Positions 1-64,000 of a DNA stretch of 64,000 nt are shown here, piece after piece. The notes under the pieces are model-generated. The model had not been told where the DNA came from. It ran no database searches and saw nothing but the letters and a program-made list of their open reading frames with translations. The position numbers were made by a program, and so were the translations under genes. The DNA is taken from positions 1,662,501 through 1,726,500 of the forward strand of contig NZ_CP016353.1 of NCBI RefSeq assembly GCF_002240355.1, in the 5' to 3' direction. The DNA comes from Prauserella marina (lineage in GTDB: Bacteria > Actinomycetota > Actinomycetes > Mycobacteriales > Pseudonocardiaceae). Every line of letters begins with the position of its first letter. The stretch's first letter is position 1.

Positions 1-167
1 ACCTGTTCCGCGACTTCAACGGCCTGAAGGTCGCGGTCGACCGGATGAGCGCCCCCTACGTGCAGGGTGCCCAGATCGACTTCGTCGACAGCATCGAGAA
101 GCAGGGCTTCACCATCGACAACCCCAACGCGGGCGGTTCCTGCGCCTGCGGTGACTCGTTCCACTGA
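1..167 (+). CDS. erpA: Iron-sulfur cluster insertion protein, HesB/IscA/ErpA family (3' end only)
   Basis: The last 54 codons of a gene that begins before the window. A-type carriers hand Fe-S clusters to apo-enzymes in the cytoplasm. The fragment carries the family's C-terminal signature: a GAQIDFVDS-type segment, a GFTIDNPNA segment and the CxC pair in GGSCACGDSF, whose cysteines bind the cluster. A strong hairpin terminator follows the stop at once. In mycobacteria the homologue lies beside adoK, asnB and ctaC; here adoK is about 53 kb away, so this gene marks the left chromosomal border of the inserted cluster. Confidence 0.93.
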   Translation, partial: LFRDFNGLKVAVDRMSAPYVQGAQIDFVDSIEKQGFTIDNPNAGGSCACGDSFH

Positions 168-186
168 GTCGAACTGCTTCGCCGAA

Positions 187-219
187 GCCCCCGGTCACTC
201 ACCGTGACCGGGGGCTTTT
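187..219 (+). terminator. Rho-independent terminator of erpA
   Basis: A perfect 12-bp stem, GCCCCCGGTCAC (187-198) with GTGACCGGGGGC (204-215), has a 5-nt loop and is followed by TTTT. It starts 20 bp after the erpA stop and separates it from the oppositely oriented propeller gene. Confidence 0.92.
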
Positions 220-234
220 CGGATCGTCGGAAAC

Positions 235-1170
235 TCAGACGGCCAAGGAGGCGGCGGGGTCGCCCACCTTGGTCCAGCCGCTTTCTCCAGGGGCCTTGCG
301 CCAGACGCCACCGCTGTTCAGGCCGTATATGGTGCCGTCGTTCGCGACGGTGAACTGGTCGCCAGGGCCACCTACGTGTTCCCACTGGAGCTCGGCGTCG
401 AGGAAGCGGTAGGCGTCGCCGTTGTAGGGACTCGTGGCGACGAGGTTCCCACCGGTGTACATCTTCGCGGCGGGGCCGCCCACCTGAATCCAGTCGAGGC
501 CGCCTCTCCACGCGAAGATCCCGGCGTCGTTCTGCCCGTAGAAGTATCCGACCGTGGTGATGGCGAAGTCCTGGCCGGGACCACCGATCCGGGTCCACGG
601 TTGGAAGGGCAGGCCCGCGTAGAGGTAGACGTCACCGTTCGTGATGCTCGTCGCGACGAGCAGGCCGACGCCGCCGGATCTGATCGAGGCCGCAGGGCCA
701 CCGAGCTTGCGCCACCCGGTGGTGCCGCCCCACCACTCGTAGATGCCGGTGCTGTTGAGTCCCTGGATGATTCCGGCGTCGTCCACGGTGAACTGCTGGC
801 CGGGACCCCCGATCCGGTGCCACGTGGTCGTCTCGTGTTCGTACCAGAAGATGTCGCCGGTCGTCGGGCTCGTCGCGTAGACCTGACCGCCGCCGGCGTA
901 GATCTCGGCCGCGGGGCCGCCGATCCGCGACCAGGTCACACCGTCGAACATCAAGACCTCGTCGCGCTCGGGCGTCAACGCGTACAGAGTGTTCTCGCTG
1001 ACGGCCGCGGTGCGCATCTGGGGGAGGGCTTCCGCGGAGCGCGGGGTGACGATCTCGGTCAGTGAGCGCGGCGTCTTGTCGTCTTGTCCGGCGGCGGCAA
1101 CCCCCGGGGTCGGCAGAACCAGTGCGGCCATGAGCGCTATCGCCGCGCTGACGATCCTTCGTCTTCCCAT
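235..1170 (-). CDS. Secreted tectonin-like beta-propeller repeat protein
   Basis: A 311-residue protein. Residues 1-28 form a Sec signal peptide: MGRRR, a hydrophobic stretch, then a cleavage site near GVAAAG. The mature part is almost wholly made of repeats of about 35-40 residues, each with a W-x-RIGGPAA/GPG-type motif followed by a short YATSP or YGLNS segment. That is the look of a tectonin or PQQ-like blade, so a secreted beta-propeller is likely. No catalytic residues are recognisable. GGAGGG lies just before the ATG. The gene shows no functional tie to polyketide biosynthesis and may be an older neighbour of erpA. The exact ligand and the blade count are unknown. Confidence 0.75.
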   Translation of the reverse strand: MGRRRIVSAAIALMAALVLPTPGVAAAGQDDKTPRSLTEIVTPRSAEALPQMRTAAVSENTLYALTPERDEVLMFDGVTWSRIGGPAAEIYAGGGQVYATSPTTGDIFWYEHETTTWHRIGGPGQQFTVDDAGIIQGLNSTGIYEWWGGTTGWRKLGGPAASIRSGGVGLLVATSITNGDVYLYAGLPFQPWTRIGGPGQDFAITTVGYFYGQNDAGIFAWRGGLDWIQVGGPAAKMYTGGNLVATSPYNGDAYRFLDAELQWEHVGGPGDQFTVANDGTIYGLNSGGVWRKAPGESGWTKVGDPAASLAV

Positions 1171-1292
1171 GTGGTTCCCTCCAGAGATTTCGTGCGGTAC
1201 GCGCCCAAACGAACCTTGCTCCGGTCCAGGCGACCTCGGATCTCGCTAGGACCTGTCCTCAAAGCGGTTGGGATTGGAGACCGCGGGACTGG

Positions 1293-2528
1293 TCAGGCGA
1301 GTGAACTCTCGAACGGTACGGAGATGGCGCCCTCGCGCCCCAACCTCTCGATCCGCGCCGCGGAGTAGCCCAATTCACGCAACACGGCTTCCGTGTGCTC
1401 CCCCAGTGCGGGCACCGGGCCCATGGGCAGCTCGACTCCCGCGACCGTGAACGGCGGGAGCAACCCGTGCACGGCCCCCGACGGCGTGTCCACCTGCCGC
1501 CAGCGGTCGCGTGCGGCCAGCTGCGGATGCGCCAGCACGTCCCCGATGTCGTTGACCCGTCCGGTCGCGACTCCGACGGCGTCGAGGCACGCGACGAGCC
1601 GATCGGCGGGCAGCCGTGCCGTGTGCGACGCGACCAATGCGTCCACCGTCTCGCGGTGGCGCACACGTGCGACGTTGGTCGCCCACTCCGGATCAGTCGT
1701 CAGGTCTGGTCTGCCGAGGAAGTCCTCGGCGAACCGCGTCCACTCCCGGTCGTTTTGCACCCCGACCACGACATCGACACCATCCTGGGCGGGGAACGCG
1801 CCGTAGGGCACGACGCTTGGATGGGCGAGGCCCATCCTGCGCGGGGGCTGCCCGGTGCCCTGGGTGTGGTAGAGCTGGTAGCCCATCCACTCGGCAGTCG
1901 CCTCAAGCATCGAGATCTCGATGGCAGCGCCCCGGCCACTCACCGCCCGGCCCACCAGCGCGGCCAGGGTCGCCGAGAGCGCATACATGCCCGCCGCGAT
2001 GTCGGAGGCCGGCATCCCTGCCTTCGTTCTGCTGTTCTGGGTGCCGGTCGCGGAGACCAGCCCGGCCTCGCACTGAATGAGCATGTCGTAGGCGCGCCGG
2101 TCCCGGTAAGGGCCGCTGCCGCCGTACCCGGACATGTCGACCGTCACCAGCCGGGGGTCTCTGTCCCGCAGGTCGGCGGCGCCAAGGCCGAGCCTGGCTG
2201 CCGAGCCTGGGGCGAGGTTTTGCAGGAACACGTCGGCCGTGGCGACGAGATCCGCGACAACCTGCCGGCCGCCCGGTGACTTCAGGTCCAGCGCCATCGA
2301 CTCCTTTCCCCGGTTGAGCCAAACGAAGTGACTCGCCATTCCGTTGACGCTGGTGTCGTAGCCACGCGCGAAGTCGCCGCCGTCCGGGCGTTCCACCTTG
2401 AGCACACGCGCTCCGAGATCGGCGAGATGGCGCGTCGCGAGTGGCGCGGCCACGGCCTGTTCCAGCGCGACGACCGTGACGCCGGACAGCGGCAGATCGA
2501 CGCTGCCGTCTCGTTCGGTCACCGGCAC
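1293..2528 (-). CDS. Family III (CaiB/BaiF) acyl-CoA transferase
   Basis: A 411-residue family III CoA-transferase, which moves CoA between carboxylic acids through an aspartyl-CoA intermediate. The N-terminal segment (ADLGARVLKVERPDGGDFAR), the FLQNLAPGSAARLGLG segment and the catalytic Asp in RRAYDML (about residue 148) are present. The GTG start overlaps the stop of a 41-codon NmrA-like gene fragment, so translation is probably coupled to that fragment's good AGGAGG site. The substrate is unknown. Genes of this kind often sit beside glutaryl-CoA dehydrogenase, and a homologue of that enzyme occurs at 22.3 kb in this cluster; whether the two act together is inference. Confidence 0.85.
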   Translation of the reverse strand: MPVTERDGSVDLPLSGVTVVALEQAVAAPLATRHLADLGARVLKVERPDGGDFARGYDTSVNGMASHFVWLNRGKESMALDLKSPGGRQVVADLVATADVFLQNLAPGSAARLGLGAADLRDRDPRLVTVDMSGYGGSGPYRDRRAYDMLIQCEAGLVSATGTQNSRTKAGMPASDIAAGMYALSATLAALVGRAVSGRGAAIEISMLEATAEWMGYQLYHTQGTGQPPRRMGLAHPSVVPYGAFPAQDGVDVVVGVQNDREWTRFAEDFLGRPDLTTDPEWATNVARVRHRETVDALVASHTARLPADRLVACLDAVGVATGRVNDIGDVLAHPQLAARDRWRQVDTPSGAVHGLLPPFTVAGVELPMGPVPALGEHTEAVLRELGYSAARIERLGREGAISVPFESSLA

Positions 2529-2643
2529 CGCAGGTCACCTCGCCTCTGAATCGAGCGTGACCGGGGATGCTCGCTCGCCGCCATCAGCTGGTTTGCCACT
2601 CCGCGGCCGACGCTCCCGGTCGCACCGGTCGTCAAGATCGTCA
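2519..2643 (-). pseudogene. Truncated NmrA-family reductase, N-terminal 41 codons
   Basis: An AGGAGG site precedes an ATG. The reading frame opens with MTILTTGATGSVGRGVANQL, closely like the start of the intact NmrA-type gene at 20580-21401 (MTILVTGATGNVGRLVVDEL). Similarity stops after about 30 residues and the frame ends by overlapping the start of the CoA-transferase. The rest of the gene seems to have been replaced by the CoA-transferase. What remains could still act as a translated leader that loads ribosomes onto the transferase. Confidence 0.6.
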
Positions 2644-2744
2644 TATTTCCTCCTGGATGCGTGCCCCTGGTCGAACACCCGTCGGTGCCCGACTCTTCTC
2701 CGCCCAGTTCGAATCCCACTCGCAGCAGCCGCGCCTACCGGTTC

Positions 2745-3011
2745 TCAAATGGTTTCCGAGGAAACCAGGCAAGCATCGGCCGTACGACTTCGGAGGGGGC
2801 AACGGTGGAGAAGCTCTGACGATGTGCACCCCGCGTCGACGCGGCGGCAAGTGCCCGGCACTTCGTTGAGAACCACATGAGCACCCTGTTCATCCGCCAG
2901 CGGGACAAGACCGCCTTGGCAGCCGCCGGTTTCACCGTCGACTACGTCGAGGACTCCACTCAGGCCGCGGCCCGTTCCACGGCATACGTGACTAGACAGG
3001 AGGAAACATGA
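2745..3011 (+). pseudogene. Decayed C-terminal end of a DesVI-type N-methyltransferase gene
   Basis: In the frame of 2820-3011 the sequence reads ARHFVENHMSTLF, then AAAGFTVDYVED, and stops. This matches the C-terminus of the intact N-methyltransferase at 14023-14736 (ARHFVENHLITLF, AAAGFAVDYIEG). Upstream the similarity continues weakly (TTSEGATVEKL) but runs into a stop at 2817 and frameshifts, and there is no N-terminal half. The relic's TGA overlaps the ATG of the FAD monooxygenase (ATGA), so it was probably once the preceding gene of the same operon. Confidence 0.6.
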
Positions 3012-4600
3012 CGGACACGGCGGAAGTACTCGTCGTCGGAGCGGGACTCGGTGGGCTGTCGGCGGCGATGTTCCTCGCGAGGCGTGGGGTTCGCACCGTG
3101 ATCGTGGAGAAGCATCCGGGTACCTCGATCTATCCGAAGGCGGCCGGACAGAACCCTCGCACCATGGAGCTGCTTCGCATCGGCGGACTACTCGACCAGG
3201 TCAGTCAGGCCAACGACCTTCGCGGCCAGCAGGGTGATTTCACCATCAGGGTCGCGGAAAGCGTCGGAGGCAAGGTGCTGCACACCTTTGCCGAGAGTGT
3301 CGACGACATGATGGCCGCGACCGCTCCGTGTACACCCCAGGGCTGGGGTTTCCTTGCGCAGGACCAGATGGAGCCGATCCTGCTGGCTCAGGCGGAGAAG
3401 CACGGCGCCGTCGTCCGGTACGGCACCGAGTTGGTGTCGTTCGAGCAGGGCCCGTCAGGCGTCGACGCGCTGGTGCGTGACTCGGAGACTGGCAAGGAGT
3501 CCGTCGTGCACGCGGATTACCTGGTCGCCGCCGACGGTCCGGACAGCCCCGTGCGCGAGCGACTTGGTATCTCCCGGCACGGACATGGAGTGTTGTCGCA
3601 CTTCATCGGGGTCATCTTCGAAGCCGATCTGTCCGCCGTGCTACCGCCCGGCTCGGTCGGGTGGTACTACCTGCAGAACCCGGCGTTCACCGGGAACTTC
3701 GGTCCGACCGACAAACCGAACCGGCACACGTTCTTCGTCGAGTACTCGCCCGAGCGGAGTGAATCACCCGAGGACTTTCCGCCATCCCGCTGCGTCGAGC
3801 TGATCCGGCTCGCGGTGAACATGCCGGAACTTGAGCCGAAGCTGTTGAACATCCAGCAATGGGAAATGGCAGCCCACATCGCCGACCGCTGGCGGGACGG
3901 CCGGGTCTTTCTCGTCGGTGACGCCGCGAAGGTCACGCCTCCGACCGGCGGGCTCGGCGGCAACACCGCGATCGGAGACGGCTACGACATCGCGTGGAAG
4001 CTGGCCGAGGTGGTGAAAGGCGCGGCCGGCACCGGGCTGCTGGACAGCTACGAACCGGAACGCAAGCAGGTGGCGGAACTGGTGGTCGACGAGTCGATGT
4101 CTGTCTACGCGCACCGGATGGCGCCGCACCTGATCGGCACGGTTCCGGCGGGGGTCGGATATGCCGAGGTGCTTCTTGGGTTCCGCTACCGGTCGGGCGC
4201 GGTACTGATCGACGACCCGGATCCAGCCCCGGTCGAGGACCCGTTGCGCCCCAGCGGTCGTCCCGGGTTCCGAGCTCCACACGTCTGGATCACCCGCGCT
4301 GGTTCTCGTATGTCCACTGTGGACATGGTTGGTGAGTGGATGTTGATCGCCGCCGACGAGAGATGGCGGGGGGCGGACGCCAGGGTCCACACCTTCGTGG
4401 TGGGCACTGACTTCGAAGAAGACGACCCAGCTGGACGTGTCGTGACCCGTTACGGGATCGGTGAGTCCGGGGCCAGCCTCGTCCGCCCTGACGGGATCGT
4501 CGCCTGGCGGACCGCGTCCCCGGTTCCCGGGGCATTGCCTGCCGTGCTCGACAAGCTTCACGTGCGTCAGCTCCCCGGGAGTGCTGGGCCACACCGCTGA
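3008..4600 (+). CDS. FAD-dependent aromatic hydroxylase, RdmE/DnrF-like (aklavinone 11-hydroxylase type)
   Basis: A 530-residue class A flavoprotein monooxygenase. It has the N-terminal FAD fold GAGLGGLSAA (residues 11-20), the DG motif around Asp176 and the second FAD motif GDAAKVTPPTGGLGG (304-318). A C-terminal thioredoxin-like extension follows from about residue 400. Length and layout match RdmE/DnrF, which hydroxylate C-11 of aklavinone using NADPH and O2; similar enzymes can attack other ring positions, so the site is inferred. AGGAGG precedes the ATG, which overlaps the stop of a methyltransferase relic. The O-methyltransferase follows on the same strand. Confidence 0.88.
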   Translation: MTDTAEVLVVGAGLGGLSAAMFLARRGVRTVIVEKHPGTSIYPKAAGQNPRTMELLRIGGLLDQVSQANDLRGQQGDFTIRVAESVGGKVLHTFAESVDDMMAATAPCTPQGWGFLAQDQMEPILLAQAEKHGAVVRYGTELVSFEQGPSGVDALVRDSETGKESVVHADYLVAADGPDSPVRERLGISRHGHGVLSHFIGVIFEADLSAVLPPGSVGWYYLQNPAFTGNFGPTDKPNRHTFFVEYSPERSESPEDFPPSRCVELIRLAVNMPELEPKLLNIQQWEMAAHIADRWRDGRVFLVGDAAKVTPPTGGLGGNTAIGDGYDIAWKLAEVVKGAAGTGLLDSYEPERKQVAELVVDESMSVYAHRMAPHLIGTVPAGVGYAEVLLGFRYRSGAVLIDDPDPAPVEDPLRPSGRPGFRAPHVWITRAGSRMSTVDMVGEWMLIAADERWRGADARVHTFVVGTDFEEDDPAGRVVTRYGIGESGASLVRPDGIVAWRTASPVPGALPAVLDKLHVRQLPGSAGPHR

Positions 4601-4666
4601 CTCGTACGTCCGAGTGTCCATGTGTTCCATGACGACGACACGCACTACCAAGAAGGGGATCAGTTC

Positions 4667-5377
4667 ATGATCAACACACCGCTGCCCATCGTCCCGCAGG
4701 ACAGCACCGACCCGAAGGAGGTCTTCGCCACCGCCCTCGCGCGCGCGGTGGAACTGCCTCCGAGACTCGCGACCGTGATGACGGAGATCGAGACGGTCGC
4801 GAACAACGAGGGCATCCCGGTCATCGGCAGACTGGAGGGCACGATCGTTCAGACGCTCGCCACGCTGCGCGGCGAGCGGGCCACGAGGGTGCTTGAGCTG
4901 GGTACGGCGATCGGCTACTCGGCGCTGTGGCTCGCGCACGCACTGCCCGAAGGCGGCAAGGTCACCAGCATCGAGCTGGACCCGGAGCGCGCCGCACGCG
5001 CGGCCGACTTCATCGATCGCGCCGGGTTCGCCGACCGGGTCGAGATCATCGTCGGCGACGTGTTCGAGCTGCTGCCAAACCTCGGCGTCTACGACCTGAT
5101 CTTCCAGGACGTGATGAAGCACCGGTACTTCGGTGGTGATCCCGCGCTCGCGACCGAGCTACTGCGGCTCACCAAGTCGCACCTCGAAGCGGACGGCGTC
5201 CTCATGATCGACAATGCCTTCTGTGGCGGCGGAGTCGTCGCGGGGGACATCGGTGAGCCGTCCAACGAACTGGCGGGCGTACGACGGATGAACGAGGTGC
5301 TGGCAAGCGACCCCGACTTCGCCAGCGTCATCGTGCCAGTGCGGGACGGCCTCTGGGTCGCGCACCGTAAGTCCTGA
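4667..5377 (+). CDS. SAM-dependent O-methyltransferase, caffeoyl-CoA OMT family
   Basis: About 236 residues. The fold signature VLELGTAIGYSALWLA lies near residue 73 and SIELDPERA follows. The divalent-metal site is suggested by FQDVMK and MIDNAF, where family members bind Mg2+ to deprotonate a catechol-like hydroxyl. The frame extends upstream, but AAGAAGGGGA (4650-4659) favours the ATG at 4667. It is co-oriented with the FAD hydroxylase 66 bp upstream, so it may methylate a phenol made by that enzyme, or a sugar hydroxyl. The acceptor cannot be read from sequence. Confidence 0.82.
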   Translation: MINTPLPIVPQDSTDPKEVFATALARAVELPPRLATVMTEIETVANNEGIPVIGRLEGTIVQTLATLRGERATRVLELGTAIGYSALWLAHALPEGGKVTSIELDPERAARAADFIDRAGFADRVEIIVGDVFELLPNLGVYDLIFQDVMKHRYFGGDPALATELLRLTKSHLEADGVLMIDNAFCGGGVVAGDIGEPSNELAGVRRMNEVLASDPDFASVIVPVRDGLWVAHRKS

Positions 5378-5389
5378 GCAGTGTCTGAC

Positions 5390-7675
5390 TCAGACAGTCA
5401 GCCCCTCGACATCTGATGAGGAGCGGTGGTAGCGCGCGAGGTGTTCCGCGGTACGTGAATCACGCGCGGTCAGGAGTTCCCGAGGCGTTCCCGAGTGGAC
5501 GATGCGGCCGCCTTGATGACCGGCGCCCGGGCCGACATCGATGATCCAGTCGGCACGAGAGATGACATCGAGGTTGTGCTCGATGACGATGACGGTGCGG
5601 CCCGTTCCGACGATCTCGTCGAGCAGAGCGACGAGTCGATCGGTGTCGGCCATGTGCAGTCCCGAGGTCGGCTCGTCGAGGACGAGAATGTCGGCGTCGG
5701 CGGCCATCTCGATGGCGAGCTTGAGCCGCTGCCGCTCGCCGCCGGAAAGTGTGGTGAGTCGCTGGCCGAGCCCGAGATAGTCGAGTCCTACGCGACGGAG
5801 CCTGTGCAGCATGGGCAGAACACTGGTTTCGCTGAAGAAGTCGCTGGCTTCTTCGACCGAGAATTCGTAGATCTCGGCGATGGTTCTTCCACGCAGCCGG
5901 TGACTGAGAGCTTCGTCGGTGAAACGCTTGCCGTAGCAGGTCTCGCAGACCGATTCGACGCCGGCCATGAAGGCCAGGTCGGTGTAGATCACTCCCTGGC
6001 CCTTGCATTCCGGGCAGGCTCCTTGGGAGTTGGCGCTGAAGAGCGCCGCGGGCGCTCCGGTGGCCTGCGCGAATGCTTTTCGAATCGGGTTGAGAATGCC
6101 GGTGTAGGTAATGGGTGAGGACCGGCGCGAGCCGCGGATGGCCGATTGGTCCACGAACGCGGCCTGTTCGCGGGGCAGGCAGCCATGGATCAGTGAGCTC
6201 TTTCCCGATCCGGCAACGCCGGTGACGGCGACGAGGACGCCGAGTGGGACATCGATGTCGACGTGCCGAAGGTTGGTGACTGCCGCGCCGCGGATGGGCA
6301 GCCACCCTGTGGGGACACGAGTGTGGGTCTTCAGAGCCTGGCGCTGTTCGAGATGGGCGCCGGTGCGGGTGCCGGAGCGGCGCAGGCCCGCGATGTCTCC
6401 CGCGTATACGACATCGCCTCCGTGGATGCCCGCCCCGGGCCCCATGTCGATGATGTGGTCGGCGATGGCCATGACCTCGGGTTTGTGCTCGACGACGAGC
6501 ACCGTGTTGCCCTTGTCGCGCAACTGTTGGAGCAGGTGGTTCATCCGCTCCACGTCGTGCGGGTGCAGTCCGGTGGTCGGCTCGTCGAAGACGTAGGTGA
6601 CGTCGGTAAGGGCGGAGCCGAGGTGCTTGACCATGCGCGTGCGTTGCGCCTCACCGCCCGACAGCGTCGAAGTGGGCCGGTTGAGGTTGAGGTATCCGAG
6701 CCCGATTTCAGCGAAGGTCTTCAAGGCGTGCAGCAGGACGGCGGAGAGCGGGGCCGTACCCGCCGGCAGGTCGAGCCCGGCAAGGAATTCCGCGAGCTCG
6801 TCGACCTGCATGTCCACGCAATCGGCGATCGAACGGCCACCGAGCCGCACGGCGCGGGCAGTGGCGTTGAGTCGTGCGCCGCCGCACTCGTCACAGATCT
6901 GCTGGGTGGCCACCCGCTCGACCGCGGCTCGTTGCGCGGGTTGCATGGAGTCGCGGTCTTGGAGCAGGCCGGTGCGCAGCCTGGTGATCAAGCCTTGATA
7001 GGTCAGATTGACGCTGCCCGTATTGATCTTGCGCTCTTTACCGTAGAGCAGCTCATGCAGATCAGCTTCGGCATAGTCACGCAGCGGCAGGTCCGGATCG
7101 AACAGTCCGGTCTCCGCGTAGAGCTTCCATTGCCATGAGCCGACTTTGAAGTGGGGAAAGTCGATGGCGCCGTCGTTGAGCGACTTGCTCATATCCACAA
7201 GGGCGTCAGGATCGACCGCGGTCACGCGGCCAAGACCTTCGCAGGCCGGACACATGCCACGCGGGTCGTTGAAGCCGAACACGTTCGGCGATGCCACCCG
7301 TGGGGTTCCCGCGCGGGCGAACAGCAGGCGCAGCATGGTGTAGGTGTCGGTCGCCGTGCCCACGGTGGAGCGGGAGTTGGCGCCCATTTGCTCTTGGCCC
7401 ACGATGATGGCTGCTGTCATGTGACGTAACGCGTCGACGTCGGGTTGCGGAGCATGCGGCATGAGGCCTTGGACGAACGCGTCGTAGGTCTCGTTGATCA
7501 GGCGGCGAGACTCGGCCGCGATCGTGCCGAAGACAAGGGACGACTTGCCCGAGCCGGACACTCCAGTGAAGACGGTCAGTTGCCGCTTGGGTATGTCCAG
7601 GTCGATCTCGCGCAGGTTGTTCTCCCGCGCTCCACGAACCTCGATGAACTCTGCTGTCGCACGTCGTTGAAACAT
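5390..7675 (-). CDS. UvrA-like ABC protein for drug self-resistance (DrrC-type)
   Basis: About 761 residues with two ABC ATPase modules. Walker A motifs [10 protein letters not shown] and [10 protein letters not shown], signatures LSGGEAQR and LSGGERQR, and zinc-finger pairs CPAC and CPEC are visible. It is some 200 residues shorter than housekeeping UvrA, as are DrrC of the daunorubicin cluster and its relatives, which are thought to strip intercalated drug from DNA. The ATG at 7675 is preferred because the upstream GTG (7690) lies inside a palindrome. That palindrome (7681-7709), between this gene and tetR, gives it its own TetR-controlled promoter. Confidence 0.9.
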
Positions 7676-7680
7676 ACGCC

Positions 7681-7709
7681 CACCGTACACGCATACAGTA
7701 CGGTGTACG
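7681..7709. promoter_or_regulatory. Candidate TetR operator upstream of the uvrA-like gene
   Basis: CACCGTAC (7681-7688) is repeated inverted as GTACGGTG (7698-7705). Nested within is the core GTACGGTGTAC (7698-7708), the reverse complement of the core before drrA/tetR and at 21484. It occupies the 37-bp gap between the tetR stop and the uvrA-like start. Confidence 0.7.
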
Positions 7710-7712
7710 TTA

Positions 7713-8474
7713 TCACTGGCGATCGAGGTTCGCCTGGATGCCGTCGAGGATGGTGTCGAGGCCGAACGTCAGCGCGTGATCGGGACTCGCGCTCGCGGCC
7801 TGAAACTGCTCGCCCACGGTGTTTCCGACACGTGCGGACACGGCCAGATCTCCGTCGTCCATGACCTGCTCCAGCGCGGGCGCGACGATGGCCCACCAGT
7901 CGGTGTCGCTCATCCCGGAGTCATCCTGAGTTCGCACGATGTGACGACTGGACCGGGCGGTGGCCTCGACGTGGCTGAGGATCATCGACAGCGTCGAGTC
8001 CATCGAGATGTCCGAAAGGCCGATTCCGTCAAGGGGCCGCAATTCGGTCTCGTACTTACGACTGAGGTTCGGTCCGAGGGCCAGGCGTGAGGGCCGCAGG
8101 TCCAGCAACCAGGGGTGGCGAACGTAGAGGTCCCAGTTGCGCCGGGCGACATAGCGCATGGCCGCGCGCCAGTCGCCCTGGCTGGTCGCCGCGGCCACGT
8201 CGTTGCCGTACGGCTCGGCATAAACAGCGTCGACCATCAACGCGATCAAGTCGTCCTTGCCCGGCACGTGAGCATAGAGCGACATCGTTCCCGCCCCGAT
8301 GTGCTCCGCGACTTTACGCATCGACACCGCGTCGATACCTCGGGCGTCGGCGACCTCGATGCCCGCGCGGACGATCACCTCGACACTCAACCCCGAGCGC
8401 CCTGGTGCCGGATGGTGCCCCCATAGCAGATAGATGCTGCGCACGAGGTCGAGGGCGGGTGAGCGTGTAGTCAC
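7713..8474 (-). CDS. TetR-family transcriptional repressor
   Basis: About 253 residues from the GTG at 8474, which is preceded by GGAAGGAC; an in-frame start at 8582 would run through the operators. The N-terminal helix-turn-helix (about residues 30-80) contains GIDAVSMRKVAEHIGAGTMS followed by LYAHVPGKDDLI. The C-terminal part resembles the tetracycline-repressor ligand domain. It is divergent from drrA/drrB and directly upstream of the uvrA-like resistance gene, so it most likely represses both and releases DNA when the anthracycline or an intermediate binds. Repeated GTAC-N3-GTAC palindromes on both sides of the gene are the probable binding sites. Confidence 0.92.
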   Translation of the reverse strand: MTTRSPALDLVRSIYLLWGHHPAPGRSGLSVEVIVRAGIEVADARGIDAVSMRKVAEHIGAGTMSLYAHVPGKDDLIALMVDAVYAEPYGNDVAAATSQGDWRAAMRYVARRNWDLYVRHPWLLDLRPSRLALGPNLSRKYETELRPLDGIGLSDISMDSTLSMILSHVEATARSSRHIVRTQDDSGMSDTDWWAIVAPALEQVMDDGDLAVSARVGNTVGEQFQAASASPDHALTFGLDTILDGIQANLDRQ

Positions 8475-8521
8475 TGTGGCTTGTCCTTCCGGCGCCAGGC
8501 CTTGCGTTGTATCTCCCGCCA

Positions 8522-8567
8522 AGCGTACCGTACGCTGATATAGTACACCGTACTGTTCAGGTGTACG
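8522..8567. promoter_or_regulatory. Double operator in the tetR-drrA divergent promoter
   Basis: Two palindromes flank a GATATAGT element that resembles a -10 region: AGCGTACCGTACGCT (8522-8536, perfect arms of 7 bp) and AGTACACCGTACT (8542-8554). A further GTGTACG half-site lies at 8561-8567. The arrangement suits autorepression of tetR and control of drrAB. Confidence 0.72.
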
Positions 8568-8661
8568 AACAACGAGAATCAATGCGGTCCGTGAAGGAAT
8601 GCCTGATCAGGCATGGCTGAGTACCGCAAGTTTGGGTGACTGTTCACACCGGGAGAGAAAA

Positions 8662-9660
8662 TTGGAATCGCAGTCGGATTTAGCGATAAGGACCGAAGGG
8701 CTGGTCAAGGTCTTCGGGAAAGTCCGGGCGTTGGACGGGGTGGATCTGACCGTGCCGGAGGGCATGGTCTACGGCTTCCTCGGCCCTAACGGAGCCGGGA
8801 AGACCACGGCCATCCGCACGCTGGCCACCCTGCTCAAACCGGACGAAGGCACCGCGCGGGTCTTCGGGTACGACGTCATGAAGCAACCCGAGGAGGTTCG
8901 CCGGGTAGTCAGCCTCACCGGCCAGTTCGCGTCGGTGGACGAGGCACTGACAGGCGCGGAGAACCTGGTGCTGGTGGCGAGGTTGCTGGGTCATTCGTGG
9001 GCGGAATCGCGCAAACGCGCGAACGTATTACTCGAAGCCTTCGGTATCGACTACGCGGGCGATCGACTGACGAAGAACTACTCGGGCGGCATGCGGCGCA
9101 GGCTGGACATCGCGGCAAGCATCATCGTTTCCCCGAAGTTGCTCTTCCTCGACGAGCCGACCGCGGGACTGGACCCGCAGGGGCGTAATCAGGTTTGGGA
9201 TGCCGTCCGGGCCCTCGTCGCGGTCGGCACCACGGTCTTGCTGACCACCCAGTACCTGGAGGAGGCAGACGCGCTGGTCGGCAGGATCGCGGTCATCGAC
9301 CACGGAAAGATCATCGCCGAGGGAACCCCGAATGAGCTGAAGGCTTCGGTCGGCAGCGGGGCGGTGCAGGTCAGACTGTTCCGCGCGGAGGACCGGCCAA
9401 AGGCGAGCGAGCTGCTTGCCGAGGCCCTCGGTGTACCGGTCGAGCTCGCATCCGACCCGTTGGCCATTTCCGCGAGGGCCAACGACCCGGAGCAGGTCGC
9501 CGCGGCACTGGTCATGCTGTCCAGATCCGGTATCAGGGTCGCCGACTACGCGCTCGGCCAGCCGAGCCTCGACGAGGTTTTCCTGGCACTCACCGGGCAC
9601 AAGGTCGATGTCAGCCCCGGCTCCGAAGCAGGCAACAAGAATGAGGAGGTTGCCGTATGA
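8662..9660 (+). CDS. drrA: Daunorubicin-resistance-type ABC exporter ATPase, DrrA
   Basis: About 332 residues from the TTG at 8662, preceded by GGGAGAG; DrrA is about 330 residues. Walker [10 protein letters not shown], signature [12 protein letters not shown] and Walker [14 protein letters not shown] are all present, with the DrrA-type C-terminal extension ([12 protein letters not shown]). It pairs with the overlapping DrrB permease to export the glycosylated product. A rare TTA leucine codon lies at 9028-9030 (codon 123), so its translation may depend on the UAA-reading leucyl-tRNA. The divergent promoter carries GTAC palindromes and should answer to the neighbouring TetR repressor. Confidence 0.93.
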
Positions 9661-10514
9661 CCACCGCCACCAATGACGACACGATCGTCGAACCCAAGCC
9701 GGTCCTCGAGAACGCACTGCGCAACGCGCTGGCGACCCACGCGCGACCCAAGAGGCCGGGCCCGTTGTCAGCTTCGCTCACTCACCTGTGGCGAGCGGTG
9801 TCCACGTTCCGGCACCACCCGGGCCAGTTGCTGGACATGGTCCTGTTCCCGTTCGTCTTCCTGCTGGTGTTCACGTACCTGTTCGGCGGCGCGATCGACG
9901 GCTCCACCACCGTCTATCTACAGCAGTTCCTGCCGGGGATCCTGGTGCAGACGGTAGTGATGATGTCGGTCTACACGGGGACCGCGCTGAACACCGACAT
10001 CACCAAGGGAATCTTCGACCGGTTCCGTACGCTGCCGTTCTGGCAGCCGGCAACCATCGTCGGCAGCCTGCTGGCCGACATGGGGCGCTACATCGTGGCA
10101 CTCGGCCTGACGATCGGGCTTGGAATGCTGCTGGGATTCCGCCCGGCGAGCGTGGTCGGCTGCATCGCCGCGGTCGCGGTGCTGATCGTATTCGCATTCG
10201 GCGTGAGCTGGATTTTCACGACGCTGGGCGTCGTAGCCAAGTCACCGTCGACAGTCGCCTCGACGAGCATGATCGTGGTGTTCCCGCTGGTATTCGCGAG
10301 CAACATCTTCGTCCCCACCGCCTCCATGCCCGGCTGGATGGCGGCGTTCGCGAACGCCAACCCGATGAGCCACGCCGCTACCGCGGCGCGTGGCCTCATG
10401 CACGGCACCGCTACGGCAGGGCAGGTCGCCTGGGCACTCGGGCTGGCCGCGGCGCTGGTCGTGGTGTTCGCGCCGCTCACCATGATCGCCTACCGCAAAC
10501 GCAAGGACCGCTGA
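9657..10514 (+). CDS. drrB: ABC-2 type exporter permease, DrrB
   Basis: A 285-residue inner-membrane protein with about six hydrophobic segments typical of ABC-2 permeases. These include [19 protein letters not shown] near residue 65 and the conserved loop [12 protein letters not shown]. The ATG overlaps the drrA stop (ATGA), so the two subunits are coupled in translation. With DrrA it forms the anthracycline efflux pump. Confidence 0.92.
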
Positions 10515-10518
10515 TCTA

Positions 10519-10553
10519 TCGCCGCACTGGCGGCAATGCTGCCGGTGCGGCGA
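10519..10553. terminator. Hairpin between convergent drrB and the TylF-like gene
   Basis: TCGCCGCACTGGC (10519-10531) pairs with GCCGGTGCGGCGA (10541-10553) over 13 positions with one G-U pair. There is no U tract, as is common in actinomycetes. It can serve both strands. Confidence 0.65.
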
Positions 10554-10565
10554 AGGAGCGGTGGG

Positions 10566-11321
10566 TCAAGAGCTACGGCGCCAATAGACACTGCTGTCGT
10601 CAATGGTGACCATCTCGTCGGTAATACCGTGCTTCTCCCGGTACTCCAGGACCGCTTCCCTGCAAGCCGGAATGACGTAGTCGTCGATGATCACGAACCC
10701 GCCAGGCGAAAGCCTGGGGTACAGGTTGGCCAGGGAATCCATTGTGGACTCGTAGAGATCGCCGTCCAGTCGCAGCACCGCGAGCTTGTCGATCGGCGCG
10801 GTGGGCAGCGTGTCCCGGAACCAGCCCGGCAGAAAAGCCACCTGATCGTCGAGCAAATCGTAGCAGGCGAAGTTCTCCTTGACCTGGTCCAGCGAAATGG
10901 CCAAGTGATCGTTGTACTTGTGCAGAGCCAGCTCGCGGTCGCTCGGGTGGCTGCTCCCGTCGGTGACGGGCATGCCCTCGAACGAGTCCGCCAGCCACAC
11001 CGTGCGGTCCTTCACCCCATGCGCCTCGAGAACTCCACGGGCGAAGATGGAAGCACCGCCACGCCACACGCCCGTTTCGATCAAGTCACCGGGAACGTTG
11101 TCGGCCAGCACCTTTTCCACACAATATTGCAGATTGTCGAGGCGCTTCAAACCGACCATGGTGTGGGCCACCATCGGCCAGTCCTCCCCATTGGCCCGGT
11201 TGTGTTCCGAGTAGCCCTCCCCGAAGTAATACCACGACGCTTGCTGCGCCCCATCCTTGTAGATGACATTGGTGAGGACCTTCTTCAACAGGTCCAAATA
11301 CAGCGTGGTGCCGCTATCCAT
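10566..11321 (-). CDS. TylF/MycF-family sugar O-methyltransferase (macrocin 3-O-methyltransferase type)
   Basis: A 251-residue Mg2+-dependent SAM methyltransferase. The SAM site DLIETGVWRGGASIFARG lies near residue 78; LRLDGDLYESTMDSL and GGFVIIDDY supply the acidic metal ligands. TylF and MycF methylate the 3'-hydroxyl of 6-deoxyallose-derived sugars already attached to a macrolide, so a 6-deoxyhexose of the anthracycline is the likely acceptor. With the MycE-like enzyme at 12.8 kb it suggests a sugar O-methylated at two positions. A candidate SARP box with second heptamer 57 bp upstream (11372-11389) suggests activation with the cluster. Confidence 0.88.
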   Translation of the reverse strand: MDSGTTLYLDLLKKVLTNVIYKDGAQQASWYYFGEGYSEHNRANGEDWPMVAHTMVGLKRLDNLQYCVEKVLADNVPGDLIETGVWRGGASIFARGVLEAHGVKDRTVWLADSFEGMPVTDGSSHPSDRELALHKYNDHLAISLDQVKENFACYDLLDDQVAFLPGWFRDTLPTAPIDKLAVLRLDGDLYESTMDSLANLYPRLSPGGFVIIDDYVIPACREAVLEYREKHGITDEMVTIDDSSVYWRRSS

Positions 11322-11371
11322 CTGTTCGTCTCCCTGTTGGCGTCAGCCCCATCCGCCAGGATGGCACCCTT

Positions 11372-11389
11372 AGCTAGTAACGCCCTCAA
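11372..11389 (-). promoter_or_regulatory. Candidate SARP box for the TylF-like gene
   Basis: Read on the minus strand: TTGAGGG-CGTT-ACTAGCT, two heptamers on an 11-bp period. The second ends its approach 57 bp before the start codon. It shares the CGTT spacer with the boxes of the ketoreductase, KS-alpha and MycE-like genes. Confidence 0.5.
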
Positions 11390-11404
11390 GGAAGCAGGTG
11401 AACC

Positions 11405-12607
11405 TCACGCGCCGGCCGCCTTGGCCAGTAACTCAGCGCGGTCTGTGCGCTCCCAAGGCAGGTCGAGGTCTGTCCGGCCGAAGTGCCCGTATGCCGCGGT
11501 CGGCGAATAGATCGGCCGCAACAGGTCAAGGTCGCGGATGATGGCGGCCGGACGAAGATCGAAAATTTCCCTGATCGCTCGCTCAATCCGGGTTGGGTCC
11601 ACTGTCGCGGTGCCGAAGGTATCCACGAACAGCCCGACCGGCGCCGCCTCCCCGGTCGCATACGCCACCTGTACTTCGAGCCGGCGCGTAAGGCCGGCCG
11701 CGACCGCGTTCTTCGCGATCCAACGCATCGCATAGGCCGCCGAACGGTCCACTTTGGATGGATCTTTCCCCGAAAAGGCACCGCCACCGTGCCGCGCCAT
11801 TCCGCCGTAGGTGTCCACGATGATCTTCCGGCCGGTCAGGCCCGCGTCGCCCATCGGGCCACCGATCACGAACCGGCCGGTCGGGTTCACCAGCAGTCGC
11901 ACCTTCTCGGTGTCCAGCTCAAGCCCTGCCAACTCCGGAACCACCACCTGCTCACGTACGTCGGTCGCGAGCATCGAGTCCGGATCGACCCCGTCCGCGT
12001 GCTGGCTGGACACCACTACCGTGTCCAGCCGCACCGGTTGGTCTCCCGCGTACTCGATTGTCACCTGGGTCTTGCCGTCCGGCCTCAGATAGGGGAGCGC
12101 TCCGTTCTTGCCGACCGCGGTCAGCCGACGGGACAGCCGGTGGGCCAGCGCGATCGGCAACGGCATCAGCTCCGGCGTCTCCGTGCACGCGTACCCGAAC
12201 ATCAGGCCCTGGTCACCTGCCCCCTGAAGAACGATCTCGTCCTCGGCTTCGACAGCGGTCGCCACGCACGACTCGTGGGAGTGATTCACGCCCTGCGCGA
12301 TATCAGGAGACTGCGCCCCGATCGCGATGTTGACACCACACGAACGCCCGTCAAAACCTTTTGCCGAAGAGTCGTATCCGATATCGACGATCTTCGCGCG
12401 GACGATCGACGGGATGTCGCTGTACGCCTCGGATGTCACCTCGCCCACCACGTGGACCTGCCCGGTAGCCACCATCGTCTCCACTGCCACCAGGGAGCAA
12501 GGATCCATCTCCAGCAACGCGTCCAGAACCGAGTCCGAGATCGCGTCACAGATCTTGTCCGGATGCCCCTCGGTCACCGACTCCGAGGTGAAAAGGCGTG
12601 TCGACAT
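11405..12607 (-). CDS. metK: S-adenosylmethionine synthetase
   Basis: A 400-residue full-length enzyme that makes SAM from methionine and [15 protein letters not shown] near residue 14 (ATP site), the [12 protein letters not shown] hexapeptide region and [12 protein letters not shown] (loop and phosphate binding) are intact, so it is probably active. A housekeeping metK is expected elsewhere. This copy lies among eight methyltransferase genes and most likely raises SAM supply during production. It follows the TylF-like gene's promoter region on the same strand and is divergent from the MycE-like gene. Confidence 0.95.
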
Positions 12608-12767
12608 AGTGCTCCTCCGTCACGGATGGGCGGATGGATGAGATCCGACCGCGCCCAGGACAGTCACCTCCGCAAGCTTGGCCGGGCCTCCTCAAGACCT
12701 CGTATATTCGCCGCGGAGCAGGAGCCGGTTCGACCCGTCCGGCAAAACTGATGGCATGTACCGGTTC

Positions 12768-12785
12768 TCTGGCGCGTTTCTAGGG
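12768..12785 (+). promoter_or_regulatory. Candidate SARP box for the MycE-like operon
   Basis: TCTGGCG-CGTT-TCTAGGG, two heptamers 11 bp apart. The second begins 51 bp before the GTG start, within the metK/MycE divergent region. Confidence 0.6.
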
Positions 12786-12829
12786 CTACCGATGAGCATG
12801 GGTGCGTTGGTTCGGAGAGATGGGGTGAC

Positions 12830-13981
12830 GTGGAGAAGCTGCTGTCGATCGCGGACGGGGTCGAGGAAGACACGAGAGCGCGGCTCGATGACGTGGACGC
12901 CTCGCTCGTGCTGAGAGAGATGGTGTCGCGAGCCGCGTTGCTCGTCGGCCCCAGCATGCCGGTGACCATTCAATTCGATCTCGCGGCAGCGGACAAGAAG
13001 CTCGGCTACCTGGTGACCATCGGCCCCGGCGAGTCCAAAGTAGAGTCTGGATGGTCGCAAGACGCCCCAGCGCGGATACGGCAGGACCTCGCCGAACTCG
13101 TGCGGTCGGTATTCGGGCCGGTCGGTGGCGAGCATGCCACCCGCGAGATCGAACTGATGGAGAACCCCGGGCCGAAGACCATCGACCCCGACGCCGTGCT
13201 GGACAAGCGGCGAGCCACGGCACTGGCCGTGCACCAGTTGCTGAAAGCCTGCTCGCCGAGGCAGCTGGACCTCGACACGCTGGCGCTGCACTTCGGGTCG
13301 GACAAATGGGCCGACCATTGGTATACGCCACACTATGATCGGCACTTCGCGCCCTACCGGGAACGCCGGGTCAAGCTGCTGGAGATCGGTATCGGCGGGT
13401 ACGAAGCATCCGACCAGGGCGGCGAGTCGCTGCGGATGTGGAAGCACTACTTCCGGCGTGGCCTGATCAATGGCCTGGACATCTACGACAAGTCGAGCCT
13501 CGACGAACCAAGGATTCGGACGATCAAGGGGTCCCAGGCGGATCCGGACTTCCTGATCGAACTCGCGGGCCGGATCGGCCCGCTGGACATCATCATCGAT
13601 GACGGCAGCCATCTGAGTGCCGATGTGATCACCTCGTTCCAGGCACTGTTTCCGCTGCTGGCACCGGGTGGTCTCTACGTGATCGAAGATTTGCAGACCT
13701 CGTATTGGCCCGGCTGGAACGGGGGCAGCGACGATCTGAACGACCCCGGTACGTCACTTGGTTTCCTCAAGACGCTGGTCGACTCGCTGCACCATCAGGA
13801 ACGAGCAGGTAGCCGCCCGTCCGCAATGGACAAAGAAGTCGGTGCGCTGCACATGTATCACAACATCGGGTTCGTCGAGAAGAGCGTGAACGCCGAACAG
13901 TCCTCGGCAGCCTGGATCCCGCGTGACCTCGACCCGATGACGTGGATGTACCCGCCGACGGCAAACGAAGACACGGAGTGA
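12830..13981 (+). CDS. MycE-like sugar 2-O-methyltransferase
   Basis: A 383-residue homologue of MycE (mycinamicin VI 2''-O-methyltransferase, about 399 residues). The N-terminal half is the helical auxiliary domain. The C-terminal half carries the SAM motif LLEIGIGGYEAS, the metal-binding IIIDDGSHLSADV and a second acidic site in LYVIEDLQTSYW. MycE methylates the 2-hydroxyl of a 6-deoxyallose, so the target here should be a 2-hydroxylated 6-deoxyhexose such as rhamnose. It starts at a GTG with GGAGAG upstream and is followed 41 bp later by an N-methyltransferase, in an operon with its own SARP-like box. Confidence 0.87.
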   Translation: MEKLLSIADGVEEDTRARLDDVDASLVLREMVSRAALLVGPSMPVTIQFDLAAADKKLGYLVTIGPGESKVESGWSQDAPARIRQDLAELVRSVFGPVGGEHATREIELMENPGPKTIDPDAVLDKRRATALAVHQLLKACSPRQLDLDTLALHFGSDKWADHWYTPHYDRHFAPYRERRVKLLEIGIGGYEASDQGGESLRMWKHYFRRGLINGLDIYDKSSLDEPRIRTIKGSQADPDFLIELAGRIGPLDIIIDDGSHLSADVITSFQALFPLLAPGGLYVIEDLQTSYWPGWNGGSDDLNDPGTSLGFLKTLVDSLHHQERAGSRPSAMDKEVGALHMYHNIGFVEKSVNAEQSSAAWIPRDLDPMTWMYPPTANEDTE

Positions 13982-14022
13982 GGAACCTGGTTGGGGAGCG
14001 ACCGATACCGTAGGAGATTCCC

Positions 14023-14736
14023 GTGTATGGAGCCGATCTGGCCGAGGTCTTCGAACTGATCCATCGCGGCCGGGGTAAGGACTACCTCGCCGAGGCCGAA
14101 GTGGTGACAAAGTGGATCCGGTCGCGCGTCCCGAACGCGGTCTCGCTACTGGACGTCGCTTGCGGGACCGGATCGCACCTGAAGGCGTTCGCAACGTTGT
14201 TCGATCACGTCGAGGGCCTGGAGATCTCCGAACCATTCGTGCGGACCGCAAGAGAAACCGTGCCAGGGGCTGAATTGCACCTCGGCGATATGCGTGACTT
14301 CGATCTCGGCCGGAGGTTCGACGCGATCAGCTGCATGTTCGGCTCGATCGGATACTTGACCACCACGCGGGAGCTGACCGCGACGCTGACCAGGTTCGCC
14401 CACCATCTCGTTCCCGGCGGAGCAGTTGCGGTCGATCCATGGTGGTTCCTGGAAAACTACGCCGACGGCTACGTCTCCGGATCGGTGCTCCAAGTGGATG
14501 GCATGACCATCTCCAGGGTGTCGCACTCCAAGTTGGAGGGCAACGCGTCCAGGATGGACGTGCACTACGTCGTCGCCGACTCCGTCAACGGTGCCCGGCA
14601 TTTCGTCGAGAATCACCTGATCACGCTGTTCACCCGTGAGCAATACGAAACCGCCTTCGCCGCGGCCGGTTTCGCGGTCGACTACATCGAGGGCCTGCAC
14701 TCCGGCCGCGGCCTGTTCATCGGCGCCCGCAAGTAG
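14023..14736 (+). CDS. Aminosugar N,N-dimethyltransferase, DesVI/TylM1 family (copy 1)
   Basis: A 237-residue SAM methyltransferase. VYGADLAEVFELIHRGRGKDY at the N-terminus, LLDVACGTGSHL (SAM loop, about residue 43), DAISCMFGSIGYL and VDPWWFLENY are family hallmarks. DesVI and TylM1 convert TDP-3-amino-3,6-dideoxyhexose to the dimethylamino sugar. It has a close paralogue at 28831-29592 and a decayed third copy near 2.9 kb, so two aminosugars or two aminated positions may be methylated. TAGGAG precedes the GTG start. Confidence 0.92.
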   Translation: MYGADLAEVFELIHRGRGKDYLAEAEVVTKWIRSRVPNAVSLLDVACGTGSHLKAFATLFDHVEGLEISEPFVRTARETVPGAELHLGDMRDFDLGRRFDAISCMFGSIGYLTTTRELTATLTRFAHHLVPGGAVAVDPWWFLENYADGYVSGSVLQVDGMTISRVSHSKLEGNASRMDVHYVVADSVNGARHFVENHLITLFTREQYETAFAAAGFAVDYIEGLHSGRGLFIGARK

Positions 14737-14775
14737 CGTCGCCGGCTCACCCCCCGACGCATCCGAAATCACACC

Positions 14776-14812
14776 GTCCATGGTGGGCGGGCAGAACCCG
14801 TCCACCATGGAC
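14776..14812. terminator. Large palindrome between convergent genes (bidirectional terminator)
   Basis: GTCCATGGTGGGCGGG (14776-14791), a CAGAA loop and CCCGTCCACCATGGAC (14797-14812) form a 16-bp stem with a single G-U position. It separates the N-methyltransferase from the convergent glycosyltransferase. Confidence 0.78.
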
Positions 14813-14846
14813 CCGCCGCGCTCGGTGCTCGGCTACGTGGTACCGC

Positions 14847-16112
14847 CTAACCCGCGCGGTGCTGGGTGGTCAGCCGCTCCAGGACTGGAACAGTCTCATT
14901 CGGACTGGCGGCGGCAGCCATCACGTCCCGCAGGCGTTGCGCGCCCTCGGTGAACGAGGGCTCCTCCAGTACCCGCACCAACTTCTCCCGCAGCTTTTCC
15001 ACGGTCAGCTCGAACGAAGGGATATGCAGCCCCGCGCCCAGCTCCTCAAGCCGCTGCGCGCGGTAGATCGCGTCCCACATCCAGCCCATCGCGACCTGGG
15101 GAACCCCGTAGGCCGCGGCAGTCGCCCAGGTACCGGCGCCGCCGTGGTGCACGATCGCCGAGCAGCTCGGCATCAACGCGGCCAACGGAACACGGTCCAC
15201 AACGCGGGTGTTGCCGGGAACCTTCGGCACTCCTTCGAGTTCCTTTTCGCTGAGCAAAGCGACAACCTCGATGTCGAGGTTCTCGATCGCCTCGAAGAGG
15301 TCCGCCACCTTCACCGCGTTGGGAAACTCCGACTGCCGGATCGTTTCCCCCAGCGTGAAGCACACCCTCGGCCGAGTGGGTGCGACTCGCAGCCAGTCCG
15401 GCACCACAGCCGGTGTCGGGCCATTGTATGGCAGGTAACGCATCTCCACGGTCGGAAGGCCGAGCGGAAGTCGTACACCGACGGGCATCTGATCGATGGT
15501 CCACTGCCCGGTGACGACTTCCTCGTCGAACTCACACCCGTGCCGCTCCAGCACGAGTGTCAGCCATTCCTCCAACGAGTCGTCGTATTGCTCGGGTTCC
15601 TTCGCCGCTCGTTGCAGGAAGACCTTGCGAACGCCGTAGAAAGTGTCCGGAAAGGACAGTATGCGCGCGTGCGCGGCACCGGCTGCCCTGGCCGCCACGG
15701 CACCGGCGAAGGTGAACAGCTCCCAGATGACCAGGTCCGGCTTCCAGTTTCTGGCGAAGTCGACCAGTTCGTCCACCATGGAGTCGTTGTTGATCTGCAT
15801 GTAGTACGTCGCGGTCAGCAGGGAGTTGGACGCGATGTGAAAATCAAGGTCCAGCAGCTCCGGTCGGTGTTCGAGAAAGTCACGGCTCGAATGCTGGGCA
15901 TACATGCTCGCGCCCACCCGCCGCGTGACCTCGTGCATCCTGTGGTCGCTGCCGACCGGAATCGCGGTGAGGCCCGCTTGCGTGATGCTCTCGGTCAGCG
16001 CGGGCTGGCTCGCCACCCTTACTTCGTGTCCCGCGGTTCGCAATGCCCAGGCCAACGGAACGGCACCATTGAAGTGAGCGTCCAGCGCGAACGACGTGAT
16101 CAGGATTCGCAT
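14847..16112 (-). CDS. Activator-dependent glycosyltransferase, GT1 family (AknS/EryCIII type)
   Basis: A 421-residue GT-B fold enzyme that transfers a deoxysugar from a TDP-sugar to the aglycone or a growing chain. MRILITSFALDAHF at the start, AWALRTAGHEVRVASQPAL, and the nucleotide-sugar site SAIVHHGGAGTW (about residue 330) are typical. It lies directly downstream of a haem-less P450-like protein with only 15 bp between them, the arrangement of AknT/AknS and EryCII/EryCIII, where the partner activates the transferase. The pair may add the first aminosugar, by analogy with AknS/AknT and L-rhodosamine. Confidence 0.93.
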   Translation of the reverse strand: MRILITSFALDAHFNGAVPLAWALRTAGHEVRVASQPALTESITQAGLTAIPVGSDHRMHEVTRRVGASMYAQHSSRDFLEHRPELLDLDFHIASNSLLTATYYMQINNDSMVDELVDFARNWKPDLVIWELFTFAGAVAARAAGAAHARILSFPDTFYGVRKVFLQRAAKEPEQYDDSLEEWLTLVLERHGCEFDEEVVTGQWTIDQMPVGVRLPLGLPTVEMRYLPYNGPTPAVVPDWLRVAPTRPRVCFTLGETIRQSEFPNAVKVADLFEAIENLDIEVVALLSEKELEGVPKVPGNTRVVDRVPLAALMPSCSAIVHHGGAGTWATAAAYGVPQVAMGWMWDAIYRAQRLEELGAGLHIPSFELTVEKLREKLVRVLEEPSFTEGAQRLRDVMAAAASPNETVPVLERLTTQHRAG

Positions 16113-16127
16113 CGGATCCTCCCTTGA

Positions 16128-17408
16128 CTATGCGTTGCTGACCGGGAACCGCAGGACCCCGCGCGTGACCGGGGACCGCATCCGGCGCAATACGCGCTCG
16201 CGATGGCGCAGCGCCGGGAAGCGGGCTGCCAGGGCGCCCACCGCGACCTCGGCCTGCAACCGGACCAGCGGCGCGACGAATCCGCCGTAGAGTCCGCCAA
16301 ACAGGCTCAGCTGGTCTACTTCGGACTTCCGGATGATATCGAATCGTTCCGGTTCGGCGAAAACCGCCGGGTCTCGGTTGGCGGCTCCGACCACCACGAC
16401 AAGCTGAGTATCAGCCGGGATCTTCTCTCCGCAGATCTCGACGTCCTTGGTGGTGATGCGGTGCTCCAGCCGGACGGGCGAGTCGAATCGCAGGGTCTCC
16501 TCGACCGTTCCGCGGGCGAGGCCGGGATCGCCGCGCAGCACCTGCCACTGGTCAGGATGGTCGAGCAGCGCGACCACCGAGTTGCAGATCAGGTTCACCG
16601 CCACCTCGATACCGGCCACCGTCAGCAGCAGGCCCGCCGCCAGCACGTCTTCCGCGCCGCCCGTGCTCGGCCGCTGTTCGCCGAACAGTTGCTGTGTGCC
16701 GAGCAATTCGCGGAGCTCGGCAAGGGAGGTCATCAGGGCACGAGCGACCTTGTACTGCGGCGGGCACAATCCGCTGTCCAGCGCGATGCCGACGCTGGAG
16801 GCAAGTTCGGCGAAACGGTCCCGTTCGTCAGCCGGAATGTTCAGGATCTCCGCCACCAGCGTGGTCGCGACAGGTCGTGCGAAGTCCGCCATCATGTCGA
16901 ACTCGCCGGGCAAGCTGCCCGCTGTCCGCTCGACGATCCGCTGCACGGCGGGGTGGTGTGCCCGCACAGCCTCGGCGCCGAGCAACGGATCGAAGAGTGT
17001 GCCGATCCGCTCGTAGTCCGCACGCTTGAGGTTGAGGAACGCGTCGTCCAGCGGAACGATGTGGCAGAGCTTCGGGTTGTCCCAGATGTCCTGGAACATG
17101 TGCTGCTGCGGGGACTCGTCCTCACCCTCGTGGCGCAGCTCCAGCCGCGGATCCGCGAGAATGTCGCGGGCGTGCGGGTAATGCCCGGTCACCCAGGCGC
17201 CGGTCTCGCTCTTGTAGAGCGCGCCGCGCTCGCGCACTCGCGCGTCGAGCGCGGCCGGGTCATCGCTGCCCGCCCTCAGGAGCAACGCGTACGGGTCTCC
17301 CTGCGCACCGAAGATGAACTGGAAGCCGCGAACGGTCAGCAGGTGACGACCGAGGTCACTGTTGGTCGCGGTTCGTGCCGTGGCAGACGTCGTTGACGTG
17401 GCAGACAT
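16128..17408 (-). CDS. Haem-less P450-like glycosyltransferase activator (AknT/DesVIII/EryCII type)
   Basis: A 426-residue protein with the P450 fold. The conserved ETLRFDSPVRLEHR (ExxR helix region) and ANRDPAVFAEPERFD are present. Where a P450 would have FGxGxHxCxG it reads LSLFGGLYGGFVAPLVRLQA, without the haem-ligand cysteine, so it is not a monooxygenase. Relatives are chaperone-like subunits that bind and activate their glycosyltransferase, here the downstream gene. It is the first of two such genes in the window. It follows the methylesterase by five bases in the same operon. Confidence 0.92.
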   Translation of the reverse strand: MSATSTTSATARTATNSDLGRHLLTVRGFQFIFGAQGDPYALLLRAGSDDPAALDARVRERGALYKSETGAWVTGHYPHARDILADPRLELRHEGEDESPQQHMFQDIWDNPKLCHIVPLDDAFLNLKRADYERIGTLFDPLLGAEAVRAHHPAVQRIVERTAGSLPGEFDMMADFARPVATTLVAEILNIPADERDRFAELASSVGIALDSGLCPPQYKVARALMTSLAELRELLGTQQLFGEQRPSTGGAEDVLAAGLLLTVAGIEVAVNLICNSVVALLDHPDQWQVLRGDPGLARGTVEETLRFDSPVRLEHRITTKDVEICGEKIPADTQLVVVVGAANRDPAVFAEPERFDIIRKSEVDQLSLFGGLYGGFVAPLVRLQAEVAVGALAARFPALRHRERVLRRMRSPVTRGVLRFPVSNA

Positions 17409-17413
17409 GGATC

Positions 17414-19374
<1,961 letters not shown>

Positions 19375-19418
19375 CGACGCTCCTCAGGGTGTAATCGGGT
19401 CCAGTCCGATGGTCGCCA

Positions 19419-19436
19419 ATTCGAATCAGGTGAATC
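19419..19436 (-). promoter_or_regulatory. Candidate SARP box for the DnrK-like operon
   Basis: On the minus strand GATTCAC-CTGA-TTCGAAT, an 11-bp-period heptamer pair whose second member starts 51 bp from the start codon. The core is TTCGAA rather than TCTAG, so support is positional. Confidence 0.38.
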
Positions 19437-19573
19437 TCGCCCGAGATATTTGGTCCGTCTTCGACCTTTATCAACCGTCGTAATTGTTGGCTGAGCCAGC
19501 CGCGGGAAACAAGGGATAGCCGACGTCCTCCGGATATTTCGCTAGCCAAAATAGATCGCGTTCGGAGCCAACA

Positions 19574-19591
19574 TCCAGCTGGATTCTAGGT
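19574..19591 (+). promoter_or_regulatory. Candidate SARP box for the AknG-like methyltransferase
   Basis: TCCAGCT-GGAT-TCTAGGT, heptamers 11 bp apart. The TCTAG heptamer starts 53 bp before the GTG start codon. Confidence 0.52.
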
Positions 19592-19637
19592 CGGCCGTGA
19601 ACGCTCGAACCACCACTCGCGGAATGAGGAGAGCAAC

Positions 19638-20498
19638 GTGGACTCGGCGGCTTACAAGTCGACTGTCACCGCGGCCTTCAACAGGGCAGCGGCTTCCTAC
19701 GACCGGCTCGGCGTCGAATTCTTCACGCCCATGGGACGTCGCCTCATCGAGCGCGCCGCGCCGCGACCAGGCGACCGGGTACTCGACGTTGGTTGCGGTC
19801 GGGGAGCGAGCCTCTTTCCCGCCGCGGAGTTGGTCGGCCCCACCGGCCACGTGCTGGGTATCGATATCGCACCCGCGATGATCGAGGAAGCCCGCGCGGA
19901 AGCTGAACGGCAAGGCGCCACGAATGTGGAGCTTCAAGTGCTGGACGGTGAAAACCCGGATCTGCCTGCGAAGTCGTTCGACCTTGTCACCGGCAGCTAC
20001 AGCGTCATCTTCATTCCCGACGCGCCCGCCGCGATGGCCAGGTACGCGAAGCTGCTGGCTGAGAACGGACGAATCGCGTTCACCAGCCCGGTGTTCACCG
20101 ACGACACCTTTCCGTTTCTCCCGCCGATGTTCACCGATCTCATCCCCCAGGATCTGCTGCGCAACCTGCCGGCCGAATGGCAGCCCGAAGCATTGCGTCG
20201 ACGGTTCAACAGCTGGCTAGGCAAGATCGGTGATTTGCGGAGAACCATGCGGCACGCAGGCTTCCGGGATGTCGACGTGGTCGACGAGCCTCTCCACGTG
20301 GTCGTCGATTCCGGTGAGGCGTGGGTGGACTGGTCGCACACCCAGGGCATGCGCCTGCTGTGGCAGCATCTTCCTCCCGCCGAGTCTCAGCAGCTGCGCG
20401 AACGTCTGATTGCCGCGCTGGATGCCTTGCGGGATGGTGATGGGCCGGCGCTTCTCGAAGTTCCGGTCCGGTATGTCACCGCGACCGTGCGGCACTGA
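19638..20498 (+). CDS. Aklanonic acid carboxyl methyltransferase, AknG/DnrC/SnoaC-like
   Basis: A 286-residue SAM methyltransferase of the UbiE type with motif [17 protein letters not shown] near residue 50 and [19 protein letters not shown]. In anthracycline pathways this family esterifies the carboxyl group of aklanonic (or nogalonic) acid, which primes closure of the fourth ring by the AknH/SnoaL cyclase encoded 1.2 kb further on. Length and context agree with DnrC. GAGGAG precedes the GTG start, and a SARP-like heptamer pair lies 53 bp upstream. Confidence 0.85.
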
Positions 20499-20530
20499 CC
20501 TGGCTGAGCGGGGAAGTAGCTGACAAAGGA

Positions 20531-20570
20531 TTTCGCGGGTACGCGCCAAAGTTTCGGCGCGCCCGCGAAA
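20531..20570. terminator. Hairpin between convergent AknG-like and NmrA-like genes
   Basis: TTTCGCGGG plus CGCGCC on the left pairs with GGCGCG plus CCCGCGAAA on the right, 15 base pairs with a 2-nt bulge and an 8-nt loop. Placed between two converging stops. Confidence 0.75.
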
Positions 20571-20579
20571 GCCGGTGTT

Positions 20580-21401
20580 CTACCGGAACTCGTCGGCGTG
20601 TGCGGCTGCCCACTGCGCGAAAGTGCGGCCGGCACGGCCGAGGAGTTCATCCATCTCGGGCACCACGGGAGGGGGATTGTCGATCGCGTCACCGAGAACG
20701 CCGATCATGAAGTCCGCCGTCTCGACTCCCATTGCCTCCGACCACAGCGCAAGCGCCTGCTCGCGGGTCAGTTCCTCGAACTTGACCTCGCGGCCGATCG
20801 CCTCGCCGATCTGCCGCACCTGCTCGAACTGGGTCAGCGGTTCGGGACCGCTGAGCTCGTACTTCCTGCCAACATGCCCGTCTTCGAGCAGCACCTTCGC
20901 GGCCACCGTGGCAATGTCGAGCAGGTCGATTGCCGCTGTCGGCGCGTCACCGTGCGGCGCCCGGACCACCCCTTCGGTTCGGATCGCCGGTGCCCAGTCC
21001 AGTGTGTTCGCCATGAATGCGCCCGGCCTGAGAAAGGTCCAGTCGAAATCCTTCCCCACGAAGGCATCCTCGATCTGAGAGTAGAAGTAGCTCGGCTTGT
21101 CCTCGCTGCCCCCGCTGCCGGACAACGCGACGACCCTGCGCACCCCCGCTTCCGCTGTCATGGCGAGAAAGTCGTTGATGGTTTCCCCCGAAGGAGCCAG
21201 ATACACGCGGTCGACCCCGGCGAGCGCTTCGCGTACCGCGGCCGGTTTACCCATGTGCCCCTTGACGACCTCCACGTCCGGCGGTAGCGCCGCGCGTTCC
21301 GGACTGACCGTGAGTGCCCGGATCTGCTCGCCGGTGCCGATCAACTCATCGACCACCAATCGCCCGACGTTCCCCGTCGCTCCGGTCACGAGAATGGTCA
21401 T
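20580..21401 (-). CDS. NmrA-like NAD(P)-binding reductase
   Basis: About 273 residues from the ATG at 21401, with GAGGGG upstream. The N-terminal Rossmann motif VTGATGNVGRLVVDEL and the absence of the SDR YxxxK pair in the usual place point to the atypical NmrA/HSCARG class, which bind NADP and either reduce a substrate or sense redox state. In an anthracycline cluster it could be the aklaviketone reductase, though classical SDRs usually do that job. A copy of the TetR operator core lies about 80 bp upstream, so it may belong to the drug-responsive regulon. Confidence 0.8.
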   Translation of the reverse strand: MTILVTGATGNVGRLVVDELIGTGEQIRALTVSPERAALPPDVEVVKGHMGKPAAVREALAGVDRVYLAPSGETINDFLAMTAEAGVRRVVALSGSGGSEDKPSYFYSQIEDAFVGKDFDWTFLRPGAFMANTLDWAPAIRTEGVVRAPHGDAPTAAIDLLDIATVAAKVLLEDGHVGRKYELSGPEPLTQFEQVRQIGEAIGREVKFEELTREQALALWSEAMGVETADFMIGVLGDAIDNPPPVVPEMDELLGRAGRTFAQWAAAHADEFR

Positions 21402-21475
21402 GAAATTCCCCTCATCCGGCTGCTTGAGTACCTGAACTCCGCACGTCACGATCGATCGAAACGTTCGGCGCGGTA

Positions 21476-21497
21476 ACCGTATGGTACACCGTACGGT
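21476..21497. promoter_or_regulatory. Candidate TetR operator between the NmrA-like and AknH-like genes
   Basis: ACCGTA (21476-21481) and TACGGT (21492-21497) flank the core GTACACCGTAC (21484-21494), identical to the core before drrA at 8543. The surrounding 312-bp divergent gap (21402-21713) holds no gene that I can support. Confidence 0.68.
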
Positions 21498-21713
21498 CGC
21501 CGAAGTCACATCGAATCGTCGGCACGGCGGTCACTTGCTTCGCAAGCCCGTTCTTTCCCTGCATGGCGGTACCGGATGTTCACCGGCGTCGCACTCCGAG
21601 CCGGCTCGGAAAACAGTCGAAACGCAACACCGACCACTTGTTTCCGGCGGCGGAATTGACCAATGATTACGGAGTCCGACGCGCAAGCAGTGGAGTCACA
21701 CGCGGGAGATTAG

Positions 21714-22151
21714 ATGAGCAAAAACGTTGACCTCGTCAAGCGAATGGTGAATGCCTACAACACCGGAAACACGGACGACGTCGAGGAATTCATCCATCCG
21801 GATTACCTGAACCCTGGTGCCATGGAACATTTCAAGGACCAGACCGGACCACAGACCTTCGTCATGGCCGTGAAGTGGCTGAAGATGACGTTCTCCGAAG
21901 AGGTGTATCTTGAGGAGATCGGCTATGAGGAGAATGGGGACTGGGTGCGTGCGCGGCTGGTGCTCTACGGCCGCCAGGTCGGCGACATGCTGAGTATGCC
22001 GGCGACCGGCCGGAAATTCTCGGGCGAGCAGATTCATCTGATTCGAATTGTCGATGGAAAGATTCGCGACCACCGGGACTGGCCCGATTTCATCGGTACC
22101 TACCGGCAGCTTGCCGAGCCGTGGCCCCAAGGCGATGGCTGGCGTCCCTGA
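21714..22151 (+). CDS. Polyketide fourth-ring cyclase, SnoaL/AknH/DnrD family
   Basis: A 145-residue NTF2-like protein that performs the intramolecular aldol closing ring A of the methyl aklanonate intermediate. It follows AknH almost motif by motif: VKRMVNAYNTGNTDDV, FSGEQIHLIRIVDGKI, and DHRDWPDFIGTYRQLAEPWP. The last contains the conserved aspartate used as acid/base (Asp121 in SnoaL numbering, from memory). AknH and SnoaL differ in the C-9 stereochemistry they set; the propionate-type KSIII in this cluster favours AknH-like aklaviketone. The ATG at 21714 lies about 220 bp beyond the GTAC palindrome, shared with the divergent NmrA-like gene. Confidence 0.94.
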   Translation: MSKNVDLVKRMVNAYNTGNTDDVEEFIHPDYLNPGAMEHFKDQTGPQTFVMAVKWLKMTFSEEVYLEEIGYEENGDWVRARLVLYGRQVGDMLSMPATGRKFSGEQIHLIRIVDGKIRDHRDWPDFIGTYRQLAEPWPQGDGWRP

Positions 22152-22350
22152 TTCGACGACTCGCTTCACCTGGCGACCTCGTCCACCACGGCAACGCGTG
22201 GACGCGGGAGACAGCGCCAATACCGCCGATACACAGCGTCCCGGGTCACGGCCCCGCCGTTCCAGCCGGCGGTGGATCTACCCGGGCGCTTCGAGCGCGG
22301 GATCCGGATGACGGCCGACCGACGGAAAACCCAGGCGTGGAAAGGTGATC

Positions 22351-23544
22351 GTGAGCATGACTCCAATGGCGAGTGCCGGGGCGACGTCCAGCGAACACGA
22401 TCTGCTCGATCTCGACGACGAGTTGAGCGTCGAGGCTCGGACCACGCGCGACGCGGTGTGCGCCTATGCCACGACCGAACTCGGACCGCGGATCGCCGAC
22501 TGGTACGAACGCGGGACGCTGCCCCGCGACGTGGCGAAAGAACTCGGCGCACTCGGTCTGTTCGGCATGCAGTTGAACGGGTACGGGTGCCCCGGGCTCT
22601 CGGCGGATGCCTACGGCGTGACCTGCCGCGAGCTTGAGGCGGTCGACTCGGGGCTGCGCAGCCTCGTGTCGGTCCAGGGCTGCCTAGCCATGTTCGCGAT
22701 CCACCGCTACGGCAGCGAGGACCAGCGGCGGGCATGGTTGCCCGCGATGGCCACGGGCGAGGCGCTCGGGTGTTTCGGCCTCACCGAGCCGGAAGCCGGT
22801 TCCGATCCGGGGTCGATGCGCACCTTCGCCCGCCGCGACGGTGCCGACTGGGTACTGTCCGGCACGAAGACGTGGATCAACAACGGCGCCATCGCCGACG
22901 TCGCGGTGATCTGGGCGCGTGCCGACGACGGCATCCTCGGGTTCCTGGTGCCCACCGACGCGCCGGGTTTCACCGCACGCGAGATCACGCGCAAGCTGTC
23001 GTTGCGTGCCTCGAACACGGCCACCATCGTGCTCGACGACGTCCGGGTGCCGTCTCCGGCGCTGCTGCCAGGGGCGCGGGGGCTGAAGTGTGTGCTGTCC
23101 TGTCTGAACGAGGCCCGCTTCGGCATCGTGTGGGGCGTGGTCGGCGCGGCCCGCTCCTGTTACACCAGCGCGCTCGACTACGTGGGTAGTCGCGAGCAGT
23201 TCGGCCGGCCGCTGGCGTCATACCAGCTCTCCCAGCGCAAGCTCGCGGACATGGCGATCGCGGTCACGCACGCCGGGATGACGGCGCTGCGGCTGACCGC
23301 TCTCAAACAGGCAGGCCGGCTGACGCCCGTGCGGATCAGCCTCGGCAAACTCGCCAACGCGCGTTCGGCGATCGAGGTCGCCCGCATCGCACGTGGCATG
23401 CTCGGCGCCAACGGGGTGACCCTCGACTACCCGGTGATGCGGCACATGGCCAATTTGGAGGCCGTGCTCACGGTCGAGGGCACCGAGGAGGTCCACACGC
23501 TCACCATCGGCCACGCGGTCACCGGCCTGTCGGCGTTCCGCTGA
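22351..23544 (+). CDS. Acyl-CoA dehydrogenase, glutaryl-CoA dehydrogenase-like, with Tyr-to-Val next to the catalytic Glu
   Basis: About 397 residues. The match to glutaryl-CoA dehydrogenase is strong: VDSGLRSLVSVQG (with the substrate-carboxylate Arg), CFGLTEPEAGSDPGSM, GTKTWINN, FSLRAS-like KLSLRAS, ARGMLGANG and LTVEGTEEVHTL. The last segment holds the catalytic Glu (about 376), preceded by Val where decarboxylating enzymes have Tyr. That exchange is described as the key feature of non-decarboxylating, glutaconyl-CoA-forming enzymes. Its role among polyketide genes is unclear: primer or extender supply, or a passenger. The start is uncertain (GTG 22345, GTG 22351 or ATG 22357); GGAAAGG at 22339 favours 22351. 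Confidence 0.85.
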   Translation: MSMTPMASAGATSSEHDLLDLDDELSVEARTTRDAVCAYATTELGPRIADWYERGTLPRDVAKELGALGLFGMQLNGYGCPGLSADAYGVTCRELEAVDSGLRSLVSVQGCLAMFAIHRYGSEDQRRAWLPAMATGEALGCFGLTEPEAGSDPGSMRTFARRDGADWVLSGTKTWINNGAIADVAVIWARADDGILGFLVPTDAPGFTAREITRKLSLRASNTATIVLDDVRVPSPALLPGARGLKCVLSCLNEARFGIVWGVVGAARSCYTSALDYVGSREQFGRPLASYQLSQRKLADMAIAVTHAGMTALRLTALKQAGRLTPVRISLGKLANARSAIEVARIARGMLGANGVTLDYPVMRHMANLEAVLTVEGTEEVHTLTIGHAVTGLSAFR

Positions 23545-23574
23545 GGGCGTTCTCGGGGCGTCCAGTTGGGACGG

Positions 23575-25161
23575 TCACATCGGCCGGATCGACATCGCGT
23601 TGTGGAAGATATCGCGCGGATCCCACCGCGCCTTGACCCGTTGCAGCTTCGGGTAGTTGTCCCGGTAATAAAAGGCTTGCCAAGGTACGCCCGATTTGTT
23701 CCATCGCGGGTCGGCATAGTCCGAGTCCACGTAGTTGATCAGCGTGCCGCTGTGGGCGGGGCCGGGCACCGGAACGCCGCCGGTGTCACTGTGCACCTCC
23801 CCGAAGAGTCCTCGGATCCAGGACAGGTGCAGATCATCGTTCTCCGGTTGCACCCAAGCCGTTTCGTAGAACGAGTTGAAGGCCGCGTCGCGGTGCGGCA
23901 GCGCGGTCGCGTCCGGCGCTACCGCGTTCATCGCTCCGCCCATATGGCTCAAGTAGGCGCCGGAGCCGGAGTACTCGGCGTCGTCGCTCTGGCTCAGATA
24001 CCGGTAGATGACCGCGATCTGCCGGTCCGACCACGGTTTGCGCAGCAGCGCGGACTTCGATTTGAACCTGTGTCCGGCAAGGTAAGGATAGTTGGAGAGG
24101 GTCGACTGTAACCATGGCCAAGTGTAGTTCTGTATCGCGGGCGTGATGCCGAGGCCGTTGCTGATGACCGCGATGTAGTCGGTCATCAGCCGCGCCGCGT
24201 CCGGCTGATCCTCGTCGAGTTGAATGTCCACCCGGACCTCGCCGGCCGAGCGATGCAGCAGACTGAGCCCGCTATGCATATTCGCGTGAGGATTGGCGAG
24301 ATGCCAGGTCGTGTAGTTGTCCAGCAGCTTGCGCAGCACCTGCTCGGTCAGTTCGGGCCACTGCCAAGCGACCCCGGCCTGCCGGAGCAGCGAGGGTGGT
24401 TTGGGCAATAGTGCCGAGGGGTCATTGCCTCGTGCCCGCGCCGAGCGGAACCAGTAGCGGGTGACGATGCCGAAGTTCCCACCGCCGCCACCGGTGTGCG
24501 CCCACCAAAGGTCCCGGTTCGGATCGGTGGGTTCCCTTGTCGCCACTACCGTTCTGGCGCGGCCGGATCGATCGACCACGACGACTTCCACCGCGTAAAG
24601 ATGATCCACGACCGAGCCGTACAAGTGGGAAAGCGCGCCATAGCCACCGCCGACAACGTGTCCGCCGGTGCCGACGCTGGGACACGTGCCACCAGGAATC
24701 GTCACGCCCCAGCCAAGGAACAGCGTCCGGTACACCTGGCCGAGCGTGGCGCCGGCCTCGACCGCGAACGCCCGCCGTTCCGGATCGAAATACACCGATT
24801 TCATCTCGGATATGTCCAAGATGATCTTGACGTCCGGGTTGTCGACGGAATTCTCGAAGCAATGCCCACCGCTGCGCACCACGACGCGTTTCCGGTTTCG
24901 TACTGCCTCGTTGACAACTCGAACGATCTGATCGGCAGAACCGACCATGTACACCTTTTCCGGCTGACTGGAAAATCTAGAATTGTAGGCTCGGGTAACC
25001 AATGCCTGATAACGCGGATCCCTTGGCCCGACTGCCTCTGGGCCGAGTGGTGGAAAACAAGTGCCGGAGGTCTCGGCGACCTCTGTTCCAAGGCCCCCGA
25101 TGGTCAGACTGCCAGCGGCGGCACTTACCCCGAAGAACCCGCGTCGTGTCATCCTGTTCAT
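23575..25161 (-). CDS. Bicovalent FAD sugar oxidase with Tat-type leader (AknOx-like)
   Basis: About 528 residues, BBE/PCMH flavoprotein. The two flavin anchors are visible: His in VVVRSGGHCF (about residue 100) and Cys in GGTCPSVGTGGH (about 160). They are 60 residues apart, as His70 and Cys130 are in AknOx. A YYRDNYPKL-type berberine-bridge tail ends the protein. The N-terminus MTRRGFFGVSAAAGS is a twin-arginine leader, so oxidation may occur outside the cell. AknOx oxidises terminal L-rhodinose to cinerulose and then aculose; a terminal sugar of the exported product is the expected substrate. The ATG at 25161 is preferred over a TTG at 25173. Confidence 0.9.
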   Translation of the reverse strand: MNRMTRRGFFGVSAAAGSLTIGGLGTEVAETSGTCFPPLGPEAVGPRDPRYQALVTRAYNSRFSSQPEKVYMVGSADQIVRVVNEAVRNRKRVVVRSGGHCFENSVDNPDVKIILDISEMKSVYFDPERRAFAVEAGATLGQVYRTLFLGWGVTIPGGTCPSVGTGGHVVGGGYGALSHLYGSVVDHLYAVEVVVVDRSGRARTVVATREPTDPNRDLWWAHTGGGGGNFGIVTRYWFRSARARGNDPSALLPKPPSLLRQAGVAWQWPELTEQVLRKLLDNYTTWHLANPHANMHSGLSLLHRSAGEVRVDIQLDEDQPDAARLMTDYIAVISNGLGITPAIQNYTWPWLQSTLSNYPYLAGHRFKSKSALLRKPWSDRQIAVIYRYLSQSDDAEYSGSGAYLSHMGGAMNAVAPDATALPHRDAAFNSFYETAWVQPENDDLHLSWIRGLFGEVHSDTGGVPVPGPAHSGTLINYVDSDYADPRWNKSGVPWQAFYYRDNYPKLQRVKARWDPRDIFHNAMSIRPM

Positions 25162-25301
25162 GAAAGTATCCAAATCTCTAACTGGTCATCGCGACTTTCC
25201 GTCGGAGCCTGTACACGACGCGGTCGCCTCGGCTGACGATTTCCGTTTGAGTGAGATCCATCTGGCGTCGCGGGCTGACGACATCAGATGTACGGCAAAG
25301 C

Positions 25302-25625
25302 TCAGCGCGAATCCGCCGCCAACGTCTGCTTGGCCGTATACAGGTTCGATTCGCTCGTGCTCAGCGCACGAAGAGCCGACGCGTGCGGCTTGAAGTCCGG
25401 TTTGGACAACGCATTGTGGAAGGAATCCAGGTCGCTCCAGTGCGCGATATTGACGTAACTGTTCTGTTCGTCGACATGCTTGAGCAACGTGTAGCGCAGG
25501 AAACCGGGCTGCTTGCCAAAGAACTCACCAGTTTCGCGGAAGACCCGCTCGAACTCCTCCGGCGAGGAGTGAACAGTGAACTTGTTGACAAAGGTTATCG
25601 CACTTTCCAGCCCGTCAGCCGTCAT
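25302..25625 (-). CDS. Cofactor-independent anthrone oxygenase, SnoaB/AknX/DnrG-like (ABM domain)
   Basis: A 107-residue single antibiotic-biosynthesis-monooxygenase domain. FVNKFTVHSSPEEFERVF, QPGFLRYTLLKH and SYVNIAHWSD are typical of the ferredoxin-like dimeric oxygenases that turn the C-12 anthrone into the quinone without metal or flavin. It is divergent from the ketoreductase. The upstream region carries 11-bp-spaced heptamers on both strands. Confidence 0.9.
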   Translation of the reverse strand: MTADGLESAITFVNKFTVHSSPEEFERVFRETGEFFGKQPGFLRYTLLKHVDEQNSYVNIAHWSDLDSFHNALSKPDFKPHASALRALSTSESNLYTAKQTLAADSR

Positions 25626-25645
25626 GGGCCAACTGTGCGCTCCCG

Positions 25646-25663
25646 AACTCGCAAGCGACTAGA
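25646..25663 (-). promoter_or_regulatory. Candidate SARP box for the anthrone oxygenase
   Basis: On the minus strand TCTAGTC-GCTT-GCGAGTT, an 11-bp-period pair. It lies closer to its start codon (27 bp) than the other boxes, so this assignment is weaker. Confidence 0.42.
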
Positions 25664-25685
25664 AGACCGCCACACCGCCGGACAA

Positions 25686-25703
25686 TCTAGTGCGTTTCTA
25701 GTG
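25686..25703 (+). promoter_or_regulatory. SARP box for the ketoreductase/aromatase operon
   Basis: TCTAGTG-CGTT-TCTAGTG: a perfect direct repeat of a heptamer with an 11-bp period, second copy 57 bp before the ketoreductase ATG. CTAG is a rare tetramer in high-GC genomes, so a perfect pair is notable. Confidence 0.7.
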
Positions 25704-25753
25704 CTCGATGACACCGTCGGGCTTCGTCGCCGCATCGACGTGAGGAGCAATCC

Positions 25754-26539
25754 ATGTCCGCCGAGGAAAAGCAGGTAGCCATCGTCACTGGCGCCACCAG
25801 TGGCATCGGCCTCGCCGTCACGAAGTTGCTTGCCGGGCGCGGGATGCGAGTGTTCATCTGCGCGCGCGACGCCGACCGGTTGGACCTGACCGTGAAGCAA
25901 CTACGCGAAGACGCGCTGGACGTCGACGGCGTCAGTTGTGACGTTCGCGCACCGAACGAGATTCGCGCACTCGTATCGTCGGCCGTGGACCGATTCGGCC
26001 CGGTGGGTGTGCTGGTGAACAACGCGGGCCGCGGTGGCGGCGGGGAGACCGCGAAGATCACCGACGAGCTCTGGCTGGACGTTGTCGACACCAACCTTCA
26101 CAGCGTCTTCCGGGTCACCAGGGAGGTGCTGACAACCGGCGGAATGCTCGATCGCAAACAAGGCAGGGTCATCAGTATCGCCTCGACCGGAGGCAAGCAG
26201 GGCGTGGTATTCGGCGCGCCGTACTCGGCGTCCAAGCATGGCGTGGTCGGCTTCACCAAAGCGCTCGGCATCGAGCTTGCCAAGTCGGGGATCACGGTCA
26301 ACGCCGTATGTCCCGGATACGTCGAAACACCGATGGCCCAAGGTGTTCGCCAGCGCTACGCGGACTTCTGGGAGACCACCACCGACGCTGTGCGGGAAAA
26401 GTTCGAGGCGAAGATTCCGCTCGGCAGGTACAGCACCCCCGAAGAGGTCGCCGGTCTTGTCGGCTACCTGGTCACGGACACCGCGGCGTCGATCACGGCG
26501 CAGGCGATGAACGTCTGCGGCGGGCTCGGGAACTACTGA
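25754..26539 (+). CDS. Type II PKS C-9 ketoreductase (ActIII/AknA type)
   Basis: A 261-residue SDR. The cofactor motif TGATSGIGLAV lies at about residue 13; NNAGRGGGGE follows; the catalytic Ser is in SIASTGGKQG and the YxxxK motif is YSASK. It ends in TAQAMNVCGGLGNY, the C-terminus expected of ActIII-type enzymes. These reduce the C-9 keto group of the nascent polyketide, which directs the first ring closure. It is followed 8 bp later by the aromatase, in an operon with the best SARP-like box of the window. Confidence 0.95.
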   Translation: MSAEEKQVAIVTGATSGIGLAVTKLLAGRGMRVFICARDADRLDLTVKQLREDALDVDGVSCDVRAPNEIRALVSSAVDRFGPVGVLVNNAGRGGGGETAKITDELWLDVVDTNLHSVFRVTREVLTTGGMLDRKQGRVISIASTGGKQGVVFGAPYSASKHGVVGFTKALGIELAKSGITVNAVCPGYVETPMAQGVRQRYADFWETTTDAVREKFEAKIPLGRYSTPEEVAGLVGYLVTDTAASITAQAMNVCGGLGNY

Positions 26540-26547
26540 GGAGGACC

Positions 26548-27477
26548 ATGTCACACGCGACCGAGCACGAGATCACGGTGGCTGCCCCGGCGCGGGTGGT
26601 CTACGACTTGATCGCCGATGTCGGCAGCTGGCCACGTATTTTCCCGCCAACGGTGTATGTGGACTACGCCGAGCGTGGTAAGGCCGAGGAACGGATTCGG
26701 ATCTGGGCGACCGCGAACGGGGAACCGAAGGGCTGGACCTCACGCAGGTACCTCGACGCCGACAACCTGCGGGTTCGGTTCCGGCAGGAGGTTTCCCAGC
26801 CCCCGGTCGCCGCGATGGGCGGCGAATGGCTGATCGAACCGTTGTCCGGCAACGAAACCAGGGTCCGTCTTACTCACGACTTCGATGCTGTTGGTGACGA
26901 TCCCGAGAAGGTCGGCTTGATCCTCAAGGCAATCGACCTCAACAGCGGCGCGGAGCTGGGCGCGCTGAAGTCGGCGGCCGAGCGGCATGGAGCGGATGAG
27001 GGCCTGCTGCTCACGTTCACGGACACGGTACGCGTCGACGGCGCCGCGAAGGACCTCTACGACTTCATCTACGACGCGGGCCAGTGGCAGTCCCGGCTTC
27101 CGCACGTGGCCAGAATCGCGCTGCAAGAGGACACCCCGAACGTACAGCTACTCGAAATGGACACCAGCAGCGCCGACAACGACGTGCACACCACCAAGTC
27201 GGTGCGGATCTGCTTTCCCGCCGACCGGATCGTCTACAAGCAAATCCGGACACCCGCGCTCATGAAAGTCCACACCGGACAGTGGAGTTTCGGCAGCGAT
27301 GATGGCACGGCCGTGATCACCTCGGCTCATACGGTCGTGATCGATCCGGGTGCCATCACCACGGTCCTCGGGCGACAGGCCACGGTAAAAGACGCGCGCA
27401 AGCTCATCCGCGAAGCCCTTGGCCGCAATAGCATCGCGACAATGCGCCACGCCAAGGCATACGCCGAAGGCAGCTGA
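26548..27477 (+). CDS. Didomain aromatase/cyclase (AknE1/DpsF type)
   Basis: A 309-residue protein made of two START/Bet v1-like halves, residues 1-145 and about 150-309. Each half begins with the same pattern: VAAPARVVYDLIADVGSWPRIF and, in the second, VDGAAKDLYDFIYDAGQWQSRL. Didomain enzymes act on C-9-reduced chains to form and aromatise the first ring, in agreement with the upstream ketoreductase. GAGGAGG precedes the ATG at 26548. A strong terminator follows. Confidence 0.95.
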   Translation: MSHATEHEITVAAPARVVYDLIADVGSWPRIFPPTVYVDYAERGKAEERIRIWATANGEPKGWTSRRYLDADNLRVRFRQEVSQPPVAAMGGEWLIEPLSGNETRVRLTHDFDAVGDDPEKVGLILKAIDLNSGAELGALKSAAERHGADEGLLLTFTDTVRVDGAAKDLYDFIYDAGQWQSRLPHVARIALQEDTPNVQLLEMDTSSADNDVHTTKSVRICFPADRIVYKQIRTPALMKVHTGQWSFGSDDGTAVITSAHTVVIDPGAITTVLGRQATVKDARKLIREALGRNSIATMRHAKAYAEGS

Positions 27478-27487
27478 GGCAAACGAG

Positions 27488-27529
27488 CGCCGTGCGGGCG
27501 AACTCGGTGTCGCCCGCACAGCGTTTTTC
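27488..27529. terminator. Terminator between the aromatase and the convergent SDR
   Basis: GTGCGGGCGA (27493-27502) pairs with TCGCCCGCAC (27511-27520) around an 8-nt loop, followed by AGCGTTTTT on the plus strand. Confidence 0.85.
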
Positions 27530-27530
27530 G

Positions 27531-28280
27531 TCAGGTAATGGAAAGAGCTCCGTCGACCGCGAGCACGGCGCCGTTGACGTAAGCAGCCTCTGGCTGCGAC
27601 AGCTGCACGATCCACCAGGCGATTTCCTCGGGCGTGCCGACCCGCTTGCTCGGGATCTGGGACTTCATCTGCGCCAGGAAGCCGTCGTAGACCTCCTGTG
27701 ACATCCCGGCCCGCACCCCGACACCTGTGTCGACGATGCCGGGTGCGATGCCGACAACTCTGATCCCCTGTGGTGCGAGCTCAACCGCCCATGACCGCGT
27801 CAGGAAGTCGAGCGCGACCTTGCTGGCCCCGTAGATGGCGTTGCCGGGCCACGAACGCAGCCCTAGCGAACCAGCTGTGCTGACGTTGACGACCGTGCCG
27901 CCGGTCTCCGAGAGGGCACTCACCGCGCGCTGAGTGAGAAAGACCGGCGCCAGCAGGTTGGTGTCGAACTGCGCGCCGACCGTGCCTGGATCCAGTTCGG
28001 GCAGCGCGCCGAACCCGCCGGTCCCGGCGTTGTTGACCAGGACGTCGACCCGGCCGAACTCATCCAGCGCGGCGTCCACGATGGTCGTCGGCGCGTCGGG
28101 CTTGGTGATGTCGGCGGTGAGCGTCCTGATCCCCGCATGGCCTTCAGCCGTCTCGGCAAGGGGCTCGGCGGACCGGCCCACGATGAGCACGCTGGAGCCA
28201 CGGGCCGCGAAGGCGCGCGCGACCGACCGGCCGATCCCGGTGCCGCCACCGGTGATGATCACCGCTTGCGAGGTACTCAT
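27531..28280 (-). CDS. Short-chain dehydrogenase/reductase, SnoaW-like or aklaviketone reductase
   Basis: About 249 residues from the ATG at 28280. [14 protein letters not shown] (NADP site), NNAGTGGFG, a catalytic Ser in NVSTAGSLG and YGASK are intact. The start overlaps the stop of a SnoaL2-like gene (ATGA), so the two are made together. SnoaW (an SDR) and SnoaL2 jointly hydroxylate C-1 in nogalamycin biosynthesis, which is the preferred reading. The alternative is the DnrE/AknU-type aklaviketone 7-ketoreductase, a step for which the cluster otherwise offers only the NmrA-like protein. Confidence 0.82.
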
Positions 28281-28711
28281 GGGCGATCGTCCCTGGTGAC
28301 CACCCGCTCGCGGACCTTCAGTTCGCCGTCTTCCCGCACCAGGATGTCCCTGCACACGCACATCAGGTGCAGCCGGGGCTCGCCTCCGCGCGCGGTGGAG
28401 ATGATCTGCGTGTAGCTCGTGGCGACGATCGTGCCGTCACCGCGTGGTGTCACGGTCGTCATGAGCATGCAGTGCCGGTGCACCTCGCCGTTTTCTGCCA
28501 GGTCGGCCGCGGACTTGCGCAGCCCGGCGATGAGGTTTTCCCTTCCGCGAACGGGTTCGGGCAAGGACGGCGGTGCGAACGAGCCGTCCTCGGTGAACGT
28601 GTTCGCCCATCCCTCCGGGTCTCCGGCGTCGAGAAGCTGCATGTGCCGGCCGTAGAAGTTCCGCACTTCCGAGTAGAGCTCGGCCAGGTTCGTCTCGGTT
28701 CCCACTGCCAC
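28277..28711 (-). CDS. SnoaL2/AclR-like NTF2-fold hydroxylase subunit
   Basis: A 144-residue NTF2-like protein. [20 protein letters not shown] and [20 protein letters not shown] fit the SnoaL2/AclR branch, not the cyclase branch represented by the gene at 21.7 kb. SnoaL2 works with SnoaW to add the C-1 hydroxyl; the SDR overlapping its stop is the obvious partner. It begins at a GTG and is divergent from the second N-methyltransferase across a 119-bp gap. Confidence 0.82.
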
Positions 28712-28761
28712 GTCGGTCTCCTTCGCGCTCGGGTTGTCGGCCTCAGCTTCTCGCGGTGGCT

Positions 28762-28779
28762 TCGATGTGTCGTCCAGCG
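28762..28779 (+). promoter_or_regulatory. Possible SARP box for the second N-methyltransferase
   Basis: TCGATGT-GTCG-TCCAGCG, 11-bp period, second heptamer 58 bp before the ATG; TCAAGGA follows in the same phase. No TCTAG core, so the case rests on spacing and position. Confidence 0.33.
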
Positions 28780-28830
28780 ATGCTCAAGGAACTCTCGCGA
28801 ACATCGGAATCCCGGAGCCAAGGAGACCTG

Positions 28831-29592
28831 ATGTACGGTGCCGAACTCGCGAACGTTTACGAGACCCTGTATCGCGGCCGTGGCAAGGACTGGGGTGCCG
28901 AGGCGGCGTACCTGGCCAGGCTGATCAGGGACAGGTTGCCTGCCGCGCGATCGTTGCTGGACGTCGCTTGCGGCACCGGCGCGCACCTGGAGAAGCTGGG
29001 GGAGTTGTTCGGCCACACCGAGGGCCTCGATTACTCCGCCGACATGCTCGCGGTCGCCGAGCGCAGGTTGCCCGGAGGTACCTTCCTGCACAGGGGCGAC
29101 ATGCGTGAATTCGACCTCGGCCGCAGGTTCGATGCGGTCAGCTGCATGTTCACCTCGATCTCTTATACCGGCGGGCTGGGGGACATGCGCGCCGCGGTGC
29201 GCCGGATGGCCGAGCACCTGGTCCCCGGCGGGGTACTGGTGATCGAGCCGTGGTGGTTCCCCGAGAAGTTCATCCCGGGCTACGTCGCGGGTGAGGTGGT
29301 CCGAGAGAACGACCGGACGATCGCCAGAGTGTCCCACTCCACCGTGCGGGACAACGTGACCCGGTTGGAGGTCCGGTACCTGGTCGGTACTTCGGCCGGG
29401 ATCACCCAGTTCACCGAGGTGGACCACCTGAGCCTGTTCACAAAGGACGAATACCTCGCGGCATTCACCGACGCGGGCTGCGCGGCCGAGTACATCGAGC
29501 CGGACCCGGAAGGCAAGGACGTGATCATCCCGCGTGGCCGAGGTCTGTTCATCGGCACGCGGAACGGCGTCAGGTCCGATATTCGGCGGTGA
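28831..29592 (+). CDS. Aminosugar N,N-dimethyltransferase, DesVI/TylM1 family (copy 2)
   Basis: A 253-residue paralogue of the enzyme at 14.0 kb. Shared blocks include MYGAELANVYETLYRGRGKDW, LLDVACGTGAHLEKLG, GDMREFDLGRRFDAVSCMF and EPWWFPEKFIPGYV. A region near residue 235 (PDPEGKDVIIPRGRGLF) carries a short insertion relative to copy 1, which may reflect a different sugar substrate. AAGGAG precedes the ATG. Its last 23 bp overlap the 3' end of the convergent glycosyltransferase gene, so no terminator can lie between the two coding regions. Confidence 0.92.
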   Translation: MYGAELANVYETLYRGRGKDWGAEAAYLARLIRDRLPAARSLLDVACGTGAHLEKLGELFGHTEGLDYSADMLAVAERRLPGGTFLHRGDMREFDLGRRFDAVSCMFTSISYTGGLGDMRAAVRRMAEHLVPGGVLVIEPWWFPEKFIPGYVAGEVVRENDRTIARVSHSTVRDNVTRLEVRYLVGTSAGITQFTEVDHLSLFTKDEYLAAFTDAGCAAEYIEPDPEGKDVIIPRGRGLFIGTRNGVRSDIRR

Positions 29593-30853
29593 GTTTCTCC
29601 AGCACGGGAACGAGGTCGTTCGGGCTGGGCACCGCCATCATCTCCCGGCGCAACCGCGTGGCGCTCAGGGCATAGGAGGGCTCATCGAGCAACCGGGCCA
29701 GGTTGGCGCGCAACGACTCCACGGTCACCTCCGGCATACAGATCCCGGCTCCCTGCTCCTCCAGTCGCCGTGCCTTGTCGACGGAGTCCCAGATCGTCGA
29801 CGGCACGATCAGCTGCGGAACACCGTGCGCCATCGCGGTTGACAGGGTGCCCGACCCACCGTGACTGATGATCGCCGAACAGGTTGGCAGCAACGCGTTC
29901 AGCGGCACGAAATCCACCACCCGCACGTTGGCCGGTACCGAAGGCAGCGCGGCGACCTGGCTGGCATCCAGCGTGGCGACGACCTCGACGTCCAGTTCTG
30001 CCACCGATTCGAGCAGATCACCGATCGAGACCTCGTCGCCGCCCTGCACCTCCCGGTGCGAAAGACCAAGCGTCACGCACACGCGCTGACGCTTCGGCGC
30101 CTCCCTCAGCCATTCGGGCACCGTGGCGGGGCCGTTGTAGGGGACGTACCGCATCGGGACGTAAGGCATCTCGGAGGGGAGACGCATCCAGGCCGGGGTC
30201 GGGTCGATGGTCCATTGGCCCACCATCATGTCCTCGGAGAATCCGCCCTGGCAGTCGTAGCGCTCCAGCAGCCTGCTCAGCCACTCCTCCAGTGGGTCGT
30301 CCCGCAACTCCGGCGGTCGCCGCGCCAGCTGGTTCACGAAGATCCCGCGCATCCGCGCGACATGGTCCAGCCCGAACAGCAGCCGGGCGTGCGCGGCACC
30401 GCAGGCCCGCGCGGCCACCGGACCGCCGAAGGTCATCGTGTCCCAGACGACCAGGTCCGGCTTCCAGCCTCTGGCAAACCTGACCAGGTCGTCCGTCATC
30501 GATTCCGGGCACTGGTTCTGGAACACGAACGACGTCATCGCGGTGAACATGCCCAGCAGGTAGTCCCAGGTGAGCACTTCCGGGCGGGTCTCGGTGAGAT
30601 CCATCCCGCCTTCGCCCGAACCTTCGGCCTGCTCGCCGCTCGCGAGGTTCTCCTCGGTCTCCTGCATTCCCTCTTCGAGATTGAGCACCTCGCCGACCGG
30701 TACCGCGGGCAAGCCGGTGTGCGTGATCGCGTCCACCAGGTCCGGCTGGCTGGCGATCCGGACCTCGTGGCCCGCGGTGTGCAGCGCCCACGCCAGCGAG
30801 ACTTGCGAATACATGTGTACCTTCGCCGCGAAGGTGGTGAAAAGGACCTTCAC
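29570..30853 (-). CDS. Glycosyltransferase, GT1 family (tandem array, member 4)
   Basis: A 427-residue GT-B enzyme; last gene of a four-member array transcribed right to left. VLFTTFAAKVHMYSQ, WALHTAGHEVRIASQPDL and SAIISHGGSGTLSTA (about residue 325, nucleotide-sugar site) are present. In most relatives this motif begins HHGG; here it reads SHGG. The GTG start overlaps the preceding stop. It is more like the next two array members than like the first. Donor and acceptor sugars cannot be assigned by eye. Confidence 0.94.
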   Translation of the reverse strand: MKVLFTTFAAKVHMYSQVSLAWALHTAGHEVRIASQPDLVDAITHTGLPAVPVGEVLNLEEGMQETEENLASGEQAEGSGEGGMDLTETRPEVLTWDYLLGMFTAMTSFVFQNQCPESMTDDLVRFARGWKPDLVVWDTMTFGGPVAARACGAAHARLLFGLDHVARMRGIFVNQLARRPPELRDDPLEEWLSRLLERYDCQGGFSEDMMVGQWTIDPTPAWMRLPSEMPYVPMRYVPYNGPATVPEWLREAPKRQRVCVTLGLSHREVQGGDEVSIGDLLESVAELDVEVVATLDASQVAALPSVPANVRVVDFVPLNALLPTCSAIISHGGSGTLSTAMAHGVPQLIVPSTIWDSVDKARRLEEQGAGICMPEVTVESLRANLARLLDEPSYALSATRLRREMMAVPSPNDLVPVLEKLTAEYRT

Positions 30854-32151
30854 CGTGCCCTCCGGTATTCGCCGGTCAGATTCTCCAGTACGGGAACGAT
30901 GTCGTTCGGGCTCGGCGTGCCGAGCATCTCCCGCCGCAACTTCGCCGCATTGTCCTTATAGGACTGTTCGGTCAGTAGCTTGACCAGCTGCGCCCGGAGT
31001 TCACCACCGGAGAGCCGGTCGATGTCGCGCACGTAGTGCCCGGCTCCGTATTCTTCGAGGCGACGGGCCGTGTTGATCGAGTCCCAGACCATGTGCGGGA
31101 CGATCAACTGGGGGACACCGTGCAGCATCGCGGTGGTGAGTGTGCCCGACCCGCCGTGATGGATGACCGCGGCACAGGTTGGCAGCAACGCGTTGAGCGG
31201 TACGAAGTCCACCACCCGCACGTTGTCCGGAATCGATGGCAGAGATTTGAGCTGGGCCGCGTTCAGGGTGGCGATCACCTCGACGTCCAGATCCGAGATC
31301 GCGGCCAGCAGGTCACCGATGGAGGCCCGGTCACCACCGCGCTCGTCCCGGTGTGACAGCCCGAGCGTGACGCAGACCCGCGGTGACTTCGGCGGGTCGT
31401 AGAGCCAGTCCGGCACCACGGCCGGGCCGTTGTACGGCGAGTAGCGCACCGGCACGGTGGCCACGTCCAGCGGGAACCGCATCGACTGCGGGAACTGGTC
31501 GATGCTGAAGTCACCGACCACCATGTCCTCGGCGAACCCGCTGTCGCAGCCATATCGTTCGAGAGTGAAGCCGAGCCATTCGGCCATCGGGTCGTCGCGC
31601 GACTCCGGTGGCATGCTGTCGAGATGCCGGGTGAAGGCAGCGCGAGTGTTGCCGACGATGTCGAGGCCATACAGCAGGCGAGCGTGCGCGGCACCAGAGG
31701 CACGCGCGGCCACCGCGCCGCCGAAGGTCATCGTGTCCCAGACGATCAGATCCGGCCGCCATGACCGGGAGAAGTCGACCAGATCGTCCATCATGGACTC
31801 GGGACACTCGTTCTGGAACACCATCGAGGTCATCGCGGTGAAGACCTTCAGGGTGTGGTCCCAGGTGAGCTTGGCCGGGTCTTCCTCGCTCATGTCCAGG
31901 CCGACCTCCGCCTCGTCCTGGCTCCGGTTCGCGTCGTCACCGACGTTCTCGTTGACCGCCTCAAGCTGTTCTTCCAGGTTCAGCGGGTCGCCGACTCCTA
32001 CTGCGGTGAGCCCGGTGCGCGAGATCAGTTCGGCAAGGTCCGGCTGGCTCGCGAGATACACCTCGTGCCCCGCGGTGTGCAGCGCCCACGCCATCGGCAC
32101 CTGCGCGAACATATGCGTCTTCGCCGCGAACGTGGTGAACAGAACCCGCAT
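30850..32151 (-). CDS. Glycosyltransferase, GT1 family (tandem array, member 3)
   Basis: A 433-residue GT-B enzyme. Motifs are MRVLFTTFAAKTHMFAQVP, AWALHTAGHEVYLASQPDL and AAVIHHGGSGTLTTAM. Residues 75-105 contain a hydrophilic segment (EAVNENVGDDANRSQDEAEV) that varies among the tandem copies and probably lies at the acceptor side. It shares a 1-bp TGATG junction with member 2. The close similarity to members 2 and 4 indicates recent tandem duplication. Confidence 0.94.
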   Translation of the reverse strand: MRVLFTTFAAKTHMFAQVPMAWALHTAGHEVYLASQPDLAELISRTGLTAVGVGDPLNLEEQLEAVNENVGDDANRSQDEAEVGLDMSEEDPAKLTWDHTLKVFTAMTSMVFQNECPESMMDDLVDFSRSWRPDLIVWDTMTFGGAVAARASGAAHARLLYGLDIVGNTRAAFTRHLDSMPPESRDDPMAEWLGFTLERYGCDSGFAEDMVVGDFSIDQFPQSMRFPLDVATVPVRYSPYNGPAVVPDWLYDPPKSPRVCVTLGLSHRDERGGDRASIGDLLAAISDLDVEVIATLNAAQLKSLPSIPDNVRVVDFVPLNALLPTCAAVIHHGGSGTLTTAMLHGVPQLIVPHMVWDSINTARRLEEYGAGHYVRDIDRLSGGELRAQLVKLLTEQSYKDNAAKLRREMLGTPSPNDIVPVLENLTGEYRRAR

Positions 32152-33452
32152 CAGATTCTCTCCTTGTGCTTGGCGGTCAGCTTTTCCAGTAGCGGCACGA
32201 TGTCGTTGGGACTCGGCGTGCCGAGCATCTCGGCACGTACCCGTGCGGCGCCCGCCGTGAACGACGGTTCATCGAGCAGCCGCGCGAGCTGGGCGCGCAG
32301 CTCCCCGCCGGACAGCCGGTCGACGTCCCGCACGTACAACCCGGCCCCGCTGGCTTCCAGCGCCTGTGCCTTGTCCATGCTGTCCCACATCATGTTCGGC
32401 ACGATCAGTTGCGGGACACCGTGCACGAGCGCGGTGCTGAACGTCCCGGACCCGCTGTGATGCACCACCGCCGAACAGGTCGGCAGCAGCGAGTTCAGCG
32501 GGACGAAGCCAATCGCCCGCACGTTGTCCGGCACGGAAGGCAGGGCCGCCAGTTGTCCATCGTCCAGCGTGGCCACCACCTCGACATCGAGATCGGCCAC
32601 CGCTTCGATGAGATCTCCGATCGAGGCTTGATCACCGAGCGCGACTTCGCGGAACGAGGCACCGAGCGTGACGCAGACCCGCTTGCGTTTCGGTGGCTCG
32701 CGCAGCCAGCCCGGCACCACCGCGGGCCCGTTGTACGGCGCGTAGCGGACCGGAACGTATCGCGTGTCGACGGCCAACCGCATCGAAGGCGGCAGCTGGT
32801 CGATCGTCCACTGACCGAGCACCATGTCCTCGGTGAAGCCGTCGGCGCGACCGAGCCGGTCGAGAGTCCAGCCGAACCACTCGGCGAGCGGGTCGTCGGA
32901 CAGCTCCGGTGGCCGCCGCGCAAGCTGATCCAGGAACGTCGACCGCATCCGGCCGACAAGATCCGGCCCGAACAGCATGCGTGCGTGCGCGGCGCCGCAG
33001 ACCTTCGCCACGACCGCCCCCGCGAACGTCAGCGGGTCCCACAGCACCAGGTCCGGCCGCCATTCTCTGGCGAAGGCGGCCAGCTCGTCGATCATGCTGT
33101 CCTGGCTGTGGTTCAGGAACGTGACCGGGGTCATCGCGCTGAATACGTGAAGTAGGTAGTCCCAGGTCAGCTTCTCCGGTCTCGTCTCACTCATGTCCAG
33201 ACCGACCTGTGCCCCAGTCAACCGTCCACTTGCGACTTCGCCGAGAATTCCGTCCAGCTTTCGCATCCCGCCTTCAAGGTTGAATACCTCGCCGACCGGC
33301 ACCGCGGTCAGTCCGGTCCCGGTGATGTCGTCGGTCAGATCCGGCTGGCTGGCGACGACGACGTCGTGTCCCGCCGTGTGGAGTGCCCACGCCATCGGCA
33401 CCTGGGTGTACAGGTGCGCCTTTGCCGCGAACGTGGTGAACAGGACCCGCAT
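32151..33452 (-). CDS. Glycosyltransferase, GT1 family (tandem array, member 2)
   Basis: A 433-residue GT-B enzyme with MRVLFTTFAAKAHLYTQVP, AWALHTAGHDVVVASQPDL and SAVVHHSGSGTFSTAL. The second glycine of the usual HHGG is Ser here. It adjoins members 1 and 3 by 1-bp TGATG overlaps, so the array is one translation-coupled unit. The role is probably one of the sugar-chain extension steps. Confidence 0.94.
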   Translation of the reverse strand: MRVLFTTFAAKAHLYTQVPMAWALHTAGHDVVVASQPDLTDDITGTGLTAVPVGEVFNLEGGMRKLDGILGEVASGRLTGAQVGLDMSETRPEKLTWDYLLHVFSAMTPVTFLNHSQDSMIDELAAFAREWRPDLVLWDPLTFAGAVVAKVCGAAHARMLFGPDLVGRMRSTFLDQLARRPPELSDDPLAEWFGWTLDRLGRADGFTEDMVLGQWTIDQLPPSMRLAVDTRYVPVRYAPYNGPAVVPGWLREPPKRKRVCVTLGASFREVALGDQASIGDLIEAVADLDVEVVATLDDGQLAALPSVPDNVRAIGFVPLNSLLPTCSAVVHHSGSGTFSTALVHGVPQLIVPNMMWDSMDKAQALEASGAGLYVRDVDRLSGGELRAQLARLLDEPSFTAGAARVRAEMLGTPSPNDIVPLLEKLTAKHKERI

Positions 33453-34741
33453 CAGATCCTCCCGCGATGCTCGGCGGTCAGCTTCTCGATCAGCGGAACG
33501 ACATCATTGGGCGCGGGCTCGGCAAGCATCTCCTCTCGCAGCCGCGCCGCGGCACTGGCGAACGAGGGCTCGCTCACCACACGGGACACCTTGTCCCGCA
33601 ACGTGGCGCCGGTGAGCTCCTCGATCGGCATGGCGAGGCCCGCGCCGGACTCCTCGATCCCGGCGCCCATCACCGCCGTGTCCATGCCGAAGGCGAGGAT
33701 GATCTGCGGCACGCCGTGCAGTTCCGCGTTGGCCTTGGTGCCGATGCCGCCGTGATGCACCACGGCGGCACAGGTCGGCATGAGGTCGTCCAGCGGAACG
33801 AACTCCACCAGCCGCGCGTTGGCAGGGACTTCGGTTACCTGCTCGATCTGCTTGCCGGTCAACGTCGCGACCACTTCGATGTTCAAGCCGGACAGCGCAA
33901 GCAGCAGGTCGGTGATCACCTCGCCATTGAGCCACTCGGCGACCCACTCGGAGACACCGAAGGTCAAGCAGACTCTCGGACGCTTGGCAGGCAGACGCAA
34001 CCAGTCCGGTACCACGGCCGGTCCGTTGTGCGGCACGTACCGCACGCCGACCGTGTGCTGGCCCAGATCGAGCCTGGTGCTGGGGGCGGCCGAGTCGATC
34101 GTCCACTGGCCGGTCACCACATCCTCGGTGAACTCGCCCTCGGCGCCGACCCGTTCGAGGGTCCACCCCAGCCATTCGGCGGCCGGGTCCTCCTGGTGCT
34201 CGGGGTGCTGGAGTTCCTTCTGCCGCAAGAACTCCTTGCGGGCCCGCATGACGACGTCGGGCCCAGTGACGAACCTGGCGTGTGCCGCGCCGACGGCCGT
34301 CGCGGTGATCGCGCCCGCGATCGTGTAGGTCTCCCAGATGACCAGGTCGGGCCGCCAGTCGCGGGCGAAGGCGACCAGCTTGTCGATCATCAGGTCGTTG
34401 TTCATCACCGAGTCGTGCGATGGCACACCGATGTTCTGCAGGCCGAGCAGGTCCTCCCAGGTCCACCGGCCATGGCCCCCTCCGACAAAATCGAACTCAC
34501 GCAGGTAAACGAATCCGTCTTCGTGAAACTGCTTGAGAAGTGCCAGGTCCGCAGGGTCCTTTATGGACCATTCGGGCTCATCGACGGGGACCGCGGTCAA
34601 GCCGGTCTGTGTGATGTCGTCAGTCAGCGCCGGTTCGCTGGCCACCCGGACCTCGTGCCCGGCGCCGCGTAACGCCCACGCCAATGGGACCAGCGGATAA
34701 AAATGAGTGCGGTGGGCCAGCGTGGTGAACAGAACCCTCAT
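33452..34741 (-). CDS. Glycosyltransferase, GT1 family (tandem array, member 1)
   Basis: A 429-residue GT-B enzyme with MRVLFTTLAHRTHFYPLVP and AAVVHHGGIGTKANAEL. It is the most divergent member of the array: its residues 55-105 (around DEPEWSIKDPADLALLKQFH) differ fully from those of members 2-4. It directly follows the second P450-like activator (overlap ATGA at 34738-34741), so it is the candidate activator-dependent enzyme, by analogy with DnrQ/DnrS, whereas the downstream three may act as chain extenders. Confidence 0.94.
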   Translation of the reverse strand: MRVLFTTLAHRTHFYPLVPLAWALRGAGHEVRVASEPALTDDITQTGLTAVPVDEPEWSIKDPADLALLKQFHEDGFVYLREFDFVGGGHGRWTWEDLLGLQNIGVPSHDSVMNNDLMIDKLVAFARDWRPDLVIWETYTIAGAITATAVGAAHARFVTGPDVVMRARKEFLRQKELQHPEHQEDPAAEWLGWTLERVGAEGEFTEDVVTGQWTIDSAAPSTRLDLGQHTVGVRYVPHNGPAVVPDWLRLPAKRPRVCLTFGVSEWVAEWLNGEVITDLLLALSGLNIEVVATLTGKQIEQVTEVPANARLVEFVPLDDLMPTCAAVVHHGGIGTKANAELHGVPQIILAFGMDTAVMGAGIEESGAGLAMPIEELTGATLRDKVSRVVSEPSFASAAARLREEMLAEPAPNDVVPLIEKLTAEHRGRI

Positions 34742-35874
34742 CGCGCCTCTTCTCGGGGATCGGTGCCGGCCGGGAGCCGTAGTAGTTGTCTGGTGACAGG
34801 GGCTCTGCGCCTGCGCAGGGCGAAGCCTGTCCTGTGCAGGGCCGGGAATCTCTTGGCCAGCATGGGAAGTACGGTCTCCGCGACGGCGCGAGCGAACGGG
34901 AGCACCTTGTCGTATGGCGCGCCAGGCAGCAGCGGACCAGCTTCCCGGTCCGGCTCGAATCGCGCGGGATCCACGTGCAGCGCGGGATCCCGGTTCGCTC
35001 CACCGACTCCGACGATGACCTGGTCACCGGCCGCCACCTTGGCCCCGGCGAACGTGAGGCCGGTCCGCGCGATCAAGGCATGCAATTGGATCGGCGAATC
35101 GTGACGCAGGGCCTCGTCGACGACCCGTGGCGCGCGGGCGGGGTCCTCGGCGAGTTTCGTCCAGTGGTCCTGTCCGCCGAGCAGCACGTGCAACGCGTTG
35201 CCGAGCAGGGTCGTGGCCACGCAGGATCCCGCGACGGCGAGCAGGACCGCGCCGGGATCTGCCAGGCGCTCGCGCAGTTCCCCGATGGCATGGAACATGC
35301 GGCGGGTCGCCGTGAGTCGTTGCGGGCACAGCGAAGCATCTGTCGCGATGCTGGTGTCCGCGACTCGTTCGGCAAGCCAGGACGACGGCAGCTGGAACGT
35401 TTCGGCCAGTACGTCGGCGGGGATCCTGGCGGCGAAGGCGGCTATCAGATCCACCTCACCGGTCAGGCCGTCGACGGCTCGCTCGAACGCCGCGGCGGCG
35501 AGCTCGCCCAGCCGGTCGATTGACGAGGGCGCCGCGTGCACGACGTCCTCGTCGAACGGAATCACGCGCAGCGGGGAACGCGGAACGCCCGCATGCACCG
35601 GCCCGAACTCCGGGTGGGCCAGTAGTTCGGTTGCTTGCTCATGATGTCCGGTGACCCATCGGCCGACCGAACTGGGCACGAGCGGCCCGGTGTGCCGTAG
35701 CCGCTCGTACAACGGGTAAGGATCGTCCTCGAAGCCACGGAGCACCCTGGCGTACGGGTCGTCGTTGATCGCGCACAGCCACTGGTTCCCTTGGATGAGT
35801 TGGAGACGCAGGCCCAACTCGGCGGGTTTCAGGGCGCTGGGGTCCGATTCACGTTGCTCGACCACGGCTTTCAC
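34738..35874 (-). CDS. Haem-less P450-like glycosyltransferase activator (DnrQ/AknT type, second copy)
   Basis: A 378-residue P450-fold protein. EALRHDSPIQLHALIA and GGANRDPALHVDPARFEPDR mark the fold. The haem-binding loop is replaced by GAPYDKVLPFARAVAETVLP without a cysteine, so it cannot bind haem as a thiolate. It is about 50 residues shorter than the copy at 16.1 kb. It is translation-coupled to the downstream glycosyltransferase and heads the four-transferase operon. A TCTAG heptamer sits 41 bp upstream of its ATG, within the 3' end of the SARP gene. Confidence 0.9.
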   Translation of the reverse strand: MKAVVEQRESDPSALKPAELGLRLQLIQGNQWLCAINDDPYARVLRGFEDDPYPLYERLRHTGPLVPSSVGRWVTGHHEQATELLAHPEFGPVHAGVPRSPLRVIPFDEDVVHAAPSSIDRLGELAAAAFERAVDGLTGEVDLIAAFAARIPADVLAETFQLPSSWLAERVADTSIATDASLCPQRLTATRRMFHAIGELRERLADPGAVLLAVAGSCVATTLLGNALHVLLGGQDHWTKLAEDPARAPRVVDEALRHDSPIQLHALIARTGLTFAGAKVAAGDQVIVGVGGANRDPALHVDPARFEPDREAGPLLPGAPYDKVLPFARAVAETVLPMLAKRFPALHRTGFALRRRRAPVTRQLLRLPAGTDPREEAR

Positions 35875-35908
35875 GCTAACGACGGGAGACCGGAGGTCCT
35901 TAGGAAAC

Positions 35909-35926
35909 CGCTAGATTCGCGATCAG
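35909..35926 (-). promoter_or_regulatory. Candidate SARP box for the glycosyltransferase array
   Basis: On the minus strand CTGATCG-CGAA-TCTAGCG, 11-bp period, with CCTAAGG next in phase. The TCTAG heptamer starts 41 bp before the activator gene's ATG and lies just after the SARP stop codon. Confidence 0.45.
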
Positions 35927-36768
35927 TACGGACGTGCGTACCCCGATGCCGACGTGCGGATGATGTCTCCGAGTGGACGACCTACCTGCAGGTACACATC
36001 GACGTTGTCATCGGCGTTCAAGATCGCCTGATGCAGCCGCTGGACGGCCGGCCCCGGTTCGAGCCCTAGTTCATCGACCAAATCGGTGCGCAGCCGACGA
36101 AAGACCTCGAGCGCCTGCGCGCGGCGACCGCTCGAATAGAGGGCCCGCATGTACTGCGCGTGCATGCCTTCGTGCAACGGGTTCTCGACGGTGAGCGCGG
36201 CCAGTTCGGTAAGCACCTCGCGGTACATACCGAGCCGAAGCTCGGCGTCGACCAGATACTCCAGCACCACCAGCCGGGACTCCTCGAACTGCCTGCGCTT
36301 GGACTCGAGCACTCGCCCGACCGGAACGTCCACGAGCGCGGGACCACGCCACACCCGCAGCGCGTCTGTCATCCTGCGCACCCCGACCTTGTCCTGCCCG
36401 TCGGAAAGGGCTTCTCTGCCCGTACCGACGAGTGCGTGGTACCGGTGCACGTCGAGCGCGCGGGCGGCTGTCTGCAGAAGGTAACCACCCGCCTTGGTCA
36501 CCAAGATCTCCTTGGACACCTCGGCAGGCGTCAGCCCGGTGATCGACCCGAAAAGCCTGCGCACATTGAGGATGTAGGTCTGCAACGTCGTCAATCCGCT
36601 GACCGGCGGTGCGTCGTCCCACAGTTCCCTCATCAGCGATGACACTGGGACGACCTGACCCGCGTCGACGAGCAGCATGGCGAGAACACTGCGCAGTTTC
36701 GGTGCGCTCGGCGCGCAGTTGACACCATTGACAGTGACAGATAATGGACCTAATACACCCATTTCCAT
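35923..36768 (-). CDS. SARP-family pathway-specific activator (DnrI/AknI type)
   Basis: About 281 residues from the ATG at 36768, preceded by GGGGGA. It has an OmpR-like winged helix (residues 1-95, SAPKLRSVLAMLLVDAGQVVP and LTTLQTYILNVRRLFG) followed by a BTAD domain (about 100-250, with EVLTELAALTVENPLHEGMH). DnrI is 272 residues. Codons 6 and 9 are TTA, a strong sign of control by the UAA-reading leucyl-tRNA. A GTAC-N3-GTAC palindrome lies 233 bp upstream, so the TetR protein may also feed into its expression. SARPs bind heptamer pairs spaced 11 bp, which recur throughout this cluster. Confidence 0.94.
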   Translation of the reverse strand: MEMGVLGPLSVTVNGVNCAPSAPKLRSVLAMLLVDAGQVVPVSSLMRELWDDAPPVSGLTTLQTYILNVRRLFGSITGLTPAEVSKEILVTKAGGYLLQTAARALDVHRYHALVGTGREALSDGQDKVGVRRMTDALRVWRGPALVDVPVGRVLESKRRQFEESRLVVLEYLVDAELRLGMYREVLTELAALTVENPLHEGMHAQYMRALYSSGRRAQALEVFRRLRTDLVDELGLEPGPAVQRLHQAILNADDNVDVYLQVGRPLGDIIRTSASGYARPY

Positions 36769-37501
36769 AGATAATCCCCCAAGTAATATTAACTTCTGGA
36801 GCAGGCTGACTCGAGGTCTCCTCGAACTGGAGAATACACAAAGCCTGGAACGCTGCCAACGACAAGATGGGCGCCCATCAGGCGGCTCGGTGCCGATACG
36901 CCGATGGCACCTCGCTATTGACGAACTGTTCGCATTGATCATTTCTGGGAAGTGATCACCGGCAATGGTCTGAGCCATTCGGCGGCTGCAAGGCGGGACG
37001 GTACGCCGTACGCTGGTGAACGTGGTCCGCCATCAAGCCCCGGAACAGATCGCGTCAGCCTTGGCCGCTGACCGTCGACTGACGGCAGAACCGCGACCTT
37101 AGAGCTCTTGACCAGCGCCTTTTCAACGCCAAGTGGGGGGATGTGCTGATCTCTTGACGTGTCGGTTGGAAATTATCTTCCTTTACGATAACACTGAAAG
37201 ACTTTGACGTTCGTCGGTCTTCGGATCCTTCCATTTCCGGAAGACTCGGCGCCGTGGCCAGCGCGAAGCCGAAGTTCACCCGGACAGCTCCGGCTGGTAG
37301 AAGAAATTAATTGAGAATTAACAGCGTCGGGTTTCGCGCGACGCTGGGAATTCTATTACCGAAAAATTGTCGTGCCCGCCGAGCGAGGCGTGGCCATTAT
37401 TCGTATCTAGGTGATCCCGAGGGGATTCGAAGCGGCCCGTGGTTTGGTGAGGCCAAGCGTCGATAAACGGCGAATTCGGGCACAGGGAGGACCGGGTAAA
37501 C
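36769..37501. other. 733-bp intergenic region between SARP and aminotransferase genes
   Basis: Noticeably AT-richer than its surroundings near 36.77-36.8 and 37.15-37.3 kb. It holds the divergent promoters of the SARP and the sugar operon. Visible elements are the palindrome core at 37001-37011 and, before the aminotransferase, TCTAGGT (37406-37412), CCGAGGG (37417-37423) and CGAAGCG (37428-37434) on an 11-bp period, 74-96 bp from the start codon. No coding region here is convincing. Confidence 0.6.
36999..37014. promoter_or_regulatory. Candidate TetR operator upstream of the SARP gene
   Basis: Core GTACGCCGTAC (37001-37011), same GTAC-N3-GTAC plan as the sites near 7.70, 8.54 and 21.49 kb. 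Confidence 0.55.
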
Positions 37502-38611
37502 ATGACCACTCTGGTATGGGACTACCTCGACGAGTACGAGAACGAGCGCGATGACATCCTCGACGCCGTGGACTCGGTGTTCCGTTCCGGTCAGCTCGTG
37601 ATGGGCCAGAGCGTCCGGGGGTTCGAGGAGGAGTTCGCGGCGTACCACGGCGTAGCGCACTGCACGGGCGTCGACAACGGCACGAACGCCATCAAGCTGG
37701 GATTGCAAGCGCTCGGTGTCGGCCCCGGCGACGAGGTGATCACCGTGTCGAACACCGCGGCGCCGACCGTGGTGGCCATCGACTCGGTGGGTGCCAAGCC
37801 GGTGTTCGTCGATGTGCATGTCAAGACTCTCCTGATGGACACCGACCAGGTGTCCGCCGCGATCACCCCGAGGACCCGATGCCTGTTGCCGGTGCATCTC
37901 TACGGCCAGTGCGTGAACATGGCCCCGCTGAAGGAACTCGCGGCGAAGCACGACCTGGTCCTCCTTGAGGACTGCGCTCAGTCGCACGGCGCCCGTCATC
38001 ATGGCAGGCTCGCCGGCAGTATGGGTGACGCGGCCGCCTTCTCGTTCTACCCGACGAAAGTACTGGGTGCCTACGGCGACGGCGGTGCCACGATCACCTC
38101 GGACGACGGGGTGCACCGCAACCTCAAGCGCCTGCGGTACTACGGCATGGAAGAGCGCTACTACGTCATGCGGACGCCGGGCCACAATGCCAGGCTGGAC
38201 GAGGTGCACGCGGAGATCCTGCGCCGGAAGTTGCGCAGGCTCGACAGCTATCTCGATGGCAGGCGCGCGGTCGCCGAGCGCTACGTCGAGGGCCTCGACG
38301 GCACCGATCTCGTCCTCCCGGCGTTGGCTGACGGCAACGACCATGTCTACTACGTGCACGTCGTCCGCCACCCTCGCCGGGACGAGATCCTGGAAGCGTT
38401 GCGCTCCTTCGACATCCGGCTGAACATCAGTTATCCATGGCCGGTGCACACCATGACCGGCTTTGCCCATCTCGGCTATGCCGAAGGCTCCCTTCCGGTG
38501 ACCGAGGCCGCGGCACAGGAGATCTTCTCCCTGCCGATGTATCCATCGCTCAGCCCGGATGTGCAGGACAAGGTGATCGACGCACTGCGCAAGGTTCTCG
38601 AAAACGTATGA
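37502..38611 (+). CDS. PLP-dependent NDP-hexose 3-aminotransferase (DnmJ/EvaB-like)
   Basis: A 369-residue DegT/DnrJ/EryC1-family enzyme. The PLP lysine is Lys186 in [15 protein letters not shown]; the cofactor phosphate and aspartate sites lie in [15 protein letters not shown] and [11 protein letters not shown]. EvaB and DnmJ aminate the 3-keto group left after 2,3-dehydration, giving 2,3,6-trideoxy-3-aminohexoses. It is divergent from the SARP gene. It should provide the amino group for both the N-dimethylated sugar and, after C-methylation and N-oxidation, the nitro sugar. A clean terminator follows. Confidence 0.93.
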
Positions 38612-38660
38612 ATCCCCCTTGCCTGCGATGGCAGTACGCCACCCGCGAGGTTTCCGGACC

Positions 38661-38702
38661 TGGAAGAAGCCCGGCGCCGCGCGGGCGGCCGGGCTTCTTC
38701 CA
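38661..38702. terminator. Perfect hairpin between convergent aminotransferase and 2,3-dehydratase genes
   Basis: TGGAAGAAGCCCGGC (38661-38675) pairs exactly with GCCGGGCTTCTTCCA (38688-38702), 15 bp around a 12-nt GC-rich loop. Confidence 0.88.
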
Positions 38703-38710
38703 CGCCGCGG

Positions 38711-40138
38711 TCAGGCTCCGGAGAGGCTGTGCAGGCAAGCCACGAGGCTGCGTGCCTGGACGTTGAGGTAGTGACTGTGCCGCAACAGGTCCACCAGCTG
38801 ATGCAGCGGCATCCAGCGGAAGTAACGGTCATCCACATCGGCGTCGGTATCCAGCTCTATCACCAGATACCGGTTTCGCGCGTGATAGAACCGGCCGCCC
38901 TCCTCGGAAAGCTCGGTGTCGAACCTGATCTGGTCCGGCTTGGCGTTCAGTACGTAGTCGAGGAACATCGGGCGCGCCTCGGGCGGCAGCGGGTCGAAGT
39001 TCTCCGGGATGCACTGCACGGTGGGCGCGAGCTCGACCGCGTCGACGAAACCCGGCTCGACCCTCGCATGCACCAGTACGTGCAGCACGCCTCCGATGAC
39101 CTGAGCCAGAAACGCCACCACACCGACCCCGTGCGGCTCGATCACCGGCTGCGTCCATCTGCCGACTTCCCGGCCACTCGCGTCCACATCCAGTCCGATG
39201 ACATCGAAGTAGAGATCACGCTCGTGCGCAATCTTCTCTTCGGTGCGGTACCAGCCGGCAACGTCGTGCAACGGAATGCGATTGGTGAAGACATCGGTGC
39301 GAGTACGGCTCTCGGTGATCCAGCTCAGGATGCTGTCCGCGCTGTGCAGACTGCCTTCGTCCGCGTCGCACGACCGGAACAGGGCCGAGTGGAACTCGTC
39401 GGCGGCGGCCGGAAACACCTTCGCCAGGTCGGTACCCGCGAACGGCAGGCACGACAGTACGGTTCTCGCGTCCATGGCGATCAGGTTGTCCTCTCGGAAC
39501 AGCCTGTGCACCTGGCCGAGCGTGAGCCAGCAGAAACCGTCGAGCAGTTCGACCTCCTCGGCAACCTCGACGACCATGTTGCGGTTGCGCTTGTGCTGGA
39601 ACCAGGAACCCTGCTCGGACTGGCGGACGTCGACGATCACGTTGTGCCGCGAGGTGTCCTGGAAATACTCCAGGTATGGCACCGGTTTGCCGCGATGTAC
39701 CCGGGTGTAGTTGCTGCGGGTGGCCTGCACGGTCGGAGAGAGCTGCAGGCCGTTGCAGTTGCCCGGTTCGGCCTTGGCCTGCATCAGGCAATGCAGCACA
39801 CCGTCGAACTGCTTGACCAGTATGCCGAGTATGCCGATCTCCGGCTGGTGGATGATCGGCTGGCTCCAGTGCGCCACGGGCCCGCCGGGCATGTGGATGT
39901 CAAGACCCTCGACGGTGAAGAACTTCCCGCTGTCGTGCCGGAGGTTGCCGGTGCTCTCTTCGGTATGCCAGCCGGTCAGCTCGCTCAGCGGGACGCGGTC
40001 GGCGCGGGTGTACATCCGCTCGCCGAGTTCGGCGAGCCACCGATGGAATTCGACCAGCTCGGCAGGCTCCCGCGCCGACTCGGCGATCCGCAGCGGCATC
40101 AGACGATCGTCCTTCAGCAATTGGCGGTGGTTCGTCAT
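38711..40138 (-). CDS. NDP-4-keto-6-deoxyhexose 2,3-dehydratase (EvaA/DnmT/TylCVI family)
   Basis: About 475 residues composed of two homologous halves, each with a GLDIHMPG/GLDVDASG segment, a W-S/T-QPxI motif (HWSQPIIHQPEIG, RWTQPVIEPHGVG), a VQATRSNYT/VQCIPENFD segment and a terminal L-V/R-C-L motif. The family removes the C-2 hydroxyl to give 2-deoxysugars. The ATG at 40138 overlaps the upstream ketoreductase stop. It belongs to a four-gene operon running from the nitrososynthase (42.9 kb) downward. Confidence 0.93.
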   Translation of the reverse strand: MTNHRQLLKDDRLMPLRIAESAREPAELVEFHRWLAELGERMYTRADRVPLSELTGWHTEESTGNLRHDSGKFFTVEGLDIHMPGGPVAHWSQPIIHQPEIGILGILVKQFDGVLHCLMQAKAEPGNCNGLQLSPTVQATRSNYTRVHRGKPVPYLEYFQDTSRHNVIVDVRQSEQGSWFQHKRNRNMVVEVAEEVELLDGFCWLTLGQVHRLFREDNLIAMDARTVLSCLPFAGTDLAKVFPAAADEFHSALFRSCDADEGSLHSADSILSWITESRTRTDVFTNRIPLHDVAGWYRTEEKIAHERDLYFDVIGLDVDASGREVGRWTQPVIEPHGVGVVAFLAQVIGGVLHVLVHARVEPGFVDAVELAPTVQCIPENFDPLPPEARPMFLDYVLNAKPDQIRFDTELSEEGGRFYHARNRYLVIELDTDADVDDRYFRWMPLHQLVDLLRHSHYLNVQARSLVACLHSLSGA

Positions 40139-41058
40139 GTGCTCTCCGATTCCCACGTGGCTCTCAGCGAATCCGGCAAGCTGATCCGCGGGTGCCAGTT
40201 CAGTAGCTTGCCGGCCAGCCGGATGTCGGCCCGCGTCCAGTCACCGCCCTTGCTGAGCACCGGGTTGTCCAGAAACCGCACTCGGTCCGGCGGGAACCCA
40301 GCCGCGGTGACAAACCGCGTCACCAGGTCACGCATCTCGGTCGCTTCCGCGCTACCGATGTTGATCACTTGGCCCGCCACGGGCGCTCGCGCGGCCAGCG
40401 CGACGGCCTCCGCCACGTCCCGGACGTCGACGTAGTCGCGCTTGGCAGGCGCTATCGTGAGTTCGACCGTGGAGCGATCGGTCGCGGCCTCCCGCAGCCG
40501 GCTGCGCAGGAAGCCGAGGAAGCTCGGTCCCGGCGGGTGCGGGCCACACATGTTCACCGAACGCAGCACGACGCCGTTCACCTGGTCCGCACGCGCCGCC
40601 CGTAACACCGCTTCGGAACCAGCGAGTTTCGTTCTGGCATACAGCGTTTCCGGGGCAGGCTCCGTGTTCTCGTCGATGAGCGTGCCGTCAATGACGGGGC
40701 CGTACTCGTGGATGGTCCCGACGTGGACGAGCCGTGGCCGGCTCGGCACGAGCGCCATCGCTTCCACCAACCGCTCGACGAGCTGAACATGCGCGTAGCG
40801 CATCTCGTGCTCGGTCGTGCCCCAGCCGCCCGTGGCATTGACCACCACGTCGACCCGCTCGTCCGCGAAGGTCCCGGCGATCCGTTCCGGCGGCTCGGCA
40901 CCGAGATCGATCGACCGGAAGTCGTAGGCGGCCACGTGGTCGGCGTACTCGCGGGCTACGGCCAGCACGTGATCACCGTTGCGGGTGAACGCGGCGCATA
41001 CCTGCCTGCCGACACAGCCGGTCGCGCCGAGAACAGCAACTCTGTTCACGCCGGCCAC
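40135..41058 (-). CDS. NDP-hexose 4-ketoreductase (EvaE/DnmV type, copy 1)
   Basis: A 307-residue extended SDR/epimerase-like reductase: VAVLGATGCVGRQVCAAFTR (NADP site), a Ser/Thr at VHVGTIHEYGP, and YARTKLAGSEAVL carrying YxxxK. It reduces the 4-keto group late in deoxysugar assembly. It overlaps the 5-epimerase by 13 bp and the 2,3-dehydratase by 4 bp. A similar gene at 45.2 kb suggests two sugars with different C-4 stereochemistry, or redundancy. Confidence 0.9.
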   Translation of the reverse strand: MAGVNRVAVLGATGCVGRQVCAAFTRNGDHVLAVAREYADHVAAYDFRSIDLGAEPPERIAGTFADERVDVVVNATGGWGTTEHEMRYAHVQLVERLVEAMALVPSRPRLVHVGTIHEYGPVIDGTLIDENTEPAPETLYARTKLAGSEAVLRAARADQVNGVVLRSVNMCGPHPPGPSFLGFLRSRLREAATDRSTVELTIAPAKRDYVDVRDVAEAVALAARAPVAGQVINIGSAEATEMRDLVTRFVTAAGFPPDRVRFLDNPVLSKGGDWTRADIRLAGKLLNWHPRISLPDSLRATWESEST

Positions 41059-41651
41059 AACGCCTTCTCGACCTTCCGGCAGGTCTCATAGTCCGGCAGC
41101 GTTCCGGCTCGCATCGCTTCGTCCAAGGTTTGCGCGGCACTGTCGCGTTCGGACTGGATCGGCTCGATATCCGCTGGAATGGGCAGGTCGAGGGCAGGAT
41201 CGAGCGCCGAAATGGCCAGCTCGTATTCGGGCACGTAAGGGCTTGTCAGCAGATAGGACATCACGGTCTCGTCCTCAAGCGCGACGAACGCATGCCCGAC
41301 CCCGACGGGGAAGTACATCGAACGGAAGTGCTGCTGATCGAGCAGGACGGAGTCGACCTGGCCGAAGGTCGGCGAGCCGACCCTGATGTCGACCACGATG
41401 TCCACTGCTCTGCCTCGGGCGCAGTACACGTACTTGGCGGTGCCCGGCGGGGTCAGGGTGTAGTGCACGCCCCTGATCACGCCGCCGCGAGACCGGCTGT
41501 GGTTGGTCTGCGCTACCGGGATCGATGCATGGCCCGTCGTGTCGCTGAACGCGGACTGCTGGAACGGCGACACGAAGAGCCCCCGTTCGTCCGGAAAGAC
41601 CTGGGGGGTGAACTCAAACGCGCCTTCGACGGCGAGCTCTCGTACTTGCAT
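41046..41651 (-). CDS. NDP-4-keto-6-deoxyhexose 5-epimerase (RmlC/EvaD/DnmU family)
   Basis: A 201-residue cupin. The base His63 lies in GVIRGVHYT, and the family blocks VFPDERGLFVSPFQ, QTNHSRSRGGVIRG, KYVYCARGRAVDIVVD and FPVGVGHAFVALED are all present. It converts D- to L-configured sugars, so the neutral, amino and nitro sugars made here are expected to be L-hexoses. RmlC-type 3,5-epimerisation could also feed a rhamnose branch; which carbons are inverted is not visible. Confidence 0.92.
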   Translation of the reverse strand: MQVRELAVEGAFEFTPQVFPDERGLFVSPFQQSAFSDTTGHASIPVAQTNHSRSRGGVIRGVHYTLTPPGTAKYVYCARGRAVDIVVDIRVGSPTFGQVDSVLLDQQHFRSMYFPVGVGHAFVALEDETVMSYLLTSPYVPEYELAISALDPALDLPIPADIEPIQSERDSAAQTLDEAMRAGTLPDYETCRKVEKALWPA

Positions 41652-41667
41652 CGTGGTTGTCTCCTCA

Positions 41668-42882
41668 TCACGGCGCGAGTGCCTGGGCGCTCAAGAAGTC
41701 GACGGCATCGGCGTAAGTGAACGGGTGCATGAACGAGCCGGCCCTGACGTCCCGCAGCAGCCGAGACAGCGGGTGCCCTGCAGCGAACGAGGCACCACCG
41801 ACCAGCGTCAGGCAGTCGCCGACAATCTCCGGGGCGGTCCGGTTGACGACGAGTTTGGCGCTCTGGAAGGAGGTCATCATCCGGCGGCCACGTTCTCCGG
41901 GGTCGGCGAGCGTGCCGGTGGCGGGAGCCTCCGCCAGCGAAAGCGCCGATCCGGCCGCGGCTCGAAGCGAATGCAGCCTGGCGTCGATCTCGGCTACCAG
42001 CGTCCGGGTACCCGCCTGGTCGTTGCCGCGCTTTCGGACGGTGCCGATCGCGATGTCCCGCGCTGCCTGCGCCACTCCTATGTAGATACCGAGCATCGTG
42101 ATCGAACTGACCGTCTGGCCCGCGAGCATCGCGTCGTCGTGCTCGCCGACGAGGCCACGGAAGAAGATGTCCTCGTCGGCCACGAAGCAGTTGTCCATGA
42201 CGATGTCGACGCTGCCCGAGGCGCGCATGCCGAGCCCGTCCCAATTGTCCAGCACGGTCAGGCCCTCGGTATCCCGCGAGATGACCGCGGCCGCTTGTCC
42301 TGGCGGGCGCCCTTCGACGTCGGTTTGCGCGGAGATCACGAACACCGTCGCGATCGGCGCCATGCTGGCCAGCATCTTGCGCCCGGTCAGCACCCAGCCG
42401 CCGCCCGGTGCCGGGGTCAGCTTGCTGACGATCCTGTGGGCCACCGCGTCTTTTACCGTCGTGCACACGACCGCGTCGGACGACCCCATCGGCCGCAACA
42501 GTCGTTCGGCGAGCGACCGCGCCGACGGCGAACCGTGCAGCCACTCGTGCGTGAGCGTGAGCCCGCGGCTGAGTTGCATATGGAGTGCGAGCGCGGTGGA
42601 CGCGTCCGCCTTGGCGACCATCTGTAACGCCAGCGCGACGTCGTAAAGGGAATCGACGCCAAGGCCACCGAGTTCCTTCGGCACGGTCCCGCCGAGCACG
42701 CCGTCCTTGCGCAAGGCTTCGAAGACGTCGGCCGGGAACGTGCCGTCGCGATCGTTGTCCGCCGATTCCGCTGTGATGCGCGGAATGTGCGCGGACAACA
42801 GATCGAGCAGATCGGTGCCCTGCTCGGTCGTCGGCTCACACAGTTCTCCGGTCAGGCAATGGTCTTCGGTCTGTCTCGACAT
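41668..42882 (-). CDS. Flavin-dependent aminosugar N-oxygenase / nitrososynthase (DnmZ/EvdC/KijD3 family)
   Basis: About 404 residues with the acyl-CoA dehydrogenase fold. The segments VPKELGGLGVDSLYDVALAL, TGRKMLASMAP, GLGMRASGSVDIVMDN and FMHPFTYADAVDFL fit the nitrososynthase branch (ORF36, KijD3, DnmZ), which N-oxidises TDP-3-amino-3-C-methyl or 3-amino sugars with FMNH2 and O2. With the C-methyltransferase and aminotransferase it predicts a branched nitro or nitroso sugar. No flavin reductase is encoded nearby. The ATG at 42882 has GGAGAA upstream. DnmZ homologues also occur in clusters without a final nitro sugar, so product identity needs chemistry. Confidence 0.87.
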   Translation of the reverse strand: MSRQTEDHCLTGELCEPTTEQGTDLLDLLSAHIPRITAESADNDRDGTFPADVFEALRKDGVLGGTVPKELGGLGVDSLYDVALALQMVAKADASTALALHMQLSRGLTLTHEWLHGSPSARSLAERLLRPMGSSDAVVCTTVKDAVAHRIVSKLTPAPGGGWVLTGRKMLASMAPIATVFVISAQTDVEGRPPGQAAAVISRDTEGLTVLDNWDGLGMRASGSVDIVMDNCFVADEDIFFRGLVGEHDDAMLAGQTVSSITMLGIYIGVAQAARDIAIGTVRKRGNDQAGTRTLVAEIDARLHSLRAAAGSALSLAEAPATGTLADPGERGRRMMTSFQSAKLVVNRTAPEIVGDCLTLVGGASFAAGHPLSRLLRDVRAGSFMHPFTYADAVDFLSAQALAP

Positions 42883-42935
42883 TGCGTTCTCCGCTCGAAC
42901 CAGCATGGGGGTCTTCTCACGATGGTGTCCGGCTT

Positions 42936-42953
42936 CGTTCGAAATCCACTAAA
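42936..42953 (-). promoter_or_regulatory. Candidate SARP box for the nitrososynthase operon
   Basis: On the minus strand TTTAGTG-GATT-TCGAACG, 11-bp period, second heptamer 60 bp from the ATG. Confidence 0.42.
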
Positions 42954-42985
42954 ATGTGGGTGACGGCGCGGTCTTACAGCGAATT

Positions 42986-43003
42986 TCCAATGCTTTTCTA
43001 GCT
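42986..43003 (+). promoter_or_regulatory. Candidate SARP box for the cyclase/C-methyltransferase operon
   Basis: TCCAATG-CTTT-TCTAGCT, 11-bp period; the TCTAG heptamer starts 51 bp before the GTG at 43048, which also supports that start. Confidence 0.52.
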
Positions 43004-43047
43004 CGGCGGCAGACGATCGGGATCGTTTCCGGCACTTGGAGGTGGCT

Positions 43048-43827
43048 GTGCGGCTCGTCGACCTGTCCTCGCCGGTGGATGCCTCGTCATTCGAACCTGA
43101 CCCGGTCGTGCATGAGGTGCTCACCCCGCGGGAGGGCGCGCGACACATGAGCGACGAGATGCGCAAGCATTTCGGGATCGAATTCGACGTGGCCGAGCTG
43201 CCGGATTCGGAATTCCTTTCCCTGGACCGCCTCACGCTGACGACGCACGTCGGCACGCACGTGGACGCGCCATCGCACTATGGTTCTCGCGCCTCCTACG
43301 GCAACGGAATTCCCAAGCACATCGACGACATGCCACTGGACTGGTTCTACCGTCCCGGTGTCGTGCTCGACCTGACCGGGCACGGAATCGGTACGGTGGG
43401 CGCGGCGTACCTTGAGAAGGAGTTCAACCGGATCGGCTACACGCCGGCACCGTTGGACATCGTCCTGCTCAACACCGGTGCGTCGAAGTGGGCAGGCACC
43501 CCCGAGTACTTCAGCGATTTCGTCGGGCTGGACGGGCCTGCCGTGCATTTCTTGCTGGACTCGGGTGTCCGGGTGATCGGCACCGACGCGTTCAGCCTGG
43601 ACGCGCCATTCGCCGATGTGCTCGCCCGGTATCGCCGGACCGGGGACCGCTCCGTGCTCTGGCCAGCCCATGTCGCCGGCCGGGACCGGGAGTACTGCCA
43701 GATCGAACGTCTCGCGAACCTCGACGAGATACCGGAGCCGTACGGATTTCGGGTGGCGTGCTTCCCGGTGAAGATCACCGGCGCCGGCGCGGGATGGGCG
43801 AGAGCGGTCGCCATGATCGATGAGTAG
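43048..43827 (+). CDS. Second/third-ring cyclase, metal-dependent hydrolase fold (SnoaM/AknW/DpsY type)
   Basis: About 259 residues of the kynurenine-formamidase-like cyclase family. The signature THVGTHVDAPSHYGS (near residue 70) supplies the metal-ligand His/Asp set. SnoaM, AknW and DpsY close rings two and three after the aromatase has acted. Several start codons are possible; TTGGAGGTGG (43036-43045) as ribosome site and the SARP-like box favour GTG 43048. It lies among sugar genes and is followed by the C-methyltransferase in one operon. Confidence 0.88.
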   Translation: MRLVDLSSPVDASSFEPDPVVHEVLTPREGARHMSDEMRKHFGIEFDVAELPDSEFLSLDRLTLTTHVGTHVDAPSHYGSRASYGNGIPKHIDDMPLDWFYRPGVVLDLTGHGIGTVGAAYLEKEFNRIGYTPAPLDIVLLNTGASKWAGTPEYFSDFVGLDGPAVHFLLDSGVRVIGTDAFSLDAPFADVLARYRRTGDRSVLWPAHVAGRDREYCQIERLANLDEIPEPYGFRVACFPVKITGAGAGWARAVAMIDE

Positions 43828-43885
43828 TACCGGCGGGGCCGGTCGGCCCGCGCCTTCCAGCAAGCGTGAGGTAGAAGGAATTCAG

Positions 43886-45097
43886 ATGTGTCGTGTGTGC
43901 GGCGGTATCGTCAACGAGTTCTTCGACTTCGGTCGCCAGCCCCTTTCGGATACTTTCCTGCGCCCTGAGGAAATCGAGCATGAATACTTCTTCCGGCTCG
44001 CGGTGGGGATCTGTGAGGGTTGCTCGATGGTGCAGCTGGTCGAGGAAGTTCCTCGTGACCGGATGTTCCATGAGGACTACCCCTACCAATCGTCCGGTTC
44101 GGCACGGATGCGTGCGCATTTCGAGCAGACCGCGCGGAAATTCATCGAGACCGAACTGACCGGGGCTGATCCGTTCATCGTGGAGATCGGCTGCAACGAC
44201 GGGGTCATGCTGCGGACCATCGGCAAGGCCGGTATCCGGCATCTCGGTTTGGAGCCCTCCGGTGGGGTCGCGGAACTGGCGCGGGCCGACGGAGTCCGGG
44301 TTCGGACCGACTTCTTCGAAGAGAGTTCGGCGACCGCGATCCGGGCATCGGACGGCCCGGCCGATGTCATATACGCGGCGAACACCATGTGCCACATCCC
44401 TTACCTGGATTCGATTTTCCGGGGAGTGGACGCTCTGCTGGCGCCGAATGGTGTGTTCGTGTTCGAGGACCCCTACCTCGGCGATATCGTCGAGCTGAAC
44501 ACGTTCGACCAGATCTATGACGAGCACTTTTTCCTGTTCTCCGTCAACTCGGTACGCACCGCGGCGAAGCGCTTCGGGTTCGACCTGGTCGATGTGGAGC
44601 GGCTACCGGTGCATGGGGGAGAGGTGCGCTACACGATCGCGAGGGCGGGAGCACGCCCGGTGAGCGCGGCGGTTGAATCGCTCGCCGAGGAGGAGCACGA
44701 GCGCGGCCTCACCGAGCAGTCCACTTTCGACCGTTTCGGCACGGACGTGAAGCGGATCTGTGGTGGCCTGGTGGATCTGCTGCGCAAGCTGCGCGCGGAA
44801 GGCAAGCGAGTGGTTGGCTACGGCGCGACGGCGAAGAGCGCCACGGTGACCAACTACTGCGGTATCGACTCGGAACTGGTGGAGGTCGTCTACGACAGCA
44901 CGCCTGCCAAGAACGGCAGGCTGATGCCCGGATCGCATATCCCGGTCAAGCGCGCCGCCGAATTCGCCGAACCGTACCCGGACTACGTGGTGCTGTTCGC
45001 GTGGAACCACGCTGAGGAGATCATGGCCAAGGAGACCGCCTTCCGCGAGGCCGGTGGCCGCTGGATCCGCTACGTTCCGGACGTGGAAATCTTCTGA
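43886..45097 (+). CDS. NDP-hexose 3-C-methyltransferase (EvaC/TylCIII/EryBIII family)
   Basis: About 403 residues. The N-terminal zinc domain has CRVCGG and CEGCSMVQL. The SAM domain carries VEIGCNDGVMLRTI near residue 95 and YAANTMCHIPYL. A C-terminal Rossmann-like part (GYGATAKSATVTNYCGI) binds the substrate. The family methylates C-3 of TDP-3-keto or 3-amino-4-keto deoxysugars. With the aminotransferase and nitrososynthase this points to a 3-amino-3-C-methyl sugar that is oxidised to a nitro sugar. GAAGGAATT precedes the ATG at 43886; an in-frame start at 43820 is less likely. Confidence 0.92.
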   Translation: MCRVCGGIVNEFFDFGRQPLSDTFLRPEEIEHEYFFRLAVGICEGCSMVQLVEEVPRDRMFHEDYPYQSSGSARMRAHFEQTARKFIETELTGADPFIVEIGCNDGVMLRTIGKAGIRHLGLEPSGGVAELARADGVRVRTDFFEESSATAIRASDGPADVIYAANTMCHIPYLDSIFRGVDALLAPNGVFVFEDPYLGDIVELNTFDQIYDEHFFLFSVNSVRTAAKRFGFDLVDVERLPVHGGEVRYTIARAGARPVSAAVESLAEEEHERGLTEQSTFDRFGTDVKRICGGLVDLLRKLRAEGKRVVGYGATAKSATVTNYCGIDSELVEVVYDSTPAKNGRLMPGSHIPVKRAAEFAEPYPDYVVLFAWNHAEEIMAKETAFREAGGRWIRYVPDVEIF

Positions 45098-45103
45098 GAG
45101 CGC

Positions 45104-45149
45104 AGCGGTACCCGGGGCTCTCCTGCGCGGAAGCGCCCCGGGAACCCGC
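45104..45149. terminator. Hairpin between convergent C-methyltransferase and 4-ketoreductase
   Basis: CCCGGGGC (45111-45118) with GCCCCGGG (45135-45142), extended by flanking AGCGG and CCCGCT, then a short T run on the plus strand. Confidence 0.65.
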
Positions 45150-45150
45150 T

Positions 45151-46041
45151 TTACCGTTCGTCCCACATGGCGCGCAGCGACTCCGCCGCGGTGAAGGCGG
45201 GCCGCCAGCCCAGCAGCCGCCCTGCCAGCCCGATGTCCACCTCGATCCACTCCCCGCCGTGACTTCGCACCTGCCCTTCCACGGTCCGCAGCCGATCGCT
45301 CGGGAACCCCGCCGCCGCGACGAAGGTCATCACCAGCTCACGCATGTCGACGGCGACACCGCTGCCGATGTTGATCACCTGGCCGGATACCGGTGCCGTC
45401 GCGGCGGCCAGCGCCGCGGTGGCGACATCCCGCACGTCGACGAAATCTCGCTTGGCCTCGGCGATGGCCAGTTCCACCGTTTCTCCCGTGCGCAGCGCGC
45501 CACGCAGCCTACGGAGCAGGGAGGCGAAGAACGTCTCCTCAGGCGGGTAAGGGCCGAACATGTTGGCCGCGCGCAGAACCACTCCGCCCGATGCCAGCAC
45601 GGCCATCGAGCAGGCCAGCTTTGTTTGTGAGTACATATCGGACGGGCAGGGTTCGATGGCCTCGTGCAACGCGGTCCCGTTCGGCACCGGCCCGTACTCG
45701 TGTATCGAGCCGATGTGCACAAGTCGCGGCGCATGGTCCAGCAACGCTTGCGCGGCCACCAGGCGCTGGACGACTCCCAGGTGGGAGTGCGCCATCTCCG
45801 CTTCGGTGGGGCCCCACCGGCCAGCGGCGTTGACCACCGTGCCGACCCGTTGCGAGGCAAGAAGTTCCGCGATGTTCTCCTTGCTGGTTGCCGCCACGTC
45901 GAGCGGGATGAACGTGTGATCCGCGATATGTGGTGCTTTTCTCCTCGCGATGGCGAGAACGTCGTGTCCTCGCCGGGCGGCCAGGCCACAGATCTGCCTG
46001 CCGACACAACCGGTCGCACCGATCACAGCCATGCGTCGCAT
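45151..46041 (-). CDS. NDP-hexose 4-ketoreductase (copy 2)
   Basis: A 296-residue reductase similar to the one at 40.1 kb: MAVIGATGCVGRQICGLAAR, VHIGSIHEYGPVPNG, YSQTKLACSMAVL and a shared C-terminal block ending in GWRPAFTAAESLRAMWDER. It probably sets C-4 of a second sugar. It converges on the C-methyltransferase and is separated by 96 bp from the acyltransferase gene upstream, so it may be read from its own promoter or from the minimal-PKS operon. Confidence 0.9.
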   Translation of the reverse strand: MRRMAVIGATGCVGRQICGLAARRGHDVLAIARRKAPHIADHTFIPLDVAATSKENIAELLASQRVGTVVNAAGRWGPTEAEMAHSHLGVVQRLVAAQALLDHAPRLVHIGSIHEYGPVPNGTALHEAIEPCPSDMYSQTKLACSMAVLASGGVVLRAANMFGPYPPEETFFASLLRRLRGALRTGETVELAIAEAKRDFVDVRDVATAALAAATAPVSGQVINIGSGVAVDMRELVMTFVAAAGFPSDRLRTVEGQVRSHGGEWIEVDIGLAGRLLGWRPAFTAAESLRAMWDER

Positions 46042-46137
46042 CAGCTTGCCAGCCTCAGTTATCTCGTCAGGTCGCCGCGTAGTGCGTGGGCCACGACGAT
46101 ACCGCGAAAAGTACCCGCACCGCGATTACTCACCTTC

Positions 46138-47118
46138 CTATAGGCCAGTAAGTCCTTCTACTCCAAGGCTTTTCGCCGCGGTGGCCAGTGCGGACCGGTC
46201 CCGATCGGGTGGCCCCGGCCTGCCCGGCAACAGCGACACCACCGCACTGCGGCCTGCCCGTACCGCCGGATGACGCCTGGCCAGCTGAGACAGTCCCTGG
46301 CCGGGTCCGGCCTCCACCAGGACGGCGTCACGTTCGGCCAGCAACGCGTCCAGCGCGGGCCAGAACCGGATCATCGCCACCGGGTGGCGGGCCCAGTAGT
46401 TCGCGTCGGCTACGTCCTCGTATGTCAACGGAGCCGCCGTGTAACAGGAATAGAGGGTGATCCGCGGTGGAGACACCGGCAACGTGGCGATCACCTCGGC
46501 CGCTCCCTCGGTCGCCGGTGCGAGCGCCGGACTGTGGAACGGACTGAGCGATGGAACCCGCCGGCAGGTGAAGTCCTGAGCCAGCAACGACTTCTCCACC
46601 AGCGCGAGTGCCGGGTACGGCCCGGCGAGCACGATCTGCCGTGGCGCGTTGACAGCACCGATGACGACGTCGCCGTCGAGGAAGGGCGTGACGTCCTCCT
46701 GCCGCGCGGCGACGGCGAGCATGCCGCCAGGCGGGCCGTCGGCCAACCGGTGCATCCGGTCGAGTACGAGCCGGGCCGCGTCACCCAGCCCGAACACACC
46801 GGCCAGCGTGGCCCCTGCCAGTTCGCCGATGCTATGCCCCAGCAACGTTTCCGGTCGCAGGCCCCAGTCGAACACGACCTGCCCCAACGCGTAGTCGATG
46901 GCGAACAACAGGGGTTGGGCGCGAGTGACGTGGTCGAGCGCGACGGCTGGTTGCCGCGCGAGCCAGTCGGCCCTCAGCCGGGCACCTTCTTCCCCCATCG
47001 CGGCGAACACCTCGTCCATGGCCGCGGTGAACACCGGGTGGGTCCGGTACAGGCCCGTGGCCATGCCGGCGTGCTGGGATCCCTGTCCCGGCAACAACAA
47101 CGCGATCGGTCGGCTCAT
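46138..47118 (-). CDS. Malonyl/acyl-CoA:ACP acyltransferase (DpsD/AknF-like)
   Basis: A 326-residue FabD-type acyltransferase. The nucleophile is Ser96 in GHSIGEL and the catalytic His is in SPFHSPAL (195); GQGSQHAGM is the N-terminal loop. In daunorubicin and aclacinomycin clusters a dedicated AT accompanies a KSIII-like protein to favour a propionyl starter over acetate. The ATG overlaps the KSIII stop (47115-47118). It is the last gene of the minimal-PKS operon. Confidence 0.92.
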
Positions 47119-48167
47119 CGGCCCCCGTCCCTTCCCCGCCCGGCCCACGCCGGCCGTTCGAGTACTTCGATCACCGCGCACGACCAGCTGTACCCGGCAC
47201 CGACGCTCACCAGCAGGCACGTCTGGCCCGCATCGAGCACGCCGCTGTTCACCAAGTGATCGAGGCCCGCGATGGGGTCGCCCGCGCCGAGGTGGCCGAC
47301 AGCGCGATTCCACGGCCAGGTGGTCCTCGCCGGGTCGATGCCGAACCGGCTGAAATACGCGGCCTTCAGTCGCCTGCGACCCACGTGCGGCAACACGATC
47401 CGGTCGATTTCGCCGAGTTCGAGTTCCGCGGCGACCAGTGCCTGCTTGATCGCGTTGTCCTGTCCGGAACTGACCAGAGAGACCACATAGGACACGCTGG
47501 TTCCGGCGAGGAAGGCACGTTTGCACACCTCGTAGTCGACCGGTCTCCGGTGCTCGAACGGTGTCCGCCCGAAGGGGTCGTCACCGCGGTTCATGCCCTC
47601 CAGTTCCGGTTCGGACACGGTGACCAGGCTGCGTAGCCGTGCGAACCCGCCATGGCGGGACAGCACCAGCGCCGTCCCGCCGTCGGCGTACACGGTGCCG
47701 GGATCGCTGTGCCAGCGGTCGAAACCGGGTTCGCAGAATTTGTCTCCGGTGGTGATCAGTGCCGAGGACCGTCCAGGATCGACGGCGAGGTAGGCGGAGG
47801 CCAGCTCCATCGCGGCCATTCCGCCGTTGGACACCTGGCGGACCTCCAAGGCCGGGCATTTGTTCCCGACAGCCTCCCGTTGTACGTAGGAAGCAGGCGT
47901 CCACAGGTCATGACCCTGGTAGAAGAAGCTGGCGTGCAACACAAGGTCGATGTCAGCCGCCGTTGACCGCGCACGGGCCAACGCCGTCTTGGCCGCACGG
48001 GCGGCCATCTCCGGCGCGGACTCGTCGCCTGCCACCGCGACCGAGATCACGTCGGTGGCTCGCGCCAGTGCCGCGTCGAACTTGCCGGCGGCGACCGCCC
48101 GCTCGGTGGGCACCCTCGGCGGCAACCACGTTCCCGTGCTGTCGATGAAGGGAAGTTCCACTGTCAC
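47115..48167 (-). CDS. KSIII-like starter-unit selector with active-site Ser (DpsC/AknE2 type)
   Basis: A 350-residue KASIII homologue. In [14 protein letters not shown] the nucleophile position is Ser113 where KASIII enzymes have Cys. This is the hallmark of DpsC (active-site Ser), which selects propionyl-CoA and transfers it to the chain. [12 protein letters not shown] and [15 protein letters not shown] resemble the remaining active-site loops. Acetate-primed pathways such as nogalamycin lack this gene, so a propionate-type starter (ethyl side chain) is the default prediction. GTG start, overlapping the ACP stop. Confidence 0.93.
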
Positions 48168-48415
48168 GCGCGTCCGGCTTGGTTGACGGCGGTCACGAAC
48201 TGGTTGAGCGTGCGCACCTCGGCGAGCGCGTCGTCGGGCAGTTGAACCCGGTACGCGCGCTTGACCGTCGCGGCGGCCTCCATCAGCGCCAGTGAGTCGT
48301 ACCCGAGGCTCTCAAGGAGCACGTTGCCGATGTCTCCGCCGTCGTCGACCGACTCCTCCTCTCCGGCGCATTTACGCATGATCGTGACCAACTCGGACAA
48401 CGTGAGCTCGCTCAT
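48164..48415 (-). CDS. Type II PKS acyl carrier protein
   Basis: An 83-residue ACP. The phosphopantetheine attachment site is Ser41 in [10 protein letters not shown]. The ATG overlaps the KS-beta stop and its own stop overlaps the KSIII start. It carries the growing decaketide chain between KS, KR and cyclases. Confidence 0.96.
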
Positions 48416-49632
48416 CTGCCTTCCCTTCTTCGGCTGCTGACGACCAGTGCGCTGTTGAACCCTCCGTTGCCCCTGGCGAGGACCAGTGCGGCCGAGCCGG
48501 TGAACGGCCTCGGTCTCCCGCCGAGGACGACGTCGAGGTCGTAGCAAGGCGTCACTCTCGTGGTCGGCGGGATGACCCCGTCACGCAGCGCCAGCAAGGC
48601 GAGCGCGACGTCGACCGGGGCACCGCCGGAGTAGAGGCGGCCGGTCATGGTCTTGGGCGCGGTCACCGGCACACCGTGCGGACCGAACATCTCGACCAGC
48701 ACCTCCGCCTCGACCCTGTCGAGCGGGGCGACTCCAGCCGCGTCGGCGAACACCACCGCGATATCGGTGGTGTTCAGCCCGGCGTCGTCGAGCGCGACCT
48801 CGATCGCGCGCCGGAGGTTGGGAGGCCGGCCGGAACCCGGCCGAGGGTCGAAGGTCGAGCCGTAGCCGACGATCTCACCGTAGGTCGGTGCGTCACGCTC
48901 CCGTGCCTGTCGCTCGTCTTCGACCACGAGGATCGCCCCGCCCTCACCGGGCACATGTCCGGCGGCGTCCCTGTCGAAAGGGAGGTACGTACGAGCCGGT
49001 TCCTCTCGCGTGGACAGCTGGCCGCCGGCAACCTGTGCGGTCATGCCGAACGGGCACAGCGTGGAGTCCATGCCACCGGTCAGTACGAGCGCTGTTCCTT
49101 CGCGGACCACGCGCCTGGCGTGGGCGATGGCGACGAGGCCCCCCGCCTGTTCCGCCACGAACACCCCGGTGGGACCGCGCATGTCGTGCCGGATGGAGAT
49201 CTGACCGGTGTTGACCGCGTAGAACCACGCGAAGGAGTGGTAGGCACTGACGTAGTCCGGCCCGTCACGCCACAGGTTCTGGAGCTCGCGCTGGCCGAAC
49301 TCGAGTCCGCCTGCCGCGCTGGCCGTGATGACTCCCATCTCCAGTGGGGACAATCGAGCGGTGTCGACGGCAGAATCGGTGATCGCCCAGTCGGCGGCGG
49401 TGAGGGCGAACTGAGTCATCCGGTCTGTCTGCGGGATCAGCCTGCTCGGAATGTGCTTGCTCGCCTCGAAGTCGAGCACTTCACCAGCCAGCTTGGTCGG
49501 ATACGAGCCAGGGTCGAAGCGCGTGATCGGCCGGATCGCGTCTTGTCCACGCAGGGTCGCCGACCAGAAGGCTTCGGTGCCGAGCCCATTGGGGGCCACG
49601 ACTCCCAGACCGGTAACCACCGCTTTGGTCAC
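48412..49632 (-). CDS. Ketosynthase beta subunit / chain-length factor
   Basis: A 406-residue KS homologue in which the active-site Cys is replaced by Gln162 (FVAEQAGG), the mark of a chain-length factor. The GTG at 49632 overlaps the KS-alpha stop, giving the usual coupled pair that forms a heterodimer. Family size and cluster context predict a decaketide (C20-21) chain. Confidence 0.96.
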   Translation of the reverse strand: MTKAVVTGLGVVAPNGLGTEAFWSATLRGQDAIRPITRFDPGSYPTKLAGEVLDFEASKHIPSRLIPQTDRMTQFALTAADWAITDSAVDTARLSPLEMGVITASAAGGLEFGQRELQNLWRDGPDYVSAYHSFAWFYAVNTGQISIRHDMRGPTGVFVAEQAGGLVAIAHARRVVREGTALVLTGGMDSTLCPFGMTAQVAGGQLSTREEPARTYLPFDRDAAGHVPGEGGAILVVEDERQARERDAPTYGEIVGYGSTFDPRPGSGRPPNLRRAIEVALDDAGLNTTDIAVVFADAAGVAPLDRVEAEVLVEMFGPHGVPVTAPKTMTGRLYSGGAPVDVALALLALRDGVIPPTTRVTPCYDLDVVLGGRPRPFTGSAALVLARGNGGFNSALVVSSRRREGR

Positions 49633-50894
49633 CGCGCTCTCCCATCGGTCAGCACCATCGCGCTCTGGAACCCGCCGAATCCGCTGGCCACCGTCAGTAC
49701 CGTGGCCAGGTCCTGTTCGCGGCCGACAAGCGGCACGTAGTCCAGATCCAGCTCGGGGTCGGGACGGTGCAGGTTGGCGGTCGGCGGAACCACGCCGTAT
49801 TCGATCGCCAGCGCGCACGCGGCCACCTCGATCGCGCCGACGGCGCCAAGCGAGTGACCGATCACCGACTTGATCGAGCTGACCGGTACGGCATAGGCAT
49901 GTTCGCCGAGGCTGTGTTTGAAAGCCGCGGTCTCGTGCACGTCGTTCTGCCGGGTGGCCGTGCCGTGCGCGTTGACGTAGTCGACGTCGATCGGGTCGAG
50001 TTTGGCCCTGTCCAACGCCGAGGTGATCGCGGCCGCCATCTCTCGTCCGTCCGGGCGCAAGCCGGTCATGTGATGAGCGTTCCCGTGACAGGCGTAGCCG
50101 CTGATCTCGCCGTAGATGTGTGCCTCGCGTGCGCGTGCGTGCTCGAATTCCTCCAGCACGAGGACCGCGGCGCCCTCGCCGAGCACGAAACCGTCGCGGG
50201 TGCGGTCGAACGGGCGCGAAGCACTCCCCGGATCGTCGTTGCGTGGCGATGTCGCCTTGATCGCGTCGAAACAGGCAACAGTGATGGGGGCGATCGGAGC
50301 CTCCGCGCCGCCGGTGACCATCACGTCGGCCGAGCCCTCCCGGATCAGCTGCCAGGCGTAACCGATGGCGTCCATTCCGGACGTGCACCCCGCCGAGACG
50401 ATCGCGTTGGGCCCTTCCGCACCGGCCAGCCACGCGACTTCGGCCGACAATGAGCTGGGCACGTAGTAGTCGAAGAGGTTGGGCGACGCGCGGCGGTGGT
50501 CGACCAACCACTGCCTTCCTTCGTCGCTGACCGCGAGATACTCCTGTTCGAGGCGCTGGGTGCAGCCCACCGCGTTGCCGATGCTCGCCCCGACTCGGTG
50601 CGCGTTGTCAGGCACGCACGCGAAGTCGCTGTCCGCCAGTGCCTCCGCGGCTGCTACCAGCAGCAACTGGCTCACCCGGTCCAGCCGCTCGACGTCGTCC
50701 TCGGTGAGGCCCTCTTGACGAGGGTCGAAGTCACACTCCGCCGCGACCCGCGAGCGGAAAGGGGTGGCGTCGAACGTCGTGATCAGCCTGGTCGCAGGCA
50801 CACCGGACACGATGCGCTCCCACATCGCCTTCGTCCCGACATCGCCGGGCGCGACCACACCCATCCCGGTGATTGCCACACGACGTTCTCCCAT
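49629..50894 (-). CDS. Ketosynthase alpha subunit
   Basis: A 421-residue condensing enzyme with Cys170 in VSAGCTSGMDA, and His residues in NAHGTATRQND and IKSVIGHSLGA. It extends the ACP-bound chain with malonyl units. It heads the KS-alpha, KS-beta, ACP, KSIII, AT series, in which every junction overlaps by 4 bp. A heptamer pair 61 bp upstream (50949-50966) is a candidate SARP box, lying over the end of the carboxylase epsilon-subunit gene. Confidence 0.97.
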   Translation of the reverse strand: MGERRVAITGMGVVAPGDVGTKAMWERIVSGVPATRLITTFDATPFRSRVAAECDFDPRQEGLTEDDVERLDRVSQLLLVAAAEALADSDFACVPDNAHRVGASIGNAVGCTQRLEQEYLAVSDEGRQWLVDHRRASPNLFDYYVPSSLSAEVAWLAGAEGPNAIVSAGCTSGMDAIGYAWQLIREGSADVMVTGGAEAPIAPITVACFDAIKATSPRNDDPGSASRPFDRTRDGFVLGEGAAVLVLEEFEHARAREAHIYGEISGYACHGNAHHMTGLRPDGREMAAAITSALDRAKLDPIDVDYVNAHGTATRQNDVHETAAFKHSLGEHAYAVPVSSIKSVIGHSLGAVGAIEVAACALAIEYGVVPPTANLHRPDPELDLDYVPLVGREQDLATVLTVASGFGGFQSAMVLTDGRAR

Positions 50895-50948
50895 GGCTGG
50901 CTCCCCAGATAATCCGCACTGCTTGCCGACTTCGACGATGGGGTACCG

Positions 50949-50966
50949 CCCTAGCAACGAACTAGA
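50949..50966 (-). promoter_or_regulatory. Candidate SARP box for the minimal PKS operon
   Basis: On the minus strand TCTAGTT-CGTT-GCTAGGG, 11-bp period, both heptamers with CTAG and with the same CGTT spacer as the ketoreductase box. The second starts 61 bp before the KS-alpha ATG. Confidence 0.65.
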
Positions 50967-51201
50967 GGAGTGACCGGATGTTCGATCGCCCACGACCGTT
51001 GGCAGGCACGGCTGTCTCCCGCGACCACGCGCCGGGTGGTTGGTAGCGCTGGGCGATCCACGCCGGGCGGCGGTGCGGCAAAGGCGGCGTAGGAGGCGGA
51101 GCCGGGTTGGTCGCGGCGAGCACAACGAGGGCGACGGTGAGTGCCACCAGTTCGGGCTCGTCCGGTTGCCCGCGCAGCACGCGGAACACGGGTTCGGTCA
51201 C
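50962..51201 (-). CDS. Acyl-CoA carboxylase epsilon subunit (AccE/PccE-like)
   Basis: A 79-residue small protein. FRVLRGQPDEPELVALTVAL at the N-terminus and the tail PPAWIAQRYQPPGAWSR resemble the small epsilon subunits that stabilise actinobacterial acyl-CoA carboxylases. The GTG start overlaps the stop of the carboxylase beta-subunit gene (GTGA), as is usual for accB-accE pairs. Confidence 0.8.
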   Translation of the reverse strand: MTEPVFRVLRGQPDEPELVALTVALVVLAATNPAPPPTPPLPHRRPAWIAQRYQPPGAWSRETAVPANGRGRSNIRSLL

Positions 51202-52778
51202 GACGGCGGATTTCCGTGCTTGCGGTCGGGCAAGGGGGCCTGTTTCGCGCGGAGCATCCCCAGGGATTCGATGAGCACCGTCCGGGTGTCCGCGGGATCG
51301 ATGACGTCCTCGACCAGACCGCGTTCGGCGGCATACAGCGGGTGAACCAGCTGGCTGCGGTACTCCTTGATCCAGTGCGCGCGGGCCGCTTCGGGATCAG
51401 CCGCCTCGGCGATCTCCCTGCGGAACACCACGTTCGCCGCGCCCTCGGCGCCCATGACGGCGATTTCGTTCGAAGGCCAGGCGAAGGAGAGGTCGGCGCC
51501 AATCGACTGGGAGTCCATCACGATGTAGGCACCGCCGTACGCCTTGCGCACGATGAGCTGGACACGGGGGACGGTGGCGTCGCAGTAGGCGTAAAGCAAC
51601 TTCGCCCCGTGCCGGATGATGCCACCGTGCTCCTGGTCGCGGCCGGGCAGGAAACCGGGGACGTCGACAAGGGTGACGAGCGGAATACTGAACGCGTCAC
51701 AGGTCGAGACGAACCGTGCCGCCTTCTCCGAGGCGTGGATGTCGAGCACCCCGGCCAGCCAGGCAGGCTGGTTCGCGACGATGCCGACCAGATGGCCATC
51801 GAGGCGGGCGAAGCCGCACAGGATGTTCTGGGCCCAACTCGCGTGCACCTCGAACATCTCGCCGTCGTCGACGATTTCCTCGATCACCGCACGCATGTCA
51901 TAGGCCCGGCTCGGGTCTCCTGGGACCAGATCCACCAGCGACGCGCAGCGACGGATCGGGCTGTCGCCGGTCGCGGCGACCGGTGCCAGCTCACGGTTGT
52001 TCGACGGCAGCATCGACAGCAGATGCCGGACGTCGGCGAGGCAGTCCTCTTCGGTGTCGTAGACGAACCCCGCCGCGCCGGAGACCTCCCCGTGTACGTC
52101 GGCTCCGCCGAGCCGCTCGTGGGAGATGTCCTCGCCGGTCACCGAATGCACGACCTCCGGGCCGGTGATGTACATCTGGGCGATGCCGCGAACCATGAAC
52201 ACGAAGTCGGTCAACGCAGGGGAGTAGGTGGCGCCGCCCGCGCACGGCCCGAGTATCACGCTGATCTGCGGGATCACCCCGGACGCCCGTACGTTACGCC
52301 GGAAGATCCCACCGTAGCCCGCGAGCGCGGTCACGCCCTCCTGGATACGCGCCCCCGCGCCGTCCGACAGTGACACCAGTGGCGCGCCCGCGGACTTGGC
52401 GAGGTCCATCACCTTGTGGATCTTTTGCGCGTGTGCCTCGCCGAGCGACCCGCCGAACACTCGGAAGTCGTGCGCGTAGGCGAACACCGTGCGGCCGAAG
52501 ACGGTCCCCCAGCCGGTGATCACCCCGTCGGTCCATGGGCGACGCTCTTCGAGCCCGAAGCCCACGGCCCGGTGCCGCCGGAATCCCTCGATCTCGCGGA
52601 AGGAGCCCGGGTCGAACAGAAGGTCCAGCCGGGCGCGCGCGGTCAGTTTTCCTCGCTCGGCCTGTTGCCGCGACGCGCTCGCGGACGGTCCTTCGAGCAC
52701 GCGTTCCCTCGCGGCAGCGAGCTCCTCGACGTACCCGCGCAGATCAGGAGGGTTGGCCGGCGGATCGATTGTGGTCAT
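51198..52778 (-). CDS. Acyl-CoA carboxylase carboxyltransferase (beta) subunit
   Basis: About 526 residues with the two crotonase-like carboxyltransferase halves. LSDGAGARIQEGVTALAGYG and the oxyanion region PQISVILGPCAGGATYSPAL lie in the first half; VDVPGFLPGRDQEHGGIIRH and KAYGGAYIVMDS in the second. Ile419 occupies the position where Asp is found in propionyl-type enzymes such as S. coelicolor PccB (Asp422, from memory); Ile is associated with acceptance of acetyl-CoA. It therefore probably makes malonyl-CoA for the PKS, sharing a biotinylated alpha subunit encoded elsewhere. ATG 52778. Confidence 0.93.
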   Translation of the reverse strand: MTTIDPPANPPDLRGYVEELAAARERVLEGPSASASRQQAERGKLTARARLDLLFDPGSFREIEGFRRHRAVGFGLEERRPWTDGVITGWGTVFGRTVFAYAHDFRVFGGSLGEAHAQKIHKVMDLAKSAGAPLVSLSDGAGARIQEGVTALAGYGGIFRRNVRASGVIPQISVILGPCAGGATYSPALTDFVFMVRGIAQMYITGPEVVHSVTGEDISHERLGGADVHGEVSGAAGFVYDTEEDCLADVRHLLSMLPSNNRELAPVAATGDSPIRRCASLVDLVPGDPSRAYDMRAVIEEIVDDGEMFEVHASWAQNILCGFARLDGHLVGIVANQPAWLAGVLDIHASEKAARFVSTCDAFSIPLVTLVDVPGFLPGRDQEHGGIIRHGAKLLYAYCDATVPRVQLIVRKAYGGAYIVMDSQSIGADLSFAWPSNEIAVMGAEGAANVVFRREIAEAADPEAARAHWIKEYRSQLVHPLYAAERGLVEDVIDPADTRTVLIESLGMLRAKQAPLPDRKHGNPPS

Positions 52779-52902
52779 ACCCGCCAGCAAACGCGCACTC
52801 GCTCAAGGACGGTTCGACATCCGGTGGGCCAGGCTTCCGCGGTTCGGACAGCACACAGGAGCCGCGATCGTCGTTGACCGGCGGCCCCTGTGAGATCGAG
52901 GA

Positions 52903-53067
52903 TCAGACGTATTCGTCGAGGTCGGCCACCTGCGCGTGGCAGGCGTCGCTGACGGCCCACGGCTGGGCGGCCGATGGAGCCGCCACCGGTGCCGGGCTCG
53001 GGCGCGGGATGTCGGCGCAATCCTCGATGAGTTCGGCCATGGTTTCTGGTTCGGTGGCGGTGCTCAC
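52903..53067 (-). CDS. Small hypothetical protein (54 residues)
   Basis: Starts at GTG 53067 and ends 95 bp before adoK on the opposite strand. It has an acidic N-terminus, a Pro/Ala-rich middle (PRPSPAPVAAP) and a tail SDACHAQVADLDEYV with one Cys. Codon position bias looks coding, and it lies at the border between the cluster and the backbone. I do not recognise the family. It shows no signal peptide or clear precursor-peptide cleavage site. Confidence 0.4.
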   Translation of the reverse strand: MSTATEPETMAELIEDCADIPRPSPAPVAAPSAAQPWAVSDACHAQVADLDEYV

Positions 53068-53119
53068 TCCAGCAAGGTAAGCGCTGAGCCGAATGCGCGA
53101 CACCCTTACCGCTCGGTAG

Positions 53120-54148
<1,029 letters not shown>

Positions 54149-54180
54149 TCCAGCGGCACCGCACCGGTGCTCGACTGTGC

Positions 54181-55281
54181 TCAGCCGCCGATTCCGGTCA
54201 GTACCTCGCGAGTGATCTCGTCGGTAAGGCCGCAGTCGGTCTCCGGGGCGTTCTCGGGTTGCTCGCCTGCCTCGTAGTCCGTCACAGCCACCGTCATGAG
54301 GTTCACGCTCAGCAGGTGATAGTCGTTCTCCTGAGGGTTGGAGGAGGGCTTCGTGATCAGCAGGTTGCCGCAGTCGGTGAGGATTGTGGCGTCCGACGCC
54401 GTCTTGATGCCCTCGTAACCCTCGAACTCGATCTCCTCGCTGCTCACGGTGTTCCCGCCGGATGTCGTGGCTTGCCGCTCGTTGAGACCGAAATAGATTT
54501 CGACCTCGTGGGTGTAGCCGGAGCCTTCCTGAGTCAGGTCGACGTTGCACGAGTACGCCCCGTTGTACTCCGGCTCCGTAGCAGTCCACCCGGGGAAGAG
54601 GGCGACGATTTCGTCCTTCCGCGCGCACGGGTCGTGGCCGATGATGTCTCCTGGCTCCGGATTCGGGTTCGGTTTCATCGCGTCGAGCTTCGGCAGGATG
54701 GTGGCGAAGTACTCCTTGGTGACGTCACAGGCTTCGGGCCACGTGGCGTCGCCGCCCTCCGCTGGAACTTTGGCCCCTCGGACTTTGGCCGCGCGTTCGG
54801 GTACGTCTAGGTAGGGGACGTTGATGGTGCAGCTTGAGTCCAGCGAGTCGTCGCTGGGCGCCGACGTCTTGACCGCTTCGCGGCCGTCGACCTCGGTCGG
54901 CTCGGGGTTCAGCGCCTCGGCGCCGTCCCAGTACTCGTCGATCGTCAAATAGAAGAGGTAGACGTCGGCATTCTCGTCGCCGCTGCGCGCGATGCATTGG
55001 TAGATGTTGGGCGCGGTCAACGTGTCCTGGATCGAACCGAACTGCTTCAGGTACTCGTCGCTTTCCGCCATGGCGCACGGGTCGGTGCCGCGAACGCGCT
55101 CGTGGTGCGCGGTGAGCGGATCCGCCGGTTCGTCCGGTGTGGACGATGCGGAGGGAGCGTCAGGGGCGTCCCCTTGGCCCTCGCCGCCGGGTGCGAAGGC
55201 GCCCGTTCCCGCCTGGTCGTCGGCGCACGCGGTCAGCAACAGCGCTGCCGCCGCGATGGTCGCCCCAAGTGTGATTCTCAT
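54181..55281 (-). CDS. DUF3558-type lipoprotein
   Basis: About 366 residues. Signal peptide with lipobox LLLTAC (Cys about 18), then a low-complexity Pro/Ser/Asp linker, then two related domains, each opening with DPCA: GTDPCAMAESDEYLKQFG and GHDPCARKDEIVALFPGW. Paired cysteines recur (NIYQCIARS, SCTINVPYL, YSCNVDL, LTDCGNLL). This is the actinobacterial DUF3558 pattern. Such proteins are anchored to the outer face of the membrane; their function is unknown. It is convergent with adoK. Confidence 0.88.
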   Translation of the reverse strand: MRITLGATIAAAALLLTACADDQAGTGAFAPGGEGQGDAPDAPSASSTPDEPADPLTAHHERVRGTDPCAMAESDEYLKQFGSIQDTLTAPNIYQCIARSGDENADVYLFYLTIDEYWDGAEALNPEPTEVDGREAVKTSAPSDDSLDSSCTINVPYLDVPERAAKVRGAKVPAEGGDATWPEACDVTKEYFATILPKLDAMKPNPNPEPGDIIGHDPCARKDEIVALFPGWTATEPEYNGAYSCNVDLTQEGSGYTHEVEIYFGLNERQATTSGGNTVSSEEIEFEGYEGIKTASDATILTDCGNLLITKPSSNPQENDYHLLSVNLMTVAVTDYEAGEQPENAPETDCGLTDEITREVLTGIGG

Positions 55282-55541
55282 CCGTTTTTCGTGCCTCTCC
55301 CGCATTGTCCCCATCGGAGGTGGCTGCCTGGCGACGTCGTCCGGTGTCCTTTTCGGACGCTCTCGCGGCGGTTCCCCTGGTGCCCGTCGTGTCCCGGTGT
55401 TCGTGCCGGAACGCGCCGCGCCGCGCCGGGCCGTGCCGGTCGTGCCGAGCGAGCCGTGCCGAGTCGCGTTGTGCCACCCCACCGCCCGCATGATGGCGCC
55501 TGAACCGGACACCGCAGTGGCATTCCGGTGGCACCCGTGCC

Positions 55542-55625
55542 GTCGAGATCCGCGTTCGGGACGCCGAGTTCTGCGTTGGTGCCGTCGAGTTCCGCGCTCC
55601 GGTCCGCGAGATGCGCGTTCACGTG
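55542..55625 (+). repeat. Four tandem copies of a degenerate 21-bp repeat
   Basis: Units start at 55542, 55563, 55584 and 55605. Each carries the core CGAGATCCGCGTT or a close variant (GTCGAGATCCGCGTTCGGG in the first). Confidence 0.8.
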
Positions 55626-55706
55626 GTGAGACCGTGCCGGTCCGCAAGATCGGCGCCCAGTCGGCACCGATGTCGCCGCCGTCGCCGTGCCGCGCGCGTC
55701 GGCTCG

Positions 55707-55874
55707 GACGCGCATCTCGCCGCCCCGGGTGCGGATCTCGCCGCCCCGGGTGCAGGTCTCGCTGTCCTGGGCGCGGAACTCCCCGCCCCGGACGCGCATC
55801 TCGCCATCCTGGACGCGCATCTCGTCGTCCTGGGCGCGGATCTCGCGCTCCTGGACGGGGGACTCGCGCATGCC
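55707..55874 (-). repeat. Eight tandem copies of the same 21-bp repeat, inverted
   Basis: Units start at 55707, 55728, 55749, 55770, 55791, 55812, 55833 and 55854. On the plus strand the core reads GCGCATCTCG or GCGGATCTCG, the reverse complement of the core of the first array. Period exactly 21 bp, no indels. Confidence 0.85.
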
Positions 55875-55977
55875 GGGCGGGAATTTCCCACCTCTTGGGA
55901 AGGGGGCTTGTTGTCGCGTCACCCGGAGCTTAGGGTGCTGTCCACATTACGGATCCGATTCCACGATGTGGAGTGGC

Positions 55978-56766
55978 ATGGGCAACGACGTCCACCGGCC
56001 GAGTCAGCCGATCCTCGTGCTGGGCAAGGCGCGACGCGTCATCGACGCGGTCGCCTGCACGCGCGGCGGCGCGACTTCCCGCGAGGTCCAGCAGACGACC
56101 CGGCTCCCGGCGAGCACGACGACCCGGCTGCTCCAGAACCTTGTCGCCGAAGGGTTTCTCGATCTCGTCGACGGCAAATACCACATCGGACTCGGCGTCC
56201 TGCGCTGGGCGCACACCCGCAGGTCGGGTTCGCAGCTGGCCGAGCTGGCCCAGCCGCATCTCGGCGAGCTCCGCGACGAGACGGGCGAAACGTCCGTGCT
56301 GTTCGTCAGACAGGACAACACCCGGGTGCTGATCGGGATCGCCGAGACCCGGCACGAGGTGGTGCGGCTCGTCAGTGTCGGCCAGGTCATGCCGCTGCAC
56401 GCGGGCTCGGCGGGCAAGGTCTTCCTCGCCTTCGACGAGCACGCCCGGGCACAGGCACTCGATGGTCAGCTCACCGCCTACACGCGGGCCACCATCACCG
56501 ATCCCGAGCTGCTGCGTGCCGAACTGGCCACCGTCAAGGCGAGCGGCCGCGCGATCAGCGTCGCGGAGCGGGACACCGGCACCGCCTCGATCAGCGCCCC
56601 GGTCAGAAGTCACGCGGGGGCCCTCACGGCCGCCATCGGCATCGGCGTTCCCGAGCAACGCTTCACCGATGCCAACAGGGCGGCGTGGATTCCCAGCGTC
56701 GTCGCCGCGGCAAGGCGGCTTTCGGAGAACCTTGGATACCCGCACGAGGAGGAAGCAGATGGGTGA
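55978..56766 (+). CDS. IclR-family transcriptional regulator
   Basis: About 262 residues. An N-terminal winged helix (residues 10-75, CTRGGATSREVQQTTRLPAS followed by TTTRLLQNLVAEGF) is followed by the IclR effector domain (80-255, with MPLHAGSAGKVFLAF and SISAPVRSHAGAL). It heads an operon with an ABC importer and a CoA-transferase, each overlapping the next. It probably senses the acid taken up or its CoA ester. Confidence 0.92.
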   Translation: MGNDVHRPSQPILVLGKARRVIDAVACTRGGATSREVQQTTRLPASTTTRLLQNLVAEGFLDLVDGKYHIGLGVLRWAHTRRSGSQLAELAQPHLGELRDETGETSVLFVRQDNTRVLIGIAETRHEVVRLVSVGQVMPLHAGSAGKVFLAFDEHARAQALDGQLTAYTRATITDPELLRAELATVKASGRAISVAERDTGTASISAPVRSHAGALTAAIGIGVPEQRFTDANRAAWIPSVVAAARRLSENLGYPHEEEADG

Positions 56767-57577
56767 CAGTGACGTCACCGCCGTGGAGCTGCGTTCGGTC
56801 ACGATGTCCTACCGGGCACGAGACGGCGACTACACCGCGGTGTCCGATGTGGACTTGAGTGTCGAAAGGGGACGGTTCGTCTCGGTCGTCGGGCCGACGG
56901 GCTGCGGAAAATCCACCCTGCTCAACGCCGTCGCGGGGCTGCTCCCGCCGTCGTCGGGCTCGGTGCACATCGACGGGACACCGCTGCGCGGGCTCAACCG
57001 CAAGGCCGGGTACCTGTTCCAGCAGGACGCCCTGCTGCCGTGGAAGACGGTTCTCGACAACGTCGCGTTCGGACTCGAACTGCGGGGGACCGGCAAGCAG
57101 GAACGCACCGAGCTGGCGCGGGACTGGATCAAGAGGGTCGGTCTCGCCGGTTTCGAGAACGCCTACCCACACCAGCTTTCCGGAGGTATGCGCAAGCGCA
57201 CCGCCGTGGCACAGAGCTGGATCGGGGACCCGCCGATGCTGTTGATGGACGAGCCGTTCGGCGCGCTCGACGTGCAAACGCGACAGGTCATGGAAAACGA
57301 GCTGCTGACGCTGTGGACGGGCAGCGAGAAGACGGTCCTGTTCGTGACCCACGACCTCGACGAGGCGATCTCCCTTTCCGACGAGGTCGTGCTGCTGTCG
57401 GCTGGGCCGGGAAGCACGATCGTCGGCAGCTACCAGGTCGATCTTCCCCGGCCGCGCAACCTGCTCGACATCAGGACGGAGCCCGCGTTCACCGAGATCT
57501 ACCGGGCCATCTGGTCGGACCTGCGAAACGAGGTGATGAAGACCTATGAGCGCATTGCGGCAGGACAAGCGGGCTAG
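56759..57577 (+). CDS. ABC importer ATPase, NitT/TauT (SsuB) type
   Basis: A 272-residue ATPase: Walker A GPTGCGKST, signature LSGGMRKRTAVAQ, Walker B LLMDEPFGALD and the switch His in FVTHDLDEA. The ATG at 56759 overlaps the IclR stop. It energises the permease encoded next, which begins 32 bp before its end. Confidence 0.92.
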   Translation: MGDSDVTAVELRSVTMSYRARDGDYTAVSDVDLSVERGRFVSVVGPTGCGKSTLLNAVAGLLPPSSGSVHIDGTPLRGLNRKAGYLFQQDALLPWKTVLDNVAFGLELRGTGKQERTELARDWIKRVGLAGFENAYPHQLSGGMRKRTAVAQSWIGDPPMLLMDEPFGALDVQTRQVMENELLTLWTGSEKTVLFVTHDLDEAISLSDEVVLLSAGPGSTIVGSYQVDLPRPRNLLDIRTEPAFTEIYRAIWSDLRNEVMKTYERIAAGQAG

Positions 57578-58412
57578 TTCAAGGCTGTCGAAGGACGCCG
57601 AGGTTCCCCGCTCGAAGCGGAAACCGCGCAGGCGGCGGCCAGCCGTCCTGATCAGCCAGATCGCCGTCGCGGTGATCATCGTCGCGGGCTGGGAGTTGTG
57701 TGCCCGAACGGGGATCGTCGACGAGTTCTTCTTCTCCAAGCCATCCGACATCGCGCAGCGGGTCGGAGAGTGGTTCTCCACCGGCATGATCTGGGAGCAC
57801 CTTGAGGTCACGCTCGTCGAGGCGGGGCTGGCGCTGGTCATCGGTGGCGTACTGGGATTGTTGATCGGGTTCCTGCTGGCGAGGGTGGAGTTCATCGCCG
57901 CCGTCTTCGATCCCTACATCAAGATCCTCAACTCGCTGCCCAGGGTCGTGCTGGCTCCGATCTTCCTGCTGTGGTTCGGACTCGGCATCTGGTCCAAAGT
58001 GGCCTTCGGGGTCACGCTCGTGTTCTTCATCGTGTTCTTCAACACCTACCAGGGCGTTCGCGAGGTCGACAGGGTCCTCGTCGACAACGCCAGGATGCTG
58101 GGAGCGAAGGAAGGTCAGCTCGTCAGGCACGTACTGTTGCCGAGCGCGCTCACCTGGATCTTCTCCAGCCTGCACATCAGCGTCGGGTTCGCCATCGTCG
58201 GTGCCGTCGTCGGGGAGTACCTCGGCGCGTCGAAGGGCGTCGGTTATCTGATCTCGCAGGCTGAGGGAACGCTCGATACGACGGGGGTGTTCACCGGCAT
58301 GGTCGTGCTGTCGGTCGTGGTGCTCATCGTCGACGTCATCGTCAACAGGGTCGAACGCTATCTGCTGCGCTGGAAACCGGCCCGCGGCATGGACATCGCA
58401 GGAGGTCAATGA
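57546..58412 (+). CDS. ABC importer permease, NitT/TauT (SsuC) type
   Basis: A 288-residue membrane protein with about six transmembrane segments after a basic N-terminus (KRKPRRRRPAVL). The EAA-type coupling loop is seen in DNARMLGAKEGQLVRHVLLPSA. It overlaps both neighbours and forms the channel of the importer. Confidence 0.9.
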   Translation: MSALRQDKRASSRLSKDAEVPRSKRKPRRRRPAVLISQIAVAVIIVAGWELCARTGIVDEFFFSKPSDIAQRVGEWFSTGMIWEHLEVTLVEAGLALVIGGVLGLLIGFLLARVEFIAAVFDPYIKILNSLPRVVLAPIFLLWFGLGIWSKVAFGVTLVFFIVFFNTYQGVREVDRVLVDNARMLGAKEGQLVRHVLLPSALTWIFSSLHISVGFAIVGAVVGEYLGASKGVGYLISQAEGTLDTTGVFTGMVVLSVVVLIVDVIVNRVERYLLRWKPARGMDIAGGQ

Positions 58413-59449
58413 TGATCAGGACGGTCAAGCGGGTGGTCGCGCCCTTGCTGGCGCTCGCCCTCGTGCTCAGCGCGTGTCAGGCGAAACCGGGGGAGAGGTC
58501 CGAAGGCGGCGAGATCACCATCGGGATCGGCGGTCAGCCGCTGCTGGTGTACCTGCCGACCACGCTGGCGAGGGAACTCGGCTATTACGAGGAGGCCGGG
58601 CTCACGGTCAACCTCGAAGACCTACAGGGTGGCTCGAAGGCACTACAGGCGTTGCAGGGCGGCAGCGTCGACGTGGTGAGCGGCTACTACGACCACGCCA
58701 TCCAGATGGCGGCGAAGGACCGCGAGGTGCGTTCCTTCGTGACCATGCTGCGGTATCCGTCCATTGTGCTCGCGGTGTCGCCCAAGGCGAGCAAGCCGAT
58801 CGATTCGGTCGCCGATCTCGCCGGTGCCAACGTCGGCGTCACCGCACCGGGTTCCTCCACCGACTTCTTCCTCAAGTACATGCTCGACAAGGAAGGTCTC
58901 GCCCCGGACGCGGCGACGGTGCAGGGCATCGGAGGCGACGCGGGCGCGGTCACCGCGATGGAGCAGGGCAGGGTCGACGCGGCGGTGATGATCGACCCCG
59001 CGTTCTCGTTGCTTGGCCAGCGGGTCGGCGAGGACAACGTCAAGGTGCTCACCGACACCCGCACCGCGGAAGGCGTCCAGGAGGACTTCGGCGTGCCGAC
59101 CTACCCTGCCGCCGTGTTGTACTCGACGGGAACCTGGCTGGAGAACAACGAGGAGAACGCTCGCAAGCTGGCCGGGGTGATCGTGAAGACACTGGAGTGG
59201 ATCGATCAGCACTCCGCCGAGGAGATCGCCGACCGGATGCCGGCCGAGTACTCGCAGGGCAACCGCGAGGTGTACGTCGAATCGATCGCCAAAGCCAAGG
59301 ATGCCTACTCCAAGGACGGGGTCATGCAGGCCGACGGCGCCGAAGCGGTCCGGTCCGTGCTGGCCCAGTTCGACAAGGAGATCGCGGGAGCCGACATCGA
59401 TCTCGCCGGTACGTACTCCAACGACTACCTGCCGGCGAAGGAGGGCTGA
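58409..59449 (+). CDS. ABC importer substrate-binding lipoprotein, NMT1/SsuA type
   Basis: A 346-residue lipoprotein: lipobox LVLSAC with Cys about residue 24, then a periplasmic-binding fold with LARELGYYEEAGLTVNLED and GANVGVTAPGSSTDFFLKYM. The family binds sulfonates, nitrate, pyrimidine precursors or aromatic acids. The linked CoA-transferase suggests a carboxylic acid. Its stop overlaps the CoA-transferase start (TGATG). Confidence 0.92.
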   Translation: MMIRTVKRVVAPLLALALVLSACQAKPGERSEGGEITIGIGGQPLLVYLPTTLARELGYYEEAGLTVNLEDLQGGSKALQALQGGSVDVVSGYYDHAIQMAAKDREVRSFVTMLRYPSIVLAVSPKASKPIDSVADLAGANVGVTAPGSSTDFFLKYMLDKEGLAPDAATVQGIGGDAGAVTAMEQGRVDAAVMIDPAFSLLGQRVGEDNVKVLTDTRTAEGVQEDFGVPTYPAAVLYSTGTWLENNEENARKLAGVIVKTLEWIDQHSAEEIADRMPAEYSQGNREVYVESIAKAKDAYSKDGVMQADGAEAVRSVLAQFDKEIAGADIDLAGTYSNDYLPAKEG

Positions 59450-60651
59450 TGCCCGGTCCGCTCGACGGAATCCGGGTACTCGAACTCGGCTCGTTCATCG
59501 CGGGCCCCTTCGCCTGCCGGTTGCTCGCCGACTTCGGCGCCGACGTGCTGAAGGTCGAACGGCCGGGCAGCGGTGACGAGCTGCGGCGCTGGCGCCGCCA
59601 CGGCGACGAGGAGACCTCGTTGCTGTGGCGGGTGCTCGCGCGCAACAAGCGCTCGCTCGCCGTCGACCTGCGCACGGACTCCGGAAGGGACCTGGTGCTC
59701 GACCTCGTCGAGCATTGCGATGTCGTGGTGGAGAACTTCCGGCCGGGAACGCTGGAGAAGCTGGGCCTCGCCCCGGACACCCTTCGTGAGCGCAGGAAGG
59801 ATCTGGTGCTGGTGCGGGTGTCCGGCTTCGGGCAGACCGGGCCGCTTTCCGGGCAGGCCGGGTTCGGAGGGGTCGCCGAGGCACTGGGCGGCCTGCGGGA
59901 GCTGACCGGGCATCCGGACCGGCCGCCGACGAGGGTCGGCATCTCACTCGGCGACTCTCTCGCGGGATTGCACGCCGCGTTCGGCGCGGTGATGTCGTTG
60001 CTTGGCAGGGAGCGCGCGAACGGCGGCGCAGATGGCGAAGATGTTGACGTCGCGCTGTACGAGTCGGTGTTCAACCTCATGGAGTCGCTCGTTCCCGACT
60101 ACGACGTCCACGGGGTGCTGCCTTCCCGATCGGGCAGCAGGGTGCCCGGCGCGGCGCCCTCTGGCAGCTTTCCCTGCGAGGGAGGGCAGTGGGTGGTGAT
60201 CGGAGGCAACGGGAACGCCATCTTCCCCCGGCTGATGAAGGCCATCGAACGGCCGGACCTCGCGGCCGACCCCGAACTGGCGGGCAACGAGGGGCGCGTA
60301 CGGAGGGAGGACGAGCTGGACGCCGCGATCAGCGCGTGGACCTCGGCCAATGACATCGGCCACGTGCTGGCCACCATGGCGGACAACGGGGTACCGGCGG
60401 GCCCGATCATGACCGCGGCCGACATCGTCTCCCACCCGCATTTCGCGGCAAGGGAGATGGTCACCAGCCAGCGGATCGGAGACCGCGACGTCGCGTTTCC
60501 CGGTGTGGTCCCCAAACTGGCGAGGCGGCCGGGCGCGACCAGGTGGGCAGGTCCCGAACTCGGTCAGCACACCGAGGAGGTGCTCGGCGAGCTGCTCGGG
60601 ATCGGCGGCGGGGACGTGACAGCGCTGCGCGAGCGCGGCGTCGTGGGCTGA
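59449..60651 (+). CDS. Family III CoA-transferase without Asp at the usual position
   Basis: A 400-residue CaiB/BaiF protein: VLELGSFIAGPFACRLLADF, VVENFRPGTLEKLGL and VRVSGFGQTGPLSG are intact. Where most members have YD or FD with the catalytic Asp, it reads AGFGGVAEALGGL, with Gly; an Asp occurs later in GISLGDSLAGLH. Some large subfamilies share this feature, so it may still be active. As the last gene of the IclR/ABC operon it probably activates the imported acid. Confidence 0.88.
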   Translation: MPGPLDGIRVLELGSFIAGPFACRLLADFGADVLKVERPGSGDELRRWRRHGDEETSLLWRVLARNKRSLAVDLRTDSGRDLVLDLVEHCDVVVENFRPGTLEKLGLAPDTLRERRKDLVLVRVSGFGQTGPLSGQAGFGGVAEALGGLRELTGHPDRPPTRVGISLGDSLAGLHAAFGAVMSLLGRERANGGADGEDVDVALYESVFNLMESLVPDYDVHGVLPSRSGSRVPGAAPSGSFPCEGGQWVVIGGNGNAIFPRLMKAIERPDLAADPELAGNEGRVRREDELDAAISAWTSANDIGHVLATMADNGVPAGPIMTAADIVSHPHFAAREMVTSQRIGDRDVAFPGVVPKLARRPGATRWAGPELGQHTEEVLGELLGIGGGDVTALRERGVVG

Positions 60652-60657
60652 GACCGG

Positions 60658-60685
60658 GCCGGTGCGCGGAAACCCGTGCACCGGC
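60658..60685. terminator. Hairpin between convergent CoA-transferase and asnB
   Basis: GCCGGTGC (60658-60665) pairs with GCACCGGC (60678-60685); the loop side can extend by CGG with CCG after one mismatch. Confidence 0.65.
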
Positions 60686-60692
60686 TTCCGGC

Positions 60693-62621
60693 TCAGAGCT
60701 TGACCGGGTACTGCGGCTCGGGGATCTCCGGCTTGATCCGGTTCTCGATGAAGATCCCGTGCCACAGCATGAAGACCAGCAGTGCCCACAGCCGCCTGCT
60801 GTGGTCGAGCGTGCCCTGCCTGTGCTCGTCGAGCAGCGCCTGCACGGCGGTTTTGTCGAGCAGGTGGCCCGTCTGCGAATCGGCGATGATGCCGCGAGCC
60901 CATTCGTACATCTCGTCGCGCAGCCAGGCCCGCACGGGAACGGGGAAACCGAGCTTGCGGCGGTTCAGCACGTGCGAGGGCACGATCTCGGCGAGCGCGC
61001 GGCGCAGCGCGTACTTCGTCGTCTCCTTGGTGATCTTTTCCTCAAGCGGGATCGTGGTCGCCGCGCGGAAGACCTCGCTGTCGAGAAAGGGCACCCGCAG
61101 TTCGAGCGAGTTGGCCATCGTCACCTTGTCCGCCTTGACGAGGATGTCGCCGCGAAGCCAGGTGAACAGGTCGACGTGCTGCATGCGCGCGACCGGGTCC
61201 CAGCCCTCGGAAAGCCGGTACCAGGGCGCTGTCACGTCCTGGTGCCCGACGCCCTCGGTGAACGTGCGCAGTACGCGCCGGAGCTGGTCGTCGCGGAAGA
61301 TGCGCGCGTTGCCGTAGTAACGCTCCTCCAGGGTGAGCGCGCCCCTGCGGAGCAGGTCCTTGCCTCGGGTGCCCTCGGGAATCTTCGTGGAGACCTTGCC
61401 GAGCAGCTTGCGCACGCCGCCGGGCACCTTCTCGAACGGCGCGAGCGACAGCGGCTCCCGGTAGATCGTGTAGCCGCCGAACAGCTCGTCCGAGCCCTCG
61501 CCGGAGAGCACCACCTTCACGTGTTTGCGGGCCTCGCGGGCGATGAACCACAGCGGGATCAGCGCGGGGTCGGCGACCGGATCGTCGAGATACCAGACGA
61601 TGAGCGGCAACGTGTCCATCATCTCGTCGGCCGTCACCGTGCGGACGATGTGCTTCACGCCGATCGCCGCCGCCGACTCGGCCGCGACGTCGACCTCCGA
61701 GTACCCCTCCCGCTCGAATCCGGTCGTGAAGGTGATCAGGTTGGGGTTGTGTTCCTTGGCCAGCGCGGCGATCGCGGTCGAGTCGATGCCGCCGGAGAGG
61801 AACGAACCGACGGTGACGTCGGCGCGCATGTGCTTGGCGACGGAGTCGCGCATCGCGTCGGCGATGTCCTTGTACAGCGCGTTCGCCTGCGCGGGGCCGT
61901 TGACGGGCTTCGGGCGGAACTCGGGGTAGAAGTAGCGCTCGATGTCCGGCTCGCCGCCGGGGCTGACGGTGAACGACGTACCGGACTCGATCCTCCTGAT
62001 CCCCGTGTGCAGCGATTCCGGTTCGGGGACGTATTGCAGAACCAGATAGTGCTGCAACGCGGTGCGGTCGAGTTCTTCCTCGACGCCCAGCGTTTCCGAA
62101 AGGTCGAGCAGGCTCTTCTTCTCACTGGCGAAGGCGATCCCGCCGGGGCCCGAGGAGTAGTACAGCGGCTTGATACCGAACGGGTCGCGCGCGCCGAAGA
62201 CCGTTTTCCGCTCGGAATCCCAGATCAGGAACGCGAACATGCCCCTGAGCCTGGAGACGGCCGAGGCTCCCCAGTGGTGGTAGGCGGCGACGATCGCCTC
62301 GGTGTCGCCCTCTGTGGCGAACTTCGCACCGAACTGCTCGGCCAGTTCCTCGCGCAGTTCGAGGTAGTTGTAGATCTCGCCGTTGAAGTTGATCGTGTAC
62401 CGGTGGGGATTTTCGGGAGGTCCCCAGGTCAGCGGCTGGTGTGAGTGTTCGACGTCGATGATGGCGAGCCGGTTGAAGCCGTACACGACCTCGCCTTCGG
62501 CCCAGGTGTCGGTTTCGTCGGGGCCGCGATGGCGCTGGCAGTGCAACGCACCGCCGACGGCGGAACGAGCGCTCGCAGCGTCATTTTCACTGGCACACAC
62601 CAGTCCGAGCAGGCCGCACAC
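60693..62621 (-). CDS. asnB: Glutamine-dependent asparagine synthetase-like amidotransferase (AsnB/LtsA type)
   Basis: A 642-residue class II amidotransferase. Cys2 (MCGLLGLV) is the glutaminase nucleophile; RHRGPDE and NFNGEIYNYLELR complete that domain (1-215). The synthetase domain has the PP-loop FLSGGIDSTAIAAL near residue 285 and SGEGSDELFGGY. In mycobacteria and corynebacteria the homologue at this locus (AsnB/LtsA) amidates meso-diaminopimelate of peptidoglycan, a likely role here. It is divergent from ctaC across 169 bp, in the conserved backbone order. Confidence 0.95.
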   Translation of the reverse strand: MCGLLGLVCASENDAASARSAVGGALHCQRHRGPDETDTWAEGEVVYGFNRLAIIDVEHSHQPLTWGPPENPHRYTINFNGEIYNYLELREELAEQFGAKFATEGDTEAIVAAYHHWGASAVSRLRGMFAFLIWDSERKTVFGARDPFGIKPLYYSSGPGGIAFASEKKSLLDLSETLGVEEELDRTALQHYLVLQYVPEPESLHTGIRRIESGTSFTVSPGGEPDIERYFYPEFRPKPVNGPAQANALYKDIADAMRDSVAKHMRADVTVGSFLSGGIDSTAIAALAKEHNPNLITFTTGFEREGYSEVDVAAESAAAIGVKHIVRTVTADEMMDTLPLIVWYLDDPVADPALIPLWFIAREARKHVKVVLSGEGSDELFGGYTIYREPLSLAPFEKVPGGVRKLLGKVSTKIPEGTRGKDLLRRGALTLEERYYGNARIFRDDQLRRVLRTFTEGVGHQDVTAPWYRLSEGWDPVARMQHVDLFTWLRGDILVKADKVTMANSLELRVPFLDSEVFRAATTIPLEEKITKETTKYALRRALAEIVPSHVLNRRKLGFPVPVRAWLRDEMYEWARGIIADSQTGHLLDKTAVQALLDEHRQGTLDHSRRLWALLVFMLWHGIFIENRIKPEIPEPQYPVKL

Positions 62622-62790
62622 GCGTCTTCACACACCTTTTCCGGTCGTCGTCGGTGTTCGAAGCAGCAAGTATGTGGCAAGGGCGGCGGGGTTCGCTCGT
62701 TGGGGCGCGGCCATACCCCTTGGACAGCGAGGCCGCATATCTCAGCTAGGCTCCCGCTGACAGAAAGAACGGGCGAGGAGGCATCGCGGA

Positions 62791-63735
62791 GTGGGCGTCA
62801 CTAAGCGCACCCCGGGTTCACGACCGGGCAAGGTCGCCAAGATTGCCGCACTCGCCGGGCTGGTCGCCATCACGGCGACCGGATGCTCCGGCGAAGAAGT
62901 GCTGCGGTTCGGCTGGCCGGAAGGCGTCACACCGGAAGCCGACCACATGCGCACGCTGTGGACGTGGACCGTCGTCGCGGCACTGGCCGTAGGCGTCCTC
63001 GTGTGGGGCCTGATCTTCTGGACCGTCGCGTTCCACCGGAAGAAGAAGGGCTCGACGGAGGCACTGCCCCGGCAGTTCCAGTACAACGTGCCACTCGAAC
63101 TCTTCTGTGTGGTCGTACCCGTCGTCATGGTGTGCGTGCTGTTCTTCTTCACCGCCACCACGGAGAGCAAGGTTCTCGCCAAGGAGCCCGATCCCGACGT
63201 GACCGTCGACGTGATCGGATTCCAATGGAACTGGGAATTCGCCTACCCCGACTCGGAGACCCCCGACGGTGAGCCGGTCTCGACGGTCGGCAGTTCGAGC
63301 GAGATCCCGCTGCTCGTTCTCCCGACCGACAGGGTGATCCAGTACAACCTGCGGTCCACCGACGTCATTCACTCGTTCTGGGTCCCCGAGTTCAACTTCA
63401 AGAGGGACGTCATTCCGTTCCCCGAGAAGAACAACCAGGACAACGCCTTCCAGAACACCATCGACAGGGAAGGTGCCTTCGTCGGCCGCTGCGCCGAGCT
63501 GTGCGGCACCTATCACGCGATGATGAACTTCGAGGTGCGCGCGCTGTCACCCGACAAGTTCGACCGCTACATGGAACTGCGGACGCAGGTCAACGAGCAG
63601 ACGGGGCAGCTCAACACCGCTGCGGAAGCGCTGAGCGCCATGCAGGATGAAGGCTGTGGCGAGCTGTGCAGCCCGACCGCGACGACCACGCAGCCGTTCG
63701 CGACGGACCGCACGCTGCGGACCGCCACCGGCTGA
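62791..63735 (+). CDS. ctaC: Cytochrome c oxidase subunit II
   Basis: A 314-residue aa3-type oxidase subunit. Lipoprotein-like signal (ITATGCSGEE), two transmembrane helices (about 58-80 and 100-122), then the cupredoxin domain. The CuA site is His in DVIHSFWVPEF plus GRCAELCGTYHAMM with two Cys, His and Met. It receives electrons from the bc1 complex supercomplex. GTG start with GAGGAGG upstream. ctaF follows. Confidence 0.97.
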   Translation: MGVTKRTPGSRPGKVAKIAALAGLVAITATGCSGEEVLRFGWPEGVTPEADHMRTLWTWTVVAALAVGVLVWGLIFWTVAFHRKKKGSTEALPRQFQYNVPLELFCVVVPVVMVCVLFFFTATTESKVLAKEPDPDVTVDVIGFQWNWEFAYPDSETPDGEPVSTVGSSSEIPLLVLPTDRVIQYNLRSTDVIHSFWVPEFNFKRDVIPFPEKNNQDNAFQNTIDREGAFVGRCAELCGTYHAMMNFEVRALSPDKFDRYMELRTQVNEQTGQLNTAAEALSAMQDEGCGELCSPTATTTQPFATDRTLRTATG

Positions 63736-63802
63736 GCCCTCGGGTCCAGCGCACAGTTTTCAAGTGAGGTCATAGGACAGTGAGATCGGTGAGGACGCGT
63801 TC

Positions 63803-64000
63803 ATGAAGGTCGAAGCCCGGATTTTCGACATCGTCACGGTCTTTGGTTTCCTCGTGGCGATCGTCTACGCGGTGATGACGGGGACGATGACCCGAGATGG
63901 TGTCGAGCCCATCGGCACGGTGGCGTTGATCCTCACCGGTTCACTCGCCTTCCTCGTCGGCAGCTACTTCCGCTTCGTCGCCCGACGGATCGAGACGCGG
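63803..64000 (+). CDS. ctaF: Cytochrome c oxidase subunit IV, CtaF (cut by the window end)
   Basis: The first 66 codons of the actinobacterial four-helix subunit IV. MKVEARIFDIVTVFGFLVAIVY opens the first helix, and a GTVALILTGSLAFLVGSYF helix follows. It lies 67 bp after ctaC on the same strand, as in other actinobacteria. The remaining half is outside the window. Confidence 0.93.
   Translation, partial: MKVEARIFDIVTVFGFLVAIVYAVMTGTMTRDGVEPIGTVALILTGSLAFLVGSYFRFVARRIETR

Follow-up and report, generated by a model that had tools for sequence, protein, structure and literature searches.

A probable branched-aminosugar gene block with a predicted nitrososynthase in an anthracycline cluster of Prauserella marina

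The stretch of DNA analysed here, the window, covers 64,000 nucleotides of the Prauserella marina genome (G000:C1:1662501-1726500) and is an anthracycline gene cluster. The cluster is probably of the daunorubicin/aclacinomycin kind, with the block at 37502-45097 as its branched-aminosugar genes. Positions 41668-45097 exactly delimit the genes for a nitrososynthase (ORF 41668-42906 on the minus strand, likely start ATG at 42882), a PF04199 cyclase (ORF 43036-43827, plus strand, likely start GTG at 43048) and a sugar 3-C-methyltransferase (ORF 43820-45097, plus strand, likely start ATG at 43886; Table 1). A sequence-only reading had described two divergent operons, but the orientation of the genes defines at least four units: 2,3-dehydratase, a first ketoreductase (KR1), epimerase and nitrososynthase (-); cyclase and C-methyltransferase (+); the aminotransferase alone (+), convergent with the 2,3-dehydratase; and a second ketoreductase, KR2 (-). 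That reading was right to place the cyclase among the sugar genes and in one unit with the C-methyltransferase. Family and structure matches and relatives also bear out its set of 2,3-dehydratase, 3-aminotransferase, C-methyltransferase, epimerase, ketoreductase and nitrososynthase, and the six, said to lie within 8 kb, span 7596 bp (7.6 kb). KR2 was absent from its list of enzymes. The divergent region between the nitrososynthase and cyclase units presumably contains promoters; the corresponding spacing in the six relatives with the same gene order is 198-216 bp between tblastn matches.

Table 1. Features of the anthracycline cluster in the window
Feature	Coordinates	Strand	Basis
UvrA-like protein, DrrC type	5390-7690	-	
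TetR	7713-8582	-	
DrrA/DrrB-type ABC transporter	8662-10514	+	
TylF-type O-methyltransferase	10566-11321	-	family match
SAM synthetase	11405-12607	-	family match
MycE_N-type methyltransferase	12830-13981	+	family match
Second SAM methyltransferase, candidate N-methyltransferase	14023-14736		
Fifth EryCIII-type glycosyltransferase	14847-16112		PF21036/PF06722
SAM methyltransferase	28831-29592	+	PF13649
Four tandem EryCIII-type glycosyltransferases	29570-34741	-	PF21036/PF06722
Sugar 3-aminotransferase (DegT/DnrJ/EryC1 family)	37502-38611	+	PF01041, E 7e-106; 80% identity to aminotransferase of nitrososynthase locus L019
NDP-hexose 2,3-dehydratase	38711-40138	-	PF03559, two stretches, E 2e-160; 65% to L023, 57% to S. 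coeruleorubidus L042
4-Ketoreductase-type SDR, KR1 (DnmV position)	40135-41058	-	PF01370, E 5e-36
RmlC-type 3,5-/5-epimerase (DnmU position)	41046-41651	-	PF00908, E 1e-52; 66-68% to daunorubicin-layout loci
Nitrososynthase (flavin-dependent aminosugar N-oxygenase)	41668-42882	-	PDB matches, tree
Divergent intergenic region, 165 bp	42883-43047	.	start codons and sequence
PF04199 cyclase, aglycone cyclase	43048-43827	+	PF04199, E 1e-29
Sugar 3-C-methyltransferase, 3-aminosugar type (DnrX position)	43886-45097	+	PDB scores, tree
Second 4-ketoreductase, KR2	45151-46041	-	PF01370, E 8e-31; best relative KR2 of L016, 60%
Minimal PKS with starter enzymes: AT, KSIII (DpsC type), ACP, CLF, KS	46138-50879	-	family matches and relatives

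Among proteins of known structure, the nitrososynthase scored highest with the kijanimicin enzyme KijD3 (4kcf, 504 bits) and the everninomicin enzyme (3mxl, Nitrososynthase, which we take to be ORF36; 462 bits), followed by DnmZ (4zxv, 446 bits). The next PDB family reached 107 bits, more than 300 below these matches. The kinship to KijD3, ORF36 and DnmZ is full-length and well above that to other oxygenases of the acyl-CoA-dehydrogenase fold, and this score gap (446-504 against 107 bits) rules out an ordinary acyl-CoA dehydrogenase at 41668-42882. Another acyl-CoA dehydrogenase of the cluster, at 22345-23544, shows typical PF00441, PF02770 and PF02771 scores. Within 7.6 kb, the neighbours suited to a TDP-3-amino(-3-C-methyl) sugar are an aminotransferase, a 2,3-dehydratase, a C-methyltransferase, an epimerase and a ketoreductase. 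The enzyme is predicted to carry out the reduced-flavin-dependent N-oxidation of a TDP-3-aminosugar.

The C-methyltransferase has Zn-binding, SAM and C-terminal domains (PF08421, PF13489 and PF08484). It scored 622 bits with PDB 5t64, presumably KijD1, and 615 with TcaB9. A Y-D-E-H segment, which we take to be catalytic, is conserved in its alignments. Neutral (mycarose/nogalose-type) C-methylation is disfavoured, as the score is 610-622 bits with the aminosugar enzymes but 282 with a mycarose C-methyltransferase, and a 36-38% identical type lies on a separate, very long branch of the tree. No further PF08484 was found among the other ORFs of the 50 scanned with Pfam, about ten further called genes lying outside that scan. 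The cyclase, which from its position we take to be of the DpsY type, is 69-73% identical to its counterpart at that position in L042-L046 and L059. It serves the aglycone itself, as a ring-forming enzyme; dpsY acts in aglycone formation (PMC11676270). The cyclase tree, having no outgroup, is silent on the side to which the window belongs. As to the remaining sugar genes, the 2,3-dehydratase falls weakly beside L035 (88/86), the place of KR1 after the epimerase is common to L042-L046, L052 and L059, neither the epimerase nor the ketoreductase tree places the window clearly, and the latter does not assign KR1 and KR2 to branches. KR2 is a candidate reductase of the C-methyl branch.

The route had been called complete, but dTDP-glucose synthase and 4,6-dehydratase are both encoded outside the window. 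Just one place, G000:C1:885361, scores above the rmlB cut-off; it is accompanied by a nucleotidyltransferase at 895687, both preceding the window by about 0.77 Mb, and the route needs to draw rmlA and rmlB from elsewhere in the genome. The statement that no flavin reductase is encoded locally holds for the window, since PF01613 occurs at five places in the genome and none lies inside it. Used as tblastn queries, these five reductases matched two of 52 nitrososynthase loci (L027 and L051) and also L075, outside the 52, in a search that distant reductases could escape; the absence of a local flavin reductase looks usual among nitrososynthase loci.

The KS of the cluster is 77% identical to that in the genome of L047, 71% to that of L035 and 70% to that of L042. 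For the DpsC-type KSIII, identity is 71% to L047; five genomes searched with the daunorubicin layout or one near it (L042, L044, L045, L052 and L059) gave 62-64%, with 63-64% in L042, L044, L045 and L059. At E≤1e-30, eight of nine genomes (L015-L018 and L020-L024) gave no match to it and L021 a 39% match only; L035, with the second closest KS, had no DpsC-type KSIII at that threshold. A propionate-type start is predicted from this enzyme. The two SAM methyltransferases at 14023-14736 and 28831-29592 are presumably candidate sugar N-methyltransferases. The genes at 5390-10514 likely confer self-resistance, and the window also encodes an AknOx-type oxidase (580 bits), SnoaL-type cyclases and further anthracycline-type tailoring enzymes.

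We named 63 loci, of which 52 with a full-length nitrososynthase were counted and used in the nitrososynthase tree; L066 (partial) and L068-L077 (at most 35% identity) were left out of both. Each locus covers at most 10 kb per side, so that genes counted as missing may sit further out, and layout names reflect best matches to window proteins only. The KS was searched in the genomes of 34 of the 63 loci (29 with a match), the KSIII in 17 genomes and PhyH in 11, the last two also in the P. marina genome. A search against plasmids returned nothing at E≤1e-60. Within the fetched stretch, 44 of the 52 loci have a C-methyltransferase with at least 60% identity, the other eight showing none; an aminotransferase occurs in 41.

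The order and orientation of C-methyltransferase and cyclase, divergent from nitrososynthase, epimerase and KR1, together with an inward-facing aminotransferase, recur in six of the 52 loci, all daunorubicin-like: S. coeruleorubidus L042, Nonomuraea L043, L045 and L046, S. ruber L044 and S. prasinopilosus L059. The embedded cyclase and split operons, which had seemed striking, are thus ordinary. We take the order in the daunorubicin cluster to be dnrX-dpsY / dnmZ-dnmU-dnmV; in our comparison these six loci represent the daunorubicin/baumycin type, S. peucetius itself lying outside it. They further share with the window a DrrA-type transporter gene nearby and, in the four searched (L042, L044, L045 and L059), a DpsC-type KSIII. 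Unlike in these loci, as seen to 10 kb on each side, the 2,3-dehydratase of the window follows KR1 within one unit, and there are a second ketoreductase, five glycosyltransferases and TylF/MycE-type methyltransferases. The nitrososynthase of the window also lies outside their clade.

It falls instead in a clade with nogalamycin-layout loci (98/94). The nogalamycin-like set with a nitrososynthase comprises eight loci, L016-L018 and L020-L024, which presumably make anthracyclines of the arugomycin/keyicin type. Both compounds are named as nogalamycin products in PMC11990799. In common with these loci, the window has a MycE-type gene (seven of eight), an AknOx-type gene (five of eight) and a related cyclase (73-77% identity in five, L018, L020-L022 and L024); in L016, the nitrososynthase is followed, as the next matched gene, by a TylF relative (63%). 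In all eight, however, a PhyH-type (SnoK/SnoN-like) gene lies close to the nitrososynthase, whereas no SnoK/SnoN-like Fe/alpha-KG oxygenase was found in the window, the two PhyH places of the genome being at 3.80 and 6.16 Mb. Seven carry the 36-38% neutral-type C-methyltransferase, which the window lacks, and none has a close DpsC-type KSIII, so that the window differs from this acetate-start type. With the kijanimicin locus of A. kijaniata (L027; KijD3/KijD1), the window shares the grouping of nitrososynthase, aminotransferase and C-methyltransferase, but weak, repeated KS/AT matches in L027 point to a modular PKS, where the window has one of type II. L027 also has a frame resembling a flavin reductase at a distance of about 2 kb, and the window has no such reductase.

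In the nitrososynthase tree, for which the first 60 bases of the ORF were omitted, as in the column counts, grouping the window with the daunorubicin-layout enzymes was narrowly rejected (AU test, p 0.047), a value that overstates the true strength because the choice of group followed inspection of the tree. Of 12 columns that mark the daunorubicin-layout clade, the window enzyme has none, and it has both of the two that mark the nogalamycin-layout group; this mostly repeats what the tree shows. In the C-methyltransferase tree, from which the short L019 sequence was left out, the window enzyme groups with the daunorubicin-layout clade (97/91), and joining it to the nogalamycin-layout set was not rejected (p 0.36). 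A mosaic origin is not established by these conflicting trees, given the narrow, post hoc result on one side and p 0.36 on the other.

The family and structure matches, as well as the relatives, lend good support to an N-oxidised 3-amino-3-C-methyl deoxysugar. Our best overall explanation, to which we assign a probability of roughly 0.6, is a branched-aminosugar block whose N-oxidised 3-C-methyl aminosugar is most likely kept as a nitroso or nitro sugar on an anthracycline. From the genes, their families, order and relatives we infer the following substrates, branch assignment and nitrogen fate. Enzymes encoded outside the window would supply dTDP-4-keto-6-deoxyglucose, and 2,3-dehydration and 3-amination would give a 3-amino-2,3,6-trideoxy-4-keto sugar, the branch point. 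In one branch, the epimerase, KR1 and the N-methyltransferases would form a daunosamine/rhodosamine-type sugar; in the other, the C-methyltransferase, the epimerase and probably KR2 would yield a vancosamine/epivancosamine-type aminosugar with a 3-C-methyl group. The nitrososynthase, supplied with reduced flavin by a general flavin reductase, would oxidise the 3-amino group to the hydroxylamine and on to the nitroso group. The product most likely stays a nitroso or nitro sugar, attached by one of the five glycosyltransferases, and the cyclase between the sugar genes would be there by inherited gene order. That the nitrososynthase clades with nogalamycin-like clusters mildly favours such a sugar over ring opening of the baumycin type.

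A more specific proposal, which we regard as tentative and less likely than not, is a natural enzyme swap: in a daunorubicin-like arrangement with a propionate-started aglycone, the DnmZ-type enzyme would have been replaced by a nitrososynthase of the nogalamycin/arugomycin lineage, the branched aminosugar being kept as a nitro sugar without ring opening. Such a swap would yield an anthracycline of the rhodomycinone/aklavinone type bearing a 3-nitro-3-C-methyl sugar.

Since the two trees point opposite ways, a baumycin-like fate is also conceivable, although we consider it doubtful. Here a C-C bond in the ring of the nitroso sugar would break, and the anthracycline would carry an acid-labile appendage with an opened ring. 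Al-Mestarihi in 2013 reportedly described cleavage triggered by a nitrososynthase on the way to baumycin, and the gene order shared with S. coeruleorubidus and the five other daunorubicin-type loci, as well as the sister position of the C-methyltransferase, agree with such a fate. The dnrH and dnrX products convert daunorubicin into baumycins (PMC11043234). Against it stand the position of the nitrososynthase elsewhere in its tree, the absence of daunorubicin-layout columns and the higher score of KijD3 over DnmZ. It is improbable that the nitrososynthase homologue is simply needed to supply TDP-daunosamine or -rhodosamine, the product keeping no N-oxidised sugar: dnmZ, dnmU and dnmV were reportedly found by Otten in 1997 to be required for TDP-L-daunosamine, and the gene shares a unit, by position, with those for the epimerase, ketoreductase and 2,3-dehydratase, but its homologues lie beside aminosugar C-methyltransferases in 44 of 52 loci, also in the modular-PKS setting of L027, and we know of no need for N-oxidation in making daunosamine. 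Very improbable are separate sugars, an N-methylated vancosamine-type one from the C-methyltransferase and an oxidised daunosamine-type one lacking the C-methyl group; two candidate N-methyltransferases, two ketoreductases, five glycosyltransferases and the eight loci without such a C-methyltransferase in the fetched stretch would permit them, but the two enzymes usually occur together, and a nitroso group on a C3 bearing hydrogen can become an oxime, which a quaternary C3 blocks.

The match of the sugar-gene order to daunorubicin-type clusters and the different clade of the nitrososynthase make this an ordinary cluster with a modest twist; should the nitrososynthase tree be misleading, the cluster simply joins the other daunorubicin-like ones. 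Daunorubicin is an anthracycline used as a cancer drug, and natural sugars seldom carry a nitro or nitroso group. What decides whether a nitroso sugar is kept or its ring broken is a question well suited to a comparison of two clusters. One that combines the daunorubicin gene order with a nitrososynthase of another lineage would allow such a comparison, and it is also a candidate producer of an N-oxidised anthracycline.

The block at 41668-45097 of the window comprises the nitrososynthase, a PF04199 cyclase and a sugar C-methyltransferase, and is adjoined by an aminotransferase, a 2,3-dehydratase, a ketoreductase and an epimerase. The enzyme functions that a sequence-only reading had placed within 8 kb were all found, over 7.6 kb; that reading spoke of a complete route, but the starter sugar genes lie elsewhere in the genome. 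The nitrososynthase matched the PDB entries 4kcf (504 bits; KijD3, according to a part of PMC5481743), 3mxl (462) and 4zxv (DnmZ; 446), the next family scoring 107. The C-methyltransferase matched 5t64 and the TcaB9 entries at 610-622 bits, and a mycarose enzyme at 282.

Features of the window discussed here
Feature	Positions	Strand
Anthracycline cluster, judged by gene content	3000-52700	
TylF-type O-methyltransferase homologue	10566-11321	
P450-type protein	16128-17408	
Second acyl-CoA-dehydrogenase-fold gene	22345-23544	+
378-aa ORF	34738-35874	-
Aminotransferase	37502-38611	+
KR1 (ketoreductase, DnmV position)	40135-41058	-
Nitrososynthase	41668-42882	-
PF04199 cyclase	43048-43827	+
C-methyltransferase	43886-45097	+
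KR2 (second 4-ketoreductase)	45151-46041	-

Going by positions and start codons, nitrososynthase, epimerase, KR1 and 2,3-dehydratase form a minus-strand unit with one 16-base gap and overlaps thereafter, and the cyclase and C-methyltransferase, 58 bases apart, form a plus-strand unit 165 bases away. The proposed two divergent operons therefore cover most of the route, but the aminotransferase is a plus-strand gene by itself, and KR2, which comes after the C-methyltransferase, lies apart on the minus strand. As had been noted, the window has no flavin reductase; the five in the genome are all elsewhere.

Judged by gene content, the surrounding region of this 6.99-Mb genome is an anthracycline cluster. 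It encodes KS, CLF, ACP, KSIII (the DpsC-type starter enzyme) and AT, an aromatase of the Polyketide_cyc type, two SnoaL-type cyclases, short-chain ketoreductases, an AknOx-type oxidase (580 bits to PDB 2ipi), five EryCIII-type glycosyltransferases, a DrrA/DrrB-type transporter and a UvrA-like protein, together with an O-methyltransferase and an esterase of RdmB/RdmC type. The second acyl-CoA-dehydrogenase-fold gene is of the ordinary type. The 378-aa ORF lies between the glycosyltransferases and a SARP regulator and had no Pfam match at 1e-5; its position suggests a glycosyltransferase helper, perhaps akin to the P450-type protein.

Scanning a seven-row nitrososynthase alignment against named genomes gave 63 loci, 52 of which have a full-length homologue above 50% identity. 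Within the fetched stretches of these 52, a C-methyltransferase (at least 60%) was found in 44, the aminotransferase in 41, the 2,3-dehydratase in 34, the epimerase in 25 and the cyclase in 11. The exact order, C-methyltransferase-cyclase divergent from nitrososynthase-epimerase-ketoreductase, recurs in six (Streptomyces coeruleorubidus, S. ruber, S. prasinopilosus and three Nonomuraea), and one further locus, L052, has it minus the cyclase. The arrangement flagged as notable is, then, the layout of daunorubicin-type clusters, and the sequence-only reading, right in what it observed, was only partly right in its interpretation. Going by position, we take dnrX to be a C-methyltransferase and dpsY the PF04199 cyclase. 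In a passage of PMC11676270, S. coeruleorubidus is discussed for its efflux of daunorubicin, and dpsY is listed among the aglycone genes; a passage of PMC11043234 has daunorubicin converted to baumycins by the products of dnrX and dnrH. Five Streptosporangiaceae loci (L019, L025, L026, L033, L062) combine nitrososynthase, aminotransferase and C-methyltransferase with EryCIII-type glycosyltransferases, and three of their genomes have a KS match. Among the 52 loci, five query reductases matched only L051 (Streptomyces glomeratus) and L027 (Actinomadura kijaniata), where some 2 kb separate the nitrososynthase from a flavin-reductase-like frame (7364-7882).

In a tree of 53 nitrososynthases, the daunorubicin-layout clade does not include the window's enzyme, which groups with L015-L018 and L020-L024 (98/94). 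Constraining it to that clade (the six loci plus L052) cost 20 log units, with an AU p of 0.047 that is weaker than it appears because the group was named after the tree had been seen. The window shares none of 12 alignment columns that distinguish the daunorubicin-layout clade and both columns marking the other group, which largely restates the tree. The C-methyltransferase tree, in contrast, places the window with the daunorubicin-layout clade (97/91), although the test does not reject a grouping with the nogalamycin-layout set (p 0.36). Replacement of a DnmZ-type nitrososynthase by one of nogalamycin lineage is therefore no more than a possibility.

Eight of the nine loci in the window's nitrososynthase group (L016-L018, L020-L024) look nogalamycin-like. 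All eight have, no more than some 22 kb from the nitrososynthase, a gene of PhyH type, the family to which SnoK and SnoN belong; for L016, L020-L022 and L024 the contigs were paired with locus names through their coordinates. The same search found no PhyH gene near the nitrososynthase in two daunorubicin-layout genomes (L042, L045). SnoK and SnoN function in nogalamycin biosynthesis, according to part of PMC5321127. Seven of them also encode a C-methyltransferase of the neutral type. None of the eight showed a close DpsC-type KSIII; the window shares one with the searched daunorubicin-layout genomes and L047 (Streptomyces swartbergensis). The genome of L047 has the KS (77%) and KSIII (71%) closest to the window's among those searched; L047 and L051 are type II PKS clusters in a further, separate nitrososynthase clade (100/100). 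In L016 the next matched gene past the nitrososynthase, on the same strand, encodes a TylF-type O-methyltransferase (63% to the window's), hinting that the N-oxidised sugar is O-methylated.

From the enzyme families we infer a pathway in which the aminotransferase product would be the branch point. Direct epimerisation and reduction would give daunosamine and, by N-methylation, rhodosamine; C-methylation ahead of reduction would give a vancosamine-type sugar, which the nitrososynthase, using reduced flavin from a general reductase, would convert to the nitroso sugar in two oxidation steps. The co-occurrence of C-methyltransferase and nitrososynthase would arise because a quaternary C3 prevents oxime formation. 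Further oxidation to the nitro sugar is assumed. Alternatively, the nitroso group, adjacent to the C4 hydroxyl, could lead to C-C cleavage, as in the baumycin route. A 2013 study by Al-Mestarihi reportedly describes nitrososynthase-triggered cleavage in baumycin biosynthesis.

At E<=1e-80, and counting this genome each time, the nitrososynthase occurs in one of four genus genomes (this one), five of 297 family genomes and four of 394 in a class sample. C-methyltransferases of the window's type are much more widespread, with 93 of 390 family genomes having one at E<=1e-120. The remaining interest of the cluster lies in the lineage of its nitrososynthase and in its product.
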